Positions 1 to 64,000 of a stretch of DNA of 64,000 nt are shown here, piece after piece; positions within the stretch are counted from its first letter, which is position 1; every line of letters begins with the position of its first letter. The stretch covers positions 1 through 64,000 of the forward strand of contig NZ_JAAIIH010000013.1 in NCBI RefSeq assembly GCF_012932365.1, written 5' to 3'. The stretch is from Bifidobacterium moraviense (GTDB taxonomy: Bacteria > Actinomycetota > Actinomycetes > Actinomycetales > Bifidobacteriaceae). The notes beneath the pieces are model-generated. The model did not search any database and was not told where the DNA came from. It saw only the letters and a program-made list of their open reading frames with translations. The position numbers were made by a program, and so were the translations under genes.

Positions 1-99
1 GGCGCGTCGGTGCTGGCGGTGCTGGCCGCGGGTGCGGGGCTGGCGCTGCTGGGTGGCGTGCTGAGGCGTCGTCGCCCGTCCGGCCGTCACCTGTCGTGA
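1..99 (+). CDS. C-terminal tail of a membrane- or wall-anchored protein (partial)
   Basis: Only the last 32 codons lie in the window, open from the first base and ending in TGA. The tail is a run of about 21 small and hydrophobic residues (Ala, Gly, Leu, Val) followed by LRRRRPSGRHLS. A hydrophobic helix plus a short basic tail is the usual end of sortase-anchored surface proteins of Gram-positive bacteria; the sorting motif would lie just upstream and cannot be seen. A plain C-terminal transmembrane anchor is equally possible. Function of the main body is unknown. Confidence 0.6.
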   Translation, partial: GASVLAVLAAGAGLALLGGVLRRRRPSGRHLS

Positions 100-437
100 C
101 GCCGCGCGCGTGAGGTCGCCGGACCGGTCCTTCTCGCGGGCCGGTCCGGCGGCCGTCCTTCGCCCGTTCCCGTGTGGTTCCTGTGCCGTATGGGGACGGG
201 CCTTCGCGTATCCGGGCCCGTCCGCCCCGTCATCGGGAGCGCCATGCTCGTCACGCGGACCGTGCATTGCGCGGATCATCCGTCACACGGACCGTGCGTC
301 GCATGGGCCGCGGCATCCGGAATCGGTTTGGTTTCAACGTTTTCGGACTCCGCGGCCCGCGTGACGCCCGGTCCGCGTGACGCTCCGTACGCCCCACGTG
401 ACGTCCCCGCCCGTGCGCGACGCGGTCCGCCCGTCCC

Positions 438-574
438 GCGTCCCGTTCGTTCGTCACCGGGAGCGTCATGCCCGTCACGGGGAGCGTCCGCTCCGCGTGA
501 CGCGATGCCTGGGATCGGCTTGATTCCGCGGTTTTTGTCCCCTGCGTCACCGGGAGCGTCCGCTCCGCGTGACG
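438..574. repeat. Left 137-bp direct repeat flanking the ATPase gene
   Basis: Matches 2127-2262 in the same orientation with four substitutions and one missing T. It contains two copies of a palindromic word (GGAGCGTCCGCTCCGCGTGAC) able to fold as a hairpin. The two copies bracket the ATPase gene and its AT-rich upstream region. Confidence 0.85.
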
Positions 575-626
575 CGTCCCACCTTCCCTGATCCGCTCAA
601 CCTGTCCCGCAACGTCCTGCAGCTCA

Positions 627-702
627 TTATCTATGGAAAAATGCGCTACAATACATTTTTATCTACATAAAAATGCACTTCATGCCATTTTTCCATAGAT
701 AA
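627..702. promoter_or_regulatory. Nested AT-rich inverted repeats, candidate operator/promoter of the ATPase gene
   Basis: The outer arms TTATCTATGGAAAAATG (627-643) and CATTTTTCCATAGATAA (686-702) are perfect 17-bp inverse copies. An inner pair, CATTTTTAT (654-662) and ATAAAAATG (667-675), is nested between them. The word AAAAATG/CATTTTT thus occurs four times in 76 bp, as expected of a multi-site operator. It ends 81 bp before the start codon at 784. Base composition differs sharply from its surroundings, which hints at horizontal origin. Confidence 0.6.
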
Positions 703-783
703 CAGGATCGTGGTGCGTCGCACGGCACATCAGGCAGACACATCGAGCGAACGCATCACGCAGGAACCGAATCGAGGCCAGGA

Positions 784-2067
784 ATGCACCGGAACATACT
801 CGCCCGCCTGCAGGAATGGGCCGCATCGCGCGACCGCAAGCCGTTGCTGCTGTACGGTGCGCGGCAGACGGGCAAGACCTATCTGCTTGCGGAACTCGCA
901 CGGACCGTCTTCCCCGACAACAGCGTCCGGTTCGATCTGGAACGCGACGACCGCGCGCGCAGGGCGTTCGACGCGGACCTCGACGCGGCCACGCTGGTGC
1001 GTCGCCTCGAACAGGTCTCGGGGCAACGCATCGACCCCGGTCGCACCCTGCTGATCCTCGACGAGATCCAGGCGTCCAATCGCGCGCTGGCCGCCCTGAA
1101 GTACTTCCGCGAGGACATGCCGCAGCTGCACGTGGCCGCGGCCGGCAGTCTGCTGGGCTTCAGCATGCCCGTGGGCAAGGTGGAGACGCTCACTCTGCAT
1201 CCGATGGGCTTCGACGAGTTCCTCGACGCCGTAGGGGACGGCGCCATGGTTCCGGAGATCCGCTCATGCTACGAAGGCGCGGAGTCGTGCTATCTCCATG
1301 ACGCGATGATGGAACGGTTCTGGCAGTACCTGATGGTCGGCGGCATGCCGGAGGCCGTGGCGCGGTTCGCGCGGGACGGCGACTACGCCGCGGTGCGGGA
1401 CGTCCAGAACACCATCGCCGACCTCTACGTCGCCGACATGGCCAAGTACGCCACACCTACGGAGACCGCGCGCATCCGCGACACGTGGAACAGCGTCCCC
1501 GCCCAGCTCGCCAAGGAGAACCACAAGTTCCAGTACAAGCTGGTGCGCAGCGGGGGACGCGCCTCGACGTACGCCGCCGCCATATCCTGGCTGCTCGCGG
1601 CGGGGCTGGTGGACCGCTGCGCCTGCGTCTCCAGCGGTCAGCTGCCACTGGCCGTGCATGAGGACGCCTCCGCGTTCAAGATCTACATGGCGGACACGGG
1701 TCTGCTCGCGGCGCGCAGCGAGCTGGACGCCGGCATGGTGCTGGATCCGGGGCGCCGCGGCCGTCTCGATCTGGGCGGCATCGTGGAGAACGCCGTCGCG
1801 CAGGCGCTGACCGTGAACGACGTGCCGCTGCGCTACTGGACGAGCGGCAACACCGCGGAGGTCGACTTCGTCATGCAGTCCGCGGACATGACGGTCGGTA
1901 TGCCGATCGAGGTCAAATCGTCGCTCAACACGCGCTCGCGCAGCCTCGCGGTCTACCGCGGCAAGTATGGCCCGGAGACGGCGATGCGTCTGTCGCCCAA
2001 GAACTTCGGCACGGACAACGGCACCCGCAGCGTGCCGCTCTACGCCGCGTTCTGCATTGGACGGTGA
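784..2067 (+). CDS. AAA-family ATPase with DUF4143 domain
   Basis: A protein of 427 residues. The N-terminal half is a P-loop ATPase: Walker A GARQTGKT at about residues 25-32, and Walker B LLILDEIQ with D93 and E94. The motif AAGSLLGFS follows, as in the AAA_14 group. The C-terminal third has the DUF4143 pattern with EVDFVM and PIEVKSS, a PD-(D/E)XK nuclease-like core. Such proteins are common in bacteria and archaea and their role is not established. The ATG lies just after a purine-rich GAGGCCAGGA. The gene stands alone, between 137-bp direct repeats and behind an AT-rich palindromic region, so it looks like a recently acquired cargo gene. Family assignment is firm; function is not. Confidence 0.85.
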   Translation: MHRNILARLQEWAASRDRKPLLLYGARQTGKTYLLAELARTVFPDNSVRFDLERDDRARRAFDADLDAATLVRRLEQVSGQRIDPGRTLLILDEIQASNRALAALKYFREDMPQLHVAAAGSLLGFSMPVGKVETLTLHPMGFDEFLDAVGDGAMVPEIRSCYEGAESCYLHDAMMERFWQYLMVGGMPEAVARFARDGDYAAVRDVQNTIADLYVADMAKYATPTETARIRDTWNSVPAQLAKENHKFQYKLVRSGGRASTYAAAISWLLAAGLVDRCACVSSGQLPLAVHEDASAFKIYMADTGLLAARSELDAGMVLDPGRRGRLDLGGIVENAVAQALTVNDVPLRYWTSGNTAEVDFVMQSADMTVGMPIEVKSSLNTRSRSLAVYRGKYGPETAMRLSPKNFGTDNGTRSVPLYAAFCIGR

Positions 2068-2126
2068 CGCGGGACGGTATGCGTGACGCTCCGCGTCGGT
2101 CTTGCGCGGCGTGTTTTCGTCACTGG

Positions 2127-2262
2127 GCGTCCCGTTCGTTCGTCACCGGGAGCGCCATGCCCGTCACGGGGAGCGTTCGCTCCGCGTGACGCGATGCCTG
2201 AGATCGGCTTGATTCCGCGGTTTTGTCCCCTGCGTCACCAGGAGCGTCCGCTCCGCGTGACG
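2127..2262. repeat. Right 136-bp direct repeat flanking the ATPase gene
   Basis: Direct counterpart of 438-574. Differences are four single-base substitutions and T4 instead of T5 in the central run. Similar REP-like words continue downstream to about 2310. Confidence 0.85.
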
Positions 2263-2357
2263 TCCTGTCCGCTCCCTGCGACGCACCCCGCGCTCCGCGT
2301 GACGACGCAGGGCGTGATGTCCCCGGGGCCGGTGGCGAGACCGCGCAGGCATGAAGA

Positions 2358-2401
2358 AAGGCTCCCGAACCGGCGGAAGGGGACGGCCGGTCGGGAGCCT
2401 T
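2358..2401 (+). terminator. Terminator-like hairpin downstream of the ATPase
   Basis: AAGGCTCCCGAACCGG pairs with CCGGTCGGGAGCCTT, leaving one unpaired A. There is no U-tract on either strand, so termination strength is uncertain. Confidence 0.45.
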
Positions 2402-2789
2402 ATGGTCGCCGCGCCGCTTGTTGAAGGGGAGGTCTGCGGCTCGGCGGATGGGTACAGGGGTACGTCTGTAGTCGTCGGGGTATCCCACGCGTCGTATGGC
2501 GACGCTTCGGACGGCCGACATGCGGTTATAGGACTATGCGGTGTGCACCGCGGTTATGCGCCCGTGGCGCGTCTGCATGATCGAATCGGCAACCCCCGAA
2601 CGACATCACTGTCGCGCGGACCCGGCCGGATGCGGAACCTCGTGCATCCCGTCGTCGCCGATCCGCTTCCAGTGTAGCGCGGAACCGCCCGTGCCGCGCC
2701 CACATATCGCGTGCCGCACCTCAGTCGCGCACCACCTTGCCATCGCCGCGCCCCACGCTCCGCTCCGCGTCCCGCTCCCGTCCCGTCAC

Positions 2790-2858
2790 GCGCCCGCCGC
2801 GCCTCGCGCCCCGCGCCCGCCGCGCCTCGCGCCCCGCGCCCGCCGCGCCTCGCGCCCT
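2790..2858. repeat. 23-bp tandem repeat, three copies
   Basis: The unit GCGCCCGCCGCGCCTCGCGCC(CC) occurs three times head to tail; the last copy ends in CT rather than CC. It lies in non-coding sequence beside the transporter's terminator. Copy-number variation between strains is likely. Confidence 0.75.
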
Positions 2859-2871
2859 GCGCCGCGCACGC

Positions 2872-2924
2872 AAAAGGCCGGCCGGCCCGCCCGCGGAAAA
2901 CGTCGCGGACGGAACCGACCGGCC
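2872..2924 (-). terminator. Intrinsic terminator of the GPH transporter gene
   Basis: Read on the minus strand, GGCCGGTCGG pairs with CCGGCCGGCC (one T-G wobble) and is followed directly by TTTT (complement of 2872-2875). It lies 60-115 bp beyond the stop codon. Confidence 0.65.
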
Positions 2925-2987
2925 CAATGGGGAACGGAACGGAAAGGAACGGATTGATTTGCCTCGCCTTGACTACTGCGCCTTGGC

Positions 2988-4448
2988 CTACTTCGCCTCG
3001 GCGCGCTTCGCCTTGAGCACGGCCACGTTGGAGTCGACGCGCTTCTTGTTGAGCGGGTAGAGGAAAATCAGGATCAGCACGCCGATGAACAGCGTGACGG
3101 CCGGGATCATGGTGCTGAAGTTGTAGATGTTGTTGCGCACGGCGTCGGTCTGCACGGCGGTGGCGCCGGACTGGTAGCCCACCCAGGCGAGCGCGTTGCC
3201 GGAGATCCAGCCCGCGATGGCCTGGCCCACCTTGCGGCCGAACGAGTACACGGAGTACACGGTGGCGTCCTCGCGCATGTTCTGCGTGACCTCGATGTCG
3301 TCGATGGTGTCCGTGGCCATGGCGTAGCAGACCATGTTGCTCAGGCCCACGCCCAGGAAGATGAGCACGTAGCCCACGGTGAACACGATCGGCTGGTCGG
3401 TGTGCAGCACGAACAGCAGCGCCACGATGCAGCACGCGAACGCCTGACCGAGCACGGCGCAGCCCTTGTGGCCGATCCTGCGCGAGAGCGGCTTGGCGAT
3501 GGGCGCGCAGGCGAGCATCGCCAGCGAGCCGCACATCACGGTCAGGGAGATCATGGCCGCGGAGCCGAAGTAGTCGGCGTAGATGTAGTTGACCATCTGC
3601 ATGAGGAACAGCATGGCGATGGTGGCGGAGAGGGACATGAGGATCAGACCCCACAGGGAGCGGCTCTTCAGCGCGTTGCCGATCATGCCCAGCGTGGACT
3701 TGCGCTCGTCGGCTGCGGAGGCGCCGGCCACGTGGTGGTTCTCCGGCTTGACGCGCTCGGTGCACAGCTTGTAGCAGGCGAAGAAGCACAGGATCGCGAG
3801 CACCGCGAACACGCCGGAGACGAACGCGAAGACCTGCGTGCCCTCGCCGCCGCGGATGATCTGGTTGCCGTTCTCGTCGGCGGTGTAGATGATGATCGGG
3901 GCCACCACGCCGATCACCAGGCTGGCGCAGGTGGAGCCCACGGTGCGGAACGTGGACAGCGACGTGCGGTCCTCCGGCTCGGCGGAGATCAGCGACGCCA
4001 TGGAGCTGTAGGGGATGTTCACGCAGGAGTACAGGATACCCCAGATGATGTACGTGACGTACATGTAGACGATCTTGAGCCACATCGGGGAGCCGATGGC
4101 GAACGTCTGGTACATGAGGAACGAGAAGATGACGACGGGCGGGGCCATCTTCATCATGACCGGACGGTACTTGCCGCCCTTGCCGGCGGGCAGCTTGTCC
4201 ACTACCACGCCCACGGTCACGTCCGCGAACGCGTCAATGATGCGCGCGATGAGGAACATGGTGCCCACGATGCCGCCGTTGATGCCCATGACCTTGGTGT
4301 AGAAGATCAGCAGGAACGAGCTGGCGAACGTGAACATGAAGTCGTTGCCGAAGTCGCCGAACAGGTAGCCGAGCTTGTCGGACATGCCGAACGGCTTGAC
4401 CTGCTCGCCCTTTCCGGACTCGATGGGGGTTTGCACTGCGGAAGTCAT
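2988..4448 (-). CDS. GPH-family (glycoside-pentoside-hexuronide:cation) symporter, MFS superfamily
   Basis: A polytopic membrane protein of 486 residues with about twelve hydrophobic segments. The early segment GYLFGDFGNDFMFTFASSFL and the phrase RIIDAFADVTVGVVVDK are typical of the GPH:cation symporters (LacS, XynP, GusB group), where the aspartates take part in cation coupling. The ATG at 4448 is preceded by GGAGAG at good spacing; an upstream in-frame ATG would add 23 unlikely residues. It probably imports the galactoside or other oligosaccharide cut by the neighbouring GH2 enzyme at 4920-7253, with which it shares orientation and a conserved 26-bp upstream motif. Exact substrate unknown. 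Confidence 0.85.
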   Translation of the reverse strand: MTSAVQTPIESGKGEQVKPFGMSDKLGYLFGDFGNDFMFTFASSFLLIFYTKVMGINGGIVGTMFLIARIIDAFADVTVGVVVDKLPAGKGGKYRPVMMKMAPPVVIFSFLMYQTFAIGSPMWLKIVYMYVTYIIWGILYSCVNIPYSSMASLISAEPEDRTSLSTFRTVGSTCASLVIGVVAPIIIYTADENGNQIIRGGEGTQVFAFVSGVFAVLAILCFFACYKLCTERVKPENHHVAGASAADERKSTLGMIGNALKSRSLWGLILMSLSATIAMLFLMQMVNYIYADYFGSAAMISLTVMCGSLAMLACAPIAKPLSRRIGHKGCAVLGQAFACCIVALLFVLHTDQPIVFTVGYVLIFLGVGLSNMVCYAMATDTIDDIEVTQNMREDATVYSVYSFGRKVGQAIAGWISGNALAWVGYQSGATAVQTDAVRNNIYNFSTMIPAVTLFIGVLILIFLYPLNKKRVDSNVAVLKAKRAEAK

Positions 4449-4516
4449 CTCTCTACTCTCCTTCGAATAGCCGCAACATTGTGGTTGGTTCCAATGTACG
4501 TGGGCGTGCGCACGCA

Positions 4517-4542
4517 CGATTTTGTTTCACGGGTTTTCATCC
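4517..4542 (-). promoter_or_regulatory. Candidate operator shared by the symporter and GH2 promoters
   Basis: On the plus strand this reads CGATTTTGTTTCACGGGTTT followed by TCATCC. The same word, with one inserted base and two substitutions, lies upstream of the GH2 gene at 7387-7412. Both copies have the same orientation relative to their gene, about 70 and 135 bp before the start codons. The divergent LacI-type gene at 7529 is the obvious candidate regulator. Confidence 0.5.
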
Positions 4543-4638
4543 GGGGCGGTCCGGCGTTGCTGCGTCCCGGCGACGGCTGCCGCCGCGGGCGCGCAACGGC
4601 CCGTTCGTTCGCTGCGATGCGCCCGTCTGCCGTGTGCC

Positions 4639-4807
4639 GCATCCGATCCGCTCATTCCGTGCGCGCGGAATCATGGAATGAGCAGATCCGATGCCTGAGG
4701 GGGCTCAAATCGGTTGTCCGGCATCGGATCTGCTCATTGTGTGGTTGATTGGCATCCGATCCGCTCATTCCATGCGTGTGAGGTCACGGAATGAGCGGAT
4801 CCGATGC
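4639..4807. repeat. Cluster of inverted repeats built on GCATC(C/G)GATC(C/T)GCTCATTCC
   Basis: Five copies of a 18-20-bp word alternate in orientation: 4639-4657, 4675-4694 (inverted), 4721-4738, 4752-4771 and 4788-4807 (inverted). Adjacent copies can pair into two or three alternative hairpins. The cluster lies between the GH2 stop and the symporter start, both on the minus strand, so it could act as a terminator, attenuator or RNA-stabilising element. A REP-type repeat is another possibility. Confidence 0.75.
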
Positions 4808-4919
4808 GGGGCGGCCGTTGCGTGACGGCCATCGCGCATTCGTCACGCGCATTCGTCACGCGCATCCGTCGCGCGTACCGCCGTCGCGTATGCGCGATCG
4901 CGTCATCGCGCGCCGCGCA

Positions 4920-7253
4920 CTACTCGGCGTCGGCCGCCTTGGCGATCTTCTGCAGCTCGGCGTTGGCGTACGCGAGGCGCTTGGCCATCTCGTCCGGGTC
5001 GACCGGCTTGCCGGACATGCCGCCCATCTTGGCGAACAGCTCCTGGACGGTGGAGGTGCCCATCATGCCGAACATGCTGGCCTTGAGGCGCATGCCGGAA
5101 AGGCTGGACGCCACGTTCGCGAGGATGCGAGAGGCCTCCTTGTTCTCCAGCACGTCGTTGATGACGTCATTCACCGAGTACTTCGTCGGGTCGATCGGCG
5201 CCTCCTCGTCCACGGCGTCCAGGTTCACGTCGTCGAACCAGTTGGCCACGCCCGCGCCGCCGTCCGGATCCACGAAGGTGTACGGCGCGTACGGCTCGGC
5301 CACCTTGGTGAACGTCGCGGAGTCGGCCAGCGCAGTGCCGTCGGAGCCGGTGGCGCGCGCCTCGATCACGGTCGCGCCCTCATGCAGCGGCACGTCCCTG
5401 AACTCGAACACGCGGTGCGCGGCGAGGGACGCGAACGGCTTGCCGTCCACGAGCAGCTCCACGGAGTCGGCGTTGGAGTAGACCTTGACGCTGATCGTGT
5501 CCGCGGCGCGCAGGGCGTAGCGCTTGGAGGCGATGTGGATCATCGGATCCTTGGACCAGTAGGCCTGGTAGACGTAGAACGAGTCCTTCTTCACCGCGCG
5601 GTCGATGGTCATGAGGCCCTTGTTGTTGCGGCCCTTCACGCCGCCCTCGTCGCGCGAATCGCAGCCGAAGTCGAACATGTTCCACACGTGCGTGGCCCAC
5701 AGCCACGGGCGCTCCTCGATGATCCGCGCCATGTGCTCGTGGTACAGCGCCTGGTACTCCTCGGAGTAGTCGCCGCACTGCGGATTGTCGGAGTGGTAGC
5801 TGATGATGCCCTCGCAGCCGTACTCCGAGATGCCGGTGGCGCGGTCCGGGTGCATGGCGTGGAACTCGTCCAGCCACTCCTCGTTGTCCTCCAGCTTGCC
5901 GCCGTACCAGCCGAAGTAGTGGTTGTAGCTGAGGATGTCGGTGATCTGGTTGTGCTCGGAGTCCTTGGGCGTGTTGGAGACCTGCGCCATGGTGGTGACG
6001 CGCGTGGGGTCGAGCTGGTGGCACAGCTCGTTGAGATCCCTGAGGTTCGCGACGAGCTGCGGGCTGTCCCCGCCGATGAGGATCTCGTTGGAGATGCCCC
6101 ACGTCACGATCGAGGCGTGGTTGAAGCTCTGCACGATGAGCTCGGTCATCTGCTGGCGGCAGTCCTGGTGTGCGGCCGGATCCTCGTTCATGCGCGAGAT
6201 GAACGGGATCTCCGCCCAGACGATCAGGCCCAGCACGTCGCACAGGTCGTAGAACTCCTGCGCCTGCTGGTAGTGCGCCAGACGCACGGTGTTGGCGCCG
6301 AGCTCCCTGATGAGGTAGGCGTCCTCGATGTGGTCGTCCATGCTCAGCGCGTTGCCCTTGCCGAGGCGGTCCTGATGGCGCGAGACGCCGCGCAGCGGGG
6401 TGAGCACGCCGTTGAGGAAGAAGCCCTGCTGCGGGTCCATGCGGAACTCGCGCACGCCGTGGTGGATCTCCACCTCGTCGAGCACCTCATTGTGGCGGAT
6501 GATCGAGGCGACCACGGTGTACAGGTACGGGTCGTCCACGCCCTGCCACAGGTGCGCGTCCGGCAGCTCGATCGTCACGCGCACGCGCTCCGCGGCCACG
6601 GTGCCGGCGCCGGCCACCTCCGTGCCGTCCTCGTCGAGCACCTGGAAGTTCACGATGTCGCCCTCCTGCGCGCCCGCCACCCAGGCGCGGGCGTCGATGG
6701 TCGCGGCGCCGTCGCCGCCATCGGACGCGAGGTGCGGCTTGGAGGACACGGTGACGCCCGGGCCCACGAAGTAGTCCAGGTCGAAGTGCGTGGGGTTCAC
6801 GGTGAGCAGCTCCACCGGGCGGTACAGGCCGCCGTAGAACGTGAAGTCGGCCATCTGCGGGTACACGTCGGAGCGCTCCTCGTTGCTCACGCGCACGGCG
6901 AGCACGTTCTCGCCGGGGATGAGCATGGAGGTCACGTCCGTGCGGAACGTGGAGAAGCCGCCCTTGTGCTCGGTGGCCTTCACGCCGTTCACGTACACCT
7001 CGGCCACGTTGGCGGCGCCGTGGAACTGCAGGTAGGTGAGGGTGCCGGGGGCCTGCTCGCCCACGGTCAGGCGGCGCACGTACCAGCAGGCGCCGCGGTG
7101 GTAGTCGGAGCCGCCGTCCTGGCCGTCGAATTTGTTCCAGGTGTGCGGCACGGTGACCTCGGTCCAGCCGGCGCCCGGCGCGTAGGCGGGCACGCCGTCC
7201 TGCTCGTCCTTGGTGAACAGCCAGCCGTCGCTCAGGGTGGTGATGGTGCGCAT
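4920..7253 (-). CDS. GH2 glycoside hydrolase, probable beta-galactosidase
   Basis: A protein of 777 residues with no signal peptide. It has the GH2 layout: N-terminal jelly-roll sugar-binding domain, immunoglobulin-like domain, and a TIM barrel. WGISNEI carries the acid/base E390 and ISEYGCEG the nucleophile E477. FGCDSRDEGG and KGRNNKGLM are typical of short LacZ-like beta-galactosidases with a C-terminal extension; the last 100 residues are helical. An NxK triplet is present, so a beta-glucuronide substrate is not excluded. The ATG follows AGGAAG. It is followed by the GPH symporter on the same strand and has a divergent LacI regulator, a typical inducible sugar module. Confidence 0.85.
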   Translation of the reverse strand: MRTITTLSDGWLFTKDEQDGVPAYAPGAGWTEVTVPHTWNKFDGQDGGSDYHRGACWYVRRLTVGEQAPGTLTYLQFHGAANVAEVYVNGVKATEHKGGFSTFRTDVTSMLIPGENVLAVRVSNEERSDVYPQMADFTFYGGLYRPVELLTVNPTHFDLDYFVGPGVTVSSKPHLASDGGDGAATIDARAWVAGAQEGDIVNFQVLDEDGTEVAGAGTVAAERVRVTIELPDAHLWQGVDDPYLYTVVASIIRHNEVLDEVEIHHGVREFRMDPQQGFFLNGVLTPLRGVSRHQDRLGKGNALSMDDHIEDAYLIRELGANTVRLAHYQQAQEFYDLCDVLGLIVWAEIPFISRMNEDPAAHQDCRQQMTELIVQSFNHASIVTWGISNEILIGGDSPQLVANLRDLNELCHQLDPTRVTTMAQVSNTPKDSEHNQITDILSYNHYFGWYGGKLEDNEEWLDEFHAMHPDRATGISEYGCEGIISYHSDNPQCGDYSEEYQALYHEHMARIIEERPWLWATHVWNMFDFGCDSRDEGGVKGRNNKGLMTIDRAVKKDSFYVYQAYWSKDPMIHIASKRYALRAADTISVKVYSNADSVELLVDGKPFASLAAHRVFEFRDVPLHEGATVIEARATGSDGTALADSATFTKVAEPYAPYTFVDPDGGAGVANWFDDVNLDAVDEEAPIDPTKYSVNDVINDVLENKEASRILANVASSLSGMRLKASMFGMMGTSTVQELFAKMGGMSGKPVDPDEMAKRLAYANAELQKIAKAADAE

Positions 7254-7386
7254 GGTCTTCCTTTCGTCGGAATCCTTCGTGGACTCGGGTCGCGGGTTTT
7301 TCTGGTCTGGCGCTGCGGGGCGGGAACGTCACTGTCTCCCGTTATCCCGTGCGGATGGTCTCAGGCTACCGGGTGCGGCGGCGGCG

Positions 7387-7412
7387 CGGTTTTGTTTCAG
7401 GGGTTTTCCATC
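7387..7412 (-). promoter_or_regulatory. Candidate operator upstream of GH2 (second copy)
   Basis: Plus-strand CGGTTTTGTTTCAGGGGTTT followed by TCCATC; near-identical to 4517-4542. It lies in the divergent region between the GH2 gene and the LacI gene, so it could serve both. Confidence 0.5.
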
Positions 7413-7515
7413 GCGCCCATCGCGTCCCATCGCGTGGCGTGTCCGCGGCACGGCGGTGCTGCGGCACGGCGGTGCTGCGGCACGACGGAGGACGGACGTC
7501 GGACGTCTCCGCGGC

Positions 7516-7521
7516 TACAGT
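7516..7521 (+). promoter_or_regulatory. -10 element of a probable leaderless transcript (LacI gene)
   Basis: TACAGT is followed by 7 nt and the ATG at 7529, with no Shine-Dalgarno sequence between. This spacing places transcription initiation at or next to the start codon. Confidence 0.5.
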
Positions 7522-7528
7522 GGTGCGC

Positions 7529-8548
7529 ATGGCGAAGGTGACGATACGCGACGTGGCCGCTGCGGCCGGGGTGTCCGCGGCGACGGTCTCGCGCGCGCTC
7601 AGCCAGCCGGGGCGCGTCACGCTGGAGACGGCGCAGCGGGTGCGGCGCATCGCCGACGAACTCGGCTACCGCGCGCGTGCCGTGGACGTCGATCCGCTCG
7701 ACGTGCAGCTGGTGGGGGAGATCGGCGCGCTGGTGCCGGACCTACGCTATCCGATCTTCGCGGACTATCTGCACGGCATGCAGGGACAGTGCGACGCGCG
7801 CGACTTCGTGCTCACGATCAGCTCCACGCGCGACTCGGGCGAGGTGGAGCGCGCGCTCATCGACCGGGCGATCAGGCGCGTGGACGGGCTGATCCTCGTG
7901 GCTCCGCGCGTGCCGGACACCACCATCCGCCGGGCCGCGGGCGTCAGGCCGGTGGTGGTGGTCAACCGTCTGGTGCGCGGCGTGCGGTCCGTGATCGCCG
8001 ACGACCGTCCGAGCATCGACGAGATGGTGCGCGCGCTGGCGCGGCTGGGGCACCGGTCCGTGGCGTACGTGCCGGGCGGCACGTCGTCGTGGCAGAACGG
8101 GCTGCGATGGCAGGGGCTGCTCACCGCGTGCCAGCGCGAGGGGATCCGACTGCGCAGGCTGGAGTGTCCGTACGATTCCGGTCGCGCCGGCACGGACGCC
8201 TCGGCCCTGCTGGACGGCACGGTGATCGACAGCTTCCTGGAGCGTCCCGCCACGGCGCTCGTGGCCTACAACGACGCCATCGCGTGCGCGTGCATGCGCG
8301 CGCTCGCCTCGCGCGGGGTGCGCGTGCCGGGCGACGTCTCGGTGGTCGGCTTCGACGACACGCAGGAGGGCCGCATGAGCGCGCCGCGGCTCGCCACGGT
8401 GGGCGTGGATCGCGAACGCATGGGCGAGCTGGCCGCGGCGAGGCTCATCGAACGCGTGCTGCACGTGGGCGACGCGGTGGACGCGCCCGTGGTGGAGACG
8501 GCGCGGTTCATGCCTGCCGCGAGCCTGGGCGCCGCACCCGTGCGCTGA
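7529..8548 (+). CDS. LacI-family transcriptional regulator
   Basis: A protein of 339 residues. The N-terminus KVTIRDVAAAAGVSAATVSR is the LacI helix-turn-helix, with the hinge region reaching about residue 60. A periplasmic-binding-protein-like effector domain follows, ending in the family's VVGFDDTQEG and ATVGVDRERMGELAAARL motifs. It is divergent from the GH2/symporter pair and probably represses them. The start was set at 7529 because the HTH begins there and a -10 element (TACAGT) lies exactly 7 nt upstream; longer upstream readings would add about 60 arginine-rich residues that look non-coding. Its effector is probably the sugar imported by the GPH symporter. Confidence 0.85.
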   Translation: MAKVTIRDVAAAAGVSAATVSRALSQPGRVTLETAQRVRRIADELGYRARAVDVDPLDVQLVGEIGALVPDLRYPIFADYLHGMQGQCDARDFVLTISSTRDSGEVERALIDRAIRRVDGLILVAPRVPDTTIRRAAGVRPVVVVNRLVRGVRSVIADDRPSIDEMVRALARLGHRSVAYVPGGTSSWQNGLRWQGLLTACQREGIRLRRLECPYDSGRAGTDASALLDGTVIDSFLERPATALVAYNDAIACACMRALASRGVRVPGDVSVVGFDDTQEGRMSAPRLATVGVDRERMGELAAARLIERVLHVGDAVDAPVVETARFMPAASLGAAPVR

Positions 8549-8579
8549 GCGCGTGCCCGCGTCCGCGCGCGGCTGGTGG

Positions 8580-8585
8580 CACAAT
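8580..8585 (+). promoter_or_regulatory. -10 element of a probable leaderless transcript (GNAT gene)
   Basis: CACAAT is followed by 7 nt and the GTG at 8593. The alternative ATG at 8584 would overlap this hexamer. Confidence 0.4.
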
Positions 8586-8592
8586 GGTGGGC

Positions 8593-9246
8593 GTGTCCGT
8601 GTTCCAGTCCATCAAAGGCATCTTCCAGACCCATGCCGCAGGCGAGCGCGCGTTCGTGATGCCCGAGCGCCTGAACGCGCCGCAGGGGTTCGCGCAGATC
8701 AGTCTGCGCCCCATCACCGAGGACGACCAGCAGGAGTGGAACGACGTGCGCTGGGGCAACCGCGACTGGCTGGCGCCGTGGGAGTCCGGCGACCCGATGA
8801 GCGGCAGGCTGCTCTCGTTCAACGAGTGGGTGCGTCGGCTGCGTGCGGGGGAGGAGGCCGGCACCGGCGCCGTGTTCCTCATCGAATACCAGATGCGCAT
8901 CGTGGGGCAGATCTCCATCGGCGCCATCAGCTACGGGTCGCTGCGCACCGGGATGATCGGCTACTGGGTGGCGCGCGACTGCGCCGGACGCGGGTTCGCG
9001 CCGCTCGCCGTGGCGATGCTCGCCGACTGGGCGTTCCGCGATCCCACCGGTCCGCGCCTGCACCGCATCGAGATCGCCATCCTGCCGGAGAACGAGCGTT
9101 CGCGGCGCGTGGTGGCCAAGCTGGGGCTCACGTACGAGGGGATCCGCCGCCGGTACATGTTCATCGGCGGGCAGTGGCGCGACCACGAGACCTACAGCCT
9201 CCTGTCCACCGACCAGCCCGGCAGCCTCACCGCCCGCCTGCGCTAG
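8593..9246 (+). CDS. GNAT-family N-acetyltransferase, RimJ/RimL-like
   Basis: A protein of 217 residues if it starts at GTG 8593, or 220 from ATG 8584. It carries the RimJ/RimL pattern: SLRPITEDDQQEWNDVRWGN near the N-terminus, then GYWVARDCAGRGFAPLAVAM, the acetyl-CoA binding motif A, and RIEIAILPENERSRRVVAKLG near the end. Members acetylate the N-terminal residue of ribosomal or other proteins. It is monocistronic, between the LacI gene and a 62-bp repeat array. The GTG start is preferred because a CACAAT -10-like element lies exactly 7 nt before it, as for other genes here. The acceptor protein is unknown. Confidence 0.85.
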   Translation: MSVFQSIKGIFQTHAAGERAFVMPERLNAPQGFAQISLRPITEDDQQEWNDVRWGNRDWLAPWESGDPMSGRLLSFNEWVRRLRAGEEAGTGAVFLIEYQMRIVGQISIGAISYGSLRTGMIGYWVARDCAGRGFAPLAVAMLADWAFRDPTGPRLHRIEIAILPENERSRRVVAKLGLTYEGIRRRYMFIGGQWRDHETYSLLSTDQPGSLTARLR

Positions 9247-9276
9247 CCGGCGCCCGCGCTCGCGTCCGCGTCCGTT

Positions 9277-9855
9277 GATCGCAACGTTGCGGTGATCGGC
9301 CATGTTGTGGGCGTGCGGGTGACGCTTCGGTGGTCGCTGATCGCAATGTTGCGATGATCGACCATGTTGGGAGCGTGCGGGTGGTGCCTTGATGGTCGTT
9401 GGCCGCAATGCTGTGATGATCGGCCATGTTGGGAAGGTTCGGATGGTGCTTCGGTGGTCGCTGATCGCAACGTTGCGATGTTCGGCCAAATTGGAGCGGT
9501 TCGGATGACTCCCCGGTGGTCGTTGGCCGCAATGCTGTAATGATCGACCAAATTGGGAAGGTTCGGATGGTGCTTCGGTGGTCGCTGATCGCAATGTTGC
9601 GATGTTCGGCCAAGTTGGAGGTGTGTGGGTAGCGCTTCGGTGGTCGCTGATCGCAACGTTGCGATGATCGACCATGTTGGGGGCGTGCGGGTGGTGCCTT
9701 GATGGTCGTTGGCCGCAACGTTGTGATGATCGACCAAATTGGAGCGGTTCGGATGACTCCCCGGTGGTCGTTTACCGCAACGTTGCGGTGATCGGCCATG
9801 TTGTGGGCGCGCGGGTGACGCTTCGGTGGTCGCTGATCGCAATGTTGCGACGATG
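9277..9855. repeat. 62-bp tandem array, ten palindromic cores
   Basis: Cores of the type GATCGCAACGTTGCGATGATC start at 9277, 9339, 9401, 9463, 9525, 9587, 9649, 9711, 9773 and 9835; every step is exactly 62 bp. The best copies contain the perfect 14-bp palindrome TCGCAACGTTGCGA; the copies with GGCCGCAA or TTACCGCAA are degenerate. The ~40-bp linkers fall into about six types that recur out of order (two near-identical copies of three types). The same core and the same 62-bp step occur at 48783-48858 and 53204-53340. Confidence 0.9.
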
Positions 9856-9912
9856 TGACGGGCGGGGGCGACACGCGTCGGGAAACGGCGGGTAATTTAT
9901 CGTGTCCGCGGC

Positions 9913-9918
9913 TATGGT
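9913..9918 (+). promoter_or_regulatory. -10 element of a probable leaderless transcript (membrane protein gene)
   Basis: TATGGT is followed by 7 nt and the ATG at 9926, again without a ribosome-binding site. Confidence 0.45.
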
Positions 9919-9925
9919 TGTCCCT

Positions 9926-11194
9926 ATGGGTTACGAGTCGTTGAGCAGCGTTGTGCTGGTCGCGATCGCCGCTCTGCTGATGTTCGTCTGGGCGCCGCGC
10001 AAGGCCCGCAAAGGCATGAAACGGGCCAGCGAGCATCGGTCGGATCGGTTCTCGGCCTCGCTGCACCTCGTGGACGAGTCAGGCGTCACGCGATTCAACG
10101 ACACGACACCCCCCATTACGAAAGGCTTACTGATGCAGGCAGAACAGCAGCGCAAGGCGTCCAGGCTCACTCCGCAGCGAATCGCGCGGGTCCGCGAGCT
10201 GCGCAGGGCGGCGATCCGTCGTCGCCGCATCGTGGTGTGCGCGCTGTTCGTGGCGACCGTCGTGGTGCTCGCCCTCGCCCTGACGCTGCGCTTCAGCCCG
10301 CTGTTCGCGCTGATCCCGTTCGTCCTGATGGTCACGGTGCTCGGATTCGGCGCCCACGCCTCCGCGCAGGCGCGTGCGTGGGAGGCCGAGGTGGCCGCCG
10401 TGGCCAAGCGCGGCGCCGGCGCCTCGCAGATCCTGCCGCAGACCGTGGGCAAGGCCGCGCGTCCGGTGAGCGCCGCCGCGAAGCCCAATAAGGCCGTCAA
10501 GTCCGCCAAGCCGGCACAGTCTGCCGCCGCGGCGCAGCCCGCCGCCAAGCCGTCCGCCGGTGCGGACACGGACGTGATGATGACCAGCGAGATCCGCGCC
10601 GTGCTCGATCAGGCACGCGCCGAGCAGGCCGTGGCCAAGGCCGAGCGCGCCGCCGCCCGGGCCGATGCCGCCAAGACCGATGCCGCCCGTGCCGCCGCCG
10701 AGCCCGCATCCGCCGCTCCCGCCCAGTCCGCCCAGTCCGCCCAGTCCGCCCAGTCCGCCGAGCCGGATCCCGCCGCCGACGCCGCGGACGTGGCCCGTCA
10801 GGCCGCCGCCGTGGCCGCCGAGCCGTCGGACGCCACCAACGAGCTGCAGCGCATCTCGCCCTCGCACGTGCTGGACGCGTTCGAGCTGGCGTCGTCGCAG
10901 GACCTCATCTCCTTCACGCTCGGCGCGCCGCGTTCCGGCAAGCCGGTGGCGCAGGCCGAACCGGAGAGCATGGAGATCAAGTCCACCCGTCAGGTCGCCA
11001 AGGCCGTGCCGCCCGAGCAGCAGCAGCCGCAGACTCAGGCCCAGTCCCAGTCCGCCCAGTCCGCCGCGCAGGCCCCCGAGTCCGTCACCCTCGCCGCCTC
11101 CGCCGCGGAGCCGGTGGAGGTGGAGGCGCCGGAGGTGTCCGCCGAGTCGCTCGGCGTGGACGTGGACGCGGTCATCGCGCGCCGCGGGCACTGA
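9926..11194 (+). CDS. Membrane protein with Ala/Pro/Gln-rich tail, function unknown
   Basis: A protein of 422 residues. Hydrophobic segments lie at about residues 7-24 (SSVVLVAIAALLMFVW) and 102-145 (two closely spaced helices after an Arg-rich stretch RRAAIRRRR). The remainder is a low-complexity region rich in Ala, Lys, Gln, Ser and Glu, including four tandem AQS units encoded by a 9-bp repeat at 10721-10756. The tail is probably cytoplasmic or extended. No enzymatic motif was seen. The start at 9926 follows a TATGGT -10 element by 7 nt. It precedes groES but is separated from it by the CIRCE-controlled promoter, so it is not part of the heat-shock unit. Confidence 0.7.
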   Translation: MGYESLSSVVLVAIAALLMFVWAPRKARKGMKRASEHRSDRFSASLHLVDESGVTRFNDTTPPITKGLLMQAEQQRKASRLTPQRIARVRELRRAAIRRRRIVVCALFVATVVVLALALTLRFSPLFALIPFVLMVTVLGFGAHASAQARAWEAEVAAVAKRGAGASQILPQTVGKAARPVSAAAKPNKAVKSAKPAQSAAAAQPAAKPSAGADTDVMMTSEIRAVLDQARAEQAVAKAERAAARADAAKTDAARAAAEPASAAPAQSAQSAQSAQSAEPDPAADAADVARQAAAVAAEPSDATNELQRISPSHVLDAFELASSQDLISFTLGAPRSGKPVAQAEPESMEIKSTRQVAKAVPPEQQQPQTQAQSQSAQSAAQAPESVTLAASAAEPVEVEAPEVSAESLGVDVDAVIARRGH

Positions 11195-11269
11195 GCCGCA
11201 TCGCGGAGCGCATCGCATTGCGCCCCGCGAGGAGCGTCGCACGCCGCCCCGCGCGTTTCTCCCACAGCG

Positions 11270-11310
11270 TTAGCACTCGAGTTGGCAGAGTGCTAAATTC
11301 GCGCTACCAT
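11270..11310 (+). promoter_or_regulatory. CIRCE operator and promoter of groES
   Basis: TTAGCACTC (11270-11278), a 9-nt spacer and GAGTGCTAA (11288-11296) form a perfect CIRCE element, the binding site of the heat-shock repressor HrcA. A promoter overlaps it: TTGGCA (11282-11287), a 17-bp spacer, and TACCAT (11305-11310). HrcA binding would therefore cover the -35 element. Confidence 0.95.
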
Positions 11311-11411
11311 GAACCGTAGCGCGTGAGGGTTCGGCTCAAGTGATCGTCAGCCTCTTAGCCCAGGCCTTGGCGCGGGAACTATTGGTTTTCTGTTGCATGA
11401 GGAGGCACACA

Positions 11412-11705
11412 GTGTCCATCGCACTTACGCCGTTGGAAGACAAGATCATCATCAAGCAGGCCGCTGCCGAGACCCAGACCGCTTCCGGCCTGTACATCCC
11501 GGACAACGCCAAGGAGAAGCCGCAGCAGGGCGAGGTCCTGGCCGTGGGCCCGGGCCGCCGCGACGACAAGGGCGAGCGCATCCCGATGGACGTCAAGGTG
11601 GGCGACAAGGTCCTGTACTCCAAGTACGGCGGCACCGAGGTGCACTACCAGGGCGAGGACTACCTGATCGTCGGCGCCCGCGACGTGCTCGCCATCCTCG
11701 GCTGA
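11412..11705 (+). CDS. groES: Co-chaperonin GroES
   Basis: A protein of 97 residues, the usual GroES length. It begins [15 protein letters not shown] and has the mobile loop [12 protein letters not shown] and the conserved [19 protein letters not shown] and [15 protein letters not shown] segments. GroES caps the GroEL cavity during ATP-dependent protein folding in the cytoplasm. The start is GTG at 11412, 6 nt after GGAGG. Control by HrcA is shown by the CIRCE element 115 bp upstream. No groEL follows; in many actinobacteria groEL is elsewhere in the chromosome. A GC-rich hairpin at 11754-11792 probably ends the transcript. Confidence 0.97.
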
Positions 11706-11753
11706 TTCGGTTCGGCTGATTCGGTTCGGCTGATCGCGCGAAGAGCGTTGCGT

Positions 11754-11792
11754 ACGACCCCGGTCGTCTCCTGTGGGAGGCGCCGGGGTCGT
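11754..11792 (+). terminator. Hairpin downstream of groES
   Basis: ACGACCCCGG (11754-11763) pairs perfectly with CCGGGGTCGT (11783-11792). No U-tract follows. A 14-bp tandem repeat (GGCTGATTCGGTTC, two and a half copies) lies between the stop codon and the hairpin. Confidence 0.55.
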
Positions 11793-11940
11793 CGCGTATG
11801 TATGTCGCGTATGTGCGCCGGGCGACGTGCCGCGCGCGTCGTGCGGCGCGCGCTACGCCCGTGGAGAAGACGACCGCGGCGTCCGGGGTGCGCGACGTGG
11901 GCGGGCGGTACACTGGGCTCAGGCCTACAGGGGGAGAACG

Positions 11941-12990
11941 ATGATGTCCGAGCAGCCCGACCGAACCGTATCCGCATCCGTTTCCGGCGCCGCATCGACG
12001 GCGCCGTCCGCGTCGCCCGCGCCGTCCGTGCCGAGCGTGCAGGACGCCGCGCGCACCGTCAACGCCGTCATCAACGCGCTGGACGGGACGCTCTCCTGCG
12101 GGCGCGAGCCCATCGAACTGGCCGTCACCACGCTGGTGGCCGGCGGGCATCTGCTGCTGGAGGATCTGCCCGGCGTGGGCAAGACCACGCTGGCGCGCGC
12201 CCTGGGTACGGTGATCCGCGGCGACGTGCACCGCGTGCAGTTCACGCCGGACATGCTGCCTAGCGACCTGACCGGCGTGAGCGTCTACAACCAGTCCACG
12301 CACGAGTTCGACTTCCATCCCGGCCCGCTGTTCGCCAACATCGTCATCGCCGACGAGATCAACCGCGCCAACCCCAAGACCCAGTCCGCCATGCTCGAGG
12401 CCATGGCCGAGGGGCAGGTGAGCGTGGACGGCGTCACGTACCGGCTGCCGGACCCGTACGTGGTGATCGCCACGCAGAACCCCATCGAGCTGGAGGGCAC
12501 GTTCCCGCTGCCGGAGGCGCAGATCGACCGCTTCATGACCTGCACGTCGCTCGGCTACCCCAGCGCGTACGCGGAGATCGCCACGCTCACCAGCGCCTAC
12601 TCCAAGCGTCCGCTCGACCGGCTCAGGCCCGTGTGCTCCACCGACGACATCCGCGGCGTGCGCGCCGCCGCCGATCTGGTGCACCTGAGCGACCCGGTGG
12701 CCTCGTACATCGTGGCCATCACCACCGCCACTCGCCGGCGCGACGACGTGCGCTACGGTGCCTCGCCGCGAGCCAGCCTGTTCCTGGCGGCCATGGCCAA
12801 GGCACGCGCGCTGGTGGCCGGGCGTGGATTCGTGCTGCCGGACGACGTGAGGACGCTGGCCTCCCCGGTGCTGGCGCATCGTCTGGTGCTGCCGGACACC
12901 GCGTTCGGCACGGGCGACTCGGCGGGCGGCAGGGCCGTGATCGCCGACGTGCTCGAGCACGTGCCGGTGCCGCACGTGAACGGAGACTGA
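11941..12990 (+). CDS. MoxR-family AAA+ ATPase
   Basis: A protein of 349 residues. After a Ser/Ala/Pro-rich leader of about 40 residues comes the AAA_3 core: Walker A LPGVGKTTLA near residue 77, Walker B VIADEINRANPKTQ, sensor 1 VVIATQNPIELEGTFPLPEA and arginine-finger region QIDRF. The C-terminal lid holds GASPRASLFL. MoxR ATPases act as chaperones for partner proteins carrying DUF58 or VWA domains. The ATG follows AGGGGGAG. The next gene starts one base after its stop codon, so translational coupling is likely. Confidence 0.9.
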   Translation: MMSEQPDRTVSASVSGAASTAPSASPAPSVPSVQDAARTVNAVINALDGTLSCGREPIELAVTTLVAGGHLLLEDLPGVGKTTLARALGTVIRGDVHRVQFTPDMLPSDLTGVSVYNQSTHEFDFHPGPLFANIVIADEINRANPKTQSAMLEAMAEGQVSVDGVTYRLPDPYVVIATQNPIELEGTFPLPEAQIDRFMTCTSLGYPSAYAEIATLTSAYSKRPLDRLRPVCSTDDIRGVRAAADLVHLSDPVASYIVAITTATRRRDDVRYGASPRASLFLAAMAKARALVAGRGFVLPDDVRTLASPVLAHRLVLPDTAFGTGDSAGGRAVIADVLEHVPVPHVNGD

Positions 12991-12991
12991 C

Positions 12992-15900
12992 ATGGGCGGG
13001 CGCGCAGACGGGAGTGCACGCAAAGTCCCGCGCAAGGGCCGGCGCAAGGGCTCGCACGAGGGACGCTGGCACCGCCACGGCCTGATGCGCCCCACCGTCG
13101 CCGGCCTGCTGGTGCTGGCGATCTGCGCCGGCTGCTGCTTCCTCGCCCTGCTGCTGGACGACCGCGCGCTGAGCGCCGCCACGCTGGCCCTGCTCGTCGT
13201 CACCGCCTGCTCGTGGATCGTCGTCGGCGTGCAGCGCCGCATGATGGGCGCGCCGCTGGCGCGTGCGGTGATCGAGTCGAGCACGCTGCCGCGCACGCGC
13301 GAAGGCTTCATAGGCTACGTGCCCGCACACGGATGGCGCCGGTTCGTGCTGCCGCACAGCATGACCGTGGCCGTGCAGTGGGAGCGGCTGGACCAGCACG
13401 GCGACGTCGTCGACCGCGGTTCGGGCGCCATCCCGCATAAGCGCGGCCGGTACCGCCACCGCGCGCTCGCGGCCACGTGGTCGGACCCGTTCGGCCTGGT
13501 GCGCCAGCGCCTGCTGATCCGCGACGACGGCGAGACGCTGATGCTGCCGGCGCCCGATTCCGGCGCGCATGGCGGCCAGTCGCTCGCCGCCGACGCCCGG
13601 CTGCAGGACCAGTCAGCCAACGAGGGCGCCAGCGGCATCCGCGAATACGCGCCCGGCGATTCGCCGCGCATGATCTCGTGGCGCCACACCGCGCACCACG
13701 GCGAGCTCATGACCCGCGAATCCGACCGCGACGTGCAGGCCATGACGCTGATCGTGGTGGACACCGCGGCCGCGTCCGGCACCGATCTGGACGCCGCGGC
13801 GGCGGACGTGATGCGCCGGCTGCGCGCGCTGCAGGGGCGTGGCGCGCCGATCGCGGCGGGCGACGGCACGCGCTTCCACGGCGACCGCCTCGCCATCGCG
13901 CGGTTCCTGGCGGCCATGCGCCCGGACGCGCGGGAAGGGCAGGAGACCGATCCGGCGTCCATGGCGGGCCGCACGGCCCGGTTCGCCGCCGCGCAGCATC
14001 ATCCGCTCACGGTCACGCTCGTCACCGCGGAGACCGGCGGCGCGCTGGAGCGCGCGCTCAGGTCCACGCCGGTGGGTGCCGCACTCGTGGTCCGCGCGGT
14101 GGGGCACGCATCGGGATATGCGGCGGATCATGCCCCGGATCGTGCCGCGCGGGACGACGCGTCCCCGTCGCTGCCCGTCGAACCGCTGCCGCTGCCCGCC
14201 GCGCACCGCGCCTCCGGCGTCTCCAACGGCTCCAACGGCTCGCCCACGCGCGACCCGTCCGCGGAACGTGGGGCCGCGGCGCTCGCCCCCGAACCGTGGC
14301 ACCACCCGTGGAGGCGGCATCTGCGCCTCGCGCGCATCGTCACCGTGGCGGCGCTTGCGGTGCTGTACGTCTGCACGCTCGTCGCGCTCAACCCGCTGGT
14401 GGGCGTGAGCGGCACGTGGTGGCCGTTCCTGCTGGCGGGGCTCGTTGTGGCCAGCGCCGAGGCCATCCTGCTGCCGCCGAGCACGGCATGGCGTTCCGCG
14501 CTGCGCACGCTTGTCGGGGCGCTCGCCGCCGCGCTCGTCGCGTTCGCGCTGATCGTGTTCGCGATCCATGACGCCGCCCGCACCTGGCCGTTCGGATCGG
14601 TCACCTCCGTCGTCACGGACGCCTCGGGCGTGGAGACCACGGTCACGCGCTCGAACCTGCGCCTGTTCGCCACCGCCTTCGAGATGGGATTCGACGAGCT
14701 GTACGCGCAGCTGCCGCCGGTCACGGTGGGACGGTGGTCGAACGTGGTGCTCATCGCGCTGGCCGCGGCGTTGATCGTGCTGATGCGCTGCCTGCTCACC
14801 CAGCCGCTCGCCGTGCCCGTGGTGGCCACGATCCCCGTGGCCGTGATGGGCCTCGCGTTCGCGTTCGTGGGCGCGGTGCCCTCGTTCCCGCTGGTGGGGT
14901 TCACCGTGCTCGCCGCGCTCGTGCTGCTGTGGTCGGTGCGTCCGGTGCGCGCGCTCGCGCCGCTGCCGCTGGGCGCGTCCGCGCTGGCCACCGCGCTGGT
15001 GCTGGCCCTCACGCCGTCCGCGCAGAGCTTCGCGGTGAGCGTGCCGATCGCCGTGGGCACGCCCGGCGGCCTGTTCACCACCAGCACCGTCAACCCGCTC
15101 GTGGATCTCAAGCGCGGACTCAACTCCGGCTCCAGCTCCATCGTGTTCACCTATTCCAGCGCCTCGGGTTCCCCGTACTACTTCCGCATGGCCACGCTCG
15201 ACGACTTCAACGGCGACACGTGGCGCTACGACCCGCAGCTCGCCACCGACGGCGGCCTCTACGGCGGCCACGTGAACCTGCTGGGGCGTCCGCAGTCCGA
15301 CGACACCACGGAGACCGGGCAGGGGCGCCGCCTCCAGGGTCGGCTTTCGGTGCTGGGGCTCATGGACGACGACGCGGTGCGCCGCGCCAGCCCCTACGCG
15401 CGCACCATCCGCGCGGTGCAGCTGCTGGGGCGGTCGAGCAGCTTCTCCTCGGGATCGCAGTACTACGGCGGCCCGTACTCCGACGGTTCGGGCTACTACG
15501 GCGACTATTCCAGCCGGGCCACGTCGCGCGGCACCGGCATCGGCACCGGCTCGGCGGACGGCGCGGGAACGTCCGGCACCTCGTCCGGCACGACCGGCGG
15601 CCTGCAGATCAGCGACCTGTTCCAGACGTACGGCATGACCTCGAACACCGGCGTCACCATCCGCACGCTCGGCTCGCGCTTCCTGCCCCTGCCCGGCGAG
15701 ACGCTGAGCCTGGTCGGGGACGTCTCCGGCGACGGGTGGTACCGCGCGGACGACGGCACGGTCTTCTCCACCGGTCAGCTCACCCGTCAGGACATGGACT
15801 ACACGAGCGTCGGCGTCTACCTCGCCCCGATCACCTCGGAGGACCAGTTCGGCCGGCTCGACGCCATCGACCAGCTGCGCGAGGCCGCGACCGCGGAGCT

Positions 15901-17770
15901 CGACTCACGCGTCGTCACGCCGCAGACGCAGGAGGAGGCGCGCCGGGCCTACGCCGAGCAGGGACTCGGCACCGTGGACGGCGACTGGCTGATCGTGCCG
16001 CTCCACCTCGAGACGCGGACCGACTACTCCGGTCGCGCGCAGTACCTCGTCTCCGATGCGTCCGGCAGCGCCGTCTCGGACCAGGACTACCCGTTGGTCT
16101 CCGGCGGCACCATGGCCATCGAGTTCAACGACGACTTCCGCAACCGCCTGCGCATCGAGGACGGCGAGCTCTACGCGGTCGGCTACGGACGCGACCACAC
16201 GTTCACGCTCGCGCTCAGGCTCACCGGATTCGACGAGTACGGCGCCGACGCTGCCGACTCCGACTCCGGATCCGCGAGCGACGAGCCCACCGGCACCGGC
16301 GACGACCTGAACGGCGACGGCACCGAGGACACGACCGTCTCCGCGGACGCCGCGCGCCGCCGCGCCGCACGCATCGAGGAGCTGGCCCGGCAGCGGGACG
16401 AGCTCTTCGACCGCCGCGGCGTGGACACGTCCGACGGCGTGACGATCGGCGCCGTGCGGAGCGACGACACGGACTGGGACGCCGCCGCCGTCAAGGAGCT
16501 GAAGGCGAGCGACCTGACCAGCACAGGCACCGGCCTTGCGCTGCGCTCGCGCTACGGCGGACTGCCCTCGCGCCTGCCCGAGCACGTGCAGGCCGTGATC
16601 GACCAGGCCAAGGCGGAGGGCGTGCCCACGGACGGGGCGAGCGAGCAGTCGCAGACCGCGGCGATGCGCTGGCTCGTGCGCTACTTCACCCAGCCCGACT
16701 TCGTGTATTCGCTGAGCCAGCCGGACGGCAACGGGCGCAACAACCTCGAGGTGGTGGACGACTTCCTCGTGGACCGCTCCGGCTACTGCACGCACTACGC
16801 CACCGCGCTGGCCGTGCTGGCGCGCGGGCTGGGGCTGTCCAGCCGCATCGTGCTCGGCTACGGCGACAACGCGCGGCTCACCGGCGCCGACTCCGGATCG
16901 TCCTCGTCCGGCTCGCAGGGCTCGTCCGGCACGGACCCCGGCTTCGGCCTCTCCAACGGCGCCATGTACAACGTGATGGCCAAGCAGCTGCACTCGTGGA
17001 CGGAGGTGTACGTCGACAACATCGGCTGGGTGCCGTTCGACGTGACGCCCGCCGCCGATTACACCACCGCCTCGTCCGGCGCCGACGACTCGTCCACGGC
17101 CTCCGCCTCGGCGAGCGCCTCGGACACCGCGTCGTCCTCGGATTCCGCCTCGGCGAGCGCCTCCTCCTCGAACGACGCCTCGGACGAACCCACGGACGAG
17201 TCCACGGATGCGACCGAGGATTCTCAGGCCGGGACGGCCGTGCAGCGCCCGGGCGTCACGGCATCGTGGCCCGACTGGGCGGTGGTCGCGCTGCGCGTCG
17301 CCGCCGCGCTGCTGGCGTGCGCCGCCGCGCTGCTCGCGCCGTGGGGCGTGCGGCGCCGGCGCAGGACGCGGCGTCTGCGGCTCGTCGACCAGGCGATCGC
17401 GGTGGGCGACGACGCGGCGCTGAACCGCCGGGCGTGGACCGCCGCGTGGGCGGAGATGACGGACACGGCGCGCGACGCCGGCGTGGAGTGGCCCGCCACG
17501 GCCACGGACGTGCAGATCGGCGAGGCCGTCGAGACCGCCGCGGTCACATGGAACGTCGAAGCGCCGGGGTCGGCGCCGGAACGCGAGGATGTGCACGCGA
17601 TCGCCGCCAACGCGATGGCCGCCGCATGGGGCGGGCCGGACGCCGGGCCCGAACCGCTCGACGCCGCCGTGCCCCGCGCGCTCGGCCTGCTGCGGGCGCA
17701 CGTCACGCGCGCACGGCGCCTCCTCCCGCCTTCGCTGTTCGGACATGGGAGGAGACGCGGGCGCGGCTAG
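12992..17770 (+). CDS. DUF58 - transglutaminase (TgpA-like) fusion membrane protein
   Basis: One open frame of 1592 residues joins two proteins that are often separate genes. Part one has two membrane helices (about residues 34-80) and a DUF58 domain with REYAPGDSPRMISWR at 217-231. A linker rich in Pro, Ala and Ser leads to part two: a bundle of hydrophobic segments from about 450 to 690, a long extracytoplasmic region, and a transglutaminase-like core with the triad C1266 (SGYCTHYA), H1334 (LHSWTEVY) and D1350 (FDVTPA). A Ser/Ala/Asp-rich stretch (about 1364-1410) precedes a last membrane helix and a cytoplasmic tail. Substrate and role are unknown; a cell-envelope function is plausible. 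The stop codon overlaps that of the next, convergent gene. Confidence 0.9.
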   Translation: MGGRADGSARKVPRKGRRKGSHEGRWHRHGLMRPTVAGLLVLAICAGCCFLALLLDDRALSAATLALLVVTACSWIVVGVQRRMMGAPLARAVIESSTLPRTREGFIGYVPAHGWRRFVLPHSMTVAVQWERLDQHGDVVDRGSGAIPHKRGRYRHRALAATWSDPFGLVRQRLLIRDDGETLMLPAPDSGAHGGQSLAADARLQDQSANEGASGIREYAPGDSPRMISWRHTAHHGELMTRESDRDVQAMTLIVVDTAAASGTDLDAAAADVMRRLRALQGRGAPIAAGDGTRFHGDRLAIARFLAAMRPDAREGQETDPASMAGRTARFAAAQHHPLTVTLVTAETGGALERALRSTPVGAALVVRAVGHASGYAADHAPDRAARDDASPSLPVEPLPLPAAHRASGVSNGSNGSPTRDPSAERGAAALAPEPWHHPWRRHLRLARIVTVAALAVLYVCTLVALNPLVGVSGTWWPFLLAGLVVASAEAILLPPSTAWRSALRTLVGALAAALVAFALIVFAIHDAARTWPFGSVTSVVTDASGVETTVTRSNLRLFATAFEMGFDELYAQLPPVTVGRWSNVVLIALAAALIVLMRCLLTQPLAVPVVATIPVAVMGLAFAFVGAVPSFPLVGFTVLAALVLLWSVRPVRALAPLPLGASALATALVLALTPSAQSFAVSVPIAVGTPGGLFTTSTVNPLVDLKRGLNSGSSSIVFTYSSASGSPYYFRMATLDDFNGDTWRYDPQLATDGGLYGGHVNLLGRPQSDDTTETGQGRRLQGRLSVLGLMDDDAVRRASPYARTIRAVQLLGRSSSFSSGSQYYGGPYSDGSGYYGDYSSRATSRGTGIGTGSADGAGTSGTSSGTTGGLQISDLFQTYGMTSNTGVTIRTLGSRFLPLPGETLSLVGDVSGDGWYRADDGTVFSTGQLTRQDMDYTSVGVYLAPITSEDQFGRLDAIDQLREAATAELDSRVVTPQTQEEARRAYAEQGLGTVDGDWLIVPLHLETRTDYSGRAQYLVSDASGSAVSDQDYPLVSGGTMAIEFNDDFRNRLRIEDGELYAVGYGRDHTFTLALRLTGFDEYGADAADSDSGSASDEPTGTGDDLNGDGTEDTTVSADAARRRAARIEELARQRDELFDRRGVDTSDGVTIGAVRSDDTDWDAAAVKELKASDLTSTGTGLALRSRYGGLPSRLPEHVQAVIDQAKAEGVPTDGASEQSQTAAMRWLVRYFTQPDFVYSLSQPDGNGRNNLEVVDDFLVDRSGYCTHYATALAVLARGLGLSSRIVLGYGDNARLTGADSGSSSSGSQGSSGTDPGFGLSNGAMYNVMAKQLHSWTEVYVDNIGWVPFDVTPAADYTTASSGADDSSTASASASASDTASSSDSASASASSSNDASDEPTDESTDATEDSQAGTAVQRPGVTASWPDWAVVALRVAAALLACAAALLAPWGVRRRRRTRRLRLVDQAIAVGDDAALNRRAWTAAWAEMTDTARDAGVEWPATATDVQIGEAVETAAVTWNVEAPGSAPEREDVHAIAANAMAAAWGGPDAGPEPLDAAVPRALGLLRAHVTRARRLLPPSLFGHGRRRGRG

Positions 17771-19014
17771 CGGACCGGGAACCCGGCCTCGGCCAGCGCG
17801 TGGTCGATGTCGCGGATCAGGTCGTCCGTGTCCTCCAGTCCCACGGCCAGACGGAAGAAGCCGCGATGGAACTCGGGCGGGTACAGGTACTGGCGCTCGT
17901 CGTCCTCGCCGAGGAACACGATCAGGCTTTCGTCGTGCCCCAGCGACACGGCGGACGTGATGACGTTGAGCTTGGAGACGAAGCGGTTGTGCCCGTCGTG
18001 GTCCGCGTCCAGCCCGAACGCGAGCACGCCGCCGAATCCCGCGTCGTCGCGTGCCAGCTGCGAGGCGGCCACGGCGTGCCCCGGATGCGACTCCAGCCCC
18101 GGGTAGCTCACGAACCGCACCGCCGGCAGCGACTCCAGATGCCGCGCGATGGCCAGCGCGGACGCGTTGTGCTGCCGCATGCGCAGCGGCAGCGTCACCG
18201 AGCCGCGGTTGATGAGCCACGCGTTGAACGGCGAGATGATGCCGCCGTAGTTCACCTGCGCGGTGAAGCGGATCTGGTCGGTGCGCGCCTTGGTGGTGGC
18301 GATCGCGCCGCCCAGCGCGTCGCCGTGGCCGTTGATGTACTTGGTGAGCGATTCGATGACGACGTCCGCGCCCAGATCGAGCGGACGCACGTTGAACGGC
18401 GAGTTGAACGTGTTGTCCACGCTCACCAGCACGGGGTTGCCGGTCTTCTCGCCGTGCTCGTGCGCCAATGCGGCGATGGCATGGATGTCCGACACCTTGA
18501 GCGTGGGGTTGGCCGGTGTCTCGATGTGCACGAGCTTTGTGTTGGGACGCAGCGCGTCCGCCACGTTCCGCGGGGCGGACGTGTCGACGATCGACGTCTC
18601 GATGCCGTACTTCTCCGGCAGGATCTGGTTGAGCAGACGGTAGGCCGCGATGTACGTGGTGTCGGAGAAGATCGCGTGGTCGCCGCGATTGAGGAACGTG
18701 GTGAACGTGGCCGCCAGCGCCGCGACGCCCGAGGCGAGCACCACCGCGTCCTCGGCGCCTTCGAGGTTGGCGAGCTTCGCCTCCAGATAGCGCTGGTTCG
18801 GATGCCCGTTGCGGGTGTACAGGTTGACGTCCGAGCTGGACCAGTTGATGTCGCTCGGGTCGTAGGGCAGCGCGTAGGCGTTGGCCAGCGTGATCGGACG
18901 GCGGATCGCGCCCGTCTCCGCGTCCACGCCGTTGCCGAGGTGGATCGACTTGGTGGCGAAGCCCAGCGGCTTGCCGTCGAAGGATTGTCCGTGATGCACG
19001 AGATCTGAGGTCAT
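17767..19014 (-). CDS. Trans-sulfuration family PLP enzyme (cystathionine gamma-synthase/lyase type)
   Basis: A protein of 415 residues of the Cys/Met metabolism PLP-dependent family. It has TKSIHLGNGVDAETGAIRRP at the N-terminus, GVAALAATFTTFLNRGDH, the conserved ETPANPTL, VSVDNTF, and the PLP lysine K225 in ESLTKYINGHGD. Members catalyse gamma-replacement or alpha,beta/alpha,gamma-elimination on homoserine esters, cystathionine or methionine; sequence alone does not settle which. It is convergent with the DUF58-transglutaminase gene, and the two stop codons overlap in the palindrome CTAG. A GACAGT hexamer lies 6 nt upstream of its ATG, so this gene too may be leaderless. Confidence 0.85.
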   Translation of the reverse strand: MTSDLVHHGQSFDGKPLGFATKSIHLGNGVDAETGAIRRPITLANAYALPYDPSDINWSSSDVNLYTRNGHPNQRYLEAKLANLEGAEDAVVLASGVAALAATFTTFLNRGDHAIFSDTTYIAAYRLLNQILPEKYGIETSIVDTSAPRNVADALRPNTKLVHIETPANPTLKVSDIHAIAALAHEHGEKTGNPVLVSVDNTFNSPFNVRPLDLGADVVIESLTKYINGHGDALGGAIATTKARTDQIRFTAQVNYGGIISPFNAWLINRGSVTLPLRMRQHNASALAIARHLESLPAVRFVSYPGLESHPGHAVAASQLARDDAGFGGVLAFGLDADHDGHNRFVSKLNVITSAVSLGHDESLIVFLGEDDERQYLYPPEFHRGFFRLAVGLEDTDDLIRDIDHALAEAGFPVR

Positions 19015-19135
19015 GGCCCAACTGTCGCATGCCCCGCCGTGCGGCGCAACGGGCCGCGGGACGCGAAGAACGGCGGAACCGCAACGTTTTGCAGCCGCGC
19101 ATAAGACATTGGTATAGCGAATCGCGTCTCGATGT

Positions 19136-19184
19136 CAACAATGGGCAATTGTTGCCATGAAAGTTTTCCACTGTGCCACAGTGG
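19136..19184 (+). promoter_or_regulatory. Two palindromes upstream of GH115, candidate operators
   Basis: CAACAAT-N5-ATTGTTG (19136-19154) and CCACTGTG-C-CACAGTGG (19168-19184) are both perfect inverted repeats. They lie 63-111 bp before the GH115 start codon, downstream of a possible TATAGC -10 element. The two sequences differ, which suggests two regulators. Confidence 0.55.
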
Positions 19185-19246
19185 ACCATAGACGCACAGT
19201 GCGCCGTCACCATGGACGGCGACGACGATGTATGGAGGATCACGTC

Positions 19247-22200
19247 ATGACTGCAACGACTGCAGGACTGCTGTTCGACGGACGCAACGCCGCGCCCGTC
19301 ATCGTGGACGCGGCATACCGGGGGGACCGTTTCGCCGAACGCGCCCATCGGCAGGTGCTGCGTGCCGTCACCGATCTGCGTCAGGATCTGGCGATGGTGA
19401 CCGGCGCGATCGACTGGCGCGCGGTGCAGCGCGCCTTCGTGGATTCCACGGCCGATCGCGAGGCGAGGCTCGCCGAGGCCTCGGACCCCGCGCGATCCGG
19501 CGCGGACGCCGCCGCGCGCGTGCCCCGGCTCGCGGTCGCCGAATCCGCCGCGCCGGAACGCGTGCGCGAGGCGCTCGGCGCCGCGTCGGACGTGACCGCG
19601 GACGCCGCCGTGCCCTTCGCCGTGATCGTGGGCGTGCTCGGCATGAGCCCGCTCGTCGACGCCATCGCCGCCTCCGGACGCCTTCCCGGCGCCGACCGCA
19701 TCCGCGGCCGCTGGGAGGCCACCGCCACCGCCGTGGTGGACGATCCGCTCCCCGGCTCCGGCATCGCCTCCGCGCTCGTCATCGCCGGTTCGGACGCCCG
19801 CGGCGCCATCTACGGCGTCTACGCGCTCTCCCAGGCCGCCGGCGTCTCCCCGTGGTACTGGTACGCGGACGCGCCCGTCGCCACGCTCGCCCCCGGCGCC
19901 GTGCTGGACGCGCGCGCCCTGTTCCCCGAGCCCGTGGTGGACGAGGGCCCGGCCGTGCGCTACCGCGGCATCTTCATCAACGACGAGGAGCGCACCATCG
20001 AATGGTGCGAGCGCAAGTTTCCCGCCAGCCCCTCCGCGCACAAGGCGCCCAACGTGGACTTCTACCGCCACGTCTTCGAGCTCATGCTGCGCCTGAGGCT
20101 CAACGCCATCTGGCCGGCCATGCACCCCGGCACCGCCGCGTTCAACGAGGCGATCGCCCCGGACGGCACGCCGATCAACGCCGAGGAGGCCGCCCGCTAC
20201 GGCGTGGTCGTGTCCGCGTCGCACTGCGAGATGATGCTGCGCAACAACGTGGGCGAATGGAGGCCGTGGTTCGAGGCGCACCGGGACGACTACGACTGGA
20301 AGGGCGACGACGCCGTGGCCGCCTTCGACTACACGCGCCACAAGGACGCGATCCTCGACTACTGGCGCGGCGCGCTGGAACGCAACCGCGAGTACGAGAA
20401 CATCTACCCGCTGGGCATCCGCGGCATCCACGACGGCGCCTACCGCTGCGCGGACCTGAGCGAGACGTTCGGCACCGAGGTAGCGATGATGGCGGACGTG
20501 ATCCGCGAGCAGCGCCGGCTCATCGCCGAGGTGTTCGGCGCCGAGGACGCGGTGGCGCAGGTGTTCGTGCCGTACAAGGAGATCGGCGAGCTGTACAACC
20601 ACGGGCTCAAGGAGCACGTGCCGGACGACGTGATCCTGATGTGGGCGGAGGACAACTACGGCTACGTGCGCCAGATCCCCACCGCCGAGGAGCGCGAACG
20701 CTCCGGCGGCTCCGGCGTCTACTACCACAACTCGTACTGGGGCTACCCCAAGAGCTGGCTGTGGCTCAACTCCATCCAGTACGCGCTCATGGCCGAGGAG
20801 CTGCGCCGCTCGTACCTCACCGGCGCCACCGGCTTCTGGATCCTCAACGTGGGCGACATCACGCCCGGACAGATCGGGATGGAGCTGTACGCGCGCATCG
20901 CGTGGGACCCCGAGTCCGTGACCGCCGCGCGTCTGCCCGAGCTGTACGCGGCCCACGCGCGCCGCGACTTCCGCGCCACCCCCGCGCAGGCCCGGCGCAT
21001 CGGGCGCGTCATCGGCGAGTTCTCCCGGCTCAACGGCACCAAGCGCGCCGAGTTCTTCGGCGTGGCCAACCCGGTCTCCACGCAGTCCGTGGGCTTCAAC
21101 CGCGCGTGGGAATACCCGTTCTCCCCGGTGGCGGACGGCGACGAGGCGCTGCGGCTGGTGCGCCGCTGCGACGCGATCGCCGCGGAGCTGGACGCCGTGT
21201 CCGAGACGCTGCCCGAGCCTGCGCGCGACGCGCTGTACCTGGAGCTCGGCCACCACGTGCACAGCTACGCCGCGGTGGCGCGCGAATACGCCTACTTCTG
21301 GAAGCATCGCCTCGCGGCCGCGCAGGGGCGCGCCAACAGCGCCGCCGCCTACCGCGAGCTGTCGCTGAAGGCCGCGCGGGAGATCGACGAGCTGGAGCAC
21401 CGGTTCTGGGCGGTGAACGGCGGCAAGTGGGACCACGCCATCGGCCACGCGCACCCCGTGTCCGGGGATCCGTACAACAGCAACGAGGGCATCCTGGTGC
21501 TCGACGCCTCCAAGTTCGCGCCCGTGGAGCCCCTGCCCGCCGGTGCTCCGGCCGCGCTGCGCCTCGGCGCCTCGGCGGAGGGCTCGTGGGGCGCCGGCTC
21601 GGGCACGCTGCGCTTCGCGGCGCAGGACGCCGAACCCATGCCGCGCTACTTCGACGTGTTCAACCGCGGCGCCGAACCGGTGGCGTGGCGCGCCGAGGCC
21701 GACCCGTGGATCGTGCTCTCGAGCGAGGGCGGCACGGTGCGCGGCGAGCGCCGCGTGGCCGTGGGCGTGGACTTCGGCGCCGACGCGCTCGCCGGGGCGG
21801 AGGTTCCGGTCACGGGTGCGATCCGCGTGTACGCCGTGGGCGGCGCGGACGGCGATGCGGCGGGCGACGTGCAGGTCGCGCGCTTCGACGTGACGGCCGA
21901 CCCGCGCCGCGTGACGTTCGACGGCCTGTCCTTCGCGGAGGCGAATGGGCGCGTGGTCATCGATGCGGCGCACGTGAGCGCCGTGTCGGCGGGCGAGGAC
22001 GGCTCCACGTGGGCGCCCGTGCCGGGTCTGGGGCCGCGCGGCGGCGCGCTCAAGGCGTATCCGGACACCGCGGCGCGCGTGGATCCCGCCGACTTCGCCG
22101 GCACGGCCAGGGCCGTGTACCGCGTGCACTTCACGTCCTCCGGACGCTTCCGCGGCGTGTTCACGCGTATCCCCACGCTCAACGAGGGCCCCGACTGCGA

Positions 22201-22624
22201 CGCCTACGTGAAGGTGGGCGACTACGAGTACGAGGAGGAGCCGCCGTTCACGTGCCGCACCGCCATCGGGCTCGACGGCGCGGTCCCGGATCGCGCGCAG
22301 CTCGAGGGCGAGTACCGCTGGCGCGGACCGCGGTGGGCGAGCAACATCATGCGCATGGTGGAGCCGATCGAGTTCACCATCGACGTGCCCACGCCCGGCT
22401 GGCACGACCTGACCGTCTACCGTTCCGACGCCTCGATCGCGTTCACGTCCATCATGATCGAGACGGTCCCCGGCGCGCTCGGCGACGGGCTGGTGGGGCC
22501 GGAGGAGTCGCCCAATTCGTTCGGCGCCGGCGCGGAGGTCGCCGCCGATCCCGGCGCGTTCGGGGACGACGGCCCGCTCGGCGGCGGCTATGCGCCCGCG
22601 TCGACGCCCGAGGAGTGCCGGTGA
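19247..22624 (+). CDS. GH115 alpha-glucuronidase
   Basis: A cytoplasmic protein of 1125 residues (no signal peptide). The family pattern is clear: RYRGIFINDEERTIEW, then FYRHVFELMLRLRLNAIWPA followed by MHPGTAAFNE, the segment SHCEMMLRNN, YPLGIRGIHDGAY, VFVPYKEIGELYNHGL, ILMWAEDNYGYVRQIP and YWGYPKSWLWLNSI. A beta-sandwich C-terminal region (GH115_C) starts near residue 850. Known members remove (4-O-methyl-)glucuronic acid from xylan or from arabinogalactan side chains. ATG 19247 follows GGAGG by 8 nt; an upstream in-frame ATG lacks a ribosome site. It heads the first uronide cluster. Glucuronic acid released here could enter the uxaC pathway encoded downstream. Confidence 0.92.
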   Translation: MTATTAGLLFDGRNAAPVIVDAAYRGDRFAERAHRQVLRAVTDLRQDLAMVTGAIDWRAVQRAFVDSTADREARLAEASDPARSGADAAARVPRLAVAESAAPERVREALGAASDVTADAAVPFAVIVGVLGMSPLVDAIAASGRLPGADRIRGRWEATATAVVDDPLPGSGIASALVIAGSDARGAIYGVYALSQAAGVSPWYWYADAPVATLAPGAVLDARALFPEPVVDEGPAVRYRGIFINDEERTIEWCERKFPASPSAHKAPNVDFYRHVFELMLRLRLNAIWPAMHPGTAAFNEAIAPDGTPINAEEAARYGVVVSASHCEMMLRNNVGEWRPWFEAHRDDYDWKGDDAVAAFDYTRHKDAILDYWRGALERNREYENIYPLGIRGIHDGAYRCADLSETFGTEVAMMADVIREQRRLIAEVFGAEDAVAQVFVPYKEIGELYNHGLKEHVPDDVILMWAEDNYGYVRQIPTAEERERSGGSGVYYHNSYWGYPKSWLWLNSIQYALMAEELRRSYLTGATGFWILNVGDITPGQIGMELYARIAWDPESVTAARLPELYAAHARRDFRATPAQARRIGRVIGEFSRLNGTKRAEFFGVANPVSTQSVGFNRAWEYPFSPVADGDEALRLVRRCDAIAAELDAVSETLPEPARDALYLELGHHVHSYAAVAREYAYFWKHRLAAAQGRANSAAAYRELSLKAAREIDELEHRFWAVNGGKWDHAIGHAHPVSGDPYNSNEGILVLDASKFAPVEPLPAGAPAALRLGASAEGSWGAGSGTLRFAAQDAEPMPRYFDVFNRGAEPVAWRAEADPWIVLSSEGGTVRGERRVAVGVDFGADALAGAEVPVTGAIRVYAVGGADGDAAGDVQVARFDVTADPRRVTFDGLSFAEANGRVVIDAAHVSAVSAGEDGSTWAPVPGLGPRGGALKAYPDTAARVDPADFAGTARAVYRVHFTSSGRFRGVFTRIPTLNEGPDCDAYVKVGDYEYEEEPPFTCRTAIGLDGAVPDRAQLEGEYRWRGPRWASNIMRMVEPIEFTIDVPTPGWHDLTVYRSDASIAFTSIMIETVPGALGDGLVGPEESPNSFGAGAEVAADPGAFGDDGPLGGGYAPASTPEECR

Positions 22625-22644
22625 CGTCTGCGCCGTCCATGGTC

Positions 22645-22679
22645 ACGGCCGGTTCCGCATTGCGCGGGCCGGCCGTTCG
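22645..22679 (+). terminator. Short hairpin after GH115
   Basis: ACGGCCGG (22645-22652) pairs with CCGGCCGT (22669-22676), followed by TCGT. It lies 20 bp after the stop codon. A TAGCAT -10-like element of the next gene follows at once. Confidence 0.45.
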
Positions 22680-22719
22680 TCGATAGCATGGGGAGACGCA
22701 GAGGACAGAGGAGGTGCCG

Positions 22720-23418
22720 GTGACGATGAGCGCGGGCGAGGACGGGGAGGAGCGTGCCGTCAGCAAGGCCGAGCGCGCGTATGCGTTCCTGCGGCGGCGC
22801 ATCGTGTTCTGCGAGGCGCGCCCTGGCGATCTGGTGGACGAGAAGGCCATCGCCGCGGATCTGGGATTCAGCCGCACCCCGGTGCACGAGGCCATCGCCC
22901 GGCTCGCGGAGGAGGGGCTGCTGCGCGTCTACCCGCGCCGGGGGATCGTGGTGACGCCCATCTCCGTGGCGGGCATCGACGACATGCTCGACGCGCGTCT
23001 GGTGATCGAACCCGCGTCCGTGCGCGCCGCGCTGGCGCGGGGGAGCGTCGACCGCGCCGTGCTGCTCACGTTCCGCGACGACATGGAACGCCGCATCGCC
23101 GGGGGCGGCGGCCAGTCCGACACCATCGAGGACGACTTCGACTTCCGCTTCCACATGTACTTCGCGCAGGCCGCCGGCAACCGGTACCTGACCGAGCTCA
23201 TGGCGCGGCTCATGGCCGTGAGCCAGCGCATCCGCTTCTTCTCCGCGCTGGCGCCGGACCGCATCCTCGCCTCGTACCGCGAGCACGTGGCGATCATCGA
23301 CGCGGTGCTCTCCGGCGACGCGGACGCCGCCGAGGCCGCGCTCAGGGCGCATCTGGACGCCACGCGCGAGGGGTATCTGGCGATCGCCGATTCGCGCGCG
23401 GACTTCTTCGCCGAATAG
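22720..23418 (+). CDS. GntR-family (FadR/FCD type) transcriptional regulator
   Basis: A protein of 232 residues. The winged helix spans about residues 18-80, with VDEKAIAADLGFSRTPVHEA as recognition region and EGLLRVYPRRGIVVTPI as wing. The rest is an all-helical FCD effector domain whose FHMYFAQAAGN and EHVAIIDAVLSGDADAAEAA segments carry the usual metal-binding His and Asp positions. GTG 22720 is 5 nt from GGAGG; ATG 22726 is an alternative. FCD regulators often sense hexuronates or related acids (UxuR, ExuR, GntR relatives). It probably controls the next gene through the TGATATATCA palindromes at 23486-23509, and a third site at 29772-29781 before the esterase gene. Confidence 0.87.
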   Translation: MTMSAGEDGEERAVSKAERAYAFLRRRIVFCEARPGDLVDEKAIAADLGFSRTPVHEAIARLAEEGLLRVYPRRGIVVTPISVAGIDDMLDARLVIEPASVRAALARGSVDRAVLLTFRDDMERRIAGGGGQSDTIEDDFDFRFHMYFAQAAGNRYLTELMARLMAVSQRIRFFSALAPDRILASYREHVAIIDAVLSGDADAAEAALRAHLDATREGYLAIADSRADFFAE

Positions 23419-23485
23419 GCACCGAGGCGCCACGCAAGCAAGTCGTGGCAACGCATGAAACGGCGGCGGTCGCCGCGTCTATCAT

Positions 23486-23509
23486 CTGATATATCAGTTG
23501 ATATATCAG
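23486..23509 (+). promoter_or_regulatory. Tandem GntR operator candidates, CTGATATATCAG-TTGATATATCAG
   Basis: Two 12-bp sites stand directly side by side (23486-23497 and 23498-23509), each with the perfect palindrome TGATATATCA. They lie 28-51 bp before the dehydrogenase start and overlap any promoter there. A third copy is at 29772-29781. Confidence 0.75.
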
Positions 23510-23536
23510 ACATGGAATCCCAAGGAGGGGATCGTC

Positions 23537-24727
23537 ATGACCGCCACCATCGCCGCACCCACCTTCACCGCGCCGCCCGAACCCGAATCCGGGCCTGACG
23601 CCGACGCCCTCGACCCGTTCGCCATGCAGGCGCCGGAGGACGCGGACGCCCGTCGCCGCTACGACCCGGCGAAGCTGCGCGAACTCGTCGCCGGCATCAT
23701 GGGCGCATGGGGCTACACGCGCGAGGAGGGGCTCGTCGTGGCCGACGTGCTCGGCTTCGCGGACCTGCACGGCATCGACTCGCACGGCCTGCAGCGCTTC
23801 CAGCTGTATGCCTCCCAGATGGGCGGCAAGATCGACCCCGCCGCCCGCGCCGAGACCGTGCTCGACACCCCGGTCTCGCGCATCATCGACGGCCACCGCC
23901 GCATGGGCCAGCTCAACGGCGTGGACGCCATGAACGCCTGCATCGCCAAGGCCAGGACCACCGGCATCGGCATCGCCGCCGTGCGCCGCTCCTGCCACTA
24001 CGGCGCCGCCGGCTACTACGCGCACATGGCCGCCGAGCAGGGGCTCATCGGCATGTCCATGACCAACACCGAGCCGATCGTGCTGCCGCTGTACGCCAGC
24101 CGCCCGTTCCTCGGCACCAACCCCATCGCCGTGGCCATCCCCGCGGACCCGCACCCCTTCTTCTTCGACGCCTCCACCTCCGTGGTGGCCTACGGCAAGG
24201 TGGAGCTCTACGCCAAGCAGGGCAGACGCCTGCCGGCCACGTGGGTGGTGGACCCGGACAACGAGCCGATGAACGACTCGGCGGACGCGCTCGCGCATCT
24301 GCTGCGCTACAACGACGAGGCCGGCATCGTGCCGGTGGGCGGCAACGCCGAGTGCACGGGCGGACACAAGGGATACGGCTTCTCCATGCTCGTGGAGTTC
24401 TTCTCCGCCATCGTCTCCGGCGGCGCCACCACCGACTCCACGGCCAAGGGCGACCCGGTCAACGGCATCTGCCACGCCTTCGTGGCCATCGACCCCCGGA
24501 TCTACGGCGACCCCGAGGCGATCCGCGCCCGCTTCTCCGCCTATCTGGACGAGATCCGCGCGCTGCCCTCGGTCCCCGGCCGCCGCGTGCTGGTCCACGG
24601 CGACAAGGAGGCCGCGGCCTACGAGGACCGTCTCGAGCGCGGCGTTCCGCTGTACCGCAAGACCGTCTCCGAGCTGAAGGCCATCGCCGAGGGCGTCGGC
24701 GTGGACTGGAGGGACGCGCTGGGCTGA
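23537..24727 (+). CDS. Ldh_2-family NAD(P)-dependent dehydrogenase (malate/L-lactate/diketogulonate reductase type)
   Basis: A protein of 396 residues. The family motifs are DLHGIDSHGLQRF, the catalytic-region SCHYGAAGYYAHMA, SMTNTEPIVLP, FLGTNPIAVAIPA, and near the end GGHKGYGFSMLVEFFSA. Ldh_2 enzymes reduce or oxidise 2-oxo acids such as malate, sulfolactate, ureidoglycolate or 2,3-diketo-L-gulonate. A 30-residue Pro/Asp-rich leader precedes the domain. ATG follows AAGGAGGGG. In this setting a role in 2-oxo acid or sugar-acid metabolism is probable, but the substrate cannot be named. Likely regulated by the adjacent GntR protein. Confidence 0.85.
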   Translation: MTATIAAPTFTAPPEPESGPDADALDPFAMQAPEDADARRRYDPAKLRELVAGIMGAWGYTREEGLVVADVLGFADLHGIDSHGLQRFQLYASQMGGKIDPAARAETVLDTPVSRIIDGHRRMGQLNGVDAMNACIAKARTTGIGIAAVRRSCHYGAAGYYAHMAAEQGLIGMSMTNTEPIVLPLYASRPFLGTNPIAVAIPADPHPFFFDASTSVVAYGKVELYAKQGRRLPATWVVDPDNEPMNDSADALAHLLRYNDEAGIVPVGGNAECTGGHKGYGFSMLVEFFSAIVSGGATTDSTAKGDPVNGICHAFVAIDPRIYGDPEAIRARFSAYLDEIRALPSVPGRRVLVHGDKEAAAYEDRLERGVPLYRKTVSELKAIAEGVGVDWRDALG

Positions 24728-24807
24728 GGCCCCGCCGGCGTTCCCGTCGGCGCCCGGCCGTGGCGTTCGGCCGCGGCGCCCGGCGCTCCTCCGACGTCTC
24801 CGCCGTG

Positions 24808-24842
24808 TACGCTGTGCTGGTACGGGGCCGGCGAACCGGCCC
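24808..24842 (+). promoter_or_regulatory. Promoter region of the second LacI gene with a GC-rich palindrome
   Basis: A TACGCT -10-like hexamer (24808-24813) is followed by GGGCCGG-CGAA-CCGGCCC (24825-24842), a perfect 7-bp inverted repeat. Its position just after the probable transcription start would suit an autoregulatory operator. Confidence 0.35.
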
Positions 24843-24871
24843 AACGGACGACGTCGAAGGAGCCGCGAATC

Positions 24872-25873
24872 ATGGCACGCCGCGCACGCGTGAACCTCAC
24901 GGATGTGGCCAGGGCCGCGGGAGTGTCCGTGGCCACGGCATCGAAGGCGCTCAACGACGCCCCGCAGGTGCGCGCCTCCACGCGAGAGCGCGTGATCCGC
25001 TGCGCGCAGGCGCTCGGCTTCGAGCCGCGCAACGCCTCCGCCGCCGCGGTGGCCGGCGTGCGCCCCATCGGCATGGTGGCCTCCGACCGCATGGGCCTCA
25101 TGGCCATGCCGGTGCTGGCCGGCGCCGAACGCTACTTCAGTTCGCGCGGCGTGCCCGTCTTCTTCGCCAACGCGTACGGCGACCCCGAGCTGCGCAACCG
25201 GTACGTGGACTCGCTGGTGCGCTACGGCGTGCGCGGCCTGCTGATGATGGGCGACAACGCGAACCCCAGCGAGCCCTCGGTGGACTGTCCGGTGCCGGTG
25301 GTGTACGCGCGCCGGCGTTCCACGGACCCGAACGACTTCGCCGTGCTGCACGACGACTGCGGCGTGGGCGCGATGCAGGTGGACCATCTGGTGGAACGCG
25401 GCTGCACGTCCGTGGGCATCGTGGTGGGCGATCTGACGCGCCGGTCCGCCGTCGAGCGGCTCAGGGGCGCGCGCGACCGCCTGCGCGAGCTGGGGCTCTC
25501 CCCGGCCTTCGTCTCCGTGGGGGAGACATGGCGCGAGGAGGGCGGCCGGCGCGCGGTGGCGGACGCGATGGCGCGCGGCGCCGCGTTCGACGGGCTGGCG
25601 TGCGGCAACGACGAGCTGGCCCGCGGCGCCCTGGACGCCCTGCGCGAGCGCGGCGTGCGCGTGCCGGACGAGGTGCAGGTGATCGGCGTGGACAACCGCG
25701 AGACCGAGGTGCGCAACGCGCGCCCCACGCTCACCAGCGTGGACCTGCGGCTCGTGGAGCTGGGCGCCTTGGCCGCGCAGCGGCTGGTGGAGCTCATCGA
25801 CGGCGCGGGGCACCGCGGCGTGGAGCGCTTCGGCGGCACGGTGGTGCAGCGGTCCTCCACGCGCGGTGTCTGA
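24872..25873 (+). CDS. LacI-family transcriptional regulator
   Basis: A protein of 333 residues. HTH VNLTDVARAAGVSVATASKA at the N-terminus, with the less common AS(K) in place of VS(R) in the recognition helix, then a PBP-like effector domain ending in VIGVDNRETEV and LTSVDLRLVELGALAAQRL. ATG follows AAGGAG by 9 nt. It is convergent with the GH2 beta-glucuronidase gene; the stop codons of both lie in the two arms of one hairpin. It may regulate that enzyme or the binding-protein gene beyond it. Effector unknown. Confidence 0.87.
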   Translation: MARRARVNLTDVARAAGVSVATASKALNDAPQVRASTRERVIRCAQALGFEPRNASAAAVAGVRPIGMVASDRMGLMAMPVLAGAERYFSSRGVPVFFANAYGDPELRNRYVDSLVRYGVRGLLMMGDNANPSEPSVDCPVPVVYARRRSTDPNDFAVLHDDCGVGAMQVDHLVERGCTSVGIVVGDLTRRSAVERLRGARDRLRELGLSPAFVSVGETWREEGGRRAVADAMARGAAFDGLACGNDELARGALDALRERGVRVPDEVQVIGVDNRETEVRNARPTLTSVDLRLVELGALAAQRLVELIDGAGHRGVERFGGTVVQRSSTRGV

Positions 25874-25895
25874 CCGCCCGATCGTCCGGTCAGAC
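25868..25895. terminator. Bidirectional hairpin carrying both stop codons
   Basis: GTCTGACCG (25868-25876) and CGGTCAGAC (25887-25895) are perfect inverse copies with a 10-nt loop. The TGA of the LacI gene lies in the left arm and the TGA of the minus-strand GH2 gene in the right arm. Confidence 0.6.
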
Positions 25896-27650
25896 GGTCG
25901 CCTGGCGCTCCGCGACCTCGCCGAACACCTCCTTGACCGCGTCGTACGCCATCTTCGGGCGGCGGAACTCGTCCACGATGCCCTTGTCGTTGCGGCGCTT
26001 GGCGCGCACGCGCCACCATTCGCGGTCCACGCGCACGTCGCAGAACTGCCAGATGAACACGCCGGTCACCGCGGGCTCATCGAACGCCTCCGTGAGCTGC
26101 TTGCGCAGCGTGTTCGCCTGGTACTCCTCGGTCCAGATCTCCTCGTCGCGGTTGCGGAAGCCGTAGATCGCGCCGGCGCCGATCTCCGAGATGATGAGCG
26201 GCTTGCCCGCCCCGCCGTGCTCGCGCGTGTAGGCGAGCTGGTCGGTGATCATCCGCGTGGCGCTCTTGGCCTCGTACCAGTACGGATAGATGTTCCACGA
26301 GACCACGTCGGGCAGGTCGAGGCACATGTCGTCGCGCATGTGGCAGGTGGCGGAGGTGACGGGGCGCGAGACGTCGAGCTCGCGGATGAGCGCGTACTGG
26401 CGCTCGTAGCATTCGCGGCCGTACGCGGTGTTGCTGGCGCACTCGTTGAGGATGCCCCAGATCACGATGGACGGGTGGTTGTAGTGCGTCTCGATCATCT
26501 CGCGGATCACCTGCGCCGCCTGCGCCTGGAAGTGCGGGTTGCGCATGTGCTCCTCGTCCATGCCGCGCGCGTGGTTCTCCTCCCACACCAGCAGGCCGCG
26601 CTCGTCGCACATGTCCAGGAAGCGCTCGTCGTTGGGGTAGTGGCTGGTGCGCACCGCGTTGCCGTGCATGTCCTCGATGAGGTCGAGGTCGACCTGCATG
26701 GCCTGCGGGGGCAGCGCGTTGCCGAACGCGGGGTGGTCCTCGTGGCGGCAGAAGCCTCGGATGACGATCGGTTTGCCGTTGAGCTCGATGCGGTCGCCGT
26801 TCACGCGCACGGTGCGGAAGCCCACGCGGTCGATGAGGTCGTCCGCCGGCCTGCCGTTGACGAGCAGCGTGGCGGTGACCGGGTACAGCGCCGGGTCTTC
26901 GCAGGTCCACGGGCGGACGCCGGGGCACTCCACGGTGGTGGCCAGCGCCAGGTACTCGTACTCGCCTTCGCAGGGCGTCACGTCGGCCTCGACGGTCTGA
27001 CCCGCCAGCTCCACGCGCAGCGCCATGCGGGTGCCGGCGCGCGGCTTGCGCAGGGTGCGGCACCAGACCTCCACGTGCGCCTTCCAGACGCCCTCGCCGT
27101 CGCCGTTCCCGTTGCCGTCGCCGTGCGCGGGCGTGACGGGCGTGACGTGGACGCGTTCGATGGACGTGTCCGGCACGAGGTCGAGCGCCACCGGGCGCGA
27201 GATGCCGCCGTACGACATGTAGTCGTTGGGGAAGTTGAGCGCGTAGTCCTCGCGGAAGGCGTTGTCCACCGTCACGTCGAGCCGGTGCTCGCCGGCGGCG
27301 AGCGCGGGGACCGCGAAGACGAAGGGGGTGTAGGCGTTGTAGTGCTCGCCGAGGAGCCTGCCGTCCAGCTCCACGCGCGCGAAGTGGCTCACGCCCTTGA
27401 ACTCGAGGCGCACGTTGCCCTCGGCCTCGAACGTGGTGGAGTAGCGCGCGCGGCCGCGGTAGTTCTCCAGGCCGGGGTAGGTCTGCCAGCAGGAGGGGAC
27501 GGTGACCTTGCGCGATGCGGCGGGCGCGGGTTCGGATGCGGCGGGTTCGGTGGCGCCTTCCGCTGGTTCCTCGGGCAGGACGGTGAAATCCCACAGGCCG
27601 CCCAGTTCGGTGGTGCGGCGGATGCGGTGGGTGTCGAAGGTGCGGAGCAT
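25890..27650 (-). CDS. GH2 beta-glucuronidase
   Basis: A cytoplasmic protein of 586 residues, close to the 600 of GusA enzymes. The acid/base is E403 (WGILNEC) and the nucleophile E489 (ISEIGAG). The motif RRNDKGI (N554, K556) matches the NxK motif that beta-glucuronidases use to bind the substrate carboxylate, and RPKMAYDAVKEVF is the usual C-terminal end. A Glu/Pro/Ala-rich insertion lies at residues 27-45, and a Gly/Asn/Asp repeat near 176-186. It would release glucuronic acid for UxaC. GAGG precedes the ATG. It is divergent from the first binding-protein gene across a 670-bp region. Confidence 0.87.
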   Translation of the reverse strand: MLRTFDTHRIRRTTELGGLWDFTVLPEEPAEGATEPAASEPAPAASRKVTVPSCWQTYPGLENYRGRARYSTTFEAEGNVRLEFKGVSHFARVELDGRLLGEHYNAYTPFVFAVPALAAGEHRLDVTVDNAFREDYALNFPNDYMSYGGISRPVALDLVPDTSIERVHVTPVTPAHGDGNGNGDGEGVWKAHVEVWCRTLRKPRAGTRMALRVELAGQTVEADVTPCEGEYEYLALATTVECPGVRPWTCEDPALYPVTATLLVNGRPADDLIDRVGFRTVRVNGDRIELNGKPIVIRGFCRHEDHPAFGNALPPQAMQVDLDLIEDMHGNAVRTSHYPNDERFLDMCDERGLLVWEENHARGMDEEHMRNPHFQAQAAQVIREMIETHYNHPSIVIWGILNECASNTAYGRECYERQYALIRELDVSRPVTSATCHMRDDMCLDLPDVVSWNIYPYWYEAKSATRMITDQLAYTREHGGAGKPLIISEIGAGAIYGFRNRDEEIWTEEYQANTLRKQLTEAFDEPAVTGVFIWQFCDVRVDREWWRVRAKRRNDKGIVDEFRRPKMAYDAVKEVFGEVAERQATV

Positions 27651-28319
27651 GGGGACCTCGGTTTCTTGGGGTTCGGGCGGCGTCGGCGCGGCGCTGCGTC
27701 GGGTGGGGTGGTCCGCGTCGGCTCCGGCGTGCCGTGCCGTCGTCCTCGGCGAACCTCATGACCGCAACGCTACCGGGGCTTCCGGGGGTCCGCATCGGGG
27801 CGTCGGCGCATGCCCGGCGGCGTGTCGCCTTGGGACGACGCCGATTCGCACGCCGACCGAAAAATTTCGGTATGTCTTTCGCGAATCGTGTGTTTCGCGG
27901 CGCGGGGCGCGATGCGCGGACGACCGGAAAGCCAAGCGCCGCAACGGTTCTCGGGCCGTTGCGGCGCGCGTCGCGGAGACGTGCGGCGCGATCGCGGGGC
28001 CGTCGCGCGACTGCCGCGTGCCGCCGACCTTCCGTCCGACCGCATCGGCGCGGTCCGGCCGAAGGAACGATGGCGTGAGATCCGCGTCGTTCCAAGGGTT
28101 TCGCGGCATGGCGACCGCCGCGCGCCGCGTCCCGTGAGGCTCCGTCGGCCCCGGCCCGCGCCGCGTCGCCGCGCGCCTCGGACTCCGTCTCCGGGACCGT
28201 CGCGCAGCCGTTACGATGACAGCCATCAGAACGCCGCACGGTCGCTGCATCGATCCCGCATCGCATCGATTCCGTGCACGGCGTCATCTGAGACATTTCA
28301 AGGAAGAAAGGTCACGATC
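27651..28319. other. Divergent regulatory region between beta-glucuronidase and binding protein 1
   Basis: No gene. CGATTCGC (27842-27849) and GCGAATCG (27881-27888) enclose the palindrome ACCGAAA-AA-TTTCGGT (27856-27871). A second, strong hairpin, CGCCGCAACGG-N8-CCGTTGCGGCG (27937-27966), follows. A TACGAT -10-like hexamer at 28212-28217 may serve the binding-protein gene. Confidence 0.55.
27842..27888. promoter_or_regulatory. Nested palindromes, candidate operator in a divergent promoter region
   Basis: The outer 8-bp arms CGATTCGC/GCGAATCG and the inner 7-bp arms ACCGAAA/TTTCGGT are almost concentric. They lie about 190 bp before the GH2 start and 430 bp before the binding-protein start. 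No matching copy was found elsewhere in the window. Confidence 0.4.
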
Positions 28320-29624
28320 ATGAACAACCATGTCAGGAAGGCCATCGCCGTGGCGGCGATCGGCGCGATGTCCGTCTCCCTCGCCGCATGCGGCGGCGGG
28401 TCCTCGAACGGCTCGTCCGATTCCGGCAAGCTCACCATCGCGTGGTGGGGCAACCAGACGCGCAACGAGCGCCAGCGCAAGGTGGACGACCTGTTCGCCG
28501 GCAAGCACGACGGGCTGACCATCGACGGCCAGTTCTCCCAGTACAACGACTACTGGCAGAAGATGGCCACCAACGCCGCCGGCAAGACCCTGCCGGACAT
28601 CATCCAGATGGACTTCTCCTACCTGAGCCAGTACATCGACAACAAGCTGCTCGAGCCGCTGGACGACTACGTCTCCTCCGGCAAGATCGACCTTTCGGAC
28701 GTGGACGACAACACCGTGTCCTCCGGCCGCGGCACCGACGGCAAGCTGTACGCGCTGCCCAGCGCCGTCAACGCGCCCACCATGGTCTACAACAAGACCC
28801 TGCTCGACTCGCTCGGCATCACGATCCCGGACAACTGGACGCTCGACGACTTCCAGAACATCGCCCGCGAGGTGTACGCCAAGGCCGGCGTGCGCACCCA
28901 CTTCGGCTACATGGGCGACGCCTACAACCTCGAGTACAACCTGCGCGCCCACGACGTCTCGCTGTTCGACGGCGACGCCCTCGGCACCACCGATCCCAAG
29001 TACTACGAGGAGTACTTCAAGGTCTTCGAGAACGGCTACAAGGAAGGCTGGCACCTGACCGCCGAGTTCTACACCGGCATCACGCTCAACTCGCAGGAGC
29101 AGTCCCCGCTGGTCAACTACTCGTCGCCGGACACGCAGTCCTGGGTCTCGCTGTCCTGGTCCAACCAGATCGTCTCCTTCGCCAACGTCAGCGACAAGAA
29201 CGAGCTCGCCCTCGCCCCGTGGCCCAGCGCGAACGTGAAGAAGTCGAACTACGTGCACCCGAGCCAGTACTGGGCCATCTCCAGGACCTCCAAGAACAAG
29301 GACCTGGCCGCCGACTTCATCAACTTCTACACCAATGACGCCGAGGCCGCCAAGATCATGCTCACCGACCGCGGCATCCCGATCTCCAGCAAGATGATCG
29401 ACGCCATCACCCCGTCCCTCACCAAGTACGAGAAGGTGGCCGCCGACTACCAGAAGACCGTGGGCGAGAACAGCTCCCCGATCAACCAGCCCATGCCCGC
29501 CAAGGCCGCCGAGATCAACTCCACCGTCATCCCCACCATCGAGGAATCGATCATGTACGGCAAGCTCGACGCCGCCGGCGCCGCCCAGGAGTTCATCGCC
29601 AAGGCCCAGGACGCCCTGAAGTAA
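28320..29624 (+). CDS. Solute-binding lipoprotein of a sugar ABC importer (CUT1 type), copy 1
   Basis: A protein of 434 residues. The lipoprotein signal ends SLAAC with the lipidated C24; a Gly/Ser linker and LTIAWWGNQTRNERQ follow. It has the SBP_bac_1 fold pattern: SGKIDLSDVDDN, YNKTLLDSLGITIPDNWTLD and FINFYTNDAEAAKIMLTDRG. It would bind an oligosaccharide outside the membrane and deliver it to ABC permeases; none is encoded in the window. Of the five paralogues here it is most like that at 49194 (both have DSLGITIPDNWTLDDFQNIA). It lies between beta-glucuronidase (divergent) and the CE12-type esterase. ATG follows GAAAGG. Confidence 0.9.
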   Translation: MNNHVRKAIAVAAIGAMSVSLAACGGGSSNGSSDSGKLTIAWWGNQTRNERQRKVDDLFAGKHDGLTIDGQFSQYNDYWQKMATNAAGKTLPDIIQMDFSYLSQYIDNKLLEPLDDYVSSGKIDLSDVDDNTVSSGRGTDGKLYALPSAVNAPTMVYNKTLLDSLGITIPDNWTLDDFQNIAREVYAKAGVRTHFGYMGDAYNLEYNLRAHDVSLFDGDALGTTDPKYYEEYFKVFENGYKEGWHLTAEFYTGITLNSQEQSPLVNYSSPDTQSWVSLSWSNQIVSFANVSDKNELALAPWPSANVKKSNYVHPSQYWAISRTSKNKDLAADFINFYTNDAEAAKIMLTDRGIPISSKMIDAITPSLTKYEKVAADYQKTVGENSSPINQPMPAKAAEINSTVIPTIEESIMYGKLDAAGAAQEFIAKAQDALK

Positions 29625-29654
29625 GGGCTCCGCGGCCGCCGGCCCGGTTTCCGC

Positions 29655-29706
29655 GACGGCCCGGTCCATGGGACGGAGGTCTCTTCGCCCCGTGGGCCGG
29701 GCCGTC
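29655..29706 (+). terminator. Hairpin after binding protein 1
   Basis: GACGGCCCGG (29655-29664) pairs with CCGGGCCGTC (29697-29706). No U-tract; it could terminate or protect the 3' end. Confidence 0.45.
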
Positions 29707-29770
29707 CGCGCATGGGACGCCGAACGGCGCAAGAAAAGCGAACGACTGAGCCAGAAACGTCAATGCGCAG

Positions 29771-29801
29771 CTGATATATCAATGCCGTCGGCGGGTATAT
29801 T
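29771..29801 (+). promoter_or_regulatory. Third GntR operator candidate and promoter of the esterase gene
   Basis: CTGATATATCAA (29771-29782) contains the same perfect palindrome TGATATATCA found twice at 23486-23509. A TATATT -10 element lies at 29796-29801, so the operator covers the -35 region. Confidence 0.7.
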
Positions 29802-29847
29802 GGCAACCATCCATGAAGTACACCGATGTACGGGGAGCTGATCGAGA

Positions 29848-31584
29848 ATGACGGAACACGCGAAGCGCATGCGGACCGGCGACGCCGAGCTGGTCGCGCC
29901 GGACGGCGGGCCCGTGGCGTACGACGCGGCCCGCGGCTGGGGTCTCGTCACGCCGCAGGTGCGCGCCGACGGCGCGGTGCCGCCCGACGCCGAGCTCAAC
30001 GGCGGCTTCGGGCCGTTCGGCTGGTACCGGCCGGGCATGGCGTTCCGCGCCGGGCAGACCTCCGGATTCGTGCCGTCCGTGGTGCGCGTGGACGTGCCGG
30101 CGCACGGCAGCTACCGGGTCCGTCTCGTCATCGACGGCCACGGGCCGGACGCCCGTCACGGCGACGTGTCCGACACGGGTCTGGACGGGCGCGACGTGCT
30201 GGTCTTCGCCGGCGACAGGCAGCTGGCGTACCGCGGCGAACTGCCCGCGGACGGCTCGCCGCTGGAGGTGGAGGCCGTCGTCAACGTCTCCGACTTCGTG
30301 CCTCGCGGTCATCAGGCGCCGCAGGCCGTAGGCTTCGTCGCGCTGGCGGTGGTCGGCGCCCACGCGCGTCCGGTGCGCGTCCATGTGGAGCCCATGGACG
30401 ACGGCTCCGGGCCCGCGTGCGGCGCCGACGGCACGCGCCGCACGCCGGTCGTGTGGATCGCCGGCGACTCCACCGTCACCGACGAGGGCGCCCAGTACCC
30501 GTACGCCCCCTCCGACCCGTACTGCGGCTGGGGCGCGATGCTCCCCGCCTGGCTGGACCTCGGCGTGGCCGTCTCCAACCACGCCCGCTCCGGCCTGACC
30601 ACGCTCACCTTCCGCTCCGGGCGCCACTACGAGCCCGTGCGCGCGGACTGGCGCCCCGGCGACTATCTGGTCATCCAGTTCGGGCACAACGACCAGAAGC
30701 GCCCGGAGCTCGACGCGCGCGGCGGCTACCGGCGCGAGCTCGCCCGCTACGTGGCCGAGGCGCGCGCGGCCGGCGTCCGCCCGATCCTCGTCACATCCCT
30801 CGCCCGCAACACGTGGAACCCGGACGGCACCTACCACGACCTGCTCCGCGACTGGGCGCAGGCCGTGATCGAGCTCGGCCGCGACGAGCACGTGCCGGTG
30901 GTCGACCTGCATGCCCTGAGCATGGCGCTGGTCACCGGCCTCGGCGACGAGGGGGCGCGCCCGATGTACCACGCCGGCGACCGCACCCACATGCACGACG
31001 TGGGCGCGTACCGCATCGCCGGCATGGTGGCCGGCGAGCTGCGGCGCGTGCTGGGCTCGTGGGACGCCGGCGCCGATTCCGCCGAGGCGCGCGACTACCG
31101 CGCGCTCGCCGGGCACGTGACCCGCGGCTTCGGCGACTGGCCGCTGCCCCCGCGCGCCCACGACGTGGACCGCCCCCAGCTCGTGGTGGACCAGTACCTC
31201 GACCCGCTGTACCTCAAGTACACGGCCGAACCGTACGTCGCCGGCGACATCTCGCCGTTCCGCAAGGTCCGCCTGCTCACGCCGATCCCCGGCGCCGCGT
31301 CCGCCGATGCCGCCGCTCCTGCCCGCCGCCCCCTCGACGTGCTGCTCTACGTCGGCGAGGCGATCGACCCCGAGCCGGTCGTCGCCGCGCGCCCCGCGCT
31401 CGCCGACGCGCTGGCCGCAGGTCACGTCGTGGCCCTCGTCGCCTACCGCACCGAGGAGATCACGCAGGATCCGGCGCTGCCCATCGTGCCCGTGGCCGCG
31501 ATGGGGTACCTCGCCGCGAACGCCGACCGCTTCGGCATCGACCCGCGCCCCGCGTCCATCACGCTGGCGGGGCCGCTGCCCTGA
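29848..31584 (+). CDS. SGNH-hydrolase, rhamnogalacturonan acetylesterase-like (CE12 type)
   Basis: A cytoplasmic protein of 578 residues. Residues 1-195 form a beta-rich N-terminal domain (FGWYRPG, VVRVDVPAHGSYRVRL). The SGNH domain follows: block I AGDSTV with S208, NHARSG, block III IQFGHNDQK with N281, and block V DRTHMHDVGAY with D378 and H381. These blocks are those of CE12 enzymes that remove acetyl groups from rhamnogalacturonan. About 150 further residues form an unassigned C-terminal part. It is followed by GH28 on the same strand after 98 bp, and probably shares control by the GntR protein through the site at 29771. Actual ester substrate unproven. Confidence 0.85.
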   Translation: MTEHAKRMRTGDAELVAPDGGPVAYDAARGWGLVTPQVRADGAVPPDAELNGGFGPFGWYRPGMAFRAGQTSGFVPSVVRVDVPAHGSYRVRLVIDGHGPDARHGDVSDTGLDGRDVLVFAGDRQLAYRGELPADGSPLEVEAVVNVSDFVPRGHQAPQAVGFVALAVVGAHARPVRVHVEPMDDGSGPACGADGTRRTPVVWIAGDSTVTDEGAQYPYAPSDPYCGWGAMLPAWLDLGVAVSNHARSGLTTLTFRSGRHYEPVRADWRPGDYLVIQFGHNDQKRPELDARGGYRRELARYVAEARAAGVRPILVTSLARNTWNPDGTYHDLLRDWAQAVIELGRDEHVPVVDLHALSMALVTGLGDEGARPMYHAGDRTHMHDVGAYRIAGMVAGELRRVLGSWDAGADSAEARDYRALAGHVTRGFGDWPLPPRAHDVDRPQLVVDQYLDPLYLKYTAEPYVAGDISPFRKVRLLTPIPGAASADAAAPARRPLDVLLYVGEAIDPEPVVAARPALADALAAGHVVALVAYRTEEITQDPALPIVPVAAMGYLAANADRFGIDPRPASITLAGPLP

Positions 31585-31682
31585 GTCCCCGTCCGTCGCC
31601 CCGCCTTGTTCCTCCCGTCTCGCTTCCGCCCGCCGCATCTTCCGAACGCCCGCTCACCCCACCGATCCCCGAAAGGACCCCC

Positions 31683-33026
31683 ATGGACTACGTCATCACC
31701 GACTTCGGCGCCGTGCCCGACGGCGTCACCAACAACCGCGAGGCCATCCAGACCGCCGTGGACAGGGCGCACGAGGCCGGCGGCGGCCGCGTCGTGGTGC
31801 CCACCGGGCGCTTCCTGTCCGGCGCGATCGTGCTCAGGAGCCACGTCACGCTGCATCTGGAGACCGGCGCGTGGCTCATCAGCAGCCTCAGGTCGGAGGA
31901 CGGCATCGACTTCGCCGCCGAATTCGACGACGACACCGAGAACGCCGGCTGGGAGGGCGGCTGCTTCCTGTTCGCCCGCCACGCCGAGGACATCGTCATC
32001 GAAGGCCACGGCACCATCTACGGCCAGGGCGACAAGGTGTTCTGGGACGACGACTCGGACAACGGCTTCCACGAGTGCCCGCTCGCCGTCAGGGGCGAGC
32101 TGTGGGGGCGCCCGCGCACCACGTACTTCGAGGACGTCACCGACCTCACGGTGCGCGACGTCACCTTCCGCGACGCCGCGTTCTGGACGCTGCACATGGC
32201 CGGCTGCAACCGCGTGCGCGTGGAGGGCGTGCGCATCCTCAACGACCAGCGCGCCCCCAACAACGACGGCATCGACCCGGACACCTGCAAGGACGTGGTC
32301 ATCTCCAACTGCATCGTGGTCACCGGCGACGACGCGATCGTGGTCAAGAACACGCCGCCCATGGCCAAGCGCTACGGCGCCTGCGAGAACGTGGTCATCT
32401 CCAACTGCGTGCTCGCCTCGCGCGACTCCGCGCTCAAGGTGGGCACGGAGACCGGCTCGGCGATCCGCAACGTGATCCTGTCCGACTGCGTGTTCCGCGA
32501 CTGCTCGCGCGGCGTGGGCATCTGGGTGCGCGACGGCGCGACCGTGGAGGACATCCACGTGCACCACGTCTCCGGCGCCACGAGGCAGTACGCCGACTCC
32601 TACCGCGACGGGCGGCGCGGCGGCTGGTGGGGCAAGGGCGAGCCGATCTTCGTCTCCGCCACGCCGCGCGCGCGTCCCACCGTGCCACGTCCGGGCGTGA
32701 TCCGCAACGTCACGTTCGACCACATCGCCATGACGTGTGAGTCGTGCGTGTTCATCGCGGGGGAGGAGGACGCGGTGATCGAGAACGTGCGCGTCTCCGA
32801 TCTCGACCTGACGATGCGCGCGCAGGGCACGCAGCCGGCGAGGTGGTTCGACGAGCAGCCGAGCGCCCGCGGCCTGTACGAGCACGAGATCCCGGCGGTC
32901 TACGTGCGACACGCCGACGACGTGCGGATCGAGGGCACGCTCAGGCGCGAGGGCGCGTACGCCGACACGCCGATCGTGCTCGCCGAATCGGCGCGCAGGG
33001 TGCATGTGAACCTGGCCGAACGGTGA
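31683..33026 (+). CDS. GH28-family enzyme (polygalacturonase-like), atypical active site
   Basis: A right-handed beta-helix protein of 447 residues without a signal peptide. It starts VITDFGAVPDGVTNNREAIQ and has the GH28 acidic motifs NNDGID (D195) and TGDDAI (D216, D217). Where classical polygalacturonases have the GHG histidine, this protein has SRDSALKVGTETG. GWWGKGEPIFV and a long Arg/Gly loop follow. GH28 enzymes cut galacturonic acid linkages; intracellular ones usually act on short oligomers from the non-reducing end. ATG follows GAAAGGA. It follows the CE12-type esterase, which fits processing of acetylated rhamnogalacturonan fragments. Confidence 0.85.
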   Translation: MDYVITDFGAVPDGVTNNREAIQTAVDRAHEAGGGRVVVPTGRFLSGAIVLRSHVTLHLETGAWLISSLRSEDGIDFAAEFDDDTENAGWEGGCFLFARHAEDIVIEGHGTIYGQGDKVFWDDDSDNGFHECPLAVRGELWGRPRTTYFEDVTDLTVRDVTFRDAAFWTLHMAGCNRVRVEGVRILNDQRAPNNDGIDPDTCKDVVISNCIVVTGDDAIVVKNTPPMAKRYGACENVVISNCVLASRDSALKVGTETGSAIRNVILSDCVFRDCSRGVGIWVRDGATVEDIHVHHVSGATRQYADSYRDGRRGGWWGKGEPIFVSATPRARPTVPRPGVIRNVTFDHIAMTCESCVFIAGEEDAVIENVRVSDLDLTMRAQGTQPARWFDEQPSARGLYEHEIPAVYVRHADDVRIEGTLRREGAYADTPIVLAESARRVHVNLAER

Positions 33027-33163
33027 TCCCGGCGAGGGGCGCCCGATGCGAGGGGTGCCCCAAAACGGCGGAATTTCACCGCGTGTCGCGGAATTTGCAT
33101 TATTCCGGATTCCATGGCATGATGGTCAAGTTGCCGCGCACGGCCTTGGTCAAGTGCGGCAAT

Positions 33164-33245
33164 GGCGGATTTCCCAAGCGGTCAAAGGGAGCTGACTGTA
33201 AATCAGCCGCTTCGTGCTTCAGTGGTTCGAATCCACTATCCGCCA
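33164..33245 (+). tRNA. tRNA-Tyr (GTA)
   Basis: Acceptor arms GGCGGAT (33164-33170) and ATCCGCC (33238-33244) pair perfectly, with discriminator A. The anticodon GTA is at 33198-33200 in the loop CTGTAAA, and a long variable arm is present, as required for tRNA-Tyr in bacteria. The 3' CCA is not encoded. Confidence 0.95.
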
Positions 33246-33246
33246 C

Positions 33247-33318
<72 letters not shown>

Positions 33319-33324
33319 CTCCAT

Positions 33325-33398
33325 GGCGGGGTAGCTCAGCTGGCTAGAGCGTGCGACTCATAATCGCAAGGTCAAGAGTTCGAGTCTCTTCCTCGCTA
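33325..33398 (+). tRNA. tRNA-Met (CAT), elongator type
   Basis: Acceptor GGCGGGG pairs with CCTCGCT using two G-U pairs. The anticodon stem is TGCGA/TCGCA and the anticodon CAT is at 33359-33361. A-U and G-U pairs at the acceptor end and a standard D arm suit an elongator rather than an initiator tRNA. The rpmG gene follows 49 bp downstream. Confidence 0.9.
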
Positions 33399-33447
33399 CA
33401 AAGGCCGACGGCAGTCGGTGAACACACGAAGACAGAGGTGACAAGAC

Positions 33448-33618
33448 ATGGCAAGCAAGAGCGCCGACATTCGCCCGGGCATCACGCTCGCATGCACTGA
33501 GTGCAAGGAGCGCAACTACATTACGACCAAGAACCGTCGTAACACCCCGGATCGTCTCGAGCTCAAGAAGTTCTGCCCGCGCTGCGGCAAGCAGACCGTG
33601 CACCGCGAGACCCGCTGA
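33448..33618 (+). CDS. rpmG: Ribosomal protein bL33
   Basis: A protein of 56 residues: begins [19 protein letters not shown], contains [19 protein letters not shown] and ends [11 protein letters not shown]. Two CxxC pairs (CTEC and CPRC) make it the zinc-binding form of L33. It belongs to the large ribosomal subunit. It is probably co-transcribed with the three tRNAs just upstream and is followed by a strong terminator at 33644. The position before murB agrees with other actinobacterial genomes as far as known. Confidence 0.97.
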
Positions 33619-33643
33619 GTCTCCGTCTGTTCCAAGACTTTCG

Positions 33644-33673
33644 AAACCCGACCCTCACCGGTCGGGTTTTCTT
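33644..33673 (+). terminator. Intrinsic terminator of the tRNA-rpmG unit
   Basis: AACCCGACC (33645-33653) pairs with GGTCGGGTT (33660-33668), loop of 6, followed by TTCTT. One of the clearest rho-independent terminators in the window. Confidence 0.9.
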
Positions 33674-33764
33674 GTATCCGCGCCCGGCGTCGGTGCCGGC
33701 GCCCGGGCGCCCGCTGTGAGGCATCTCACGCGCCCGGCTCTGGCCGGACTTCCCGCGCGGGCAC

Positions 33765-33770
33765 TAGGGT
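33765..33770 (+). promoter_or_regulatory. -10 element of a probable leaderless transcript (murB)
   Basis: TAGGGT is followed by 7 nt and the ATG at 33778; an in-frame GTG/ATG further upstream would overlap the hexamer. Confidence 0.5.
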
Positions 33771-33777
33771 GGTGACC

Positions 33778-34995
33778 ATGACTTCGTTCGCAGACATCAC
33801 CACCATCGGCGTGGGCGGCCGCATCGCCCGGTTCATCGAGCCCACCTCCCGCGTGGGCGTGATCGAGACGGTGGAGGACGCCGACGAGCGCGGCCTGCCG
33901 CTGTACGTGATCGGCGGCGGCTCCAACACGCTCGCCTCGGACGACGACTTCATGGGCTTCGTGGTGCGCGACGCGCGCCGCCTGATCACCGTGCCGGACG
34001 AGGCCGCGCCCGTGGAGGGCGCCGACCGCACCGTGCACGTCAACGCCGAGGCCGGCGCCAACTGGGACGATCTGGTGGAGTTCTGCGTGCGCATCGGACT
34101 CGAGGGCGTGGAGGGTCTCTCCGGCATCCCCGGCACCGTGGGCGCCAGCGTGGTGCAGAACATCGGCGCGTACGGCCAGGAGGTGGGCGACGTGGTCGAA
34201 TCCGTGGAGGTGTGGGACCGCGCGGAGAAGAAGACCCGCGACCTTGCGCACGACGAACTCGGCTTCGGCTACCGCACGTCCGCGCTCAAGGCCAGCATGT
34301 ACGCCGCGCCGGCGGTGCCCGCCGACCGGTTCTTCCCCACGCCGCGCTACGTGGTGCTCTCCGTCACGTTCGCGCTGCGCCACAGCGCCACCGGCACGGT
34401 GGGCTACGGCCAGCTCGCCAAGGCGCTCGGCGTGGAGGTGGGCGACCGTCTGGAGACCCGCGCGATCCGCGACGCCGTGCTGCGCGTGCGCGCGTCCAAG
34501 GGCATGCTCGAGGACCCCAACCGCTACCTCGCCGCGGACATGGCCGGCACCAAGCGCGAGGCCAACGTGGCCGCCGACCTGGCCGCCCTGCGCGAAGCGA
34601 ACGGGAACGACGAGAAGGACTTCGACCGCCACAGCTGCGGCAGCTTCTTCATGAATCCGGTGCTGCCCGCCGATTCGCCCGCGCTCGCGACGCTGCCCGC
34701 CGACGCCCCGCGCTTCGCCGCGACGCTGCCGGACGGCACGCCCGGCATCAAGACCTCCGCCGCCTGGCTCATCGACCACGCCGGATTCCCCAAGGGGTTC
34801 GCCGCGGACGGGCGCACCGCCGCGGACGCCCCCGCGTCGCTGTCCACGCGCCACACGCTGGCGCTCACCAACCGCGGACGCGCCACCGCCGCGGACGTGG
34901 CCGCGCTGGCCCGCACCATCCGGGACGGCGTGCAGGAGCGCTTCGGCATCCGCCTCGTGCCCGAGCCGGTCGTCATCGGCATGGATCTGGCGTAG
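33778..34995 (+). CDS. murB: UDP-N-acetylmuramate dehydrogenase (UDP-N-acetylenolpyruvoylglucosamine reductase)
   Basis: A protein of 405 residues. It begins FADITTIGVGGRIARFIEPT and has the FAD-binding VIGGGSNTLASDDDF, the MurB core GIPGTVGASVVQNIGAYGQE, a Tyr/Arg site GFGYRTSALK, and the catalytic-loop serine in SCGSFFMNPVLP. It reduces UDP-GlcNAc-enolpyruvate to UDP-MurNAc with NADPH in the cytoplasm, the second step of peptidoglycan precursor synthesis. Length and C-terminal domain fit type I MurB. The start at 33778 is set by the TAGGGT -10 element exactly 7 nt upstream. Confidence 0.97.
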   Translation: MTSFADITTIGVGGRIARFIEPTSRVGVIETVEDADERGLPLYVIGGGSNTLASDDDFMGFVVRDARRLITVPDEAAPVEGADRTVHVNAEAGANWDDLVEFCVRIGLEGVEGLSGIPGTVGASVVQNIGAYGQEVGDVVESVEVWDRAEKKTRDLAHDELGFGYRTSALKASMYAAPAVPADRFFPTPRYVVLSVTFALRHSATGTVGYGQLAKALGVEVGDRLETRAIRDAVLRVRASKGMLEDPNRYLAADMAGTKREANVAADLAALREANGNDEKDFDRHSCGSFFMNPVLPADSPALATLPADAPRFAATLPDGTPGIKTSAAWLIDHAGFPKGFAADGRTAADAPASLSTRHTLALTNRGRATAADVAALARTIRDGVQERFGIRLVPEPVVIGMDLA

Positions 34996-35021
34996 TCGCG
35001 CGGCACCCGTGACGGCGCAGC

Positions 35022-35036
35022 TGCAACGCGTGGCAA
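35022..35036 (+). promoter_or_regulatory. Operator candidate TGCAA-CGCG-TGGCAA (uxaB)
   Basis: One of four sites with the same 15-bp pattern TGCAA-N4-TGGCAA. Read on the other strand it is TTGCCA-N4-TTGCA, an imperfect palindrome with a central CG, as LacI-family operators often are. A TAGTCT -10-like element lies at 35066-35071. The site ends 66 bp before the uxaB start. Confidence 0.65.
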
Positions 35037-35102
35037 TGGGTTGCGCCGTCGCGCCATGACCGCCCTAGTCTGGAGACACCAGACGAAAGGAACACACCAG
35101 TC

Positions 35103-36551
35103 ATGGAAAAGCTCAATGCCAATGTCGCCATCGAGCGGGGACTCACCACCGCCGATGCGGCCAACCGCCCGATCAAGCTCGTCCAGTTCGGCGAAGGCAA
35201 CTTCCTGCGCGCCTTCGTGGATTGGATCGTGCAGCAGCTGAACAACAACGGCCTGTTCAACGGCAACGTCGCCATCGTGCAGCCGCTGCCCACCGGCCGC
35301 GTCGCCGAGCTCGAGCAGCAGGACCGTCTGTACACGGTCATCCTCGAGGGCCTCAAGGACGGCAAGGAGGTCCAGTCGCGCGAGGTCATCGACTCCGTGG
35401 GTCTCACCGTGGACCCGTACGCCGACTTCGACGCCTACCTGGCGCTCGCCGACGACCCGAACGTGCAGATCATCGTGTCCAACACCACCGAGGCCGGTAT
35501 CGCGCTGTCCGACGAGGACGCCGCCGACGCCCGCCCCGCCAAGAGCTACCCGGGCAAGCTCGCCCAGCTGCTCAAGCGCCGCTTCGACAACGGCCTGCCC
35601 GGCTTCCTCATCGTGCCGTGCGAGCTCATCGCGGACAACGGCGTGGCGCTGAAGCAGTGCCTGAAGGAGACCTCCGAGAAGTTCGGCTACGGCGAGGACT
35701 TCGTGGCGTGGCTGGAGAACGAGAACACGTTCGTCTCCACGCTCGTGGACCGCATCGTCCCCGGCTTCCCGCGCGACAACGCGGACGCCCTGTGGGACGA
35801 GCTGGGCTACCGCGACGACAACATGGTCAAGGCCGAGCCGTTCCTGCTGTGGGCCGTGGCCGGCTCCAAGGAGGCGCAGGCCAAGGTCAACGAGCTGCTG
35901 CCCGCCCGCAAGCTGGGCATCGACCTGGTCACGGCCGACGCCGTGCAGCCGTACCGCGAGCGCAAGGTCTACCTGCTCAACGGCCCGCACACCACCATGG
36001 CGCAGGTGGCGCGTCTGGCCGGCTTCGCCACGGTGGGCGAGGTGATGAACGACCCGACCATGCGCTCGTTCATCGTCAGGGAGATGCACGAGGACATCAT
36101 CCCGGTGCTCACGCTGCCCGAGGACGAGCTCAACGCCTTCGCCGACGCGGTGTGCGAGCGTTACGCCAACCCGTTCGTCAGGCATGCGCTGGATTCGATC
36201 GGTCTGAACTCCGTCTCCAAGTTCGCCGCGCGCCTGATGCCGGTGGTCCACGCCAACGTGGACGCGGGCAAGGGCCTGCCGCCGCGCATCACGCTCGCGC
36301 TGGCCGCGCTGCTGGCCACGTACGGCGGCCTGACCGACGTGGAGGTGCGCATCAACGACTCCGACGACGTGGTGGCCGCGATCAGGAACGCCGCGCAGGA
36401 CCGCGCCTCGTTCGTGACGACCGTGCTGTCCGACGCGTCCCTGTGGGGCGAGGACCTGACGGCGGTCGAGGGGCTGGCCGAGGCCGTGGAGGCCGACGTG
36501 AAGGCGATCGAGGACGGCGGCATCAAGCCGCTCATCGAGGCGCTCGCCTGA
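35103..36551 (+). CDS. uxaB: Tagaturonate reductase (altronate oxidoreductase)
   Basis: A protein of 482 residues, close to the 483 of E. coli UxaB. It has the family start KLVQFGEGNFLRAFVDW, then IVSNTTEAGIALS, SYPGKLAQLLKRRF, IVPCELIADNG, FVSTLVDRIVPGFPRD, and in the C-terminal half YRERKVYLLNGPHTTMAQ with the conserved Lys/Asn/His of the polyol dehydrogenase family. It reduces D-tagaturonate to D-altronate with NADH in galacturonate catabolism; fructuronate reduction is a close alternative. ATG follows GAAAGGA. It lies apart from uxaC by 22 kb, yet both have the same operator candidate upstream. A binding-protein gene follows. Confidence 0.9.
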   Translation: MEKLNANVAIERGLTTADAANRPIKLVQFGEGNFLRAFVDWIVQQLNNNGLFNGNVAIVQPLPTGRVAELEQQDRLYTVILEGLKDGKEVQSREVIDSVGLTVDPYADFDAYLALADDPNVQIIVSNTTEAGIALSDEDAADARPAKSYPGKLAQLLKRRFDNGLPGFLIVPCELIADNGVALKQCLKETSEKFGYGEDFVAWLENENTFVSTLVDRIVPGFPRDNADALWDELGYRDDNMVKAEPFLLWAVAGSKEAQAKVNELLPARKLGIDLVTADAVQPYRERKVYLLNGPHTTMAQVARLAGFATVGEVMNDPTMRSFIVREMHEDIIPVLTLPEDELNAFADAVCERYANPFVRHALDSIGLNSVSKFAARLMPVVHANVDAGKGLPPRITLALAALLATYGGLTDVEVRINDSDDVVAAIRNAAQDRASFVTTVLSDASLWGEDLTAVEGLAEAVEADVKAIEDGGIKPLIEALA

Positions 36552-36721
36552 GAGGGCCCGGCATCTAAAAATTTCCTTCCCGCATTGCCGAGGATCGGCG
36601 GGGTCGGTGTCACGTCCGCAGCGGCGTGGCGGCGGCCCCGCCTTTTTGTCCCCATATGCTCCCAACATGTGGGATGGCTCGCCATAATTCGGCGTCGTGT
36701 GCGACACGCGCGAAAATCCCG

Positions 36722-36736
36722 TGCAAACGCTGGCAA
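36722..36736 (+). promoter_or_regulatory. Operator candidate TGCAA-ACGC-TGGCAA (binding protein 2)
   Basis: Same 15-bp pattern as before uxaB, uxaC and binding protein 4. With the latter it shares a full 18-bp identity, TGCAAACGCTGGCAACGC. A TATTCT -10-like hexamer and the word CTTAACT follow at 36769-36781. Confidence 0.65.
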
Positions 36737-36859
36737 CGCGTTCGATGTAAAAGTTTCGCCGGTGTGATGATATTCTTAACTCAAGCGAAACGATCGGCGT
36801 CGATCGGGCCGCGAGATTCGGCAAGGCAAGGCAGCCTGCCGGCAGGGAAAGGAAACATC

Positions 36860-38176
36860 ATGCATACGTTCAAGAAGGCGCTCGCCATCGTGGCGGCCGG
36901 CGCGGCCTGTCTGTCCATGGCGGCGTGCGGCGGATCCTCCAACGACTCCAAGTCCGGCGAGGGCAACCTCACCGTGTTCTGGTGGGGCAACCAGCAGCGC
37001 AACGAGCGCACCGCCCAGATCAATGACATGTTCATGAAGGAGAACCCGGACATCAAGGTCACCGGCCAGTTCGCCGAGTTCGCCGACTACTGGCAGAAGC
37101 TCTCCACCAACGCCGCCGGCAAGACCATGCCGGACATCATCCAGATGGACGTCAGCTACATCTCCCAGTACATCGACAACGGCCAGCTGCTCGACCTCAA
37201 GCCGTACATCGACAACGGCTCCCTGGACGTCTCCGACGTCGACCCGAACATCCTCAAGGCCGGCGAGTCCGACGGCAAGATCTACGCGCTGACCGCCGCC
37301 ACCAACGTGCCGGTCATCATCTACGACAAGACCCTGCTCGACGAGGCCGGCATCACCATGCCCGAGCAGCCCACCGTGGACGAGTTCGAGGCCGTGGCCA
37401 AGCAGGTCTACGAGAAGACCGGCTACAAGACCAACTTCCGCTACTACGAGGGCTACCAGCTGCCCGAGTACATGCTGCGCGCCGAGGGCAAGACCCTGAT
37501 GGAGAAGGGCAAGCTCGGCGTGGACTCCGCGTCCGACCTGCAGCCGTACTTCGAGGTGTACGAGAAGGGCATCAAGGAGGGCTGGCACATGAGCCCCGAG
37601 ACCTTCTCCGAGGTGAAGATCGGCTCCGTGGAGCAGGATCCGCTGGTCTACGGCACCGCGCCCGAGCGCATGAGCTGGTGCACCTTCCGCTACTCCTCGC
37701 AGTTCGCCGCCTACACCAAGCTCGCCCAGAACGGCCACGAGCTCGCCATGGCCACCTGGCCCAGCACGGACGTGAAGAAGTCCAACTACATCCGCACCTC
37801 GATGTACTGGGCCATCTCCGCCACCTCCAAGAACAAGGACCAGGCCGTCAAGTGGCTCAACTGGTACACCAACAACGTGGACGCCGCCAAGGTGATGCTC
37901 ACCGACCGCGGCCTGCCGATCAGCACCAAGGTGCTCGACGCCATCAAGTCCGACCTGCCCGACGCCGACCAGAAGGCCCTCGACTTCCAGCAGAACGTCG
38001 TCACCCCGAACAGCTCCCCGGCCAACCCGCCCGTCCCGGTGGGCGCCTCCGAGCTCAACACCAAGATCTATCCGACCCAGACCGAGGACCTCTGCTACGG
38101 CAAGATCGATGCCGCGACCGCCGCGCAGAACGTCTTCGACCAGGGCAACGCGGCCCTCGCCAAGGCGGCCAAGTAG
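36860..38176 (+). CDS. Solute-binding lipoprotein of a sugar ABC importer (CUT1 type), copy 2
   Basis: A protein of 438 residues with lipobox SMAAC (C23) and the N-terminal LTVFWWGNQQRNERTAQIN. It contains YDKTLLDEAGITMPEQPTVD, EGWHMSPETFSEVKIGSVEQ and MLTDRGLPISTKVLDAI. It is closer to the copies at 39265 and 44585 (shared SVEQDPLVYG and GIKEGWH) than to those at 28320 and 49194. No permease gene is adjacent. The gene lies 308 bp after uxaB with its own promoter region and operator candidate. ATG follows AAAGGA; a strong terminator lies at 38362. Confidence 0.92.
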   Translation: MHTFKKALAIVAAGAACLSMAACGGSSNDSKSGEGNLTVFWWGNQQRNERTAQINDMFMKENPDIKVTGQFAEFADYWQKLSTNAAGKTMPDIIQMDVSYISQYIDNGQLLDLKPYIDNGSLDVSDVDPNILKAGESDGKIYALTAATNVPVIIYDKTLLDEAGITMPEQPTVDEFEAVAKQVYEKTGYKTNFRYYEGYQLPEYMLRAEGKTLMEKGKLGVDSASDLQPYFEVYEKGIKEGWHMSPETFSEVKIGSVEQDPLVYGTAPERMSWCTFRYSSQFAAYTKLAQNGHELAMATWPSTDVKKSNYIRTSMYWAISATSKNKDQAVKWLNWYTNNVDAAKVMLTDRGLPISTKVLDAIKSDLPDADQKALDFQQNVVTPNSSPANPPVPVGASELNTKIYPTQTEDLCYGKIDAATAAQNVFDQGNAALAKAAK

Positions 38177-38361
38177 CCCGACCCGCGGGGCGCTCCGCAT
38201 GGCGACGTGACCCGATGCGCGGAATCCACTGCCCGCGCGTCGGCGCTCGCCGCCCAAGACATGCGCCGCGCCCCGCATCCCCATAACCAGAAACCGTGCG
38301 CCGGCGGTTCCCCTTCCCGCCGGCGCCACCCCTTTCTTCATCTCCTCTCTCCTTCCTTCCT

Positions 38362-38404
38362 CAGGTCGCCCCGGACGTATGCCGCGCCCGGGGCGACCTG
38401 TTTT
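38362..38404 (+). terminator. Strong intrinsic terminator after binding protein 2
   Basis: CAGGTCGCCCCGG (38362-38374) pairs perfectly over 13 bp with CCGGGGCGACCTG (38388-38400), followed by TTTT. Confidence 0.9.
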
Positions 38405-38618
38405 CGTATGCCGGCACCTGGTCGCCCGGCATGACGGCGCGGCGCGGTGGCACGGCGGGGCAGCGACGAGGTGGCGGCGAGGCAGCGATGCGACGAGGCG
38501 GAGGGGCGGCGCGGTGGCGAGGTGCCGCGCCGGTCCGCCGGGCGGGGCCGTGCGGGTTTCGGCCGGCCCTTTGTGTCTTCTTCCCGTTCTCTTCCGTCTC
38601 GTTGCGCGCCGGTCGGCC

Positions 38619-38839
38619 GGGTATCTGCATAGTCGGGGTGATTTTCCGAGGTCTGCTGGCAGATATCTGCGGAGTCAGGGTGCCTCGGAGACCGATACCC
38701 CGGATATCGGCGGAACGGGGTCGTTGCAATGACGCCATTTCTCGGGTGTCGTCACCGTCCGTTTCCCCGTCGAGGCACCCTGACTCCGCAGATACCTGCC
38801 GACGGAAGGCGAAAAGTACCCCTGACTATGCAGATACCC
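38619..38839. repeat. 221-bp nested palindromic element, copy 1
   Basis: The outer arms GGGTATCTGCATAGTCGGGG and its inverse (ending CTATGCAGATACCC) stand at the two ends. Inner arms GCAGATATCTGCGGAGTCAG and its near-inverse stand inside. All four arms share the word GTATCTGC(A/G)NAGTC. About 90 bp in the middle are less conserved between copies. Copy 2 is at 44049-44268 and a deleted copy 3 at 52953-53044. Confidence 0.85.
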
Positions 38840-39264
38840 TCGTCGGCGCATGGCCCGGACGTGCGATTGTGTGGAAAACGTGAACTCGGGCATAGTTAAT
38901 TCAATGAGTGAACGAAGTATGCTATGGTGGGAACCGTTCGGAATCGGGGAAACGGTCCGGGCCGGCGGTGCGGAGCCGCACGGCGCGGAACTCAGGCTGC
39001 GAACCCGCATTCCGGCGCATAACCAACCACATCATCAGCGCGGCCGCTATCGCCGTGTGCGTCACGGTTGGACGCATGCGTCTCGACTCGGTCGAAGAAG
39101 CACCTGGGGTGCCGGCAAGGATGTCGGCATGCTGCAGGGCGGATCGCGCGAACATCACAGTCCAATGCAACGCAAGGGAAGTCGTCGCGTCGCCTCGTCG
39201 CGGCACGGCGGCCGCCGCGACGTCGAAGCCGACGGCGCGGACGAAGTGAAGGGAAAGACACACG

Positions 39265-40593
39265 ATGTTGAAGCAGCATCTGCGCAAGGCCATGGCGGTC
39301 GCGGCGGCCGCGGCGGCGGTATTCGGCATGGGGGCCTGCGGCGGCGGATCCGCCTCCGGCGACGCCAACCATCTGGTGATCACCTGGTGGGGCAACCAGC
39401 AGCGCAACGACCGCACCAACAAGATCAACGAGATGTTCGAACAGCAGAACGAGGGCGTGACCGTGGACGGCCAGTTCTCGGAGATGAGCGACTACTTCCA
39501 GAAGCTCTCCACCTCCGCCGCCGGCGGCCACCTGCCCGACGTGATGCAGACCGGTCTGGGCTACCTCGACCAGTATGAGCAGAACGGCCTGCTGCTCGAC
39601 CTCAAGCCGTACATCGACGACGGCACGATCGACGTGAGCGACGTGGACCCGAACATCATCGAGTCGGTCACACGCGACGACGGCGCCGTGTACGCCATCA
39701 CCAACGCCATGGCCGCCCCGGCGCTCATCTACAACAAGACGCTGCTCGACTCCGCCGGCATCACCGTGCCCGAGCGCCCCACCGTGGCTCAGTTCCTCGA
39801 CATCTGCCGTCAGGTGTACGCCAAGACCGGCGTGAAGACCAACTTCCGCTACTACGAGTACGGCGAGCTGCTCGAGTACTTCGTCAAGAAGGACGGCACC
39901 AAGCTCTACGACGTGAAGAACAACAAGCTCGGCGTCGACTCGCCCGAGCAGCTCGAGCAGTACTTCGACGTGTACGAGACCGGCATCAAGGAAGGCTGGC
40001 ACGTGGCCCCCGAGGTGTTCACCGACATCAAGGCCGGCTCCGTGGAGCAGGATCCGCTGGTCTACGGCTCCGATCCGTCCCGCCGCTCGTGGTGCACGTT
40101 CAAGTACACCTCCCAGTTCGGCGCCTACCAGACGCAGGCCAACAACAACGGCGACACGCTGGGGCTCGCCACCTGGCCGTCGGACAACGTGAAGAACTCC
40201 AACTACGTGTACCCAAGCCAGTTCTGGACCGTGGCCAAGACGTCCAAGAACCCCAAGCTGGCCGCGCAGTGGATCAACTTCTACACCAACAACGTGGAGG
40301 CCAACAAGGTCCTGCTGACCGACCGCGGCATCCCGATCAGCTCCAAGGTGGCCACCGCCATCGAGTCCGACCTGTCCGACTCGGACAAGGAGGCCGTGGA
40401 CTTCATCAACAACGTGGTCAAGCCGGAGAGCTCGCCGAACTCGCTGCAGACCCCGGCCGCCGCCACCGACGTGAACACCAAGGTGCTCCTGCCCATCGAG
40501 GAGAGCCTGCTGTACGGCAAGATCGACGCGAAGACCGCCGCGCAGCAGTACTTCGACCAGGCGAACGAGTACCTCGCCAAGGGCGCGAAGTGA
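39265..40593 (+). CDS. Solute-binding lipoprotein of a sugar ABC importer (CUT1 type), copy 3
   Basis: A protein of 442 residues with signal peptide ending GMGAC (lipidated C25) and LVITWWGNQQRNDRTNKIN at the mature N-terminus. It has YNKTLLDSAGITVPERPTV, KEGWHVAPEVFTDIKAGSVE and VLLTDRGIPISSKVATAI. It stands directly before the GH43 gene (197 bp, with a hairpin between), so it may import the substrate of the GH43/(alpha/alpha)6 pair. ATG follows GAAGGGAAAG. The region upstream carries a 221-bp palindromic repeat but not the TGCAA-N4-TGGCAA operator. Confidence 0.9.
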   Translation: MLKQHLRKAMAVAAAAAAVFGMGACGGGSASGDANHLVITWWGNQQRNDRTNKINEMFEQQNEGVTVDGQFSEMSDYFQKLSTSAAGGHLPDVMQTGLGYLDQYEQNGLLLDLKPYIDDGTIDVSDVDPNIIESVTRDDGAVYAITNAMAAPALIYNKTLLDSAGITVPERPTVAQFLDICRQVYAKTGVKTNFRYYEYGELLEYFVKKDGTKLYDVKNNKLGVDSPEQLEQYFDVYETGIKEGWHVAPEVFTDIKAGSVEQDPLVYGSDPSRRSWCTFKYTSQFGAYQTQANNNGDTLGLATWPSDNVKNSNYVYPSQFWTVAKTSKNPKLAAQWINFYTNNVEANKVLLTDRGIPISSKVATAIESDLSDSDKEAVDFINNVVKPESSPNSLQTPAAATDVNTKVLLPIEESLLYGKIDAKTAAQQYFDQANEYLAKGAK

Positions 40594-40644
40594 CGCGCCG
40601 CACGACGTGCGCGAGCCGCGACGCGCCGTCGGAGCGGTGATCCC

Positions 40645-40680
40645 GAGGCCCGGTTCCCTCCCGCGCGGGAACCGGGCCTC
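40645..40680 (+). terminator. 14-bp perfect hairpin between binding protein 3 and GH43
   Basis: GAGGCCCGGTTCCC (40645-40658) pairs with GGGAACCGGGCCTC (40667-40680). There is no U-tract, so partial termination or mRNA protection of the binding-protein message is plausible. Confidence 0.6.
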
Positions 40681-40789
40681 GCCCGCATCCGCGTGCCATC
40701 GGGACGGCAGGCATCGGCACGGAGAGACCACGCAGGCAGACCGCGCAGAGAGACCACGCATACAGACCGCACAGGGGGCAACCGGCATC

Positions 40790-42466
40790 ATGTCCGCACA
40801 GACACCCGACGATCCCGTCATCGTCAATCCGATCCTCCGGGGCTTCAACCCGGATCCGAACATCGTCTTCGACGGCGAGCGCTACCTCATCGCCGTGTCC
40901 ACCTTCGAATGGATGCCCGCCGTGCGCATCTACTCGTCCACGGACCTCGTGCGCTGGCGCTACGAGACGTCCGCGCTGGGCGCGCCCGGGTCGCTGGACC
41001 TGTCCGGCAACGGCGACAACTGCTCGGTGTGGGCGCCGTCGATGACCTACCGCAACGGCGTGTACCACCTCATCTACACCGACGTCAAGGCGTTCCGCGG
41101 CCCCTTCGCCGACCAGAACAACTACGTCGTCACCGCGCGGGACATCCACGGGCCGTGGAGCGAACCGGCGTACGTGAACGGCTCCGGATTCGATCCCTCG
41201 CTGTTCTTCGACGACGACGGCCGCCTCTACGTGGTCAACGCGCTGTGGGACTGGCGCGTGGAGACCAAGAACAAGTCCGACGGCATCGCGCTGACCGAGC
41301 TCGACCCGTCGACCTTTGCGCCCGTGGGCGAGCCGGTCAGGATCTACGCCGGCACCGAGGCGCGCATGACCGAGGCGCCGCAGCTCTACAAGCGCGACGG
41401 CTGGTACTACCTCATGACCGCCGAGGGCGGCACCGGGCTCGGGCATCAGGTGACGGTGGCGCGGTCGCGCGCGGTGACCGGCCCGTACGAGACCGACCCC
41501 GCCACGCCGCTGCTCACCTCCAGCCGCAACCCGGAGCTGGACCTGCAGTGCTCCGGGCATGCCTCGCTGGTGGAGACTCCCGACGGCGAGTGGTATCTGG
41601 CGCACCTGTCCACGCGCCCGCTGTCCGGCAACCACCCGATCCTGGGGCGCGAGACCGCGCTGCAGCGCGTGGAATGGACCGACGACGGCTGGCTGCGGCT
41701 CGCGGGCGGGGGATATCTGCCCAGGGACGTGGTGCCCGCGCCCAGAGCCGCGCGGACGTCGGGCGCGGCGCCGGCCGCCGAATCCCGCGCCTTCCGCGAC
41801 CCGCTCACGCAGGGCCCGCTCGACTTCGCCCGCTGGAACACGCTGCGCGCGCTGCCCGACCGTTCCTGGCTCACCTTCTCCGAGCGGGGCATGACGATCC
41901 GCGGCGGCATGTCGCCCCGGTCGGACTTCGACCAGCACGTGGTGGGCACCCGTCAGACCGACTTCGCCGTCCGCGCCGGGGTGACCATGGACTACGCGCC
42001 CACCAACCTGTTCCAGATGGCCGGGCTCATGCTCTACCTCAACACCGGCCGCTACCTGTTCATGGCGGTGATGCGGGACGGCGGGCGCACCGTGGCGCGC
42101 CTGATCGGCTGCGAGGCCGGTGACCGCACGCCGCTGCTGTGGGATCCGGTGCCGGTGGAGGGGAGCACGTTCCGCCTCGGCGTGGACGTGGACCACGACC
42201 GTGCGACCTTCACCATCCGTGAGCGCGTCGGCGGCGGGGGAAGTGCCGGCGGCGACGCGGCCTGCGGCGCGCACGAGCCGTTCGGCGCCCCGCGCGTCGT
42301 GGCCTCCGACGTGGACGTCTCGTTCCTCTCGGTCGGCTTCACCGGCAACTTCATCGCCGTGGACTGCGTGGACATGAACCGCCGCAACGCCTCGGCCGCC
42401 ACATTCCGTGACTTCGTCTACGATCCGGACGAGATGTCCGTCTGCGGCAGAAAGGGCACGCTATGA
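40790..42466 (+). CDS. GH43-family glycoside hydrolase (beta-xylosidase/arabinofuranosidase type)
   Basis: A protein of 558 residues without signal peptide. The five-bladed propeller runs from NPILRGFNPDPNI to about residue 310; the three catalytic acids are D22 (base), D135 (GSGFDPSLF) and E195 (RMTEAPQLYK). A beta-sandwich (concanavalin-like, GH43_C2) domain with DFDQHVVGTRQTDFAVRAG follows. This architecture is common in enzymes releasing xylose or arabinose from oligosaccharides; galactosidase activity is known in other GH43 groups. ATG is preceded by AGGGGG. The next gene overlaps it by four bases (ATGA). Confidence 0.88.
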   Translation: MSAQTPDDPVIVNPILRGFNPDPNIVFDGERYLIAVSTFEWMPAVRIYSSTDLVRWRYETSALGAPGSLDLSGNGDNCSVWAPSMTYRNGVYHLIYTDVKAFRGPFADQNNYVVTARDIHGPWSEPAYVNGSGFDPSLFFDDDGRLYVVNALWDWRVETKNKSDGIALTELDPSTFAPVGEPVRIYAGTEARMTEAPQLYKRDGWYYLMTAEGGTGLGHQVTVARSRAVTGPYETDPATPLLTSSRNPELDLQCSGHASLVETPDGEWYLAHLSTRPLSGNHPILGRETALQRVEWTDDGWLRLAGGGYLPRDVVPAPRAARTSGAAPAAESRAFRDPLTQGPLDFARWNTLRALPDRSWLTFSERGMTIRGGMSPRSDFDQHVVGTRQTDFAVRAGVTMDYAPTNLFQMAGLMLYLNTGRYLFMAVMRDGGRTVARLIGCEAGDRTPLLWDPVPVEGSTFRLGVDVDHDRATFTIRERVGGGGSAGGDAACGAHEPFGAPRVVASDVDVSFLSVGFTGNFIAVDCVDMNRRNASAATFRDFVYDPDEMSVCGRKGTL

Positions 42467-43908
42467 GCAACGGCAGCAACGTCGGCAACGGCGGCATCGA
42501 CCTTGACGGCCACCGCACGTCGGTCACGTTCCACACCGCGAACGACCTGGAGGAGCGCCTGTTCCACGAGGCCGAGCGCAAGTGCCTCGCCAACGTGCGC
42601 GACTTCGCCGGGCGGGACGTGCTGGTGGAGGGCGCCGGCTACGAGAAGGTGTGGCTGGAGACGCAGCCGATGGGCGGCGAGATGTATGCCAGGCGCAACG
42701 TGGAGGTGGGGTTGAACAACCAGCTCATCTTCATGGACTGCCAGCGCGACGACGGCCGCCTGCCCGGGGCGATCGAACGGCTGGCGGACGGGTCGATCGA
42801 GCCGCAGTACCGCCAGTTCCAGGGCTTCTGCTTCGCCGAGCCGGCGCTCAACATGTACTATCTCACCGGCCGCAGCGACGACTACCTGCACCGCCTGTAC
42901 GACGTGCTGCGGCGCTTCGACGCCTACATGTGGGCCACGCGCGATTCGGACGGCGACGGATGCCTGGAGGCGTGGTGCCAGTACGACACCGGCGAGGACC
43001 ACGCGATGCGCTTCCGCGACGCCCCACTCAACTGGCCGGCCGCCGAGCCGCCGGAGGGCTACGCGGCGGTGCCCATCGCCTCCATGGACTTCATGGGCTA
43101 CTCCTACGCCTCGCGCGCCGTGCTGAGCCGCATCTGCCGCATTGCCGGGCATCTCGAGGAGTCCGTGGAGTGGCAGCGGCGCGCGGACGAGGTGCTCGCC
43201 CGGATGCGCGACTATCTGTGGGACGACGCGCGCGGCGCCTACTTCGACCGCGACCGCGAGCACCGTGTGATGCCCGAGCTCATCCACAACACGCTGCGCA
43301 CGATGTACTGGGGCGCCATCGCGCCCGACATGGCCGAACGGTTCGTGGACGAGCATCTCACCAACCCGGAGGAGTTCTGGACGCCGATGCCGCTGCCCAG
43401 CGTGGCCGCGAACGACCCGTTGTTCCGCAACGTGCCCACCAACAACTGGAGCGGGCAGGCCGAGGCGCTCACCTACCAGCGGGCCATCGCCGCGCTGGAA
43501 CGCTACGGCTACCAGCGACTGATCCCCCTGCTGGGGGAGCGGCTCATGCGCGCGATCGGGCCGGAATGCGTGTTCGTGCAGCAGTACGATCCGTTCACCG
43601 CCCGGCCATCCATCTGCGAGGGGCAGGGCGGCAGCGACGCCTACGGTCCCGCGATGCTCTCCGTGCTGGAATACTGCGCGTGCATGCACGGCGTGCGCAT
43701 CCAGGGCGAGCGCGTGCTCTGGGGATCGTACGGGGATGCGGCCTGCGAATACGAGCAGACGTGGGGCGAGCGCCGGTTCGCGCTGCGCAGCGACGGCACG
43801 TACGCGGAGGGGCTGGCGGACGGACGGCGCGTGTTCCGCGTGCCCGTGGGCACCCGCGTCGTCACCGACTACGAGGGGACGGTGATCCGCGCCGACTCCC
43901 TGCTGTGA
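42463..43908 (+). CDS. (alpha/alpha)6-barrel glycoside hydrolase, MGH1/GH63-like
   Basis: A protein of 481 residues. The pattern RRNVEVGLNNQLIFMDCQRD, FQGFCFAEPALNMYYL, RFDAYMWATRDSDGDGCLEAW and PTNNWSGQAEALTYQRAIAAL is that of the toroidal clan GH-G hydrolases (mannosylglycerate hydrolase MGH1, GH63, trehalase). D942-type acids cannot be assigned with certainty, but DSDGDG and the late CEGQGGSDAYGPAMLS segment are candidates. The start codon overlaps the GH43 stop (ATGA), so the two are translationally coupled and may act on one oligosaccharide. Substrate unknown. Confidence 0.7.
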   Translation: MSNGSNVGNGGIDLDGHRTSVTFHTANDLEERLFHEAERKCLANVRDFAGRDVLVEGAGYEKVWLETQPMGGEMYARRNVEVGLNNQLIFMDCQRDDGRLPGAIERLADGSIEPQYRQFQGFCFAEPALNMYYLTGRSDDYLHRLYDVLRRFDAYMWATRDSDGDGCLEAWCQYDTGEDHAMRFRDAPLNWPAAEPPEGYAAVPIASMDFMGYSYASRAVLSRICRIAGHLEESVEWQRRADEVLARMRDYLWDDARGAYFDRDREHRVMPELIHNTLRTMYWGAIAPDMAERFVDEHLTNPEEFWTPMPLPSVAANDPLFRNVPTNNWSGQAEALTYQRAIAALERYGYQRLIPLLGERLMRAIGPECVFVQQYDPFTARPSICEGQGGSDAYGPAMLSVLEYCACMHGVRIQGERVLWGSYGDAACEYEQTWGERRFALRSDGTYAEGLADGRRVFRVPVGTRVVTDYEGTVIRADSLL

Positions 43909-44048
43909 CCGCGCGGGGTCGGTTGTCGCGGCGCCGTCACGCCGCCGCTCGCCCGTGCGGCGTGTCCGTATGCGGCGCGGCGGCCCGTGGCACGGCGCGT
44001 GCGGGTCCCGGCTGGCCGTCCTGCCCGTTCGTACGCGAGTTGATCGTG

Positions 44049-44268
44049 GGGTATCTGCATAGTCGGGGTGATTTTCCGAGGTCTGCTGGCAGATATCTGC
44101 GGAGTCAGGGTGCCTTGGGACCCGATATCCCGGGTATCCGGGCAACGGGCTCGTTGCAATGACGCCGTTTTGTCGGCGCCGATGCGGACCGTTTCCCGCG
44201 CCAGACACCCTGACTCTGCAGATACCTGTCTGCAGACCGCCGAAAGTACCCCTGACTCTGCAGATACC
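44049..44268. repeat. 220-bp nested palindromic element, copy 2
   Basis: Ends and inner arms match copy 1 (38619-38839) closely, with the first 65 bp nearly identical. The middle part diverges. As with copy 1, the element is a few hundred bases before a binding-protein gene. Confidence 0.85.
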
Positions 44269-44386
44269 TCGTCCGTTACCTCGTCCGTGCGGCGACCGAA
44301 CGGGTCGCAATGCCTCATCGGGTGATGAATGACCGGTCCGCCGGGTCTTCGCATGGGCGGAGCTGGGGGCCTTCACCGAATCTCCA

Positions 44387-44401
44387 TGCAAACGCTGGCA
44401 A
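44387..44401 (+). promoter_or_regulatory. Operator candidate TGCAA-ACGC-TGGCAA (binding protein 4)
   Basis: Identical over 18 bp to the site before binding protein 2 (36722). It lies 10 bp upstream of the 14-bp inverted repeat at 44412. Confidence 0.65.
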
Positions 44402-44411
44402 CGCACCACGA

Positions 44412-44450
44412 AACCTACTTAGTTAATACTCTAAACTAACTAAGTAGGTT
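44412..44450. promoter_or_regulatory. Perfect 14-bp inverted repeat AACCTACTTAGTTA / TAACTAAGTAGGTT
   Basis: Arms at 44412-44425 and 44437-44450 with an AT-rich 11-bp centre containing TACTCT. The half-word CTACTTAGTT recurs before binding protein 5 at 49018-49027. It is probably a regulator site at or over the promoter; no U-tract is present. Confidence 0.6.
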
Positions 44451-44584
44451 CGGAACGGCGCTCCGGGGACGGAAGACCGGGGCGAGGCAAACCGTCCGGA
44501 CCGGCGAACGCGGCGACGCAGCCGCGACGGGAGACGCCCACGGCGGGCGTCCCGTGGAATCGCATACAGGGAAAGGTGTTACCG

Positions 44585-45895
44585 ATGAAGGCAATGCAGA
44601 AGGCCCTCGCCCTCGTGGCGGCGGGCGCCACCGTGATGTCGATGGCGGCGTGCGGCGGGTCGAACGACTCGTCCGCCGCGAGCAACAAGCTCACCATCTC
44701 CTGGTGGGGCAACCAGCAGCGCAACGACCGCACCAAGCAGGTGAACGACATGTTCTCCGCCGCCAACGACGGCGTGAGCGTGGACGGCCAGTTCTCCGAG
44801 TTCTCCGACTACTGGCAGAAGCTCTCCACCAACGCGGCCGGCAAGTCGCTGCCGGACGTGATGCAGATGGACATGGGCTACATCCAGCAGTACGTGGACA
44901 ACGGCCTGCTCTACGACCTGTCCGACTTCGTGAAGAACGGCACGATCGACCTGTCCGATGTGGACCCGAACGTGGCCGCCGCCGGCCAGTTCGACGGCAA
45001 GACCTACGCCGTCGTCAACGCCACCAACGCCCCGGCGCTCATCTACGACAAGACGCTGCTCGACGGCGCCGGCATCACCGTGCCGGACACCATGACCGTG
45101 GACGACTTCATCTCCATCTCCAAGCAGGTCTACGAGAAGACCGGCGTCAAGACCAACATCCGCTACTACGAGGCCTCCGAGTACATGGAATACCTGCTGC
45201 GCGCCGACGGCAAGACGCTGCTCGAGAAGGGCAAGCTCGGCGTGGACTCCGCCTCCGACCTCGAACCGTACTTCCAGATGTACGAGCAGGGCATCAAGGA
45301 AGGCTGGCACCTGGCCCCGGAGGTGTTCGCCGACCTCAAGATCAGCTCCGTGGAGCAGGATCCGCTGGTCTACGGCACCGCGGCCGACCGCATGAGCTGG
45401 TGCACGTTCAAGTACTCCTCGCAGTTCGGCGCCTACCAGAAGGCCGCCACCAACGGCCACGAGCTCGCCATGGCCGCCTGGCCGTCCGACGACGTGAAGA
45501 AGTCCAACTACGTCAAGCCCAGCCAGTACTGGGTGATCTCCAAGACCAGCAAGAACCCCGAGCTGGCCGCCAAGTGGATCAACTTCTACACCAACGACGT
45601 GGACGCCAACAAGATCCTCCTGACCGACCGCGGCCTGCCGATCAGCACCAAGGTGCTCTCCGCCATCAAGTCCGACCTGTCCGACGCGGACCTCGCCGGC
45701 CTCGACTTCATGGAGAACGTGGTCACCCCGAACTCCAGCACCATCAACCCGCCGAGCCCCGCCGGCTCCTCTGAGATCAACTCCAAGGTGCTGCCGCAGA
45801 TCGAGGAGTCGCTCTGCTACGGCAAGATCGACGCCGCCGCGGCCGCCCAGCAGTTCTTCGACGAGGCGAACGACGCGCTCGCCAAGGCCAAGTGA
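44585..45895 (+). CDS. Solute-binding lipoprotein of a sugar ABC importer (CUT1 type), copy 4
   Basis: A protein of 436 residues, lipobox SMAAC (C23), mature N-terminus LTISWWGNQQRNDRTKQVN. It shares with copies 2 and 3 the segments KTNIRYYEASEYMEYLLRA-like, SVEQDPLVYGTAADRMSWC and LLTDRGLPISTKVL. ATG 44585 lies 8 nt from AAAGG; GTG 44576 would overlap that ribosome site. No permease nearby. It has two candidate operators upstream. Downstream a 16-bp hairpin separates it from the beta-helix enzyme. Confidence 0.92.
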   Translation: MKAMQKALALVAAGATVMSMAACGGSNDSSAASNKLTISWWGNQQRNDRTKQVNDMFSAANDGVSVDGQFSEFSDYWQKLSTNAAGKSLPDVMQMDMGYIQQYVDNGLLYDLSDFVKNGTIDLSDVDPNVAAAGQFDGKTYAVVNATNAPALIYDKTLLDGAGITVPDTMTVDDFISISKQVYEKTGVKTNIRYYEASEYMEYLLRADGKTLLEKGKLGVDSASDLEPYFQMYEQGIKEGWHLAPEVFADLKISSVEQDPLVYGTAADRMSWCTFKYSSQFGAYQKAATNGHELAMAAWPSDDVKKSNYVKPSQYWVISKTSKNPELAAKWINFYTNDVDANKILLTDRGLPISTKVLSAIKSDLSDADLAGLDFMENVVTPNSSTINPPSPAGSSEINSKVLPQIEESLCYGKIDAAAAAQQFFDEANDALAKAK

Positions 45896-45990
45896 CGCCG
45901 GGGCCGGCGGCGAATGACGGCACCCGGCCGGCGGATCGGCCGGTGAGCCGACCGGCGGCGCTGGAACGGCGCGTCGTCTGACGGCCCGGG

Positions 45991-46029
45991 GAAGATGTGC
46001 GGATGGATCAGGCCCATCCGCACATCTTC
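45991..46029 (+). terminator. 16-bp perfect hairpin after binding protein 4
   Basis: GAAGATGTGCGGATGG (45991-46006) pairs with CCATCCGCACATCTTC (46014-46029), loop of 7. No U-tract follows. As after copy 3, this may let the binding-protein message outlast the downstream hydrolase message. Confidence 0.65.
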
Positions 46030-46121
46030 GCGTATCCGCCCCATAACCACCGCCGCGATGCGGACGGCGGATAACGTACAGCGGACGGCGGTCCGCACGA
46101 ACATCGTCAGGGAGGACGAAC

Positions 46122-48749
46122 ATGGCAGGCATTCCCCGCGCCACCGGCTGCAGGGTCACGAAGGAGGCGCTCGCCAACGCGGCGCGCGTCGAGGACATGG
46201 TCTCGATCGAGGCGTTCGGCGCCGAGCCGGGCGGCGACCCGCAGACCAACACGCTCGCGGTCAACCGCGCCATCGCGCGGACGGCGGCGGACGGCGGCGG
46301 CACCGTGCGCGTGCCGGCGGGCCGCTTCGCCGTCTACACGGTGATGCTGGCCAGCGGCGTCAACCTGTACCTCGACGAGGGTGCCGTGCTGGCCGCCGCG
46401 CGCCACGAGGGCCACGACCACGCCGCGCTGTACGACGTGACCGGCCCGGTGGCGGGCGCGATGGGCGGCGGCAACTACGCCGAGCCGGAGGTCAACCGCT
46501 ACGTGGGCCTGCAGGACCACGCGCATACCTACCTGCGCAACAGCTTCGTGCTCGGCGTGGGGCTGCGCGACGTGATGGTCTACGGCCCGGGCCGCTTCGA
46601 CGGCAGCTGGACGGATCCCGTCACCGGCATGCGCCAGGAGGTGCTCACCTACGCCGACCCGGAGGAGCCCGAGCGCCGCGACCGGCCGGGGCATCGCAAC
46701 GGCTGGTGGGGCGACAAGGGCATCGCGCTGGTGGACTGCGAGCACGTGGTGCTGCAGGGCTTCGAGATGCTGCTGTGCGGCCACTTCGCGATCATCGCCA
46801 CCGGCTGCCGCGACCTGCTGGTGGACGGCGTGACCGTGGACTCGCAGCGCGACGGCATCGACGTGGACGGCTGCGAGGACGTGACCGTGCGCGGCTCGCT
46901 CTTCAACACGCTGCACGACGACGCGCTCGTCATCAAGGCGTCCTACGGCGCGCAGCGGTTCGCGCACACCCGCAACGTGCTGGTGGAGGACTGCACGGTG
47001 TCCGGCTACGACGCGGGGTCGGTGCTCGCCGGCGCGCCCGCCACGGACCGTCAGGTGGCGGAGGGCGGCTGCGGGCCGATGGGCCGCGTGAAGCTCGGCA
47101 CCGAGTCCACCTGCGGCTACAGCCTGGTGACCGTCCGCAACGTGCGCTTCGAGCGCTGCATGGGCCTCGCCATAGAGGCGGTGGACGGCTCCGACGTGTA
47201 CGACGTCGTGGCTGAGCATCTGACGATGGACGGCGTGACCACCGCGCCGATCTACATCCGCTGTGGCGACCGCGGCCGCTATCCGGTCACCGGCGTGCAC
47301 GGGCTCGACGGCGGCCAGTGGGTGCGCCCGCAGCATGACGTGCGCCTCGATGCCGCCCAGTGGGTGCTGCCCGACGGCGAGGGCTACGAGCGGCATCCGG
47401 CCAGACGATATGCGCCGGCCTACCGTCGCCGCGCGGTGAGCGTGGACGGCTTCGCGTCCTTCCCCGTGGTGGACGGCCCCGACCCGGTGCACGTCAACCC
47501 CGCCAACGTGCACGTGGACGCGGACGGCGCCGCGCATCCGATGGTCTACGACGATGCGGAAGGCCGCTACGTGCCGGACATGGCCGTGACGCTGGATGCG
47601 CGCGGGGTGGCCGCGCGCGGCAACGCGTTCGGCTGCGAGCGGATCGCCCGCTGCCGCAACATCGAGATCAGCGACGTGCGGGCGCGCGACGTGGATCCGC
47701 GCTATCCGATCATCATCGCCGGCCTCGTGGATGCCAGGGCGCAGAACGTCACGCTGCGCGACATCGACGTTGAGTACCGCGGCGGCCTGACCATGCGCGA
47801 CGCCGTGGAGCAGCGCATGGTGCGCACGCCGTGGACGTACCGTGAGTCCGACATGGTGCCCGACGAGCAGCTCGTCTCTTGGCTCGTCAACCCCGGCCAT
47901 GCGCACAACGAGACGCTGCTGCCGCGCGTGAGCTGGGATCCGGACGCGGCGGACGGCGCGGGCGCGTGGCGCGACGACCCGTGCAACGTGCCCGAGGGTG
48001 TGAGCAACTATCCGGATCCGGACGAGTTCGGCATCCTGCCCGCGTGGGGCCTGTATGCGCGCCACGTGGAGGGACTGGACGTGCAGGGGCTCTCCGTGCG
48101 CGCGCTGACGCCGGAGGGGCGCTATGCCATGGTGCTCGACGACGTGTCCGGCGGCGTGCTGCGTGACGTCGCCGCGGCCGGCGGCAGGCTCGACGGTGAG
48201 GGCTCCGTGCCCGACGTGGCCGTGGTGCGCCATCATCGCAAGCGTCCCACCGGCTACGAGTATCTGCCGGACGAGCCGTACCGCGTGACCGACGTGACCG
48301 ACGTGACGCTGCCGCGCGGCGCCGTGGTGGAGTGCGTGGACGTGACCGCGCCCGAGCCGGGCACGCCCGCCGATTCGCTGTACGCGCTGCCCACGGTGGC
48401 CACGCGGGAGAACGGGTTCGCCTACTCCGCGCTGCGCTCGCCGTCCGAGGGCGGCGATCTGCCCGCCACGGTGTACATGCCGTATCTGACGGCCGTGCCC
48501 GCCGCGCTGCGCCGCCTGACCGTGGGCGTGCGCGCCGCGCTGCACCTGTCCGGACGCGACCCGATCGATCCGCGCGGACTCGAGCCGCCGACCGTCGAGA
48601 TGCCGAATCCGCCCGAGGGCGCCTCGTTCGACGGCTCCGAGTTCGTCTGGACGCCGGCCCCGGAGCAGGAGGGCGCGCACGACGTGGAGGTGCTGCTGCG
48701 TGCGCACGGGCGTACGGCGCGCGGCGTGCTGCGCCTGACGGTGGCGTGA
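46122..48749 (+). CDS. Large beta-helix, GH28-like uronide hydrolase
   Basis: A protein of 875 residues, about twice a usual GH28, with no signal peptide. The N-terminal part (SIEAFGAEPGGDPQTNTLAV) is the pectate-lyase/polygalacturonase helix start. The active-site region has SQRDGIDVDGC and TLHDDALVIKASYG, matching the GH28 acidic pairs; GRVKLGTESTCGYS follows. After about residue 400 comes a long insertion with second-helix repeats (ARGNAFGCERIARCRNIEIS), and the last 130 residues look like a beta-sandwich (SFDGSEFVWTPAPEQEGAHD). Probably an exo-acting enzyme on acidic oligosaccharides. GGGAGGAC precedes the ATG. Confidence 0.75.
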   Translation: MAGIPRATGCRVTKEALANAARVEDMVSIEAFGAEPGGDPQTNTLAVNRAIARTAADGGGTVRVPAGRFAVYTVMLASGVNLYLDEGAVLAAARHEGHDHAALYDVTGPVAGAMGGGNYAEPEVNRYVGLQDHAHTYLRNSFVLGVGLRDVMVYGPGRFDGSWTDPVTGMRQEVLTYADPEEPERRDRPGHRNGWWGDKGIALVDCEHVVLQGFEMLLCGHFAIIATGCRDLLVDGVTVDSQRDGIDVDGCEDVTVRGSLFNTLHDDALVIKASYGAQRFAHTRNVLVEDCTVSGYDAGSVLAGAPATDRQVAEGGCGPMGRVKLGTESTCGYSLVTVRNVRFERCMGLAIEAVDGSDVYDVVAEHLTMDGVTTAPIYIRCGDRGRYPVTGVHGLDGGQWVRPQHDVRLDAAQWVLPDGEGYERHPARRYAPAYRRRAVSVDGFASFPVVDGPDPVHVNPANVHVDADGAAHPMVYDDAEGRYVPDMAVTLDARGVAARGNAFGCERIARCRNIEISDVRARDVDPRYPIIIAGLVDARAQNVTLRDIDVEYRGGLTMRDAVEQRMVRTPWTYRESDMVPDEQLVSWLVNPGHAHNETLLPRVSWDPDAADGAGAWRDDPCNVPEGVSNYPDPDEFGILPAWGLYARHVEGLDVQGLSVRALTPEGRYAMVLDDVSGGVLRDVAAAGGRLDGEGSVPDVAVVRHHRKRPTGYEYLPDEPYRVTDVTDVTLPRGAVVECVDVTAPEPGTPADSLYALPTVATRENGFAYSALRSPSEGGDLPATVYMPYLTAVPAALRRLTVGVRAALHLSGRDPIDPRGLEPPTVEMPNPPEGASFDGSEFVWTPAPEQEGAHDVEVLLRAHGRTARGVLRLTVA

Positions 48750-48780
48750 CGGTGACGTGACGTCGGGACGCGGGTGACGT

Positions 48781-48858
48781 GGCAACGTTGCGATGATCGG
48801 CCGGATTGGCGTCCTCTCGGGGGTCCTTCGATGGTCGTTCGTCGCAACGTTGCGACGG
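48781..48858. repeat. 62-bp repeat family, two cores
   Basis: CAACGTTGCGATGATCGG starts at 48783 and the second core GTCGCAACGTTGCGAC has its CAACG at 48845, exactly 62 bp on. The linker ends TTCGATGGTCGTTCG, as in linkers of the array at 9277. Confidence 0.85.
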
Positions 48859-48934
48859 CGTGACGTGTCGTGCCGCAGCGCGCCGCGATGTCCGTGACGA
48901 TCATCCGTGATCGTTACATCGTTGTTGTGAACAT

Positions 48935-48967
48935 TCGGCCGGATGCGGTGGCGCATCCGGCCGATTT
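48935..48967 (+). terminator. Intrinsic terminator
   Basis: TCGGCCGGATGCG (48935-48947) pairs with CGCATCCGGCCGA (48952-48964) over 13 bp, then TTT. It lies before the promoter of binding protein 5. Confidence 0.75.
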
Positions 48968-49193
48968 CGTCAACGAAACGCAGTTTCTCTGCAAAATAAG
49001 CTAATAATTATCCACAACTACTTAGTTCATGCGTGTAACATAACAGTCGTCGGTCGATGTGGAAGACGGAGTCGCGGAAGCGGAATGTCCCCTCCCGTCC
49101 GCATCGCGGCCGACGCCACGACCGGGCCGCAAGGAAGCGTCCCGGACCGCCGCGAGGAAGCGGCGGATGCACACATGGAACAAGGAGAGAACC

Positions 49194-50498
49194 ATGCACG
49201 GGCATATCCAGATCAGGAAGGCCATCGCCATCGCGGCCGCAGCGGCCGCCGTCGTAGCAGTGGGAGCGTGCGGATCGAGCTCCGGCTCCGGGCAGGACGC
49301 GGGCAAGCTCACCGTCGCGTGGTGGGGCAACCAGCAGCGCAACGAACGCCAGCAGAAGGTGGACGACATGTTCGCCCAGCAGAACGGCATCACCATCGAC
49401 GGCCAGTACTCGCAGTTCGCCGACTACTGGCAGAAGCTCGCCACCAACGCCGCCGGCCGCCAGATGCCGGACGTCATCGCCATGGACTTCGCCTACCTCA
49501 ACCAGTACATCGAGAACGGCCTGCTCGAGCCGCTGGACGACTACGTCTCCTCCGGCAAGCTGAACCTGAAGGACGTGGACGACAACACCGTCTCCGCCGG
49601 CCGCGGCGACGACGGCAAGCTGTACGCGCTGCCCAGCGGCGTGAACGCCCCCGCGGTGATCTACAACAAGACCCTGCTCGACTCGCTCGGCATCACGATC
49701 CCGGACAACTGGACGCTCGACGACTTCCAGAACATCGCCCGCGAGGTGTACGCCAAGACCGGCGTGAGGACCGCGTACGGCTACCTCGACAACACGTACA
49801 ACCTCGAGTACAACCTGCGCGCGCACGACGTCGAGCTCTTCAAGGACGGCAAGCTCGGCACCGAGGACACCACCTACTACGCCGAGTACTTCAAGGTCTT
49901 CGAGAACGGCTACAAGGAAGGCTGGCATCTGCCCGCCGAGCTGTACACCGAGATCACGCTCAACGCCATCGAGCAGGATCCGCTGGTCTCCTTCACCTCC
50001 ACCGACCGCCAGTCGTGGTGCTCGCTGATGTTCTCCAGCCAGGTCACCTCGTTCGCCAGCGTCAACGACTCCAACGAGCTCGCCCTCGCGCCGTGGCCCA
50101 GCGCCAACGTCACCAAGTCCAACTACGTGCACCCGAGCATGTACTGGGCCGTCACCAAGTCGTCCAAGAACAAGGACATGGCCGTCAAGTTCGTGGACTT
50201 CTACACCAACAACACCGACGCGGCGGACATCATGCTCACCGACCGCGGCATCCCGGTGTCCAGCGCGATCATCGACCACATCTCGCCCAAGCTCACCAAG
50301 TACGAGAAGGTGGCCGCCGACTTCCAGAAGGCGACCGTGGCGAACTCCTCGCCGATCAACCCGCCCGCGCCGGCCAAGGCCGCCGAGATCAACTCCCGCG
50401 TGATCAAGGAGGTCGAGGAGCAGATCATGTACGGCAAGATGGACGCCCAGCAGGCCGCCGCCGACTTCGTCAGGCAGTCCGCCGAGGTCCTGGGCTGA
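49194..50498 (+). CDS. Solute-binding lipoprotein of a sugar ABC importer (CUT1 type), copy 5
   Basis: A protein of 434 residues with signal ending AVGAC (C26) and LTVAWWGNQQRNERQQKVD. It resembles copy 1 most (LLEPLDDYVSSGK, DSLGITIPDNWTLDDFQNIA, KVFENGYKEGWHL). ATG follows AAGGAGAG. Next on the strand is a GRP-type sugar transporter, the only importer gene close to any of the five binding proteins, but of a different class. Preceded by an AT-rich promoter with the CTACTTAGTT half-site. Confidence 0.92.
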   Translation: MHGHIQIRKAIAIAAAAAAVVAVGACGSSSGSGQDAGKLTVAWWGNQQRNERQQKVDDMFAQQNGITIDGQYSQFADYWQKLATNAAGRQMPDVIAMDFAYLNQYIENGLLEPLDDYVSSGKLNLKDVDDNTVSAGRGDDGKLYALPSGVNAPAVIYNKTLLDSLGITIPDNWTLDDFQNIAREVYAKTGVRTAYGYLDNTYNLEYNLRAHDVELFKDGKLGTEDTTYYAEYFKVFENGYKEGWHLPAELYTEITLNAIEQDPLVSFTSTDRQSWCSLMFSSQVTSFASVNDSNELALAPWPSANVTKSNYVHPSMYWAVTKSSKNKDMAVKFVDFYTNNTDAADIMLTDRGIPVSSAIIDHISPKLTKYEKVAADFQKATVANSSPINPPAPAKAAEINSRVIKEVEEQIMYGKMDAQQAAADFVRQSAEVLG

Positions 50499-50733
50499 GT
50501 CCTGGGCTGTCCGATCCCGCGAGGGGATGGTCGCCGCGTGATCGCATGATAGTCGCCGTTCGGGTCCGCGCATACTCAGGCGGCCGGGCCCGGACGGCGA
50601 TCGCATGTCCGGGGCGGACGCGCGCCGTCCGTGTGCCGTCCGTGGCCATCGCGCGCCGGTTCCCGGCAGTCTCCGGCCCGGTCCGCCATCGCCGCGATCG
50701 ATCATCCCCGATCCCACAGGAGTTCCCGACGAG

Positions 50734-51591
50734 ATGAACATCGTCATCGGCCTGGCCCCCGCCGTGTTCTGGGGCATCCTGCCGCTGTTCCTGCGCAAGG
50801 TGGGCGGCGGCTCGTTCCGCAGCCAGCTCGTGGGCACCGCCCTCGGCATCCTCATCGTGGCCGCCGCCATCCACGTGGCCAGCGGCTACAGCGCGCCCGC
50901 CGCCGTGTGGGTGCCGTTCCTGCTGTCCGGCTTCTGCTGGAGCTTCGGGCAGGCCGGGCAGTACCACTGCTACGAGCGGCTCGGCGTGAGCGTCACCATG
51001 CCCGCGTCCACTGCGCTGCAAGTGATCGGCAACAGCCTCATCGGCGGCCTGTTCTTCCACGAATGGGACGGCATGCACGACATCGCGCTGAGCCTCGGAG
51101 CCGTGGTGCTCATCGTCATCGGCGTGTTCGCGGCCAACGGCCGGGGCGCGTCCGGAGGCGGTTCGGCGGTGGGCGCGGCGCGTGCGCGCGACTGGGCGGT
51201 CCTCGTGCTGTCCACCGCCGGATACTGGCTGTACTCCGCGTTTCCGCTCACCGTGACCGTCGACTCCAAGCTCGAGGGCTTCCTGCCGCAGGCGCTCGGC
51301 ATGCTCGCCTCCGCGGTGCTCATCGGGCTCACCCATGCGCGCGACATCGTGGACGGCGCGAGCATGCGCAACATCGGCGGCGGGCTCATCTTCTCAGTCG
51401 CCGCCGCCACCTACCTCATGTCGATGACGCTCAACGGCATGGTGAACGCCTTCGTGCTTTCCCAGCTCAACGTCGTCGTCTCCACGCTCACCGGCGCGAT
51501 CGTGCTCAGGGAGACCCCGCGCGAGAAGATCCCCGGCATCGCGATCGGGCTGGCGATCCTCATGGCGGGCGCCACGCTCATGGTGCTCTAG
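50734..51591 (+). CDS. GRP-family sugar transporter (GlcU/RbsU/RhaT-like)
   Basis: An integral membrane protein of 285 residues with about ten hydrophobic segments, beginning NIVIGLAPAVFWGILPLFL. Conserved features include FCWSFGQAGQYHCYERLGVS in the third to fourth helix, STALQVIGNSLIGGLFFHEW, and the mirrored SQLNVVVSTLTGAIVLRETP near the end, typical of the drug/metabolite superfamily's sugar branch. Such carriers import monosaccharides such as glucose, ribose or rhamnose by ion symport. CAGGAG lies 12 nt before the ATG, a long spacing. It sits between a binding protein and GH28 and may recover released monosaccharide. Confidence 0.85.
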   Translation: MNIVIGLAPAVFWGILPLFLRKVGGGSFRSQLVGTALGILIVAAAIHVASGYSAPAAVWVPFLLSGFCWSFGQAGQYHCYERLGVSVTMPASTALQVIGNSLIGGLFFHEWDGMHDIALSLGAVVLIVIGVFAANGRGASGGGSAVGAARARDWAVLVLSTAGYWLYSAFPLTVTVDSKLEGFLPQALGMLASAVLIGLTHARDIVDGASMRNIGGGLIFSVAAATYLMSMTLNGMVNAFVLSQLNVVVSTLTGAIVLRETPREKIPGIAIGLAILMAGATLMVL

Positions 51592-51655
51592 CGCCCGGCG
51601 CCCCGTTCGCGGCGCTCCGCAAGATTCCCCGACGTCCAAGGAAGGACCGATTCCC

Positions 51656-52918
51656 ATGACCGACTTCATCTACGCCAATCCCGTGTCCGACGACCCGTCC
51701 GGCTACGCCGCCGGCCTGCAGGCGCTGCTCGACCGCTGCTCCGGCGAAGGCGGCGGCACCGTGTCCGTCACCGCCCCCGGCGTGCACCTGTGCGACGGAC
51801 TGCGCCTGCGCAGCCGCGTGACGCTCGAGCTCGCCGAGGGCGTCACGCTCAGGGCCAGCGGCGACGAATCCACGTACGAGCACCGCCCCGGCCCGTTCGA
51901 GCTCAACGCCAACGAGACGCCCATCTGCGCGTTCGTCCACGGCAAGGGGCTCACCGGCGCGGCCATCCGCGGCAAAGGCGTGATCGACGGCAACTACGAG
52001 CGCTTCGTCCTGCCCGGGCAGGGCCCCGAGGTGCAGCACATCGCCACGTTCGCGTATCCGCGTCCCATGACCGTCTACCTCGAGGACTGCGAGGACGCCG
52101 TCATCGAGGGCGTGACCGTGGGCAACTCGCCGTTCTGGACCATCCATCTGGTCGGCTGCCGCAACACGGTGGTGCGCGACGTGGCCATCCGCAACGAGAT
52201 GCGCATGCCCAACACCGACGGCATCGACGTGGACCGCTGCGACAACACGCTCATCGAGCGCTGCGACATCGTCACCGGCGACGACGGCGTGTGCCCCAAG
52301 TGCACCGAGGAGACCGCGCGCTACGGCGGCTGTTCCAACCTCACGGTGCGCGACTGCCGGATCGTCACCCGCAGCTCCGCCGTCAAGCTCGGCTCGTCCA
52401 GCTTCGCCGACTTCGAGAACATGACGTTCGAGCGCCTCACGATCCGCGACTCGAACCGCGGCCTGGCGTTCCAGCTGCGCGACCCGGGCTCGGCGCGCAA
52501 CATCGTGTTCCGCGACGTGACGATCACCACGGCCACGTTCTCGCGCGAATGGTGGGGCTCCGCCGAGGCGATCTACCTGACGATCCTGCCGCGCACCGAC
52601 GCCACGGACATGACCGGACGCGTGATCGAACACGTGCGCTTCGAGCGGGTGACCGGCACCTGCGGGCTGCCGGTGGTGGCCGTGGGCCATGCGCCCGGCG
52701 CGATCCGCGACGTGACGCTCGACGGCGTGGAACTCGAGGCGAGCGGCGGCGCGGGCGGCGACGGCGATGCGGGCGGTGCCGGCGCGGACGGCGTCTCGTA
52801 CGACGTGGACGTGCGCCCGTGGCGCGGCGGCGACGCCAAGGTGCCGGTGCCCGCCGCGGACATGCTGGGCGACGGTCCCGCGTTCCGCAGGGAGGCGTGC
52901 CGCATCCGCTTCCGGTGA
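51656..52918 (+). CDS. GH28-family enzyme, atypical active site
   Basis: A protein of 420 residues without signal peptide. It has the beta-helix repeats and GH28 motifs PNTDGIDVD and TGDDGVCPK, then VTRSSAVKLGSSS where classical members have GHG. FQLRDPGSARNIVF and a Gly/Ala/Asp-rich insertion (about residues 365-378) follow. Compared with the enzyme at 31683 it shares the missing histidine. Cytoplasmic action on short galacturonides is likely. ATG follows AAGGAAGGA; it is 64 bp after the GRP transporter, so probably in one operon with it. Confidence 0.83.
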   Translation: MTDFIYANPVSDDPSGYAAGLQALLDRCSGEGGGTVSVTAPGVHLCDGLRLRSRVTLELAEGVTLRASGDESTYEHRPGPFELNANETPICAFVHGKGLTGAAIRGKGVIDGNYERFVLPGQGPEVQHIATFAYPRPMTVYLEDCEDAVIEGVTVGNSPFWTIHLVGCRNTVVRDVAIRNEMRMPNTDGIDVDRCDNTLIERCDIVTGDDGVCPKCTEETARYGGCSNLTVRDCRIVTRSSAVKLGSSSFADFENMTFERLTIRDSNRGLAFQLRDPGSARNIVFRDVTITTATFSREWWGSAEAIYLTILPRTDATDMTGRVIEHVRFERVTGTCGLPVVAVGHAPGAIRDVTLDGVELEASGGAGGDGDAGGAGADGVSYDVDVRPWRGGDAKVPVPAADMLGDGPAFRREACRIRFR

Positions 52919-52952
52919 CCGCCGCGGCATGGCATTTGCGTGCCGGTTGGGC

Positions 52953-53044
52953 GGGTATCTGCAGAGTCGGGGTGATTTTCCGAGGTCTGCGGGCAGATAT
53001 CTGCCGACGGAAGGCGAAAAGTACCCCTGACTCTGCAGATACCC
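52953..53044. repeat. Nested palindromic element, 92-bp deleted copy 3
   Basis: The left end (GGGTATCTGCAGAGTCGGGG, then the segment up to GCAGATATCTGC) is joined directly to the right end (CGACGGAAGGCGAAAAGTAC up to GATACCC) of the full element. The junction falls in the shared inner word GCAGATATCTGC/GCAGATACCTGC, so one recombination between the inner arms explains it. Confidence 0.85.
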
Positions 53045-53199
53045 CGTTCGGGTGGTGCGCGGACGCGGTGTGATGCGCCTCGCCGCCGACGAGACGCCCC
53101 GTCCGGGCGGTCGGTGGTCGGTCTGCGGGCGGGCTCGATGCCGCGTGCGACGGAACGGCAGGCCGGCGGTCCGCCGACGATTTGTCCCTACGGTCATTC

Positions 53200-53340
53200 G
53201 CGGCAGCGTTGCGGCCGACGGCCGGATTGCGGGGCCATGCATGGGCTTTCGGTGGCCATCCGTCGCAACGTTGCGATGATGAGCCAAGTTGTGGTTCTTT
53301 CGGAGACTCTTCGTTGGTCGTCTGTCGCAACGTTGCGATG
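53200..53340. repeat. 62-bp repeat family, three cores
   Basis: Cores begin at 53204 (CAGCGTTGCGG, degenerate), 53266 and 53328 (CAACGTTGCGATGA), again with steps of exactly 62 bp. Confidence 0.85.
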
Positions 53341-53482
53341 AGTGGAGAGGTGCGGTGAGCGGAGGGGCGCGATGAGTGGGGCGTTGCGATGAGTGGAGAC
53401 GTCGCGCGATGATGCGTCAGGGCCGACGCCCGACGAGGCGGGACCGGCGGCCCGTCGCGGCGCCCGCCCGTCCCGCATCGTG

Positions 53483-53523
53483 TGCAACGATTGACGCGGC
53501 ACATGGTTCGCTGATCGTACAAT
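53483..53523 (+). promoter_or_regulatory. Promoter of the third LacI gene with a partial operator match
   Basis: TACAAT (53518-53523) lies 7 nt before the ATG at 53531, suggesting a leaderless transcript. Upstream, TGCAACGATTGACG (53483-53496) matches the first 11 bases of the uxaC operator candidate (TGCAACGATTGGCAA), which would suit autoregulation. Confidence 0.5.
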
Positions 53524-53530
53524 GAACGGT

Positions 53531-54607
53531 ATGGCAGATCAGGTGAAGGCCGCCGCGGGCGGCGAGGACGAGTCCGTGGATCCGAAGACCCCGACCGAGG
53601 CGGCCTCGACCCCGGAGGCTCCGGAGACCCCGGCCAAGGTGACCATCCGCGACGTGGCGAAGCTGGCCGGCGTCTCGCCGTCCACGGTCTCGCGCGCGTT
53701 CGCCAAGCCGGACCGCGTGTCCGCCGCCACCACCAAGCGCATCTTCGCGGCGGCCGACCGGCTCGGTTATCACGCGGAGCCGGTGGAGACCGTGCCGAGC
53801 CGCGGCCAGCGCGGGCTCATCGCCATCATCGTGCCGGACATCGCCAACGAGTTCTTCTCCGACATCATCCGCGGCGTGGAGCGCGAGTGCGCCACGCACG
53901 GCCTGGCGCTCATCGTCTCCGAGTCGCGCGAGAACGCCTCGATGGAGCGCGCCGCGTTCGACAAGGTCGTGGGCTACGCCGACGGCGTGATCCTTACCTC
54001 CTCGCGCATGCCGGACGCCATGATCCGCAAGTGCGCGCAGTCGCGCCCGGTGGTGGTGGTCAATCGCGCGGTGCGCGGCGTGCCGAGCGTGCTCATCGAC
54101 AACGCGCCCGGCGTGGAGCAGGCCATCGAGTACCTGCACGGCCGCGGCGTGGAGGGCGTCACGTACCTTGACGGCCCGGCCGTCTCGTGGTCGGTGGGCG
54201 TGCGTTGGAACACCATCGCCGCCGCCTGCCGCGCGCACGAGATGGACGTGCATCGCCTGTGGCCCGGTTCGCCCACGTTCGAGGGCGGCTTCGCCTTCGC
54301 GGACAAGTTCATGCAGCATCCCACGCAGGCGGTGATCGCGCACAACGACCTCATGGCCATCGGCTTCATGGCGGCCATGCGTCGCCGCGGCATGGAGGCG
54401 CCGCGCGACTTCCGGATCATCGGCTTCGACGACGACATCGTGGCGCGCGTGAGCGAGCCGACGCTGACGTCGATCCGCGTCTCGCTGCCCATCCTCGCCG
54501 CGCGCGCCGCGCGACTGCTGTTCGCGCGCATCAACGGCGAGCATCAGGATGCGGAGGTGTTCCGCGTGCCCTCGTCGCTCGTGCTGCGCGGCAGCACCGG
54601 GCGCTGA
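53531..54607 (+). CDS. LacI-family transcriptional regulator, candidate uronate-regulon repressor
   Basis: A protein of 358 residues. A 36-residue Glu/Thr/Pro-rich leader precedes the HTH KVTIRDVAKLAGVSPSTVSR. The effector domain includes GLIAIIVPDIANEFFSDIIR and ends FRIIGFDDDIVARVSEPTLT. The ATG at 53531 is preferred over 53522 because TACAAT stands exactly 7 nt before it. It lies directly upstream of the aldolase/TIM/uxaC genes, and its promoter carries a partial copy of the operator found before uxaB, uxaC and two binding-protein genes. That makes it the leading candidate for the regulator of this set; the evidence is positional and by motif only. Confidence 0.87.
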   Translation: MADQVKAAAGGEDESVDPKTPTEAASTPEAPETPAKVTIRDVAKLAGVSPSTVSRAFAKPDRVSAATTKRIFAAADRLGYHAEPVETVPSRGQRGLIAIIVPDIANEFFSDIIRGVERECATHGLALIVSESRENASMERAAFDKVVGYADGVILTSSRMPDAMIRKCAQSRPVVVVNRAVRGVPSVLIDNAPGVEQAIEYLHGRGVEGVTYLDGPAVSWSVGVRWNTIAAACRAHEMDVHRLWPGSPTFEGGFAFADKFMQHPTQAVIAHNDLMAIGFMAAMRRRGMEAPRDFRIIGFDDDIVARVSEPTLTSIRVSLPILAARAARLLFARINGEHQDAEVFRVPSSLVLRGSTGR

Positions 54608-55046
54608 TCCGCTCCGGCGCCGGGCCGGCCGGGCGCCGGCCGGGCACTGGCGGACACGGCACGGCGGACGCGTGCCGTGCGCGACACGCGCGGCCGGTAC
54701 AACGCTGAAACGAACATCGTAAATGTTCATTTCCTGTTCATGTTGACGCCAATGCACATGTTCGGTGTGCGATCGCTCACCTAATCGCACGGTTTCGCTC
54801 GCGGATGTTCGCTTTCGTGCGCCGGTGCGGCAAACGGTGGCTCGCAATGCGTCCGTAACGTGTGGTGGCGGTAGGGTTGGGCCGTGTCGGGCGGGGCGGA
54901 AGACCTTCGGGAGCCGTCTCGGATGTGCGATCGAACCGCGCAGGGTTCCGTTTCCTGCATGTGAGATGTAACATCGAATCGTTCATGACCGGCATGGCGA
55001 CCGTCCCCACGGACGGTCGAGACGACCAACGAAAGCGGGGAGCGAC
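54608..55046. other. Intergenic region upstream of the aldolase operon
   Basis: No gene. It contains the palindromic cluster 54712-54780. From about 54800 to 55030 there is no recognised element apart from a purine-rich stretch before the aldolase start. Confidence 0.5.
54712..54780. promoter_or_regulatory. Repeated ATGTTC half-sites and a GCGATCGC palindrome upstream of the aldolase operon
   Basis: GAACAT-N5-ATGTTC (54712-54728) is a perfect inverted repeat; further TGTTCATG and ACATGTTC words follow to 54763. GTGTGCGATCGCTCAC (54765-54780) is a palindrome with one mismatch. A TTGACG -35-like word lies at 54743-54748. The region is AT-rich compared with its flanks, as expected of a regulated promoter. 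Confidence 0.5.
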
Positions 55047-56069
55047 ATGGTGTTCGCGATGACGACCAACGCACTGAAGGGCATGCTCAGGGACGCGCAC
55101 GAGCACGGGTACGCGTACCCGGCCATCAACGTGAGCAACCTCGACACCGGCATCGCCGCCATGGCGGGACTCGAGCAGGCGAAGTCCGCCGGGTTCATCC
55201 AGATCAGCGTGGGCGCGGCCAAGCAGGCCGGTCCCACCGGCGACCCGGTGGAGGGCTCCATCATCCTGGGACGCACCCTGCGCGATCTGCGCAAGGCCCA
55301 GCACGTCCCGATCGCCATCCACACCGACCACTGCCACGCCGACATGGTGGACGCGTGGCTCGTCCCGCTGCTCAGGGAGCTCAAGGTCCTCAAGGACGCC
55401 GGCGAGGAGAAGATCTTCGACTCGTTCATGTTCGACGGCTCGCACGACGAGATCCACGACAACGTGGCCACCATCCGGCGTCTCCTGCCGCTCGTCAGGG
55501 ACGTCGACGGCGTGCTGGAGGTCGAGGCCGGCGGCAAGTGGGGCGGCATGGAGGACGGCGTGGCCGACAAGGCCGTGTTCTCCACCCCGGAGGACGTCAA
55601 GGAGATCCAGCGCACGTTCGAGGACGCCGGCCTCACCGCCGACGACTACCTGCTGGCCGTCGCCTTCGGCAACGCGCACGGCACCGCCGTGGTGCCGGAC
55701 CTCCACCCCGAGCTGCTCAGCGAGATCGCCGAGAAGACCGGCGAGCGCAACCTGTACGTGTTCCACGGCGGCTCCGGTTCCCCGGACGACGACGTGCGCG
55801 CCGCGGTCGCCAACGGCGTCGTCAAGATGAACGTGGACACCGACACGCAGTACGCCTACACCGCCGGCGTGGACGGGTTCCTCACGGACGCGAACGGCGT
55901 GCAGCGCTCGCACCGCGAGGGCAAGAAGTTCTTCGACCCGCGCCACTGGAACGCCGCGGGCCGCAAGTCGATGACCGCCAAGGTCGTCGAGGTCGCCGAA
56001 CTGCTCGGCTCCGCCGGGCGCGCCGAGGCCGTCGAGTACCGCTCGGTGCTCGACCCCGTCGTCGCCTGA
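55047..56069 (+). CDS. Class II fructose-bisphosphate aldolase-type enzyme
   Basis: A protein of 340 residues. The zinc-binding HTDHCH (H92, H95 region), the later FGNAHGTAVVP and FHGGSGSPDDDVRAAVANGV, and VKMNVDTDTQYAYT are those of class II FBP aldolases. It condenses or cleaves DHAP with glyceraldehyde 3-phosphate; tagatose-bisphosphate specificity cannot be excluded. ATG follows GGGGAG. It is the first gene of a tight run with a histidine phosphatase and a TIM, in front of uxaC. A regulated, catabolic copy rather than the housekeeping one seems likely. Confidence 0.9.
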   Translation: MVFAMTTNALKGMLRDAHEHGYAYPAINVSNLDTGIAAMAGLEQAKSAGFIQISVGAAKQAGPTGDPVEGSIILGRTLRDLRKAQHVPIAIHTDHCHADMVDAWLVPLLRELKVLKDAGEEKIFDSFMFDGSHDEIHDNVATIRRLLPLVRDVDGVLEVEAGGKWGGMEDGVADKAVFSTPEDVKEIQRTFEDAGLTADDYLLAVAFGNAHGTAVVPDLHPELLSEIAEKTGERNLYVFHGGSGSPDDDVRAAVANGVVKMNVDTDTQYAYTAGVDGFLTDANGVQRSHREGKKFFDPRHWNAAGRKSMTAKVVEVAELLGSAGRAEAVEYRSVLDPVVA

Positions 56070-56138
56070 CGCCTCGCTTCGCCGCACGTCGCACCATCAG
56101 CACCAACACCACCATCATCAAGGGAGATGCATCACCAC

Positions 56139-56792
56139 ATGACCGGACAGCTTTACCTTCTCCGCCACGGACAGACCTACTGGGCCCTCTCGGGGCAGCA
56201 CACCGGACTCGCCGACGTGCCGCTCACCGCCAAGGGCGTGGAGCAGGCCGCGGACGCCGGAATCCGCGTCAAGGCGCGCCACCCCGGCGACTTCGCCGCC
56301 GTCTACGTCTCGCCGCTGCTGCGCGCCCAGCAGACCGCCGAGGCCGCGGGGCTCGACGCGGAGACGCTCGACGACCTGCACGAATGGGACTACGGGCGCG
56401 CCGAGGGCCGCACGCGCGCCGACCTGTCCGCCGCGCTCGGACGCCCCTGGGACCTGTGGGAGGACGGCCCGGCCGTGCTGCCGCGCGAGCTGGGCGGCGA
56501 GCGCGTGGAGACGCTGCCCGACGGCACGCCCGTGACCGTGGCCGGCAAGGACGGCGAGACGCTCGACGAGGTGTACGCGCGCGCCGGCCGCGTGGTCGCC
56601 AGGGTGCGCCCGCTCATCGACGAGGGGCGGGACGTGCTGCTGGTGGCGCACTCGCACATCATCCGCGAGGTGACCGTCGCGTGGCTCGGCCTGCCGGGCA
56701 TCGCCGGACGCAGCCTCGAACTCGGCACCGCGCAGTTCTCGGTGCTGGGCGTGCACAAGGGCCAGCCCGTCATCCAGCACTGGGGGCTGTGA
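56139..56792 (+). CDS. Histidine phosphatase superfamily protein (phosphoglycerate mutase-like)
   Basis: A protein of 217 residues. It has the phosphohistidine motif LLRHGQT, the SPLLRAQQTAEAAGL segment, the acid in DLHEWDYGRAEGRT, and the second histidine in VAHSHIIREV. The arrangement fits small phosphatases or cofactor-dependent phosphoglycerate mutases; the short length and lack of long mutase loops favour a phosphatase. ATG 56139 is 12 nt from AGGGAG; ATG 56127 is too close to it. Its TGA overlaps the TIM start (TGATG), so the two are coupled. Between an FBP aldolase and TIM it could act on a triose or hexose phosphate, for example fructose 1,6-bisphosphate. Confidence 0.85.
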   Translation: MTGQLYLLRHGQTYWALSGQHTGLADVPLTAKGVEQAADAGIRVKARHPGDFAAVYVSPLLRAQQTAEAAGLDAETLDDLHEWDYGRAEGRTRADLSAALGRPWDLWEDGPAVLPRELGGERVETLPDGTPVTVAGKDGETLDEVYARAGRVVARVRPLIDEGRDVLLVAHSHIIREVTVAWLGLPGIAGRSLELGTAQFSVLGVHKGQPVIQHWGL

Positions 56793-58249
56793 TGCCCGCA
56801 CGTCCCCGCCGCCGGCCCCTGGTGATGGGCAACTGGAAGATGAACCTCAACCATCGCGAGGCCGCGCGCTGGATGGTCGACTACTCGGGCATGAACGACG
56901 ACTGGGAGCGGCGCATGGCCGCCTCCGGCCAGCCGCTCGACCGGCCCGAGATCGGCATCCTGCCGCCGTTCACCTCCATCCAGTCGTTCATCGACACCAT
57001 CGACGAGCGCGGCATGGACGGGGACCTCGCGGTGGGCGCGCAGACCGTGAGCGACGTGGCCAAGGGCGCCTACACCGGCGACATCTCGGCCGACATGCTC
57101 TCCGCACTCGGCTGCAGATACGTGCTGGTGGGCCACTCCGAGCAACGGCGCTACCACCCGGAGGACGACGACACGTTCGCCACGAAGATGCGCGTGGTGC
57201 TCGACAACGGCATGCTGCCGATCCTGTGCATCGGCGAGACCGCGCTCGGCCGCGAGCACGGCATCGGCATCGACTACGCGCTGCGCCAGCTCGCCGAGGC
57301 CGTCAGCCGGATGAGCTGCGAGGACATGAGGCGCGTCACCATCGCCTACGAGCCGGTGTGGAGCATCGGCACCGGCAACGTGCCGGACCTCAACGTCATC
57401 GAGTCGGCGCTTGCGGACATCCGTGACTTCATCAACGCGTCGTTCGGCGCGGACATCGCCGCGGACGTGCGCATCCTGTACGGCGGCTCGGTCAAGCCCG
57501 ACAACGCCGCCGCGATCATCCGCCTCAACGACATCGACGGCTTCCTGGTGGGCGGCGCGAGCCTGGACCCGCGCTCGTTCGCCAAGATCTGTCACCGCGT
57601 CGCCGAGTCGTCGGTCAACCGCCGCCAGCGTCCGGCTTCGCGCGGGTTCAAGCGCCCGGGGCGCATGACGATCGCCGAGTTCGAGCACCCGGATCTCGAG
57701 CCCGCCCGCCGCGCGCTCGCCGCCGACGTGGCGCGCGACTTCCCCGATTCGCATTCGTGGCGTCTCTCGCTCGCTCTGGCCGCCTACCGCACCGCCGGAT
57801 TCGCGTGGCTGGAGGTGATGGCCGTGCAGGAGCTCATCGAGGCGGTGGACGCCGCCGGCACGCGCATCGAGGAGGGCCCGGACATGCTGCGCGACATCAT
57901 CTGGGATTCGCGCCGGCTCATCATCGAGGCCATGATGGCGTTGGTGGAGCGCGACGCCGTGCAGGGCATGTATTCGGTGGAGCAGTGGCTCGTGTCCTCC
58001 GATCCGCGGCTCACGCACGACGAGCGCTGCAAGCGTCTGGTGCAGTGCTACGCCTCGAGCACGTGCGAGCGCGCGTGGCGCATGTTCGCGTCCGACGAGC
58101 CGTACGAGGCGTTCAGCACGGCGTTCATGGAAGGCTATCTCTCCTGCGACGCGAACACGGACAACCGCCGGTGGCGCCGGCGCGGCATCGACCGCTACAA
58201 GACGCGCCCGTGGTTCCCGAACCACGGCGACGGCACCGAGGAGGTGTAG
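56792..58249 (+). CDS. Triosephosphate isomerase with an unrecognised C-terminal extension
   Basis: A protein of 485 residues; usual TIMs have about 250. Residues 10-275 are a complete TIM: GNWKMN (N14, K16), GHSEQRRY with H115, AYEPVWSIGTG with E187, and the phosphate loops LYGGSVKPDN and LVGGASL. A basic linker (RRQRPASRGFKRPGR) leads to residues 292-485, a mostly helical region rich in Trp, Arg and acidic residues (FAWLEVMAVQELIEAVD, CERAWRMFASDEPYEAF, DRYKTRPWFPN). I do not recognise this part. No stop codon or clear ribosome site separates the two, though an internal start at M292 is possible. Coupled to the phosphatase gene by TGATG. Confidence 0.88.
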   Translation: MPARPRRRPLVMGNWKMNLNHREAARWMVDYSGMNDDWERRMAASGQPLDRPEIGILPPFTSIQSFIDTIDERGMDGDLAVGAQTVSDVAKGAYTGDISADMLSALGCRYVLVGHSEQRRYHPEDDDTFATKMRVVLDNGMLPILCIGETALGREHGIGIDYALRQLAEAVSRMSCEDMRRVTIAYEPVWSIGTGNVPDLNVIESALADIRDFINASFGADIAADVRILYGGSVKPDNAAAIIRLNDIDGFLVGGASLDPRSFAKICHRVAESSVNRRQRPASRGFKRPGRMTIAEFEHPDLEPARRALAADVARDFPDSHSWRLSLALAAYRTAGFAWLEVMAVQELIEAVDAAGTRIEEGPDMLRDIIWDSRRLIIEAMMALVERDAVQGMYSVEQWLVSSDPRLTHDERCKRLVQCYASSTCERAWRMFASDEPYEAFSTAFMEGYLSCDANTDNRRWRRRGIDRYKTRPWFPNHGDGTEEV

Positions 58250-58302
58250 GTGCGGCGTCCGGCCGCGGAACCCGCCGGGGGAGGGGCGTCGGAGCCCGTT
58301 CC

Positions 58303-58317
58303 TGCAACGATTGGCAA
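58303..58317 (+). promoter_or_regulatory. Operator candidate TGCAA-CGAT-TGGCAA (uxaC)
   Basis: Fourth copy of the 15-bp pattern. A CATACT -10-like word lies at 58347-58352, between the site and the uxaC start at 58440. It implies that uxaC has its own promoter in addition to any read-through from TIM. Confidence 0.65.
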
Positions 58318-58439
58318 CCGGTCCGTGCGCGGCGCGCGCACGGCGTCATACTGGATGCTGCGAAGTACATTTCCCGTGCCTGCGCCGCGCGAGACGTGGT
58401 GGTGCGGCGGCCGGGATCCATCGGCAAAGGAGTCGAAGC

Positions 58440-59849
58440 ATGAGCTTCCTGGATGACGATTACCTGCTGACCACCGACGTGGCCAAGGAGCTGTTCCACG
58501 GCACGGCCGAAAGCCTGCCCATCGTGGACTACCACTGCCATCTGAGCCCCAAGGAGATCTACGAGGACGAGAACTTCTCCGACATCGTGGCCGCCTGGCT
58601 CACCGACGGCAACAACTACGGCGACCACTACAAGTGGCGTCTGATCCGCGCCAACGGCACGCCGGAAGAGCTCATCACCGGCAAGGGCGACCCGTGGGAG
58701 AAGTTCCAGGCGTACGCCGCCACGATGGAGAAGGCCATCGGCTCGCCGGTCTACCTGTGGACGCACATGGAGCTGCGCCGCTACTTCGGCATCACCGAGA
58801 CGCTCACCACGCGCACCGCCAAGGCCATCTACGACCAGACCAACGAGATGCTGGCCACCAAGGACTTCACGCGCCGCGCGCTGCTGCGCCGCATGGGTCT
58901 GGACACCATCTGCACCACCGACGACCCGGTCGATTCCCTCGAGTACCACAAGCGCTTTGCGGAGGACGGCGGCGACACGTTCGCGATGATCCCGGCCATG
59001 CGCCCGGACAAGGCCCTCAACCCGGACAAGCCCGGCTTCGCCGAGTGGGTGGACCAGCTCGAGCAGGTCACCGGCCGCACGGTCAACTCGTTCGACGACA
59101 TGATGGCCGGCATCAACGACCGCGTGGACTTCTTCCACTCGCTGGGCTCGCGCCTGTCCGACCACGCCGCGGACCTCATGGTGTACGCCGAGGCCACGGA
59201 CGCCGAGCTGGACGAGATCCTCTCCAGGGCGCGCGCCGGCAGGGAGCTGACCGCGGACGACCTGGCCAAGTACCGCACCGCGCTGTTCCTGGAGCTCATG
59301 AAGATCTACGACGCGCACGACTGGACCATGCAGCTGCACATCCACGCCATGCGCAACGTCAACTCGGTGGGCTTCGCCGAGCACGGCGCGGACACCGGCT
59401 TCGACGCCCTGAACGACCGCTCGATCGCCGAGCCGCTGGCGCAGCTGTTCGACGCGGCCGCCCGCCGCGGCTCGATCCCGCGCACCATCATCTACTCGCT
59501 CAACCCGAACGACTACCTGCCGATCGCCACCGTGATGGGCTGCTTCCAGGGCGGCGGCAAGAAGCAGCGCATGGCGCTGGGCAACGCCTGGTGGTTCAAC
59601 GACACCCGCACCGGCATCCGCCGCCAGCTCGAGGTGATGGCCGAGGAGTCGCTGCTGGGCAACTTCGTGGGCATGACCACCGACTCCCGCTCGTTCCTGA
59701 GCTTCCCGCGCCACGAGTTCTTCCGCCGCATCCTGTGCGAGCTGGTGGGCGAGTGGGCCGAGCGCGGCGAGGTCCCGAACGACATCGACTACCTCAGGCC
59801 GCTCATCGCGGACGTGAGCTACAACAACGCGAAGGCGCTGTTCGCCTGA
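58440..59849 (+). CDS. uxaC: Uronate isomerase (glucuronate/galacturonate isomerase)
   Basis: A protein of 469 residues, against 470 for E. coli UxaC. It has the amidohydrolase-type metal motif DYHCHL (H32, H34), then GDHYKWRLIRANG, THMELRRYFGIT, TICTTDDPVDSLEYH, MRPDKALNPDKPGF, VDFFHSLGSRLSDHA and GWWFNDTRTGIRRQ-like NAWWFNDTRTG, ending FLSFPRHEFFRRILCEL. It converts D-glucuronate to D-fructuronate and D-galacturonate to D-tagaturonate, the entry step of hexuronate catabolism. ATG follows AAAGGAG. The glucuronidases and GH28 enzymes of this window would supply its substrates, and UxaB would take the product. Confidence 0.95.
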   Translation: MSFLDDDYLLTTDVAKELFHGTAESLPIVDYHCHLSPKEIYEDENFSDIVAAWLTDGNNYGDHYKWRLIRANGTPEELITGKGDPWEKFQAYAATMEKAIGSPVYLWTHMELRRYFGITETLTTRTAKAIYDQTNEMLATKDFTRRALLRRMGLDTICTTDDPVDSLEYHKRFAEDGGDTFAMIPAMRPDKALNPDKPGFAEWVDQLEQVTGRTVNSFDDMMAGINDRVDFFHSLGSRLSDHAADLMVYAEATDAELDEILSRARAGRELTADDLAKYRTALFLELMKIYDAHDWTMQLHIHAMRNVNSVGFAEHGADTGFDALNDRSIAEPLAQLFDAAARRGSIPRTIIYSLNPNDYLPIATVMGCFQGGGKKQRMALGNAWWFNDTRTGIRRQLEVMAEESLLGNFVGMTTDSRSFLSFPRHEFFRRILCELVGEWAERGEVPNDIDYLRPLIADVSYNNAKALFA

Positions 59850-59941
59850 TCCGGCGACGGGGCCCGGCGCGCGGTCGTCGTCTGATCGTCTGATCGGTTG
59901 ACCGTCTGATCGCCCGATGGCCCGTTGGGCATCCGTTTCGG

Positions 59942-60014
59942 CAAGCGAAGGCGGTGGTTTTTCCCTGAGGCGCCATATTCCGGCGCTCCGACGGGAAACC
60001 ACCGCCTTCGCTTG
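59942..60014 (+). terminator. Long hairpin between uxaC and rhmD
   Basis: CAAGCGAAGGCGGTGGTTT (59942-59960) and AAACCACCGCCTTCGCTTG (59996-60014) are perfect 19-bp inverse copies, and pairing continues inside with CCC/GGG and GGCGC/GGCGC words. There is no U-tract on the plus strand. Three GTCTGATCG direct repeats lie just upstream (59880-59912). Confidence 0.65.
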
Positions 60015-60132
60015 TTCCGGAGGCGCCCGCCGCATCGCCGTCGCGCCGATGCAGTGCCAAATGTTGGGACGGTATGCCAAGGTCTGGTATGCTTGGAGTC
60101 GTTCCATTCCATTGCATCGAAGAGGATCAATC

Positions 60133-61359
60133 ATGGCATTAGCACCATCATTGAAGCTCCCCACGATTACGCACATCCGCGCGTACTCGATGGGCGGCGC
60201 TGCGGCCAAGGTCCACGGCCAGGGCGGCGGCGACTACCACGATCAGGGCAAGGACCACTGGATCGACGACCACATCGCCACCCCGATGTCCAAGTACGCC
60301 GAGTACAAGCAGTCCCGCCAGTCCTTCGGCATCAACGTCCTGGGCACCCTCGTCGTCGAGGTCGAGGCCTCCGACGGCACCACCGGCTTCGCGATCTCCA
60401 CCGCCGGCACCGTGGGCTGCTTCATCGTCGAGCACCACCTGTCCCGCTTCGTGGAGGGCAAGCGCGTCGACCAGATCAAGCTGATCCACGACCAGATGCT
60501 CAACGCCACCCAGTACTACTCCGGCGGCGGCGGCGTGGTGATCAACACCATCTCCTGCGTCGATCTGGCCCTGTGGGACCTCTACGGCAAGGTCGTCAAG
60601 CTCCCGGTCTACAAGCTGCTCGGCGGCGCCGTGCGCGACGAGATCCACTTCTACGCCACCGGCGCCCGCCCGGACCTGGCCCAGAAGATGGGCTTCATCG
60701 GCGGCAAGATGCCGACCCACTGGGGCCCGGCCGACGGCGACGAAGGCATCGCCAAGGACATCGCCACGCTCAAGGAGATGCGCGAGCGCGTGGGCGACAA
60801 CTTCTGGCTGATGTTCGACTGCTGGATGAGCCAGGACGTCAACTACGCCACCAAGCTGGCGCACGCGGCCGCCCCGTACAAGCTCAAGTGGCTGGAGGAG
60901 TGCTTCCCGCCCCAGCAGGTGGAGTCCTACCGCCAGCTCAAGAAGAACATGCCGGCCGGCATGCTCATGACCACCGGCGAGCACACCGGCACCCTCGAGG
61001 GCTTCAAGGAGCTCTCCGAGGCCGGCGTGGACATCCTGCAGCCCGACGTCGGCTGGTGCGGCGGCGTGACCTCGCTGTGCGAGATCGCGGCCGTGGCCAA
61101 GTCCCGCGGCCAGCTCGTGGTGCCGCACGGCTCCTCCGTGTACTCGCACCACGCGGTGATCACGTTCACCAACACGCCGTTCAGCGAGATGCTCATGACC
61201 TCCCCGCACGCCGACTACGTGCGTCCGCAGTTCGACCCGGTCCTCATCGACGAGCCGGTGCCGCACGACGGCATCATCACCGCCGAGGAGCTGGACAAGC
61301 CCGGCTTCGGCGTCGAACTCAACCGCGAGTGCCCGCTCGAGCGTCCGTTCGAGCACTGA
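60133..61359 (+). CDS. rhmD: L-rhamnonate dehydratase
   Basis: A protein of 408 residues of the enolase superfamily. It matches the E. coli RhmD pattern over the whole length: GGGDYHDQG...[70 protein letters not shown]. Mg ligands are D229 (MFDCWMS), E255 (WLEECFP) and E283 (TGEHTGT); the catalytic His is H332 in [11 protein letters not shown]. It turns L-rhamnonate into 2-keto-3-deoxy-L-rhamnonate; related sugar acids are accepted by known members. Followed by rhmA and an IclR gene, the same gene content as in enterobacteria. Confidence 0.93.
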
Positions 61360-61366
61360 GTCCCTC

Positions 61367-61432
61367 AGCCGCCTCCGCATGCCGCGCATCCCGGATCCGT
61401 CCGGGGCGGTGCGCGGGGGCGGCTGTCGTTTT
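61367..61432 (+). terminator. Terminator-like hairpin after rhmD
   Basis: AGCCGCCTCCGC (61367-61378) pairs with GCGGGGGCGGCT (61413-61424) with one G-U pair; TTTT follows at 61429. May give partial termination before rhmA. Confidence 0.6.
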
Positions 61433-61539
61433 CCCGCAACACGCAAGACTCCGGTTCCGCGGGCCGGCGCCAGGACGCGCCGCGCGGACCGGGAAAGAGC
61501 CAAGACAAGGCCAAGCAAGCCAGAAAGGACATGTCAAGG

Positions 61540-62310
61540 ATGACATCCGTCGCCCTGCCCCATAACGAATTCAAGGCCGCGCTCAAGGAGGGCAGGCAGC
61601 TCAAGGGCCTGTGGATCGCCATGGGTTCGGCAACCTCCATCGAGATCGCCGCGGAGATCGGCTACGACTGGCTGCTCATCGACGGCGAGCACGGTCCGAA
61701 CGACCTCAACACGATCCTCGACCAGCTGCGCGCCGTGCACGGCTACCCGACCGTCCCGATCGTGCGTCCGCCGCACGCCGACCCGGTGCTCGTCAAGCAG
61801 GTGCTGGACCTGGGCGCCCAGACGCTGCTGCTGCCGATGATCAACACCCGCGAGGAGGCCGAGCTGATGGTCAAGGCCATCAACTACGCCCCCGAGGGCA
61901 TCCGCGGCGTGGGCGGCGTGATCGCCCGCTCCGGCCGCTGGGGCCTCATCCCGAACTACATGCGCGACGCCAAGAAGGAGCTCTGCCTGATCCTGCAGGT
62001 CGAGTCCCAGGAGGGCCTCGACAACATCGACGAGATCGCCTCCGTGGAGGGCGTGGACGCCATCTTCATCGGCCCCGCCGATCTGTCCGCCTCGCTCGGT
62101 CACCCGGACGACGCCGGCGCCATCCAGGACCAGGTGAAGTACGCGTTCGACCGCATCAAGGCGCACGGCAAGGCCATCGGCTCGCTCGCGTTCGATCCCG
62201 CCACCGCGAAGAAGTACTTCGAGTGGGGCGCCTCGTTCGTGGCCGTGGCCGGCGACACCGACGTGTACGTGAGGGGCCTGAAGGCCGAGCTCGCGCACTA
62301 CGCCGACTGA
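61540..62310 (+). CDS. rhmA: 2-keto-3-deoxy-L-rhamnonate aldolase (HpcH/HpaI family)
   Basis: A protein of 256 residues. Motifs of the class II HpcH/HpaI aldolases: GLWIAMGSATSIEIAAEIGY, WLLIDGEHGPND (catalytic His), PIVRPPHADPVLVKQVLDLG, QVESQEGLDNIDEIASVEGV (metal Glu) and IFIGPADLSASLGHPDD (metal Asp). It should cleave 2-keto-3-deoxy-L-rhamnonate to pyruvate and L-lactaldehyde. Some relatives also accept 2-keto-3-deoxy-gluconate or -glucarate, which would matter here because no KDG aldolase is in view. ATG 61540 is 10 nt from AAAGGA; ATG 61531 is too close to it. Confidence 0.9.
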   Translation: MTSVALPHNEFKAALKEGRQLKGLWIAMGSATSIEIAAEIGYDWLLIDGEHGPNDLNTILDQLRAVHGYPTVPIVRPPHADPVLVKQVLDLGAQTLLLPMINTREEAELMVKAINYAPEGIRGVGGVIARSGRWGLIPNYMRDAKKELCLILQVESQEGLDNIDEIASVEGVDAIFIGPADLSASLGHPDDAGAIQDQVKYAFDRIKAHGKAIGSLAFDPATAKKYFEWGASFVAVAGDTDVYVRGLKAELAHYAD

Positions 62311-62354
62311 CGCCGCAGGGCCCGGCGTCGCACGTCCGACGCCGTCCGACCGTC

Positions 62355-62393
62355 CGCCCGTGGCTCCGTGACGCGATCGCGGGGCCACGGGCG
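62355..62393 (+). terminator. Hairpin after rhmA
   Basis: CGCCCGTGGC (62355-62364) pairs with GCCACGGGCG (62384-62393). No U-tract. Between it and the IclR gene lies a run of GATC words (GATCAGCCGATCATCAGATC, 62411 on) that may be regulator sites. Confidence 0.45.
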
Positions 62394-62479
62394 TCATCGA
62401 TGCCGGGACATCGACGTCAGGATCAGCCGATCATCAGATCCAACCGTTCATCCGATCATCCGATCACGAAGGAGCGCAC

Positions 62480-63268
62480 ATGAAGACCACCGGCGAGGAC
62501 ACCCCCGTCATCGCGGGCACGCAGACCCTGATGAACGGCCTCAACGTGCTCAAGTCCGTGGCCGACGGCGCCCAGACGCTCGCCGACGTGGTGCGCGCCA
62601 CGTCGCTCACGCGCTCCACCGCGCACCGCCTCATCCAGGCGCTGCGCGCCGCACGCTTCCTGCGCGACACCGCCGAGGGCACGCTCGCGCTGGGACCCGC
62701 GCTCATCGAGCTCGGTTTCCAGGCGCGCGACCAGGTCTCGCTGCAGTCGGTCGCGCGGCCCATCCTGCTCGACCTCGCCGAGGAGGCCAAGGACACCATC
62801 CACCTCGCCGTGGAGGACCACGGCGAATGCCTGTATCTGGACAAGGTCCACGGCAGCCGCAACGTGGAGATCCGATCGTGGCCCGGCGTGCGCATGCCGC
62901 TGACCTACACCGGCATCGGCAAGGCGCTGCTGCTTGACTCGCCGGAGCGCTGGGAACCGCAGTTCGTGGCCGACCGTTCGCGCATGGAACGCCAGCCGCA
63001 GCACGACTTCTCCAGCACGCGCGCCTTCGTCAACGCCATGCACACCTACGCCGAGCAGGGCTTCGCCTACGACCTCGAGGAGAACGAGCCCGGCATCCGC
63101 TGCGTGGCCGCGCCCATTCACGATGCCACGGGCGCGGTGGCCGGCGCGATCTCCGTGTCCGCCATGACGCAGGTGATGCCGCCGCGGCGCATGAAGAGCC
63201 TCGGCCCGGTGGTGAGGGCCGCCGCCGACCGCATCAGCGTGGAGCTGGGGGCGCGTCCGGCGCGCTGA
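62480..63268 (+). CDS. IclR-family transcriptional regulator, probable rhamnonate regulator
   Basis: A protein of 262 residues. The N-terminal winged helix spans GTQTLMNGLNVLKSVADGAQ to about residue 75, with SLTRSTAHRLIQALRAARFL as HTH. The effector domain has the IclR pattern CLYLDKVHGSRNVEIRSWPG, PLTYTGIGKALL and GIRCVAAPIHDATGAVAGAI. It follows rhmD and rhmA on the same strand, as the IclR-type gene does in the enterobacterial rhamnonate cluster, and probably responds to a sugar acid. ATG follows GAAGGAG. Confidence 0.9.
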   Translation: MKTTGEDTPVIAGTQTLMNGLNVLKSVADGAQTLADVVRATSLTRSTAHRLIQALRAARFLRDTAEGTLALGPALIELGFQARDQVSLQSVARPILLDLAEEAKDTIHLAVEDHGECLYLDKVHGSRNVEIRSWPGVRMPLTYTGIGKALLLDSPERWEPQFVADRSRMERQPQHDFSSTRAFVNAMHTYAEQGFAYDLEENEPGIRCVAAPIHDATGAVAGAISVSAMTQVMPPRRMKSLGPVVRAAADRISVELGARPAR

Positions 63269-63490
63269 CGCCGTTTCACGCACCGACGTTTCGTACGCCG
63301 CCAGTGCGCACGTCGGCGCTTCGCGTGCCGGCATTGCCCGCGCCGACGTCGCTTCCGTTGCAAGTGGTGGAAAAGCGCGGGCGCATCGCGCCGCCGATGG
63401 CTATCGTGAGGCACGGGCGCCGCCCCGCCCCGCGCACGTCGCGGAGCCGGCCGGTCGGCGCGGGAACCGATCGAAGGAAGCGTCATCACC

Positions 63491-64000
63491 ATGAATCTGG
63501 CCGTACAGACGGGCGCGCTGCTGCTCGCCATCCTCGGAGCGTACGCGGGCAAGCGCATGCGCGTCTTCGGAGCGCATGACTACAAGCTGCTGCAGACCCT
63601 CATCTTCAACGTGACGCTGCCGGCCGCCGTGATCCAGTCGTTCGCGAAGAACGACCACGACCTGCGCATGTTCTGGGTGATCCTGCTGGGATTCCTCTCC
63701 GCGCTCATCCCCCTGCTCGTCATCTACGCGGCCGCGCGCCGCGCGCCCAGGGAGTCGCGCGGCTTCCAGATGCTCGTGGGCACCACGTTCAACATCGGCA
63801 GCTTCGCGCTGCCGGTCATCACCACGTTCCTGGGCGCGGGCGCCGGCGTGGCCGTGGTGATGTTCGACATCGGCAACGCCATGATGTGCGCGGCCGGCTC
63901 GCTGGTGCTCACCAACCTGCTGCTGCATCTGGACAAGGGCTGGGACACCATGACCACGGGGCAGCGGTGCCGCACCATCGCGCGCAACTTCTACTCCTCG
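63491..64000 (+). CDS. AEC-family transporter (partial)
   Basis: The first 170 codons are in the window; the frame runs off the end. The start NLAVQTGALLLAILGAYAGK, then LQTLIFNVTLPAAVIQSFAK and GTTFNIGSFALPVITTFLGA, are the repeated-half motifs of the auxin efflux carrier (AEC) family, with five hydrophobic segments so far. Bacterial members carry malate, malonate and other organic acids. Placed after rhmDA and an IclR gene it might move an acid intermediate or end product. ATG follows AAGGAAG. Confidence 0.85.
   Translation, partial: MNLAVQTGALLLAILGAYAGKRMRVFGAHDYKLLQTLIFNVTLPAAVIQSFAKNDHDLRMFWVILLGFLSALIPLLVIYAAARRAPRESRGFQMLVGTTFNIGSFALPVITTFLGAGAGVAVVMFDIGNAMMCAAGSLVLTNLLLHLDKGWDTMTTGQRCRTIARNFYSS

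Follow-up and report, generated by a model that had tools for sequence, protein, structure and literature searches.

Bifidobacterium moraviense carries, between a gene for a GNAT acetyltransferase and a conserved hypothetical gene upstream of groES, a tandem array of short palindromes set 62 bp apart. The question raised by this locus is what kind of element holds such a spacing and what, if anything, reads it. A preliminary description of the window, by which we mean the whole analysed stretch of 64,000 nucleotides, had proposed that the spacing is kept by selection and that all palindromes face one side of the DNA helix, as in an array of protein-binding sites.

Organization of the ten-core array

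The ten cores span positions 9278-9851, with 12-mer starts at 9280, 9342, 9404, 9466, 9528, 9590, 9652, 9714, 9776 and 9838, and all nine spacings are exactly 62 bp, in agreement with the preliminary description (TRF: period 62, 9.3 copies, score 552). Across the window, cores with up to two mismatches occur 23 times, compared with 10.1 +/- 3.1 expected, and none of 100 shuffles reached 23. The cores are indeed palindromic, but the 14-mer originally delimited is too short: the best-conserved palindrome in the array, TGGTCGnnnATCGCAACGTTGCGATnnnCGACCA, measures 34 bp. The coordinates of the array, its parts and its neighbours are collected in Table 1.

Table 1. Palindrome arrays of the window, selected parts of the ten-core array and its flanking genes
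Feature	Position	Strand	Remarks
Phased palindrome array	9275-9855	+	Intergenic; 10 cores, 9 linkers, period 62 bp
First core	9278-9293	.	ATCGCAACGTTGCGGT (consensus RTCGCAACGTTGCGAY); left arm TGGTCG absent outside
Best-preserved core with both arms	9641-9674	.	TGGTCGCTGATCGCAACG/CGTTGCGATGATCGACCA
Example linker	9664-9713	+	Left arm atgatcgaccat, variable middle, right arm gatggtcgttggc
Last core	9836-9851	.	ATCGCAATGTTGCGAC; right arm CGACCA absent outside
Flanking gene, GNAT acetyltransferase	8584-9246	+	PF13302; outside the element
Flanking gene, hypothetical protein	9953-11194	+	No Pfam match; start may be 9926; outside the element
Second array in the window	48779-48856	+	2 cores (48781-48854), spacing 62
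Third array in the window	53200-53339	+	3 cores (53202-53337), spacings 62 and 62

The linkers follow the order a b c d c e b d a, with identities of 0.98 between linkers 1 and 9, 0.98 between 2 and 7, 0.94 between 3 and 5 and 0.92 between 4 and 8, and linker 6 standing alone. Linker types thus recur in mixed order as first described, although they number five rather than six, and the linkers differ at no more than 34% of the 50 non-core positions instead of at up to half. Identity is lowest between neighbours (0.49, versus about 0.6 or more at larger lags), which makes multi-unit exchange or gene conversion more likely than neighbour duplication. The earlier suggestion of growth by unequal exchange is therefore plausible, but not in the form of simple duplication of adjacent units.

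Minus-strand frames are mostly open across the array. A coding origin was nevertheless rejected: the period is not a multiple of 3, so that the frames rotate, and the number of stops in each frame varies among the arrays; the conserved reading frame that the preliminary description had named as a counter-argument was not found. Farther downstream, an inverted repeat upstream of groES (TTAGCACTCGAGTTGGCAGAGTGCTAA, window positions 11270-11296) is CIRCE-like.

A genome-wide family of intergenic arrays

The array is a member of a genome-wide, species-specific and non-coding family of intergenic palindrome arrays with a REP/BIME-like layout. A pattern search combined with BLAST over the 2.56 Mb and 39 contigs of the genome, with arrays counted in the retrieved stretches, revealed about 38 arrays comprising 150 cores, which extends the picture well beyond the single array described before. 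Arrays contain 2 to 12 cores, two-core arrays being the commonest class (17 of 38), and usually start and stop at a core, with the arm beyond the outermost core usually absent. Nearly all of the 50 exact 16-bp cores lie within arrays, and isolated cores are rare. Among 112 linkers the spacing is 62 bp in 100, 61 bp in seven, 63 bp in four and 64 bp in one. The preliminary description had allowed for a VNTR or REP family of variable period; the family is dispersed, but its period is nearly invariant.

None of the 38 arrays overlaps a predicted gene, and the palindromes are confined to intergenic DNA. The genes around 33 arrays are co-directional in 22 cases, divergent in seven and convergent in four, approximately following the share of intergenic bases, and arrays are not enriched at any orientation. 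Terminators were ruled out as an explanation, since intergenic regions between convergent genes show no enrichment (4 of 33 arrays, versus 15% of intergenic bases). A shared regulon was likewise ruled out by the varied functions of the genes beside the larger arrays, which include GNAT proteins, transporters, glycosidases and the like; within the window, two LacI-family genes lie near arrays, and the third array is located upstream of a LacI-family regulator gene. We found no plasmid match and no viral contig with paired cores, and a plasmid or phage origin was rejected. The G-rich linker strand is at best a doubtful indicator of the direction of replication or transcription: it agrees poorly in sign with local GC3 skew (11 of 38 arrays, correlation -0.47), and this measure is confounded by gene strand.

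Arrays are clustered on some contigs, with several each on the contigs C37, C38 and C3 of about 100 kb, and the 762-kb contig C1 carries only two, near one end. In the window, the third array runs into a degenerate 17-bp tandem repeat, TGCGATGAGTGGAGAGG (53334-53399), whose start lies within the final core and which seems to derive from the array's end. A terminator-like hairpin with a T-run lies inside a 71-bp linker of the family (L072:12110-12170).

Conserved cores and drifting linker middles

Sequence comparisons revealed that cores are about as similar between arrays (identity 0.872) as within them (0.864). The linker middles fall from 0.585 within arrays to 0.360 between arrays, where composition alone predicts 0.319. 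Informative columns are found in the core and in the arms GATCGRCCAT and ATGGYCGTTC, and hardly in the middle. Cores are thus constrained and middles are not, while linker length is kept. Judged from these identities, the cores are kept by selection or an equivalent process and the middles have drifted almost completely, which bears out the earlier proposal that spacing itself is selected.

Departures from the standard length are informative as well. Off-length linkers with normal arms measure 70, 71, 72, 72 and 73 bp, approximately one helical turn (about 10 bp) longer, and two close core pairs at 41 and 42 bp have weak arms. The intervals of 65-69 and 43-60 bp are empty apart from one pair at 67 bp and two at 47 bp, all of which involve two-mismatch sites without arms.

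Arm pairing, within a linker or across a core, was examined in two runs, the first before and the second after orientation had been normalised. Neither revealed covariation, and pair counts were not above shuffled expectation. A structured RNA was rejected on the lack of both covariation and an Rfam match. The units do fold well as single strands (z -4 to -11), which leaves room for a hairpin role.

Arrays of unrelated sequence in related genomes

A search across the genus had been advised in the preliminary description. BLAST found the B. moraviense repeat in none of the other 111 genomes of the genus, some of which carry analogous arrays that differ in sequence; G001 and G035 have the 14-mer as a single copy, not in an array, in front of a gene reading like a MerR-type regulator. 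In G114, the same site between the GNAT gene and its neighbour is occupied by an array of unrelated sequence with a period of 62-63 bp. This family is large (112 BLAST pieces at about 40 places), and its half-site, TGTGAYATTCCGGCGG, alternates in orientation at every locus read, with successive distances of 31 bp in 50 of 56 cases and 32 bp in 42 of 43. Its arms, too, show no covariation, and the lack of it in both genomes fits a readout of double-stranded half-sites. The nearest relatives by GNAT protein, G016 and G018, have in common a third family with a 62-bp period. Occupation of common sites across species was considered and set aside, as the cases are few and may not exceed chance; they comprise the GNAT locus (G114), a sugar transporter next to L119 and a 206-aa DUF5701 gene next to L200.

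Further arrays vary in symmetry and spacing. In G037, a 62-bp array (L148:11890-12345) consists of 49-bp palindromes that are almost perfect and alternate between two types; in its fifth and sixth units, the match between arms is across the spacer instead of within the unit. G131 (L165:6757-7170) and G104 (L235:6002-6427) have a common 52-bp family with GAGGTTTTGCTTCGCTGAGG and little palindromic symmetry, which suggests that symmetry may not be needed for a helical period. Outside the genus, an identical core, CGCAACGTTGCG, recurs at a 41-bp spacing, close to four helical turns, in Bacteroidota MAGs (Prevotellaceae and Tannerella; L079:481-615 and L080:3298-3391), and at 33-53 bp in Actinomycetota (Herbihabitans; L081-L083).

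Repeat periods across the genus

We surveyed 2.0 Mb of other Bifidobacterium-type genomes, in 100 stretches of 20 kb each, and 0.32 Mb of order-level relatives, in 20 stretches, with an automatic split into coding and non-coding repeats. A CRISPR array with a 64-bp period (L166:3844-5187, genome G013) was left out of the period test. With a strict reading-frame filter, the 2.0 Mb from the genus yielded 22 non-coding arrays with periods of 25-120 bp and the 0.32 Mb from order-level relatives none; as about 3.5 would be expected there at the density of the genus, this contrast is modest. A looser filter returned three order-level candidates, two inside long open frames and one weak, and none was accepted.

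The looser filter, combined with BLAST grouping, gave 23 non-coding families, those of B. moraviense and G114 included, with periods of 39, 40, 41, 51, 51, 51, 52, 52, 53, 60, 60, 61, 62, 62, 62, 62, 63, 63, 63, 72, 73, 88 and 91 bp. These cluster at 39-41, 51-53, 60-63 and 72-73 bp (p<1e-4); the 88- and 91-bp families are off the quantum. A turn of 10.4 bp gives an R of 0.73, and none of 100,000 uniform draws matches the observed mean cosine; with the turn scanned from 10.2 to 10.6, none of 20,000 draws does. This p-value is optimistic, because BLAST is blind to deep homology (it grouped G114, G138 and G029) and families scored as independent may descend from few ancestral arrays. The exact quantum is poorly fixed, as two big clusters, at about 52 and 62 bp, carry most of the signal. 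Among coding repeats, those with a period divisible by 3 lacked a significant signal (p 0.10). A signal was present in the coding class before filtering (p 0.009), for which non-coding arrays misassigned as coding are the most likely reason.

The off-length linkers of B. moraviense are independent support for phasing. Taken together, the 70-73 bp linkers and the periods near 41, 52, 62 and 72 bp uphold the helical phasing first suggested for a single array: a spacing locked near whole turns is well supported, with six turns here and five, six, seven and perhaps four in relatives' families of other sequence.

Proposed phased docking sites and competing explanations

Extending the suggestion of protein-binding sites in the preliminary description, we infer from these patterns that the arrays may be double-stranded docking sites, phased to the helix, for a putative oligomerising DNA-binding protein, a reading that we hold to be evenly balanced between right and wrong. 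The subunits of such a protein would have to occupy one face of the helix, and adjacent protomers would bind cooperatively and then wrap, bridge or stiffen the DNA. Arrays could in this way act as nucleoid-architectural or titration elements at many unrelated intergenic sites, with a sequence code that would change between species and a geometry that would stay. Lrp-type regulators, with sites two or three helical turns apart on a single face of the DNA (PMC2995911), are a precedent for such an arrangement. A housekeeping architectural protein would, however, be unusual in having a code that differs from species to species, which counts against the docking reading.

The strongest competitor is a selfish, REPIN- or MITE-like element, in which inverted half-sites around a variable loop would transpose as a hairpin with the help of a putative mobiliser, arrays would form by insertion beside older copies or by unequal exchange, and ends would stay conserved since copies with poor ends fail to spread. 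In favour of such an element are the REPIN-like combination of inverted arms flanking a variable middle with a high intergenic copy number, the termination of arrays at cores and the rarity of isolated cores. Preferred doublet spacings, of 71 and 110 bp, are known for the REPINs of P. fluorescens (PMC3116915). We consider this origin rather unlikely all the same. A Y1/RAYT transposase (Y1_Tnp, PF01797) is missing from the B. moraviense genome and from G016, G018 and G114, and just 7 of 112 genomes possess one. After recent spread, middles at different loci would be expected to resemble each other, yet they are near random; in G114 the spacing between hairpins is as strict as that within them, a rule that a hairpin unit does not need; and no target-site duplication was noticed in an unsystematic look.

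An element of DNA topology, whose palindromes would extrude as cruciforms or recruit gyrase so that arrays absorb or adjust supercoiling, appears less probable still. A role in supercoiling, involving gyrase, has been proposed for BIME-2 of E. coli. The strong dyad symmetry at two centres per period, the importance of phasing for wrapped DNA and the long, near-perfect palindromes of G037 (fold z -10.8) are in keeping with such a role. It fits poorly with the lack of enrichment between convergent genes, where positive supercoils meet, with arms that show no covariation of the kind that would keep cruciform stems paired, and with two different dyads of unequal conservation.

Very little probability falls to an RNA element, that is, to arrays transcribed as a string of hairpins that would stabilise mRNA, cause its termination or be bound by an RNA-binding protein. 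The units fold as single strands (z about -4), and the co-directional neighbours of most arrays make read-through possible; against this, Rfam has no match, arm pairs are no more frequent than in shuffled sequence, no gene orientation is enriched, and hairpins need no whole-turn spacing of the DNA, within or between them. Equally improbable, and already disfavoured, is a neutral satellite grown by unequal exchange whose constant length would merely reflect few indels: such minisatellites are common and linker types do recur within arrays, but length is kept in 100 of 112 linkers whose middles are near random between arrays, cores are still 87% identical between arrays, length deviates in steps of about 10 bp, and unrelated families have the same period.

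Short palindromic repeats are common in bacteria, and the usual explanations for them are transposases or RNA hairpins. Here geometry is conserved and sequence is not, as BLAST-dissimilar families in different species of the genus keep whole-turn spacing, which points to a physical constraint, probably a protein on DNA. This makes the docking reading directly testable. The arrays would account for a share of the intergenic DNA in an important gut genus, and they might serve as strain-typing markers. More tentatively, and with the balance against it, the arrays could represent a genus-wide and so far undescribed class of chromosomal element: palindrome arrays of a satellite-like kind, with sequence turnover from species to species and a constant helical geometry. 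The oligomeric DNA-binding protein that reads them would be fast-evolving or promiscuous and would organise the bifidobacterial nucleoid.

Comparison with known systems

On bifidobacterial palindrome arrays or helically quantised repeat periods we found nothing on point in the openly readable literature, and the portions of text searched in surveys of REPs and prokaryotic satellites do not mention Bifidobacterium. The arrays resemble REP and BIME elements in being intergenic, palindromic, present in many copies, alternating in orientation and clustered. They differ in their near-invariant 62-bp tandem register, in the variable dyad between conserved dyads, and in the occurrence of unrelated sequence families with the same helical spacing across the genus. 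In REPs, one palindrome end bears an unpaired tag, GTAG or CGTC (PMC3733652); in the column consensus of 100 linkers, GTAG is absent and CGTC occurs only inside a paired arm. REPINs with RAYT in Pseudomonas share with the arrays the inverted half-sites, variable middle and preferred spacing, and some of them form ordered tandem clusters (PMC3116915). The B. moraviense genome has no RAYT, however, its larger loci are mostly long arrays instead of doublets, and spacing between units is as strict as within them. On the absence of both tag and RAYT, we do not file the family as REPIN or tagged REP.

The family is not CRISPR. CRISPR arrays have a similar period (64 bp in that of G013), a palindromic repeat and a fixed spacer length, whereas here repeats and arms vary, linkers recur in mixed order, and the 38 arrays are short and scattered; cas-like genes were not found among the scanned neighbours of the larger arrays.

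LacI-family operators offer a lead only: the central AACGTT of the core is like that in the operator consensus of the bifidobacterial LacI-family regulator RbsR, TGATAAAACGTTTTATCA (PMC4746261), but such operators are unlike a set of 150 tandemly arrayed sites whose neighbouring genes have many different functions. By analogy, Lrp/AsnC-type sites and plasmid iterons would be similar in the use of one helix face, in whole-turn spacing and in cooperative binding, which is putative for the arrays. The arrays differ from both in having up to 12 sites each, about 38 unrelated loci and a period of six turns.

Follow-up and report, generated by a model that had tools for sequence, protein, structure and literature searches.

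The 64-kb window (the whole stretch of DNA that was analysed) contains three members of an apparently undescribed family of intergenic elements, in which four copies of one 18-bp word form two direct pairs, the words of each pair lying 42 bp apart and the pairs facing each other over about 200 bp. Members of this family occur throughout the host genome and in many other Bifidobacterium species, where the words, their spacing and their helical phase are conserved. We lean towards the reading that the elements are binding platforms for one putative protein, which were dispersed in trans and have been retained by selection.

Elements of the analysed window

The first element (38619..38839) is situated between two solute-binding-protein genes. 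Its outer left word (38622..38639) and inner left word (38664..38681), exactly 42 bp apart, are on the forward strand, and its inner right (38777..38794) and outer right (38819..38836) words, likewise 42 bp apart, are on the reverse strand; a central dyad motif, TTGCAA (38724..38729), adjoins the symmetry centre. The gap between inner words, hereafter D, is 114 bp in this copy and also in the second one (44049..44268), with forward words at 44052..44069 and 44094..44111 and reverse words at 44207..44224 and 44249..44266, paired at 42 bp in the same way. The two copies match at 71 of 75 positions in their left 75 bp, and the right arm of the second is unrelated to that of the first outside the words. 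The third element (52953..53044) is a short form with the middle deleted, in which a single word on either side (52956..52973, forward; 53024..53041, reverse) flanks the 12-bp palindrome GCAGATATCTGC (52993..53004).

The first-pass annotation had placed all three elements correctly and had described the full ones as four arms of one word forming two nested inverted repeats, as confirmed here by their two forward and two reverse words. It had also proposed that the third copy lost its middle by the joining of its inner arms, and the junction is indeed the palindrome of the fused inner arms. Because this copy is 96.7% identical to the first across the deletion, with one junction, the full element is supported as the ancestral state. 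Allowing up to two mismatches, the word GGTATCTGCNNAGTC has 11 matches in the window versus 0.79 expected from shuffling, ten of them being arms of the three elements. Called genes overlap none of the elements, in agreement with the suggested lack of coding capacity. Segmental duplication of the gene cluster was considered as the origin of the window copies and rejected, as their flanks are unrelated; copies 1 and 3 resemble each other over about 17 bp of the left flank.

Two other palindromic families were observed in the same genome. A 62-bp repeat containing the palindrome ATCGCAACGTTGCGAT is arrayed head to tail about ten times at positions 9262-9853 of the window, with further copies at 48778-48855 and 53199-53338 and 55 matches across the genome, some in short arrays. 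The third palindromic intergenic family, with 59-nt inverted arms containing the word GCATCCGATCCGCTCATTCC and a 55-nt gap (4637-4695 / 4751-4809), has 28 genome matches, including tandem arrangements at an offset of about 114 bp.

Distribution in the host genome and the genus

The genome-wide search for the arm word revealed 27 copies on many of the 39 contigs of the host assembly, 23 with four words and four being internally deleted short forms; one of the 23 carries a further two left words in tandem. The sequences around the copies are unrelated to one another. Consequently, the initial placement of all copies in the second catabolic cluster holds inside the window and not for the genome as a whole, and copies are not restricted to these loci either in the genome or in the genus. 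A half-element model built from sequence only detected the element in 41 of 105 good Bifidobacterium genomes (about 40%), with numbers from 0 to more than 20 per genome and several genomes exceeding 20; these counts are lower bounds, since at most 46 halves were scored per genome. In about 60% of the species the element was absent or unrecognisable.

The pattern of two words at 42 bp, looked for in 84,980 species genomes, matched B. simiarum (many copies), B. avesanii, B. vespertilionis, B. cebidarum, B. colobi, B. felsineum and B. pluvialisilvae, and no credible element was found in these genomes outside Bifidobacterium. Matches outside the genus were rejected as tandem repeats or chance, and DnaA-box clusters fitting one relaxed pattern were discarded. 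The element was not found in plasmid and phage collections or viral contigs. The possibility of identity with a described repeat family, raised in the first-pass annotation, found no support, as the curated RNA families of Rfam gave no match and no description of the family was found among open-licence papers.

Helical phasing and the hairpin alternative

Across 98 elements, D falls into the classes 91-94, 102-105, 113-115 and 123-125 bp with none between, corresponding to a period of 10.65 bp (R = 0.90; the maximum of 500 uniform simulations was 0.34). In the host genome alone the phasing is R = 0.94. Some elements share D by descent, and as a control for this the data were collapsed to 31 distinct species-by-D values, which gave R = 0.87 and p < 0.0005 (0 of 2000 simulations). 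Extra tandem words lengthen the element by exactly 42 or 84 bp. In the short forms the word distance is 69 bp in three and 65 bp in one, which does not clearly fit the D series, and these may be decaying deletion products. The 10.65-bp period implies that the element is recognised in its duplex form and in helical register, as multi-site duplex DNA would be. Separated sites in helical phase, with a periodicity of about 10.5-11 bp, are known from the looped multi-operator systems lac, gal and ara. The putative sites of the Bifidobacterium element resemble these in their phasing; the element differs in being present in dozens of copies by unrelated housekeeping genes, mostly 3' of genes and not at promoters.

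Element centres also form classes that are associated with D: GTATGnnCGTTG/CAACGnnCATAC occurs with D = 93 and AAACGGCTTGA/TCAAGCCGTTT in many elements with D = 104, and host centres carry GGAATTCCGCGG or TTGCAA. These motifs are perhaps a second binding site.

The palindrome could instead act as a long RNA or cruciform hairpin, for instance as a 3'-end structure, a terminator or an RNase III site, which we regard as improbable. The element folds far more strongly than shuffled sequences, whether taken as RNA (-140.9 kcal/mol, z -12.4) or as single-stranded DNA (z -12.3), it lies mostly 3' of genes, and its centre is often an inverted repeat of its own. Furthermore, outer left and outer right words covary within elements, as do inner left and inner right words, and the NN dinucleotide of the outer words matches in 16 of 27 elements versus 8.1 expected (p = 0.0005). 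However, such covariation of arms would also arise from template-switch correction of quasi-palindromes, pairing within elements is no higher than expected in the spacers (0.62 versus 0.61-0.63), Rfam holds no matching family, and the period of D fits duplex DNA and not an apical loop. The purely cruciform or RNA reading that had been offered at first is thus disfavoured by the phasing and by the spacers, covariation of the outer words notwithstanding. It should be mentioned that the NN dinucleotide takes almost only the values AT, AG and GG, and is unusually changeable and matched between the outer arms; in each of two pairs of source and recent copy (38619 and 52953 of the window; L032 14692 and L035 2990) the differences lie mainly there.

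Conservation, species dialects and shared positions

Comparison of the 23 four-word host copies showed identities of 0.91-0.95 in the words and 0.61 in both spacers and centre, with 0.53 for random sequence (shuffled centres); the information content is 1.76 bits per word position versus 1.05 in spacers. Judged by spacers and centres being near random and words being 91-95% identical, the host copies are old in every part but the words. The word has a dialect of its own in each species, namely TATCTGCNNAGTCAGGGG in the host, TATCTCCATTCTGNGGGC in B. simiarum, TATCTGCTTTGCAAGGGG in genome G092 and TATCTGCGTTACGAGGGG in G017, and words alone sufficed to place 65 of 71 copies in the correct genome, all six errors being within the pair G067/G105.

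All of 86 elements lie clear of called genes: 40 are located between tandem, 23 between convergent and seven between divergent genes, the rest being at locus edges. The intergenic inverted pairs in tens of copies characteristic of BIME/REP sequences are therefore present. Neighbouring genes are unrelated housekeeping genes that form no regulon. Positions bounded left and right by the same genes in two to five species number at least nine and include those at putP, trpS, glnB/glnD and cysS (orthology was judged by shared neighbours, and gene names come from reading of predicted proteins). For 13 species pairs at shared positions, words were 0.83 identical, spacers 0.56 and flanks 0.55, against 0.51 at random. 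At the orthologous putP, trpS and cysS positions, D shifts from 93 to 104/105 between G092 and G105 or G017. Each of the nine G017 elements lies beside a gene that also adjoins an element in some other species, and G089, a near relative of G017 (96%), has lost most of its element set.

A neutral, functionless old repeat, whose copies are similar merely through gene conversion, seems a very unlikely source of this pattern. Conversion does appear to operate in one instance, as G109 has two inverted elements 3.2 kb apart (L193, 2883-3090 and 6115-6325) that are 100% identical over about 202 bp, the identity extending into 5 and about 18 bp of flank; the outer flanks differ and an amidohydrolase gene lies between. 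Such a pair would be a product of gene conversion or a substrate for inversion, and suggests that conversion also homogenises some copies. The host copies, however, share the words alone and not spacers or centre, homologous conversion needs tracts longer than 18 bp, and the helical phase is preserved.

Dispersal and the mobile-element alternative

The main rival to the binding-platform reading is a selfish MITE of the IR/DR type, which also posits a trans-acting site-specific protein: the words would be sites of a putative transposase, the autonomous element would be lost or unsampled, and the phasing would reflect synapsis. We consider it possible, although unlikely. The elements are short, non-coding and multicopy, with inverted-repeat ends and subterminal repeats, as MITEs are; the 27 dispersed host copies have unrelated flanks, and copy number ranges from 0 to more than 20 between species. 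In addition, two of the short copies show 96.7% identity to a full copy that is unlinked or distant and has unrelated flanks: the one at 52953 of the window matches the full copy at 38619, 14 kb away, and one on contig C10 matches a full copy on C12, with all 44 spacer bases identical. Some dispersal, given this identity of about 97%, is therefore recent. The infB-rbfA copy of the host is also missing from sampled relatives, where the interval is shorter, holds no element and is not alignable.

Against this reading, no autonomous element with the same ends was found in the genus, 84,980-genome and viral scans, and the transposase with matching ends that the first-pass annotation had envisaged was not found either, be it of an autonomous element or of the RAYT type. 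Of the half-elements checked, 349 have a partner at about 200 bp; the 15 that lack one are short forms, decayed halves or lie at contig or locus edges. Copies about 3 kb apart in four species were examined as ends of an autonomous element and rejected, since the intervening segment is the amidohydrolase gene between putP and trpS. The scan of boundaries and lengths versus permuted flanks yielded no convincing excess of target duplications, in line with the initial impression. Element-free sites of G089 differ from G017 by other sequence or deletions, and are not clean empty sites. At some such slots (L249, L258) G089 holds other hairpin-like sequence where G017 has the element, in one case CTCCCCTTGTCAGGGGAGCTGGCGGCGAAGCCGACTGAGGGG. 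Finally, words remain intact at old orthologous positions with saturated flanks, unlike those of dead MITE copies. What stands of the initial MITE-like interpretation is thus a dispersed non-coding inverted-repeat family with two recent deleted copies; with neither autonomous partner, transposase nor target duplication, and with many positions conserved between species, words kept and flanks randomised, it does not behave as a dead MITE family.

A REP-RAYT-type REPIN or BIME, dependent for its mobility on a single-copy Y1 transposase, would be likewise compatible with intergenic inverted word pairs, vertical persistence and species-specific words, which resemble REPIN populations. This alternative is already largely refuted, and we give it hardly any credence: the transposase (Y1_Tnp, PF01797) is absent from the host genome and occurs in seven of 112 genus genomes, mostly those without the element, and the 18-bp words at 42-bp spacing are not 20-40-nt hairpins.

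A putative protein-bound platform

Words and phase have been kept at old positions, with dialects, and one sequence-specific protein binding on one face is therefore the best explanation. We infer that the four putative sites of about 18 bp (host consensus TATCTGCNNAGTCAGGGG) would be bound by one such protein encoded elsewhere. The direct pairs, 42 bp or four helical turns apart and facing each other over a centre that bears a dyad motif as well, would allow the putative protein to occupy all four duplex sites on one helix face and to hold about 200 bp in a loop or wrap. Copies would have dispersed in the past, and occasionally still do so, as non-autonomous units, in trans or by recombination, and selection on words and helical phase would then keep them in place between genes, mostly on the 3' side of a gene. 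As to the benefit, our preferred guess, given that the neighbours form no regulon, is that the elements act structurally or as insulators where genes end.

Several observations weigh against the binding platform. The absence from about 60% of species and the loss of most elements in G089 imply that the elements are dispensable. Moreover, outer words match within an element beyond expectation, an excess that protein-site selection alone would not predict, and the identical pair of G109 points to gene conversion in the homogenisation of some copies.

Relation to known repeats and significance

The closest known kinds are the REP/BIME/REPIN families and MITEs with paired end sites; the element lacks the RAYT of the former and the target duplication and autonomous partner of the latter. 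REP/BIME sequences and REPINs are short intergenic palindromic families of enterobacteria and pseudomonads (PMC2817692, PMC3116915, PMC8049555). The Bifidobacterium element is similar to them in its tens of copies, inverted word pairs, long vertical persistence and presumed trans-acting protein, and differs by four 18-bp words at a fixed 42-bp spacing, centres phased at 10.65 bp and no Y1 transposase.

Transposase sites of the IR/DR type are found in Sleeping Beauty-type ends and in the multi-site ends of Tn7-like elements. Inverted ends, each with two direct sites (putative here), and non-coding, dispersed copies are shared with MITEs of this type; the words kept at old orthologous positions set the element apart, as does the want of an autonomous relative or target duplication. 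Genus-limited intergenic repeats of 100-200 bp are also represented by the Correia elements of Neisseria and the pneumococcal BOX and RUP. Like these, the element is limited to one genus, intergenic, found in internally deleted forms and capable of gaining tandem sub-units (as BOX B); its sequence is unrelated, it has no TA duplication, and it shows helical phasing and species dialects.

The usual account of interspersed repeats in bacteria is that they are dead mobile elements or RNA hairpins. The Bifidobacterium repeat conserves only short words, exact spacing and helical phase, and has in addition dialects and shared positions. We tentatively propose a genus-specific nucleoprotein element, with four sites on one face, a putative bridging protein and a word that changes in concert species-wide, which might form a node, structural or insulating in function, where genes end. 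A sequence-specific bridging protein is accordingly predicted to exist in Bifidobacterium and would be catchable by pull-down, and the natural series of spacing variants offers a test of loop geometry in vivo.

Follow-up and report, generated by a model that had tools for sequence, protein, structure and literature searches.

A divergent aldolase, phosphatase and triosephosphate isomerase cassette of Bifidobacterium that probably returns triose carbon to the phosphoketolase shunt

How can triose carbon re-enter the phosphoketolase shunt in a bifidobacterium, and is the gene set that may carry it there devoted to uronates? The question is raised by a stretch of 64,000 nucleotides (the window) from a member of the Bifidobacterium family with a genome of 2.56 Mb, in which genes for an aldolase, a histidine phosphatase and a triosephosphate isomerase (TIM) stand ahead of uxaC. 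We consider it likely that this triad is a central-metabolism cassette returning triose carbon to the shunt. The reading is built on observed gene content, gene order and homology, on the absence of phosphofructokinase (PFK) and of fructose bisphosphatases (FBPases) of classes I-III, and on the paired divergence of aldolase and phosphatase. The features of the locus are collected in Table 1.

Table 1. Features of the triad and its surroundings (positions in the window)
Feature	Position	Strand	Support
Palindrome GAACAn7TGTTC, possible operator	54712..54728	.	Palindromic also in B. avesanii and B. vespertilionis
Class IIA fructose-bisphosphate aldolase (divergent lineage)	55047..56069	+	PF01116, 1e-65
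Histidine phosphatase, GPM2 (Rv3214)/YK23-SHB17 type	56127..56792	+	PF00300, 1e-40
Triosephosphate isomerase domain	56792..57601	+	PF00121, 2e-73
C-terminal domain fused to TIM	57602..58249	+	Conserved in 10 further Bifidobacterium loci
TGCAACGnnTGGCAAC motif before uxaC	58303..58318	+	PWM 22-25 at uxaC/uxaB/sugar-binding sites
uxaC, glucuronate/galacturonate isomerase	58440..59849	+	NCBIfam 570 bits vs cut-off 387

All four genes are where the first-pass annotation had placed them, except that the frame read as TIM is longer: its 485 aa hold a full TIM and a C-terminal domain of 215 aa (residues about 271-485). For the phosphatase, ATG 56139 appears a more likely start than 56127 because the relatives begin there. 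The claim that the phosphatase is translationally coupled to TIM is borne out by a TGATG overlap, in which stop and start have one base in common. The junction is identical in B. avesanii and B. vespertilionis, the two named species that hold the closest relatives of this cassette; the coupling is therefore conserved in the window clade. The further claim, that the triad is coupled ahead of uxaC, has to be given up: 190 bp lie between the TIM-fusion gene and uxaC and contain a conserved motif of uxaC's own, and uxaC is probably a separate transcription unit. A scan for a promoter consensus gave no match. Chance is excluded as an explanation of the order aldolase-phosphatase-TIM because 11 loci from different species retain the triad. 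In one genome (G046) aldolase and phosphatase stand without an adjacent TIM, a sign that the core of the cassette consists of this pair.

The metabolic setting agrees with what had been presumed of the host, namely, that it is a phosphoketolase fermenter, as bifidobacteria are known to be: phosphoketolase and transaldolase are present and no PFK was found in the genome, and phosphoketolase with PFK absent is what marks the bifid shunt. FBPases of classes I, II and III (PF00316, PF03320, PF06874) were found in none of 61 family genomes, the host included, in a search that was positive in control genomes and covered these three of the classes I to V (class IV being the IMPase family, PF00459, and class V PF01950). 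With no class I-III FBPase found in the family, the step from triose to hexose phosphate is left without an obvious enzyme; nor did the titles and abstracts screened contain a bifidobacterial FBPase recognised as such by name. The window phosphatase itself belongs to PF00300, which is not a classical FBPase class. The two genera of the family that do have PFK, each represented by one incomplete genome (G008 and G009; loci L090, L091, L092), possess fructose-bisphosphate aldolase (FBA) and lack a strong phosphatase match.

The aldolase has the PF01116 domain with the metal-ligand histidines and catalytic acid residues of class II enzymes. In its match to the FBA of Mycobacterium tuberculosis (3ekl, 6e-48) the metal and catalytic motifs DH, E, H and H are aligned. 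The protein scores below the NCBIfam equivalog cut-offs. In these motifs it resembles the class IIA FBAs of M. tuberculosis and E. coli, from which it differs in being a protein of 340 aa in a separate lineage. It probably acts on fructose 1,6-bisphosphate (FBP), and perhaps in the formation of sedoheptulose 1,7-bisphosphate (SBP). The gene is not an extra copy: its product is the sole PF01116 protein of the host. An aldolase of the DeoC/class-I type (PF01791) was considered as an alternative FBA and rejected, as no such protein was found in the host genome. One PF01116 protein per genome is the rule wherever FBA is present, G008 with two being the exception. In 11 whole genomes (the window's, that of B. 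avesanii and nine of the tissieri group) this single protein is of the cassette type, 70-91% like the window aldolase; the usual bifidobacterial lineage is only 36-42% like it.

The phosphatase has the catalytic residues of histidine phosphatases (RHG, Arg, Glu and a second His), and R13, H14, G15, R66, E86 and H175 are invariant across 22 homologues. By single sequence its best PDB match is yeast YKR043C (SHB17/YK23), with M. tuberculosis GPM2 close behind. A profile of the 22 bifidobacterial homologues reverses this order (2a6p, GPM2, 8e-36; YKR043C, 8e-27; next family, 3e-19). The predicted structure (pLDDT 94.7) also lies nearest to 2a6p (Z 27.9, rmsd 1.4 over 189 residues, 36% identity; next rows at Z ~24), and YK23, second by profile, stands lower in the fold comparison. 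GPM2 is, then, the closest solved histidine phosphatase. This enzyme (GPM2/SUP1, Rv3214) belongs, like that of the window, to branch 1 and has the RHG, EWDYG..EG and HxH motifs in common with it; the window phosphatase differs in standing in an operon with aldolase and TIM and in an insert of ~25 residues before the GET motif. YK23/SHB17, likewise an FBPase that needs no metal and whose role in yeast is riboneogenesis, has GQxTGLxDxPLT, SPxLRAxQT, EWxYGxxEG and RPWxxWxDG in common with the window phosphatase, but is eukaryotic and longer.

What is known of GPM2 bears directly on the substrate. It was purified from M. tuberculosis as a second, metal-independent FBPase, and its kcat/Km with FBP is 3.4e4 per M per s. 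Besides this activity in vitro, it supports gluconeogenesis in the living cell: when glpX and gpm2 are both mutated, growth on gluconeogenic carbon fails (PMC4535450). In M. tuberculosis it backs up GlpX, whereas the host considered here has no class I-III FBPase. Because of this absence the window phosphatase is the best candidate in the host for the release of fructose 6-phosphate (F6P) from FBP. We regard it as a probable FBPase and possibly an SBPase as well.

This second activity underlies an alternative, according to which the cassette mainly serves an SBP route: the aldolase would join dihydroxyacetone phosphate (DHAP) with erythrose 4-phosphate from phosphoketolase to form SBP, and the phosphatase would release sedoheptulose 7-phosphate (S7P), transaldolase being bypassed. 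YK23, the best single-sequence match, is cited as both FBPase and SBPase (PMC4535450), and 3oi7 is SHB17/YKR043C with SBP. Moreover, xylulose 5-phosphate (X5P), F6P and S7P are all substrates of the B. longum phosphoketolase, which is part of a working engineered SBP cycle in E. coli (PMC10468489). However, the host has a transaldolase and therefore needs no bypass, and both structure and profile place the phosphatase nearer to GPM2 than to SHB17. We consider a mainly SBP-directed cassette unlikely and retain the return of triose carbon through FBP.

The distribution of the two core enzymes in the family extends the argument. Phosphatase homologues occur in 143 of 151 family genomes (threshold 1e-10), the matches being strong in nearly all larger genomes and weak in several reduced ones. 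Counts compiled by hand, and driven in part by the reduced genomes, place phosphatase and FBA together in 56 of 83 genomes, with neither in 16, the phosphatase only in 8 and FBA only in 3 (72 concordant); for the 62 genomes of good quality the corresponding figures are 51, 10, 1 and 0 (61 concordant). The Fisher values of 1e-8 and 1e-10 for this co-occurrence ignore shared ancestry and are descriptive only. In several incomplete genomes the phosphatase occurs but FBA does not. Among the loci read from outside the cassette clades, none had the phosphatase gene adjacent to fba.

For aldolase and phosphatase alike, the trees place the proteins from the window and from B. avesanii with the tissieri group, with strong support, and apart from their usual bifidobacterial counterparts. 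The two proteins thus appear to have replaced the usual pair of the family together, in the window clade and in the tissieri group. The trees are unrooted and cover the two proteins only, so that the change may have run either way, by transfer or by differential loss; an exchange of the two genes as a set would be the simplest reading. A joint replacement argues for function as a pair. New as well is the finding that two groups carry, instead of the usual pair, a cassette whose TIM is a fusion protein.

The paired divergence also bears on the view that the phosphatase acts on sugar phosphates in general, or as an acid phosphatase, in overflow or phosphate scavenging, and that its place beside aldolase and TIM is incidental. 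GPM2 is indeed also a broad acid phosphatase: it accepts many substrates, and its Km for FBP is in the millimolar range (PMC4535450). A real exception to the joint occurrence is the complete genome G085 (L049, L050), in which two phosphatases of the GPM2 type occur and class II FBA is absent; its gene content is not explained by the FBPase reading and speaks for a general phosphatase. Against this stand the divergence of aldolase and phosphatase as a pair, the coupling to TIM conserved in the window clade and the absence of any other FBPase of classes I-III. An incidental association therefore seems to us improbable, and an FBPase working with the aldolase is preferred.

It remains to consider the uronates. 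The original proposal for this locus was a pathway dedicated to uronates, in which the triad would be induced with uxaC and would bring uronate carbon into the shunt. In its favour, the triad lies directly before uxaC in three related species, and both uxaB and uxaC are identified with confidence. The B. vespertilionis locus runs uxaB, a LacI gene, aldolase, phosphatase, TIM and uxaC, so that the triad also follows right behind uxaB and the LacI gene; this order shows that the neighbourhood of the cassette is uronate-related in the window clade. In the window, uxaB is separated from the LacI gene by a sugar-binding protein, GH28, GH43 and other genes (36626-53521).

The regulatory motifs are less favourable to that proposal. 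The 16-bp motif TGCAACGnnTGGCAAC occurs not only before uxaC, but also at uxaB (35022-35037) and at two genes for sugar-binding proteins (36722-36737 and 44387-44402), and it recurs before uxaC in B. avesanii and B. vespertilionis. Five matches were observed against 0.49 expected; since the uxaC region served to define the motif, the match there holds by construction and the other three strong ones are independent. The motif is a likely operator of a pectin/uronate regulator. Before the triad the motif is absent, the best PWM score being 6.7 against 22-25 at the strong sites. A further match lies at L054:1465, before a gene of 483 aa without a Pfam match. The palindrome upstream of the aldolase gene has six sites in the host genome and none in the control; it was rejected as a regulon marker, since the six sites lie near rpsD and unrelated genes and form no coherent set. 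Elsewhere in the window (60133-62310) and at L054:10028-12431 there are genes for an L-rhamnonate dehydratase (above cut-off), a KDR-type aldolase, an SDR and an amidohydrolase, a set that points to a non-phosphorylated route for L-rhamnose next to the pectin enzymes.

Three observations speak against a bridge specific to uronates: the cassette aldolase is the only class II FBA of the genome and the phosphatase is found in nearly every bifidobacterium with FBA; eight tissieri-group loci have the triad without a uxaC match within the 20 kb examined; and the triad is not preceded by the motif that uxaC and uxaB have in common. The link of the cassette to uronates in particular is weak, and we find a dedicated uronate pathway quite unlikely. 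The chemistry of the same proposal fares better. The route from triose phosphate through FBP and F6P into the shunt is a well-supported inference from the presence of phosphoketolase, the absence of PFK and of class I-III FBPases, and the grouping of the phosphatase with proven FBP phosphatases.

The TIM of the cassette is the second copy in the genome, the canonical one lying at G000:C1:416143. Its catalytic motifs are present (GNWKMN with K, GHSEQRR with H, AYEPVWSIGTG with E and the phosphate loop YGGSV). The fused domain was seen only in the window and in the 10 other loci; it is mostly helical by a low-confidence prediction (model confidence 63.8). It gave no convincing match in Pfam or among PDB sequences, nor, at that model confidence, in fold comparison.

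We presume the following mechanism, with substrates, flux and direction inferred from homology, gene content and gene order. TIM would equilibrate glyceraldehyde 3-phosphate (GAP) and DHAP, the aldolase would condense the two into FBP, and the histidine phosphatase would remove a phosphate without metal, via a phosphohistidine intermediate, to give F6P. Because the cassette holds the only class II aldolase and the best FBPase candidate, it would make hexose phosphate from any triose-yielding substrate, the triose carbon re-entering the phosphoketolase shunt. Uronates would be one source of triose in the window clade and not the defining purpose of the cassette. SBP, which this aldolase could form from DHAP and erythrose 4-phosphate, may be a further substrate of the phosphatase.

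A set of phosphoketolase, aldolase, bisphosphatase and TIM is also what synthetic non-oxidative glycolysis, or the SBP cycle (SCTPK), has in common with the host; the SCTPK is an engineered pathway in E. coli that uses Synechocystis GlpX (PMC10468489), whereas the genes of the host are natural and a cycle can only be presumed. A natural loop of this kind, feeding F6P and S7P made from triose phosphate to phosphoketolase, with the phosphatase as the FBPase of the family, is a tentative extension that we think possible rather than likely.

What is new for the family is that the phosphatase is probably its general FBPase, as judged by homology and occurrence: a candidate for this function is named that is present in almost all members. 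If this is true, annotations in many genomes and metabolic models would be corrected, and the return of triose carbon to the shunt would be shown.
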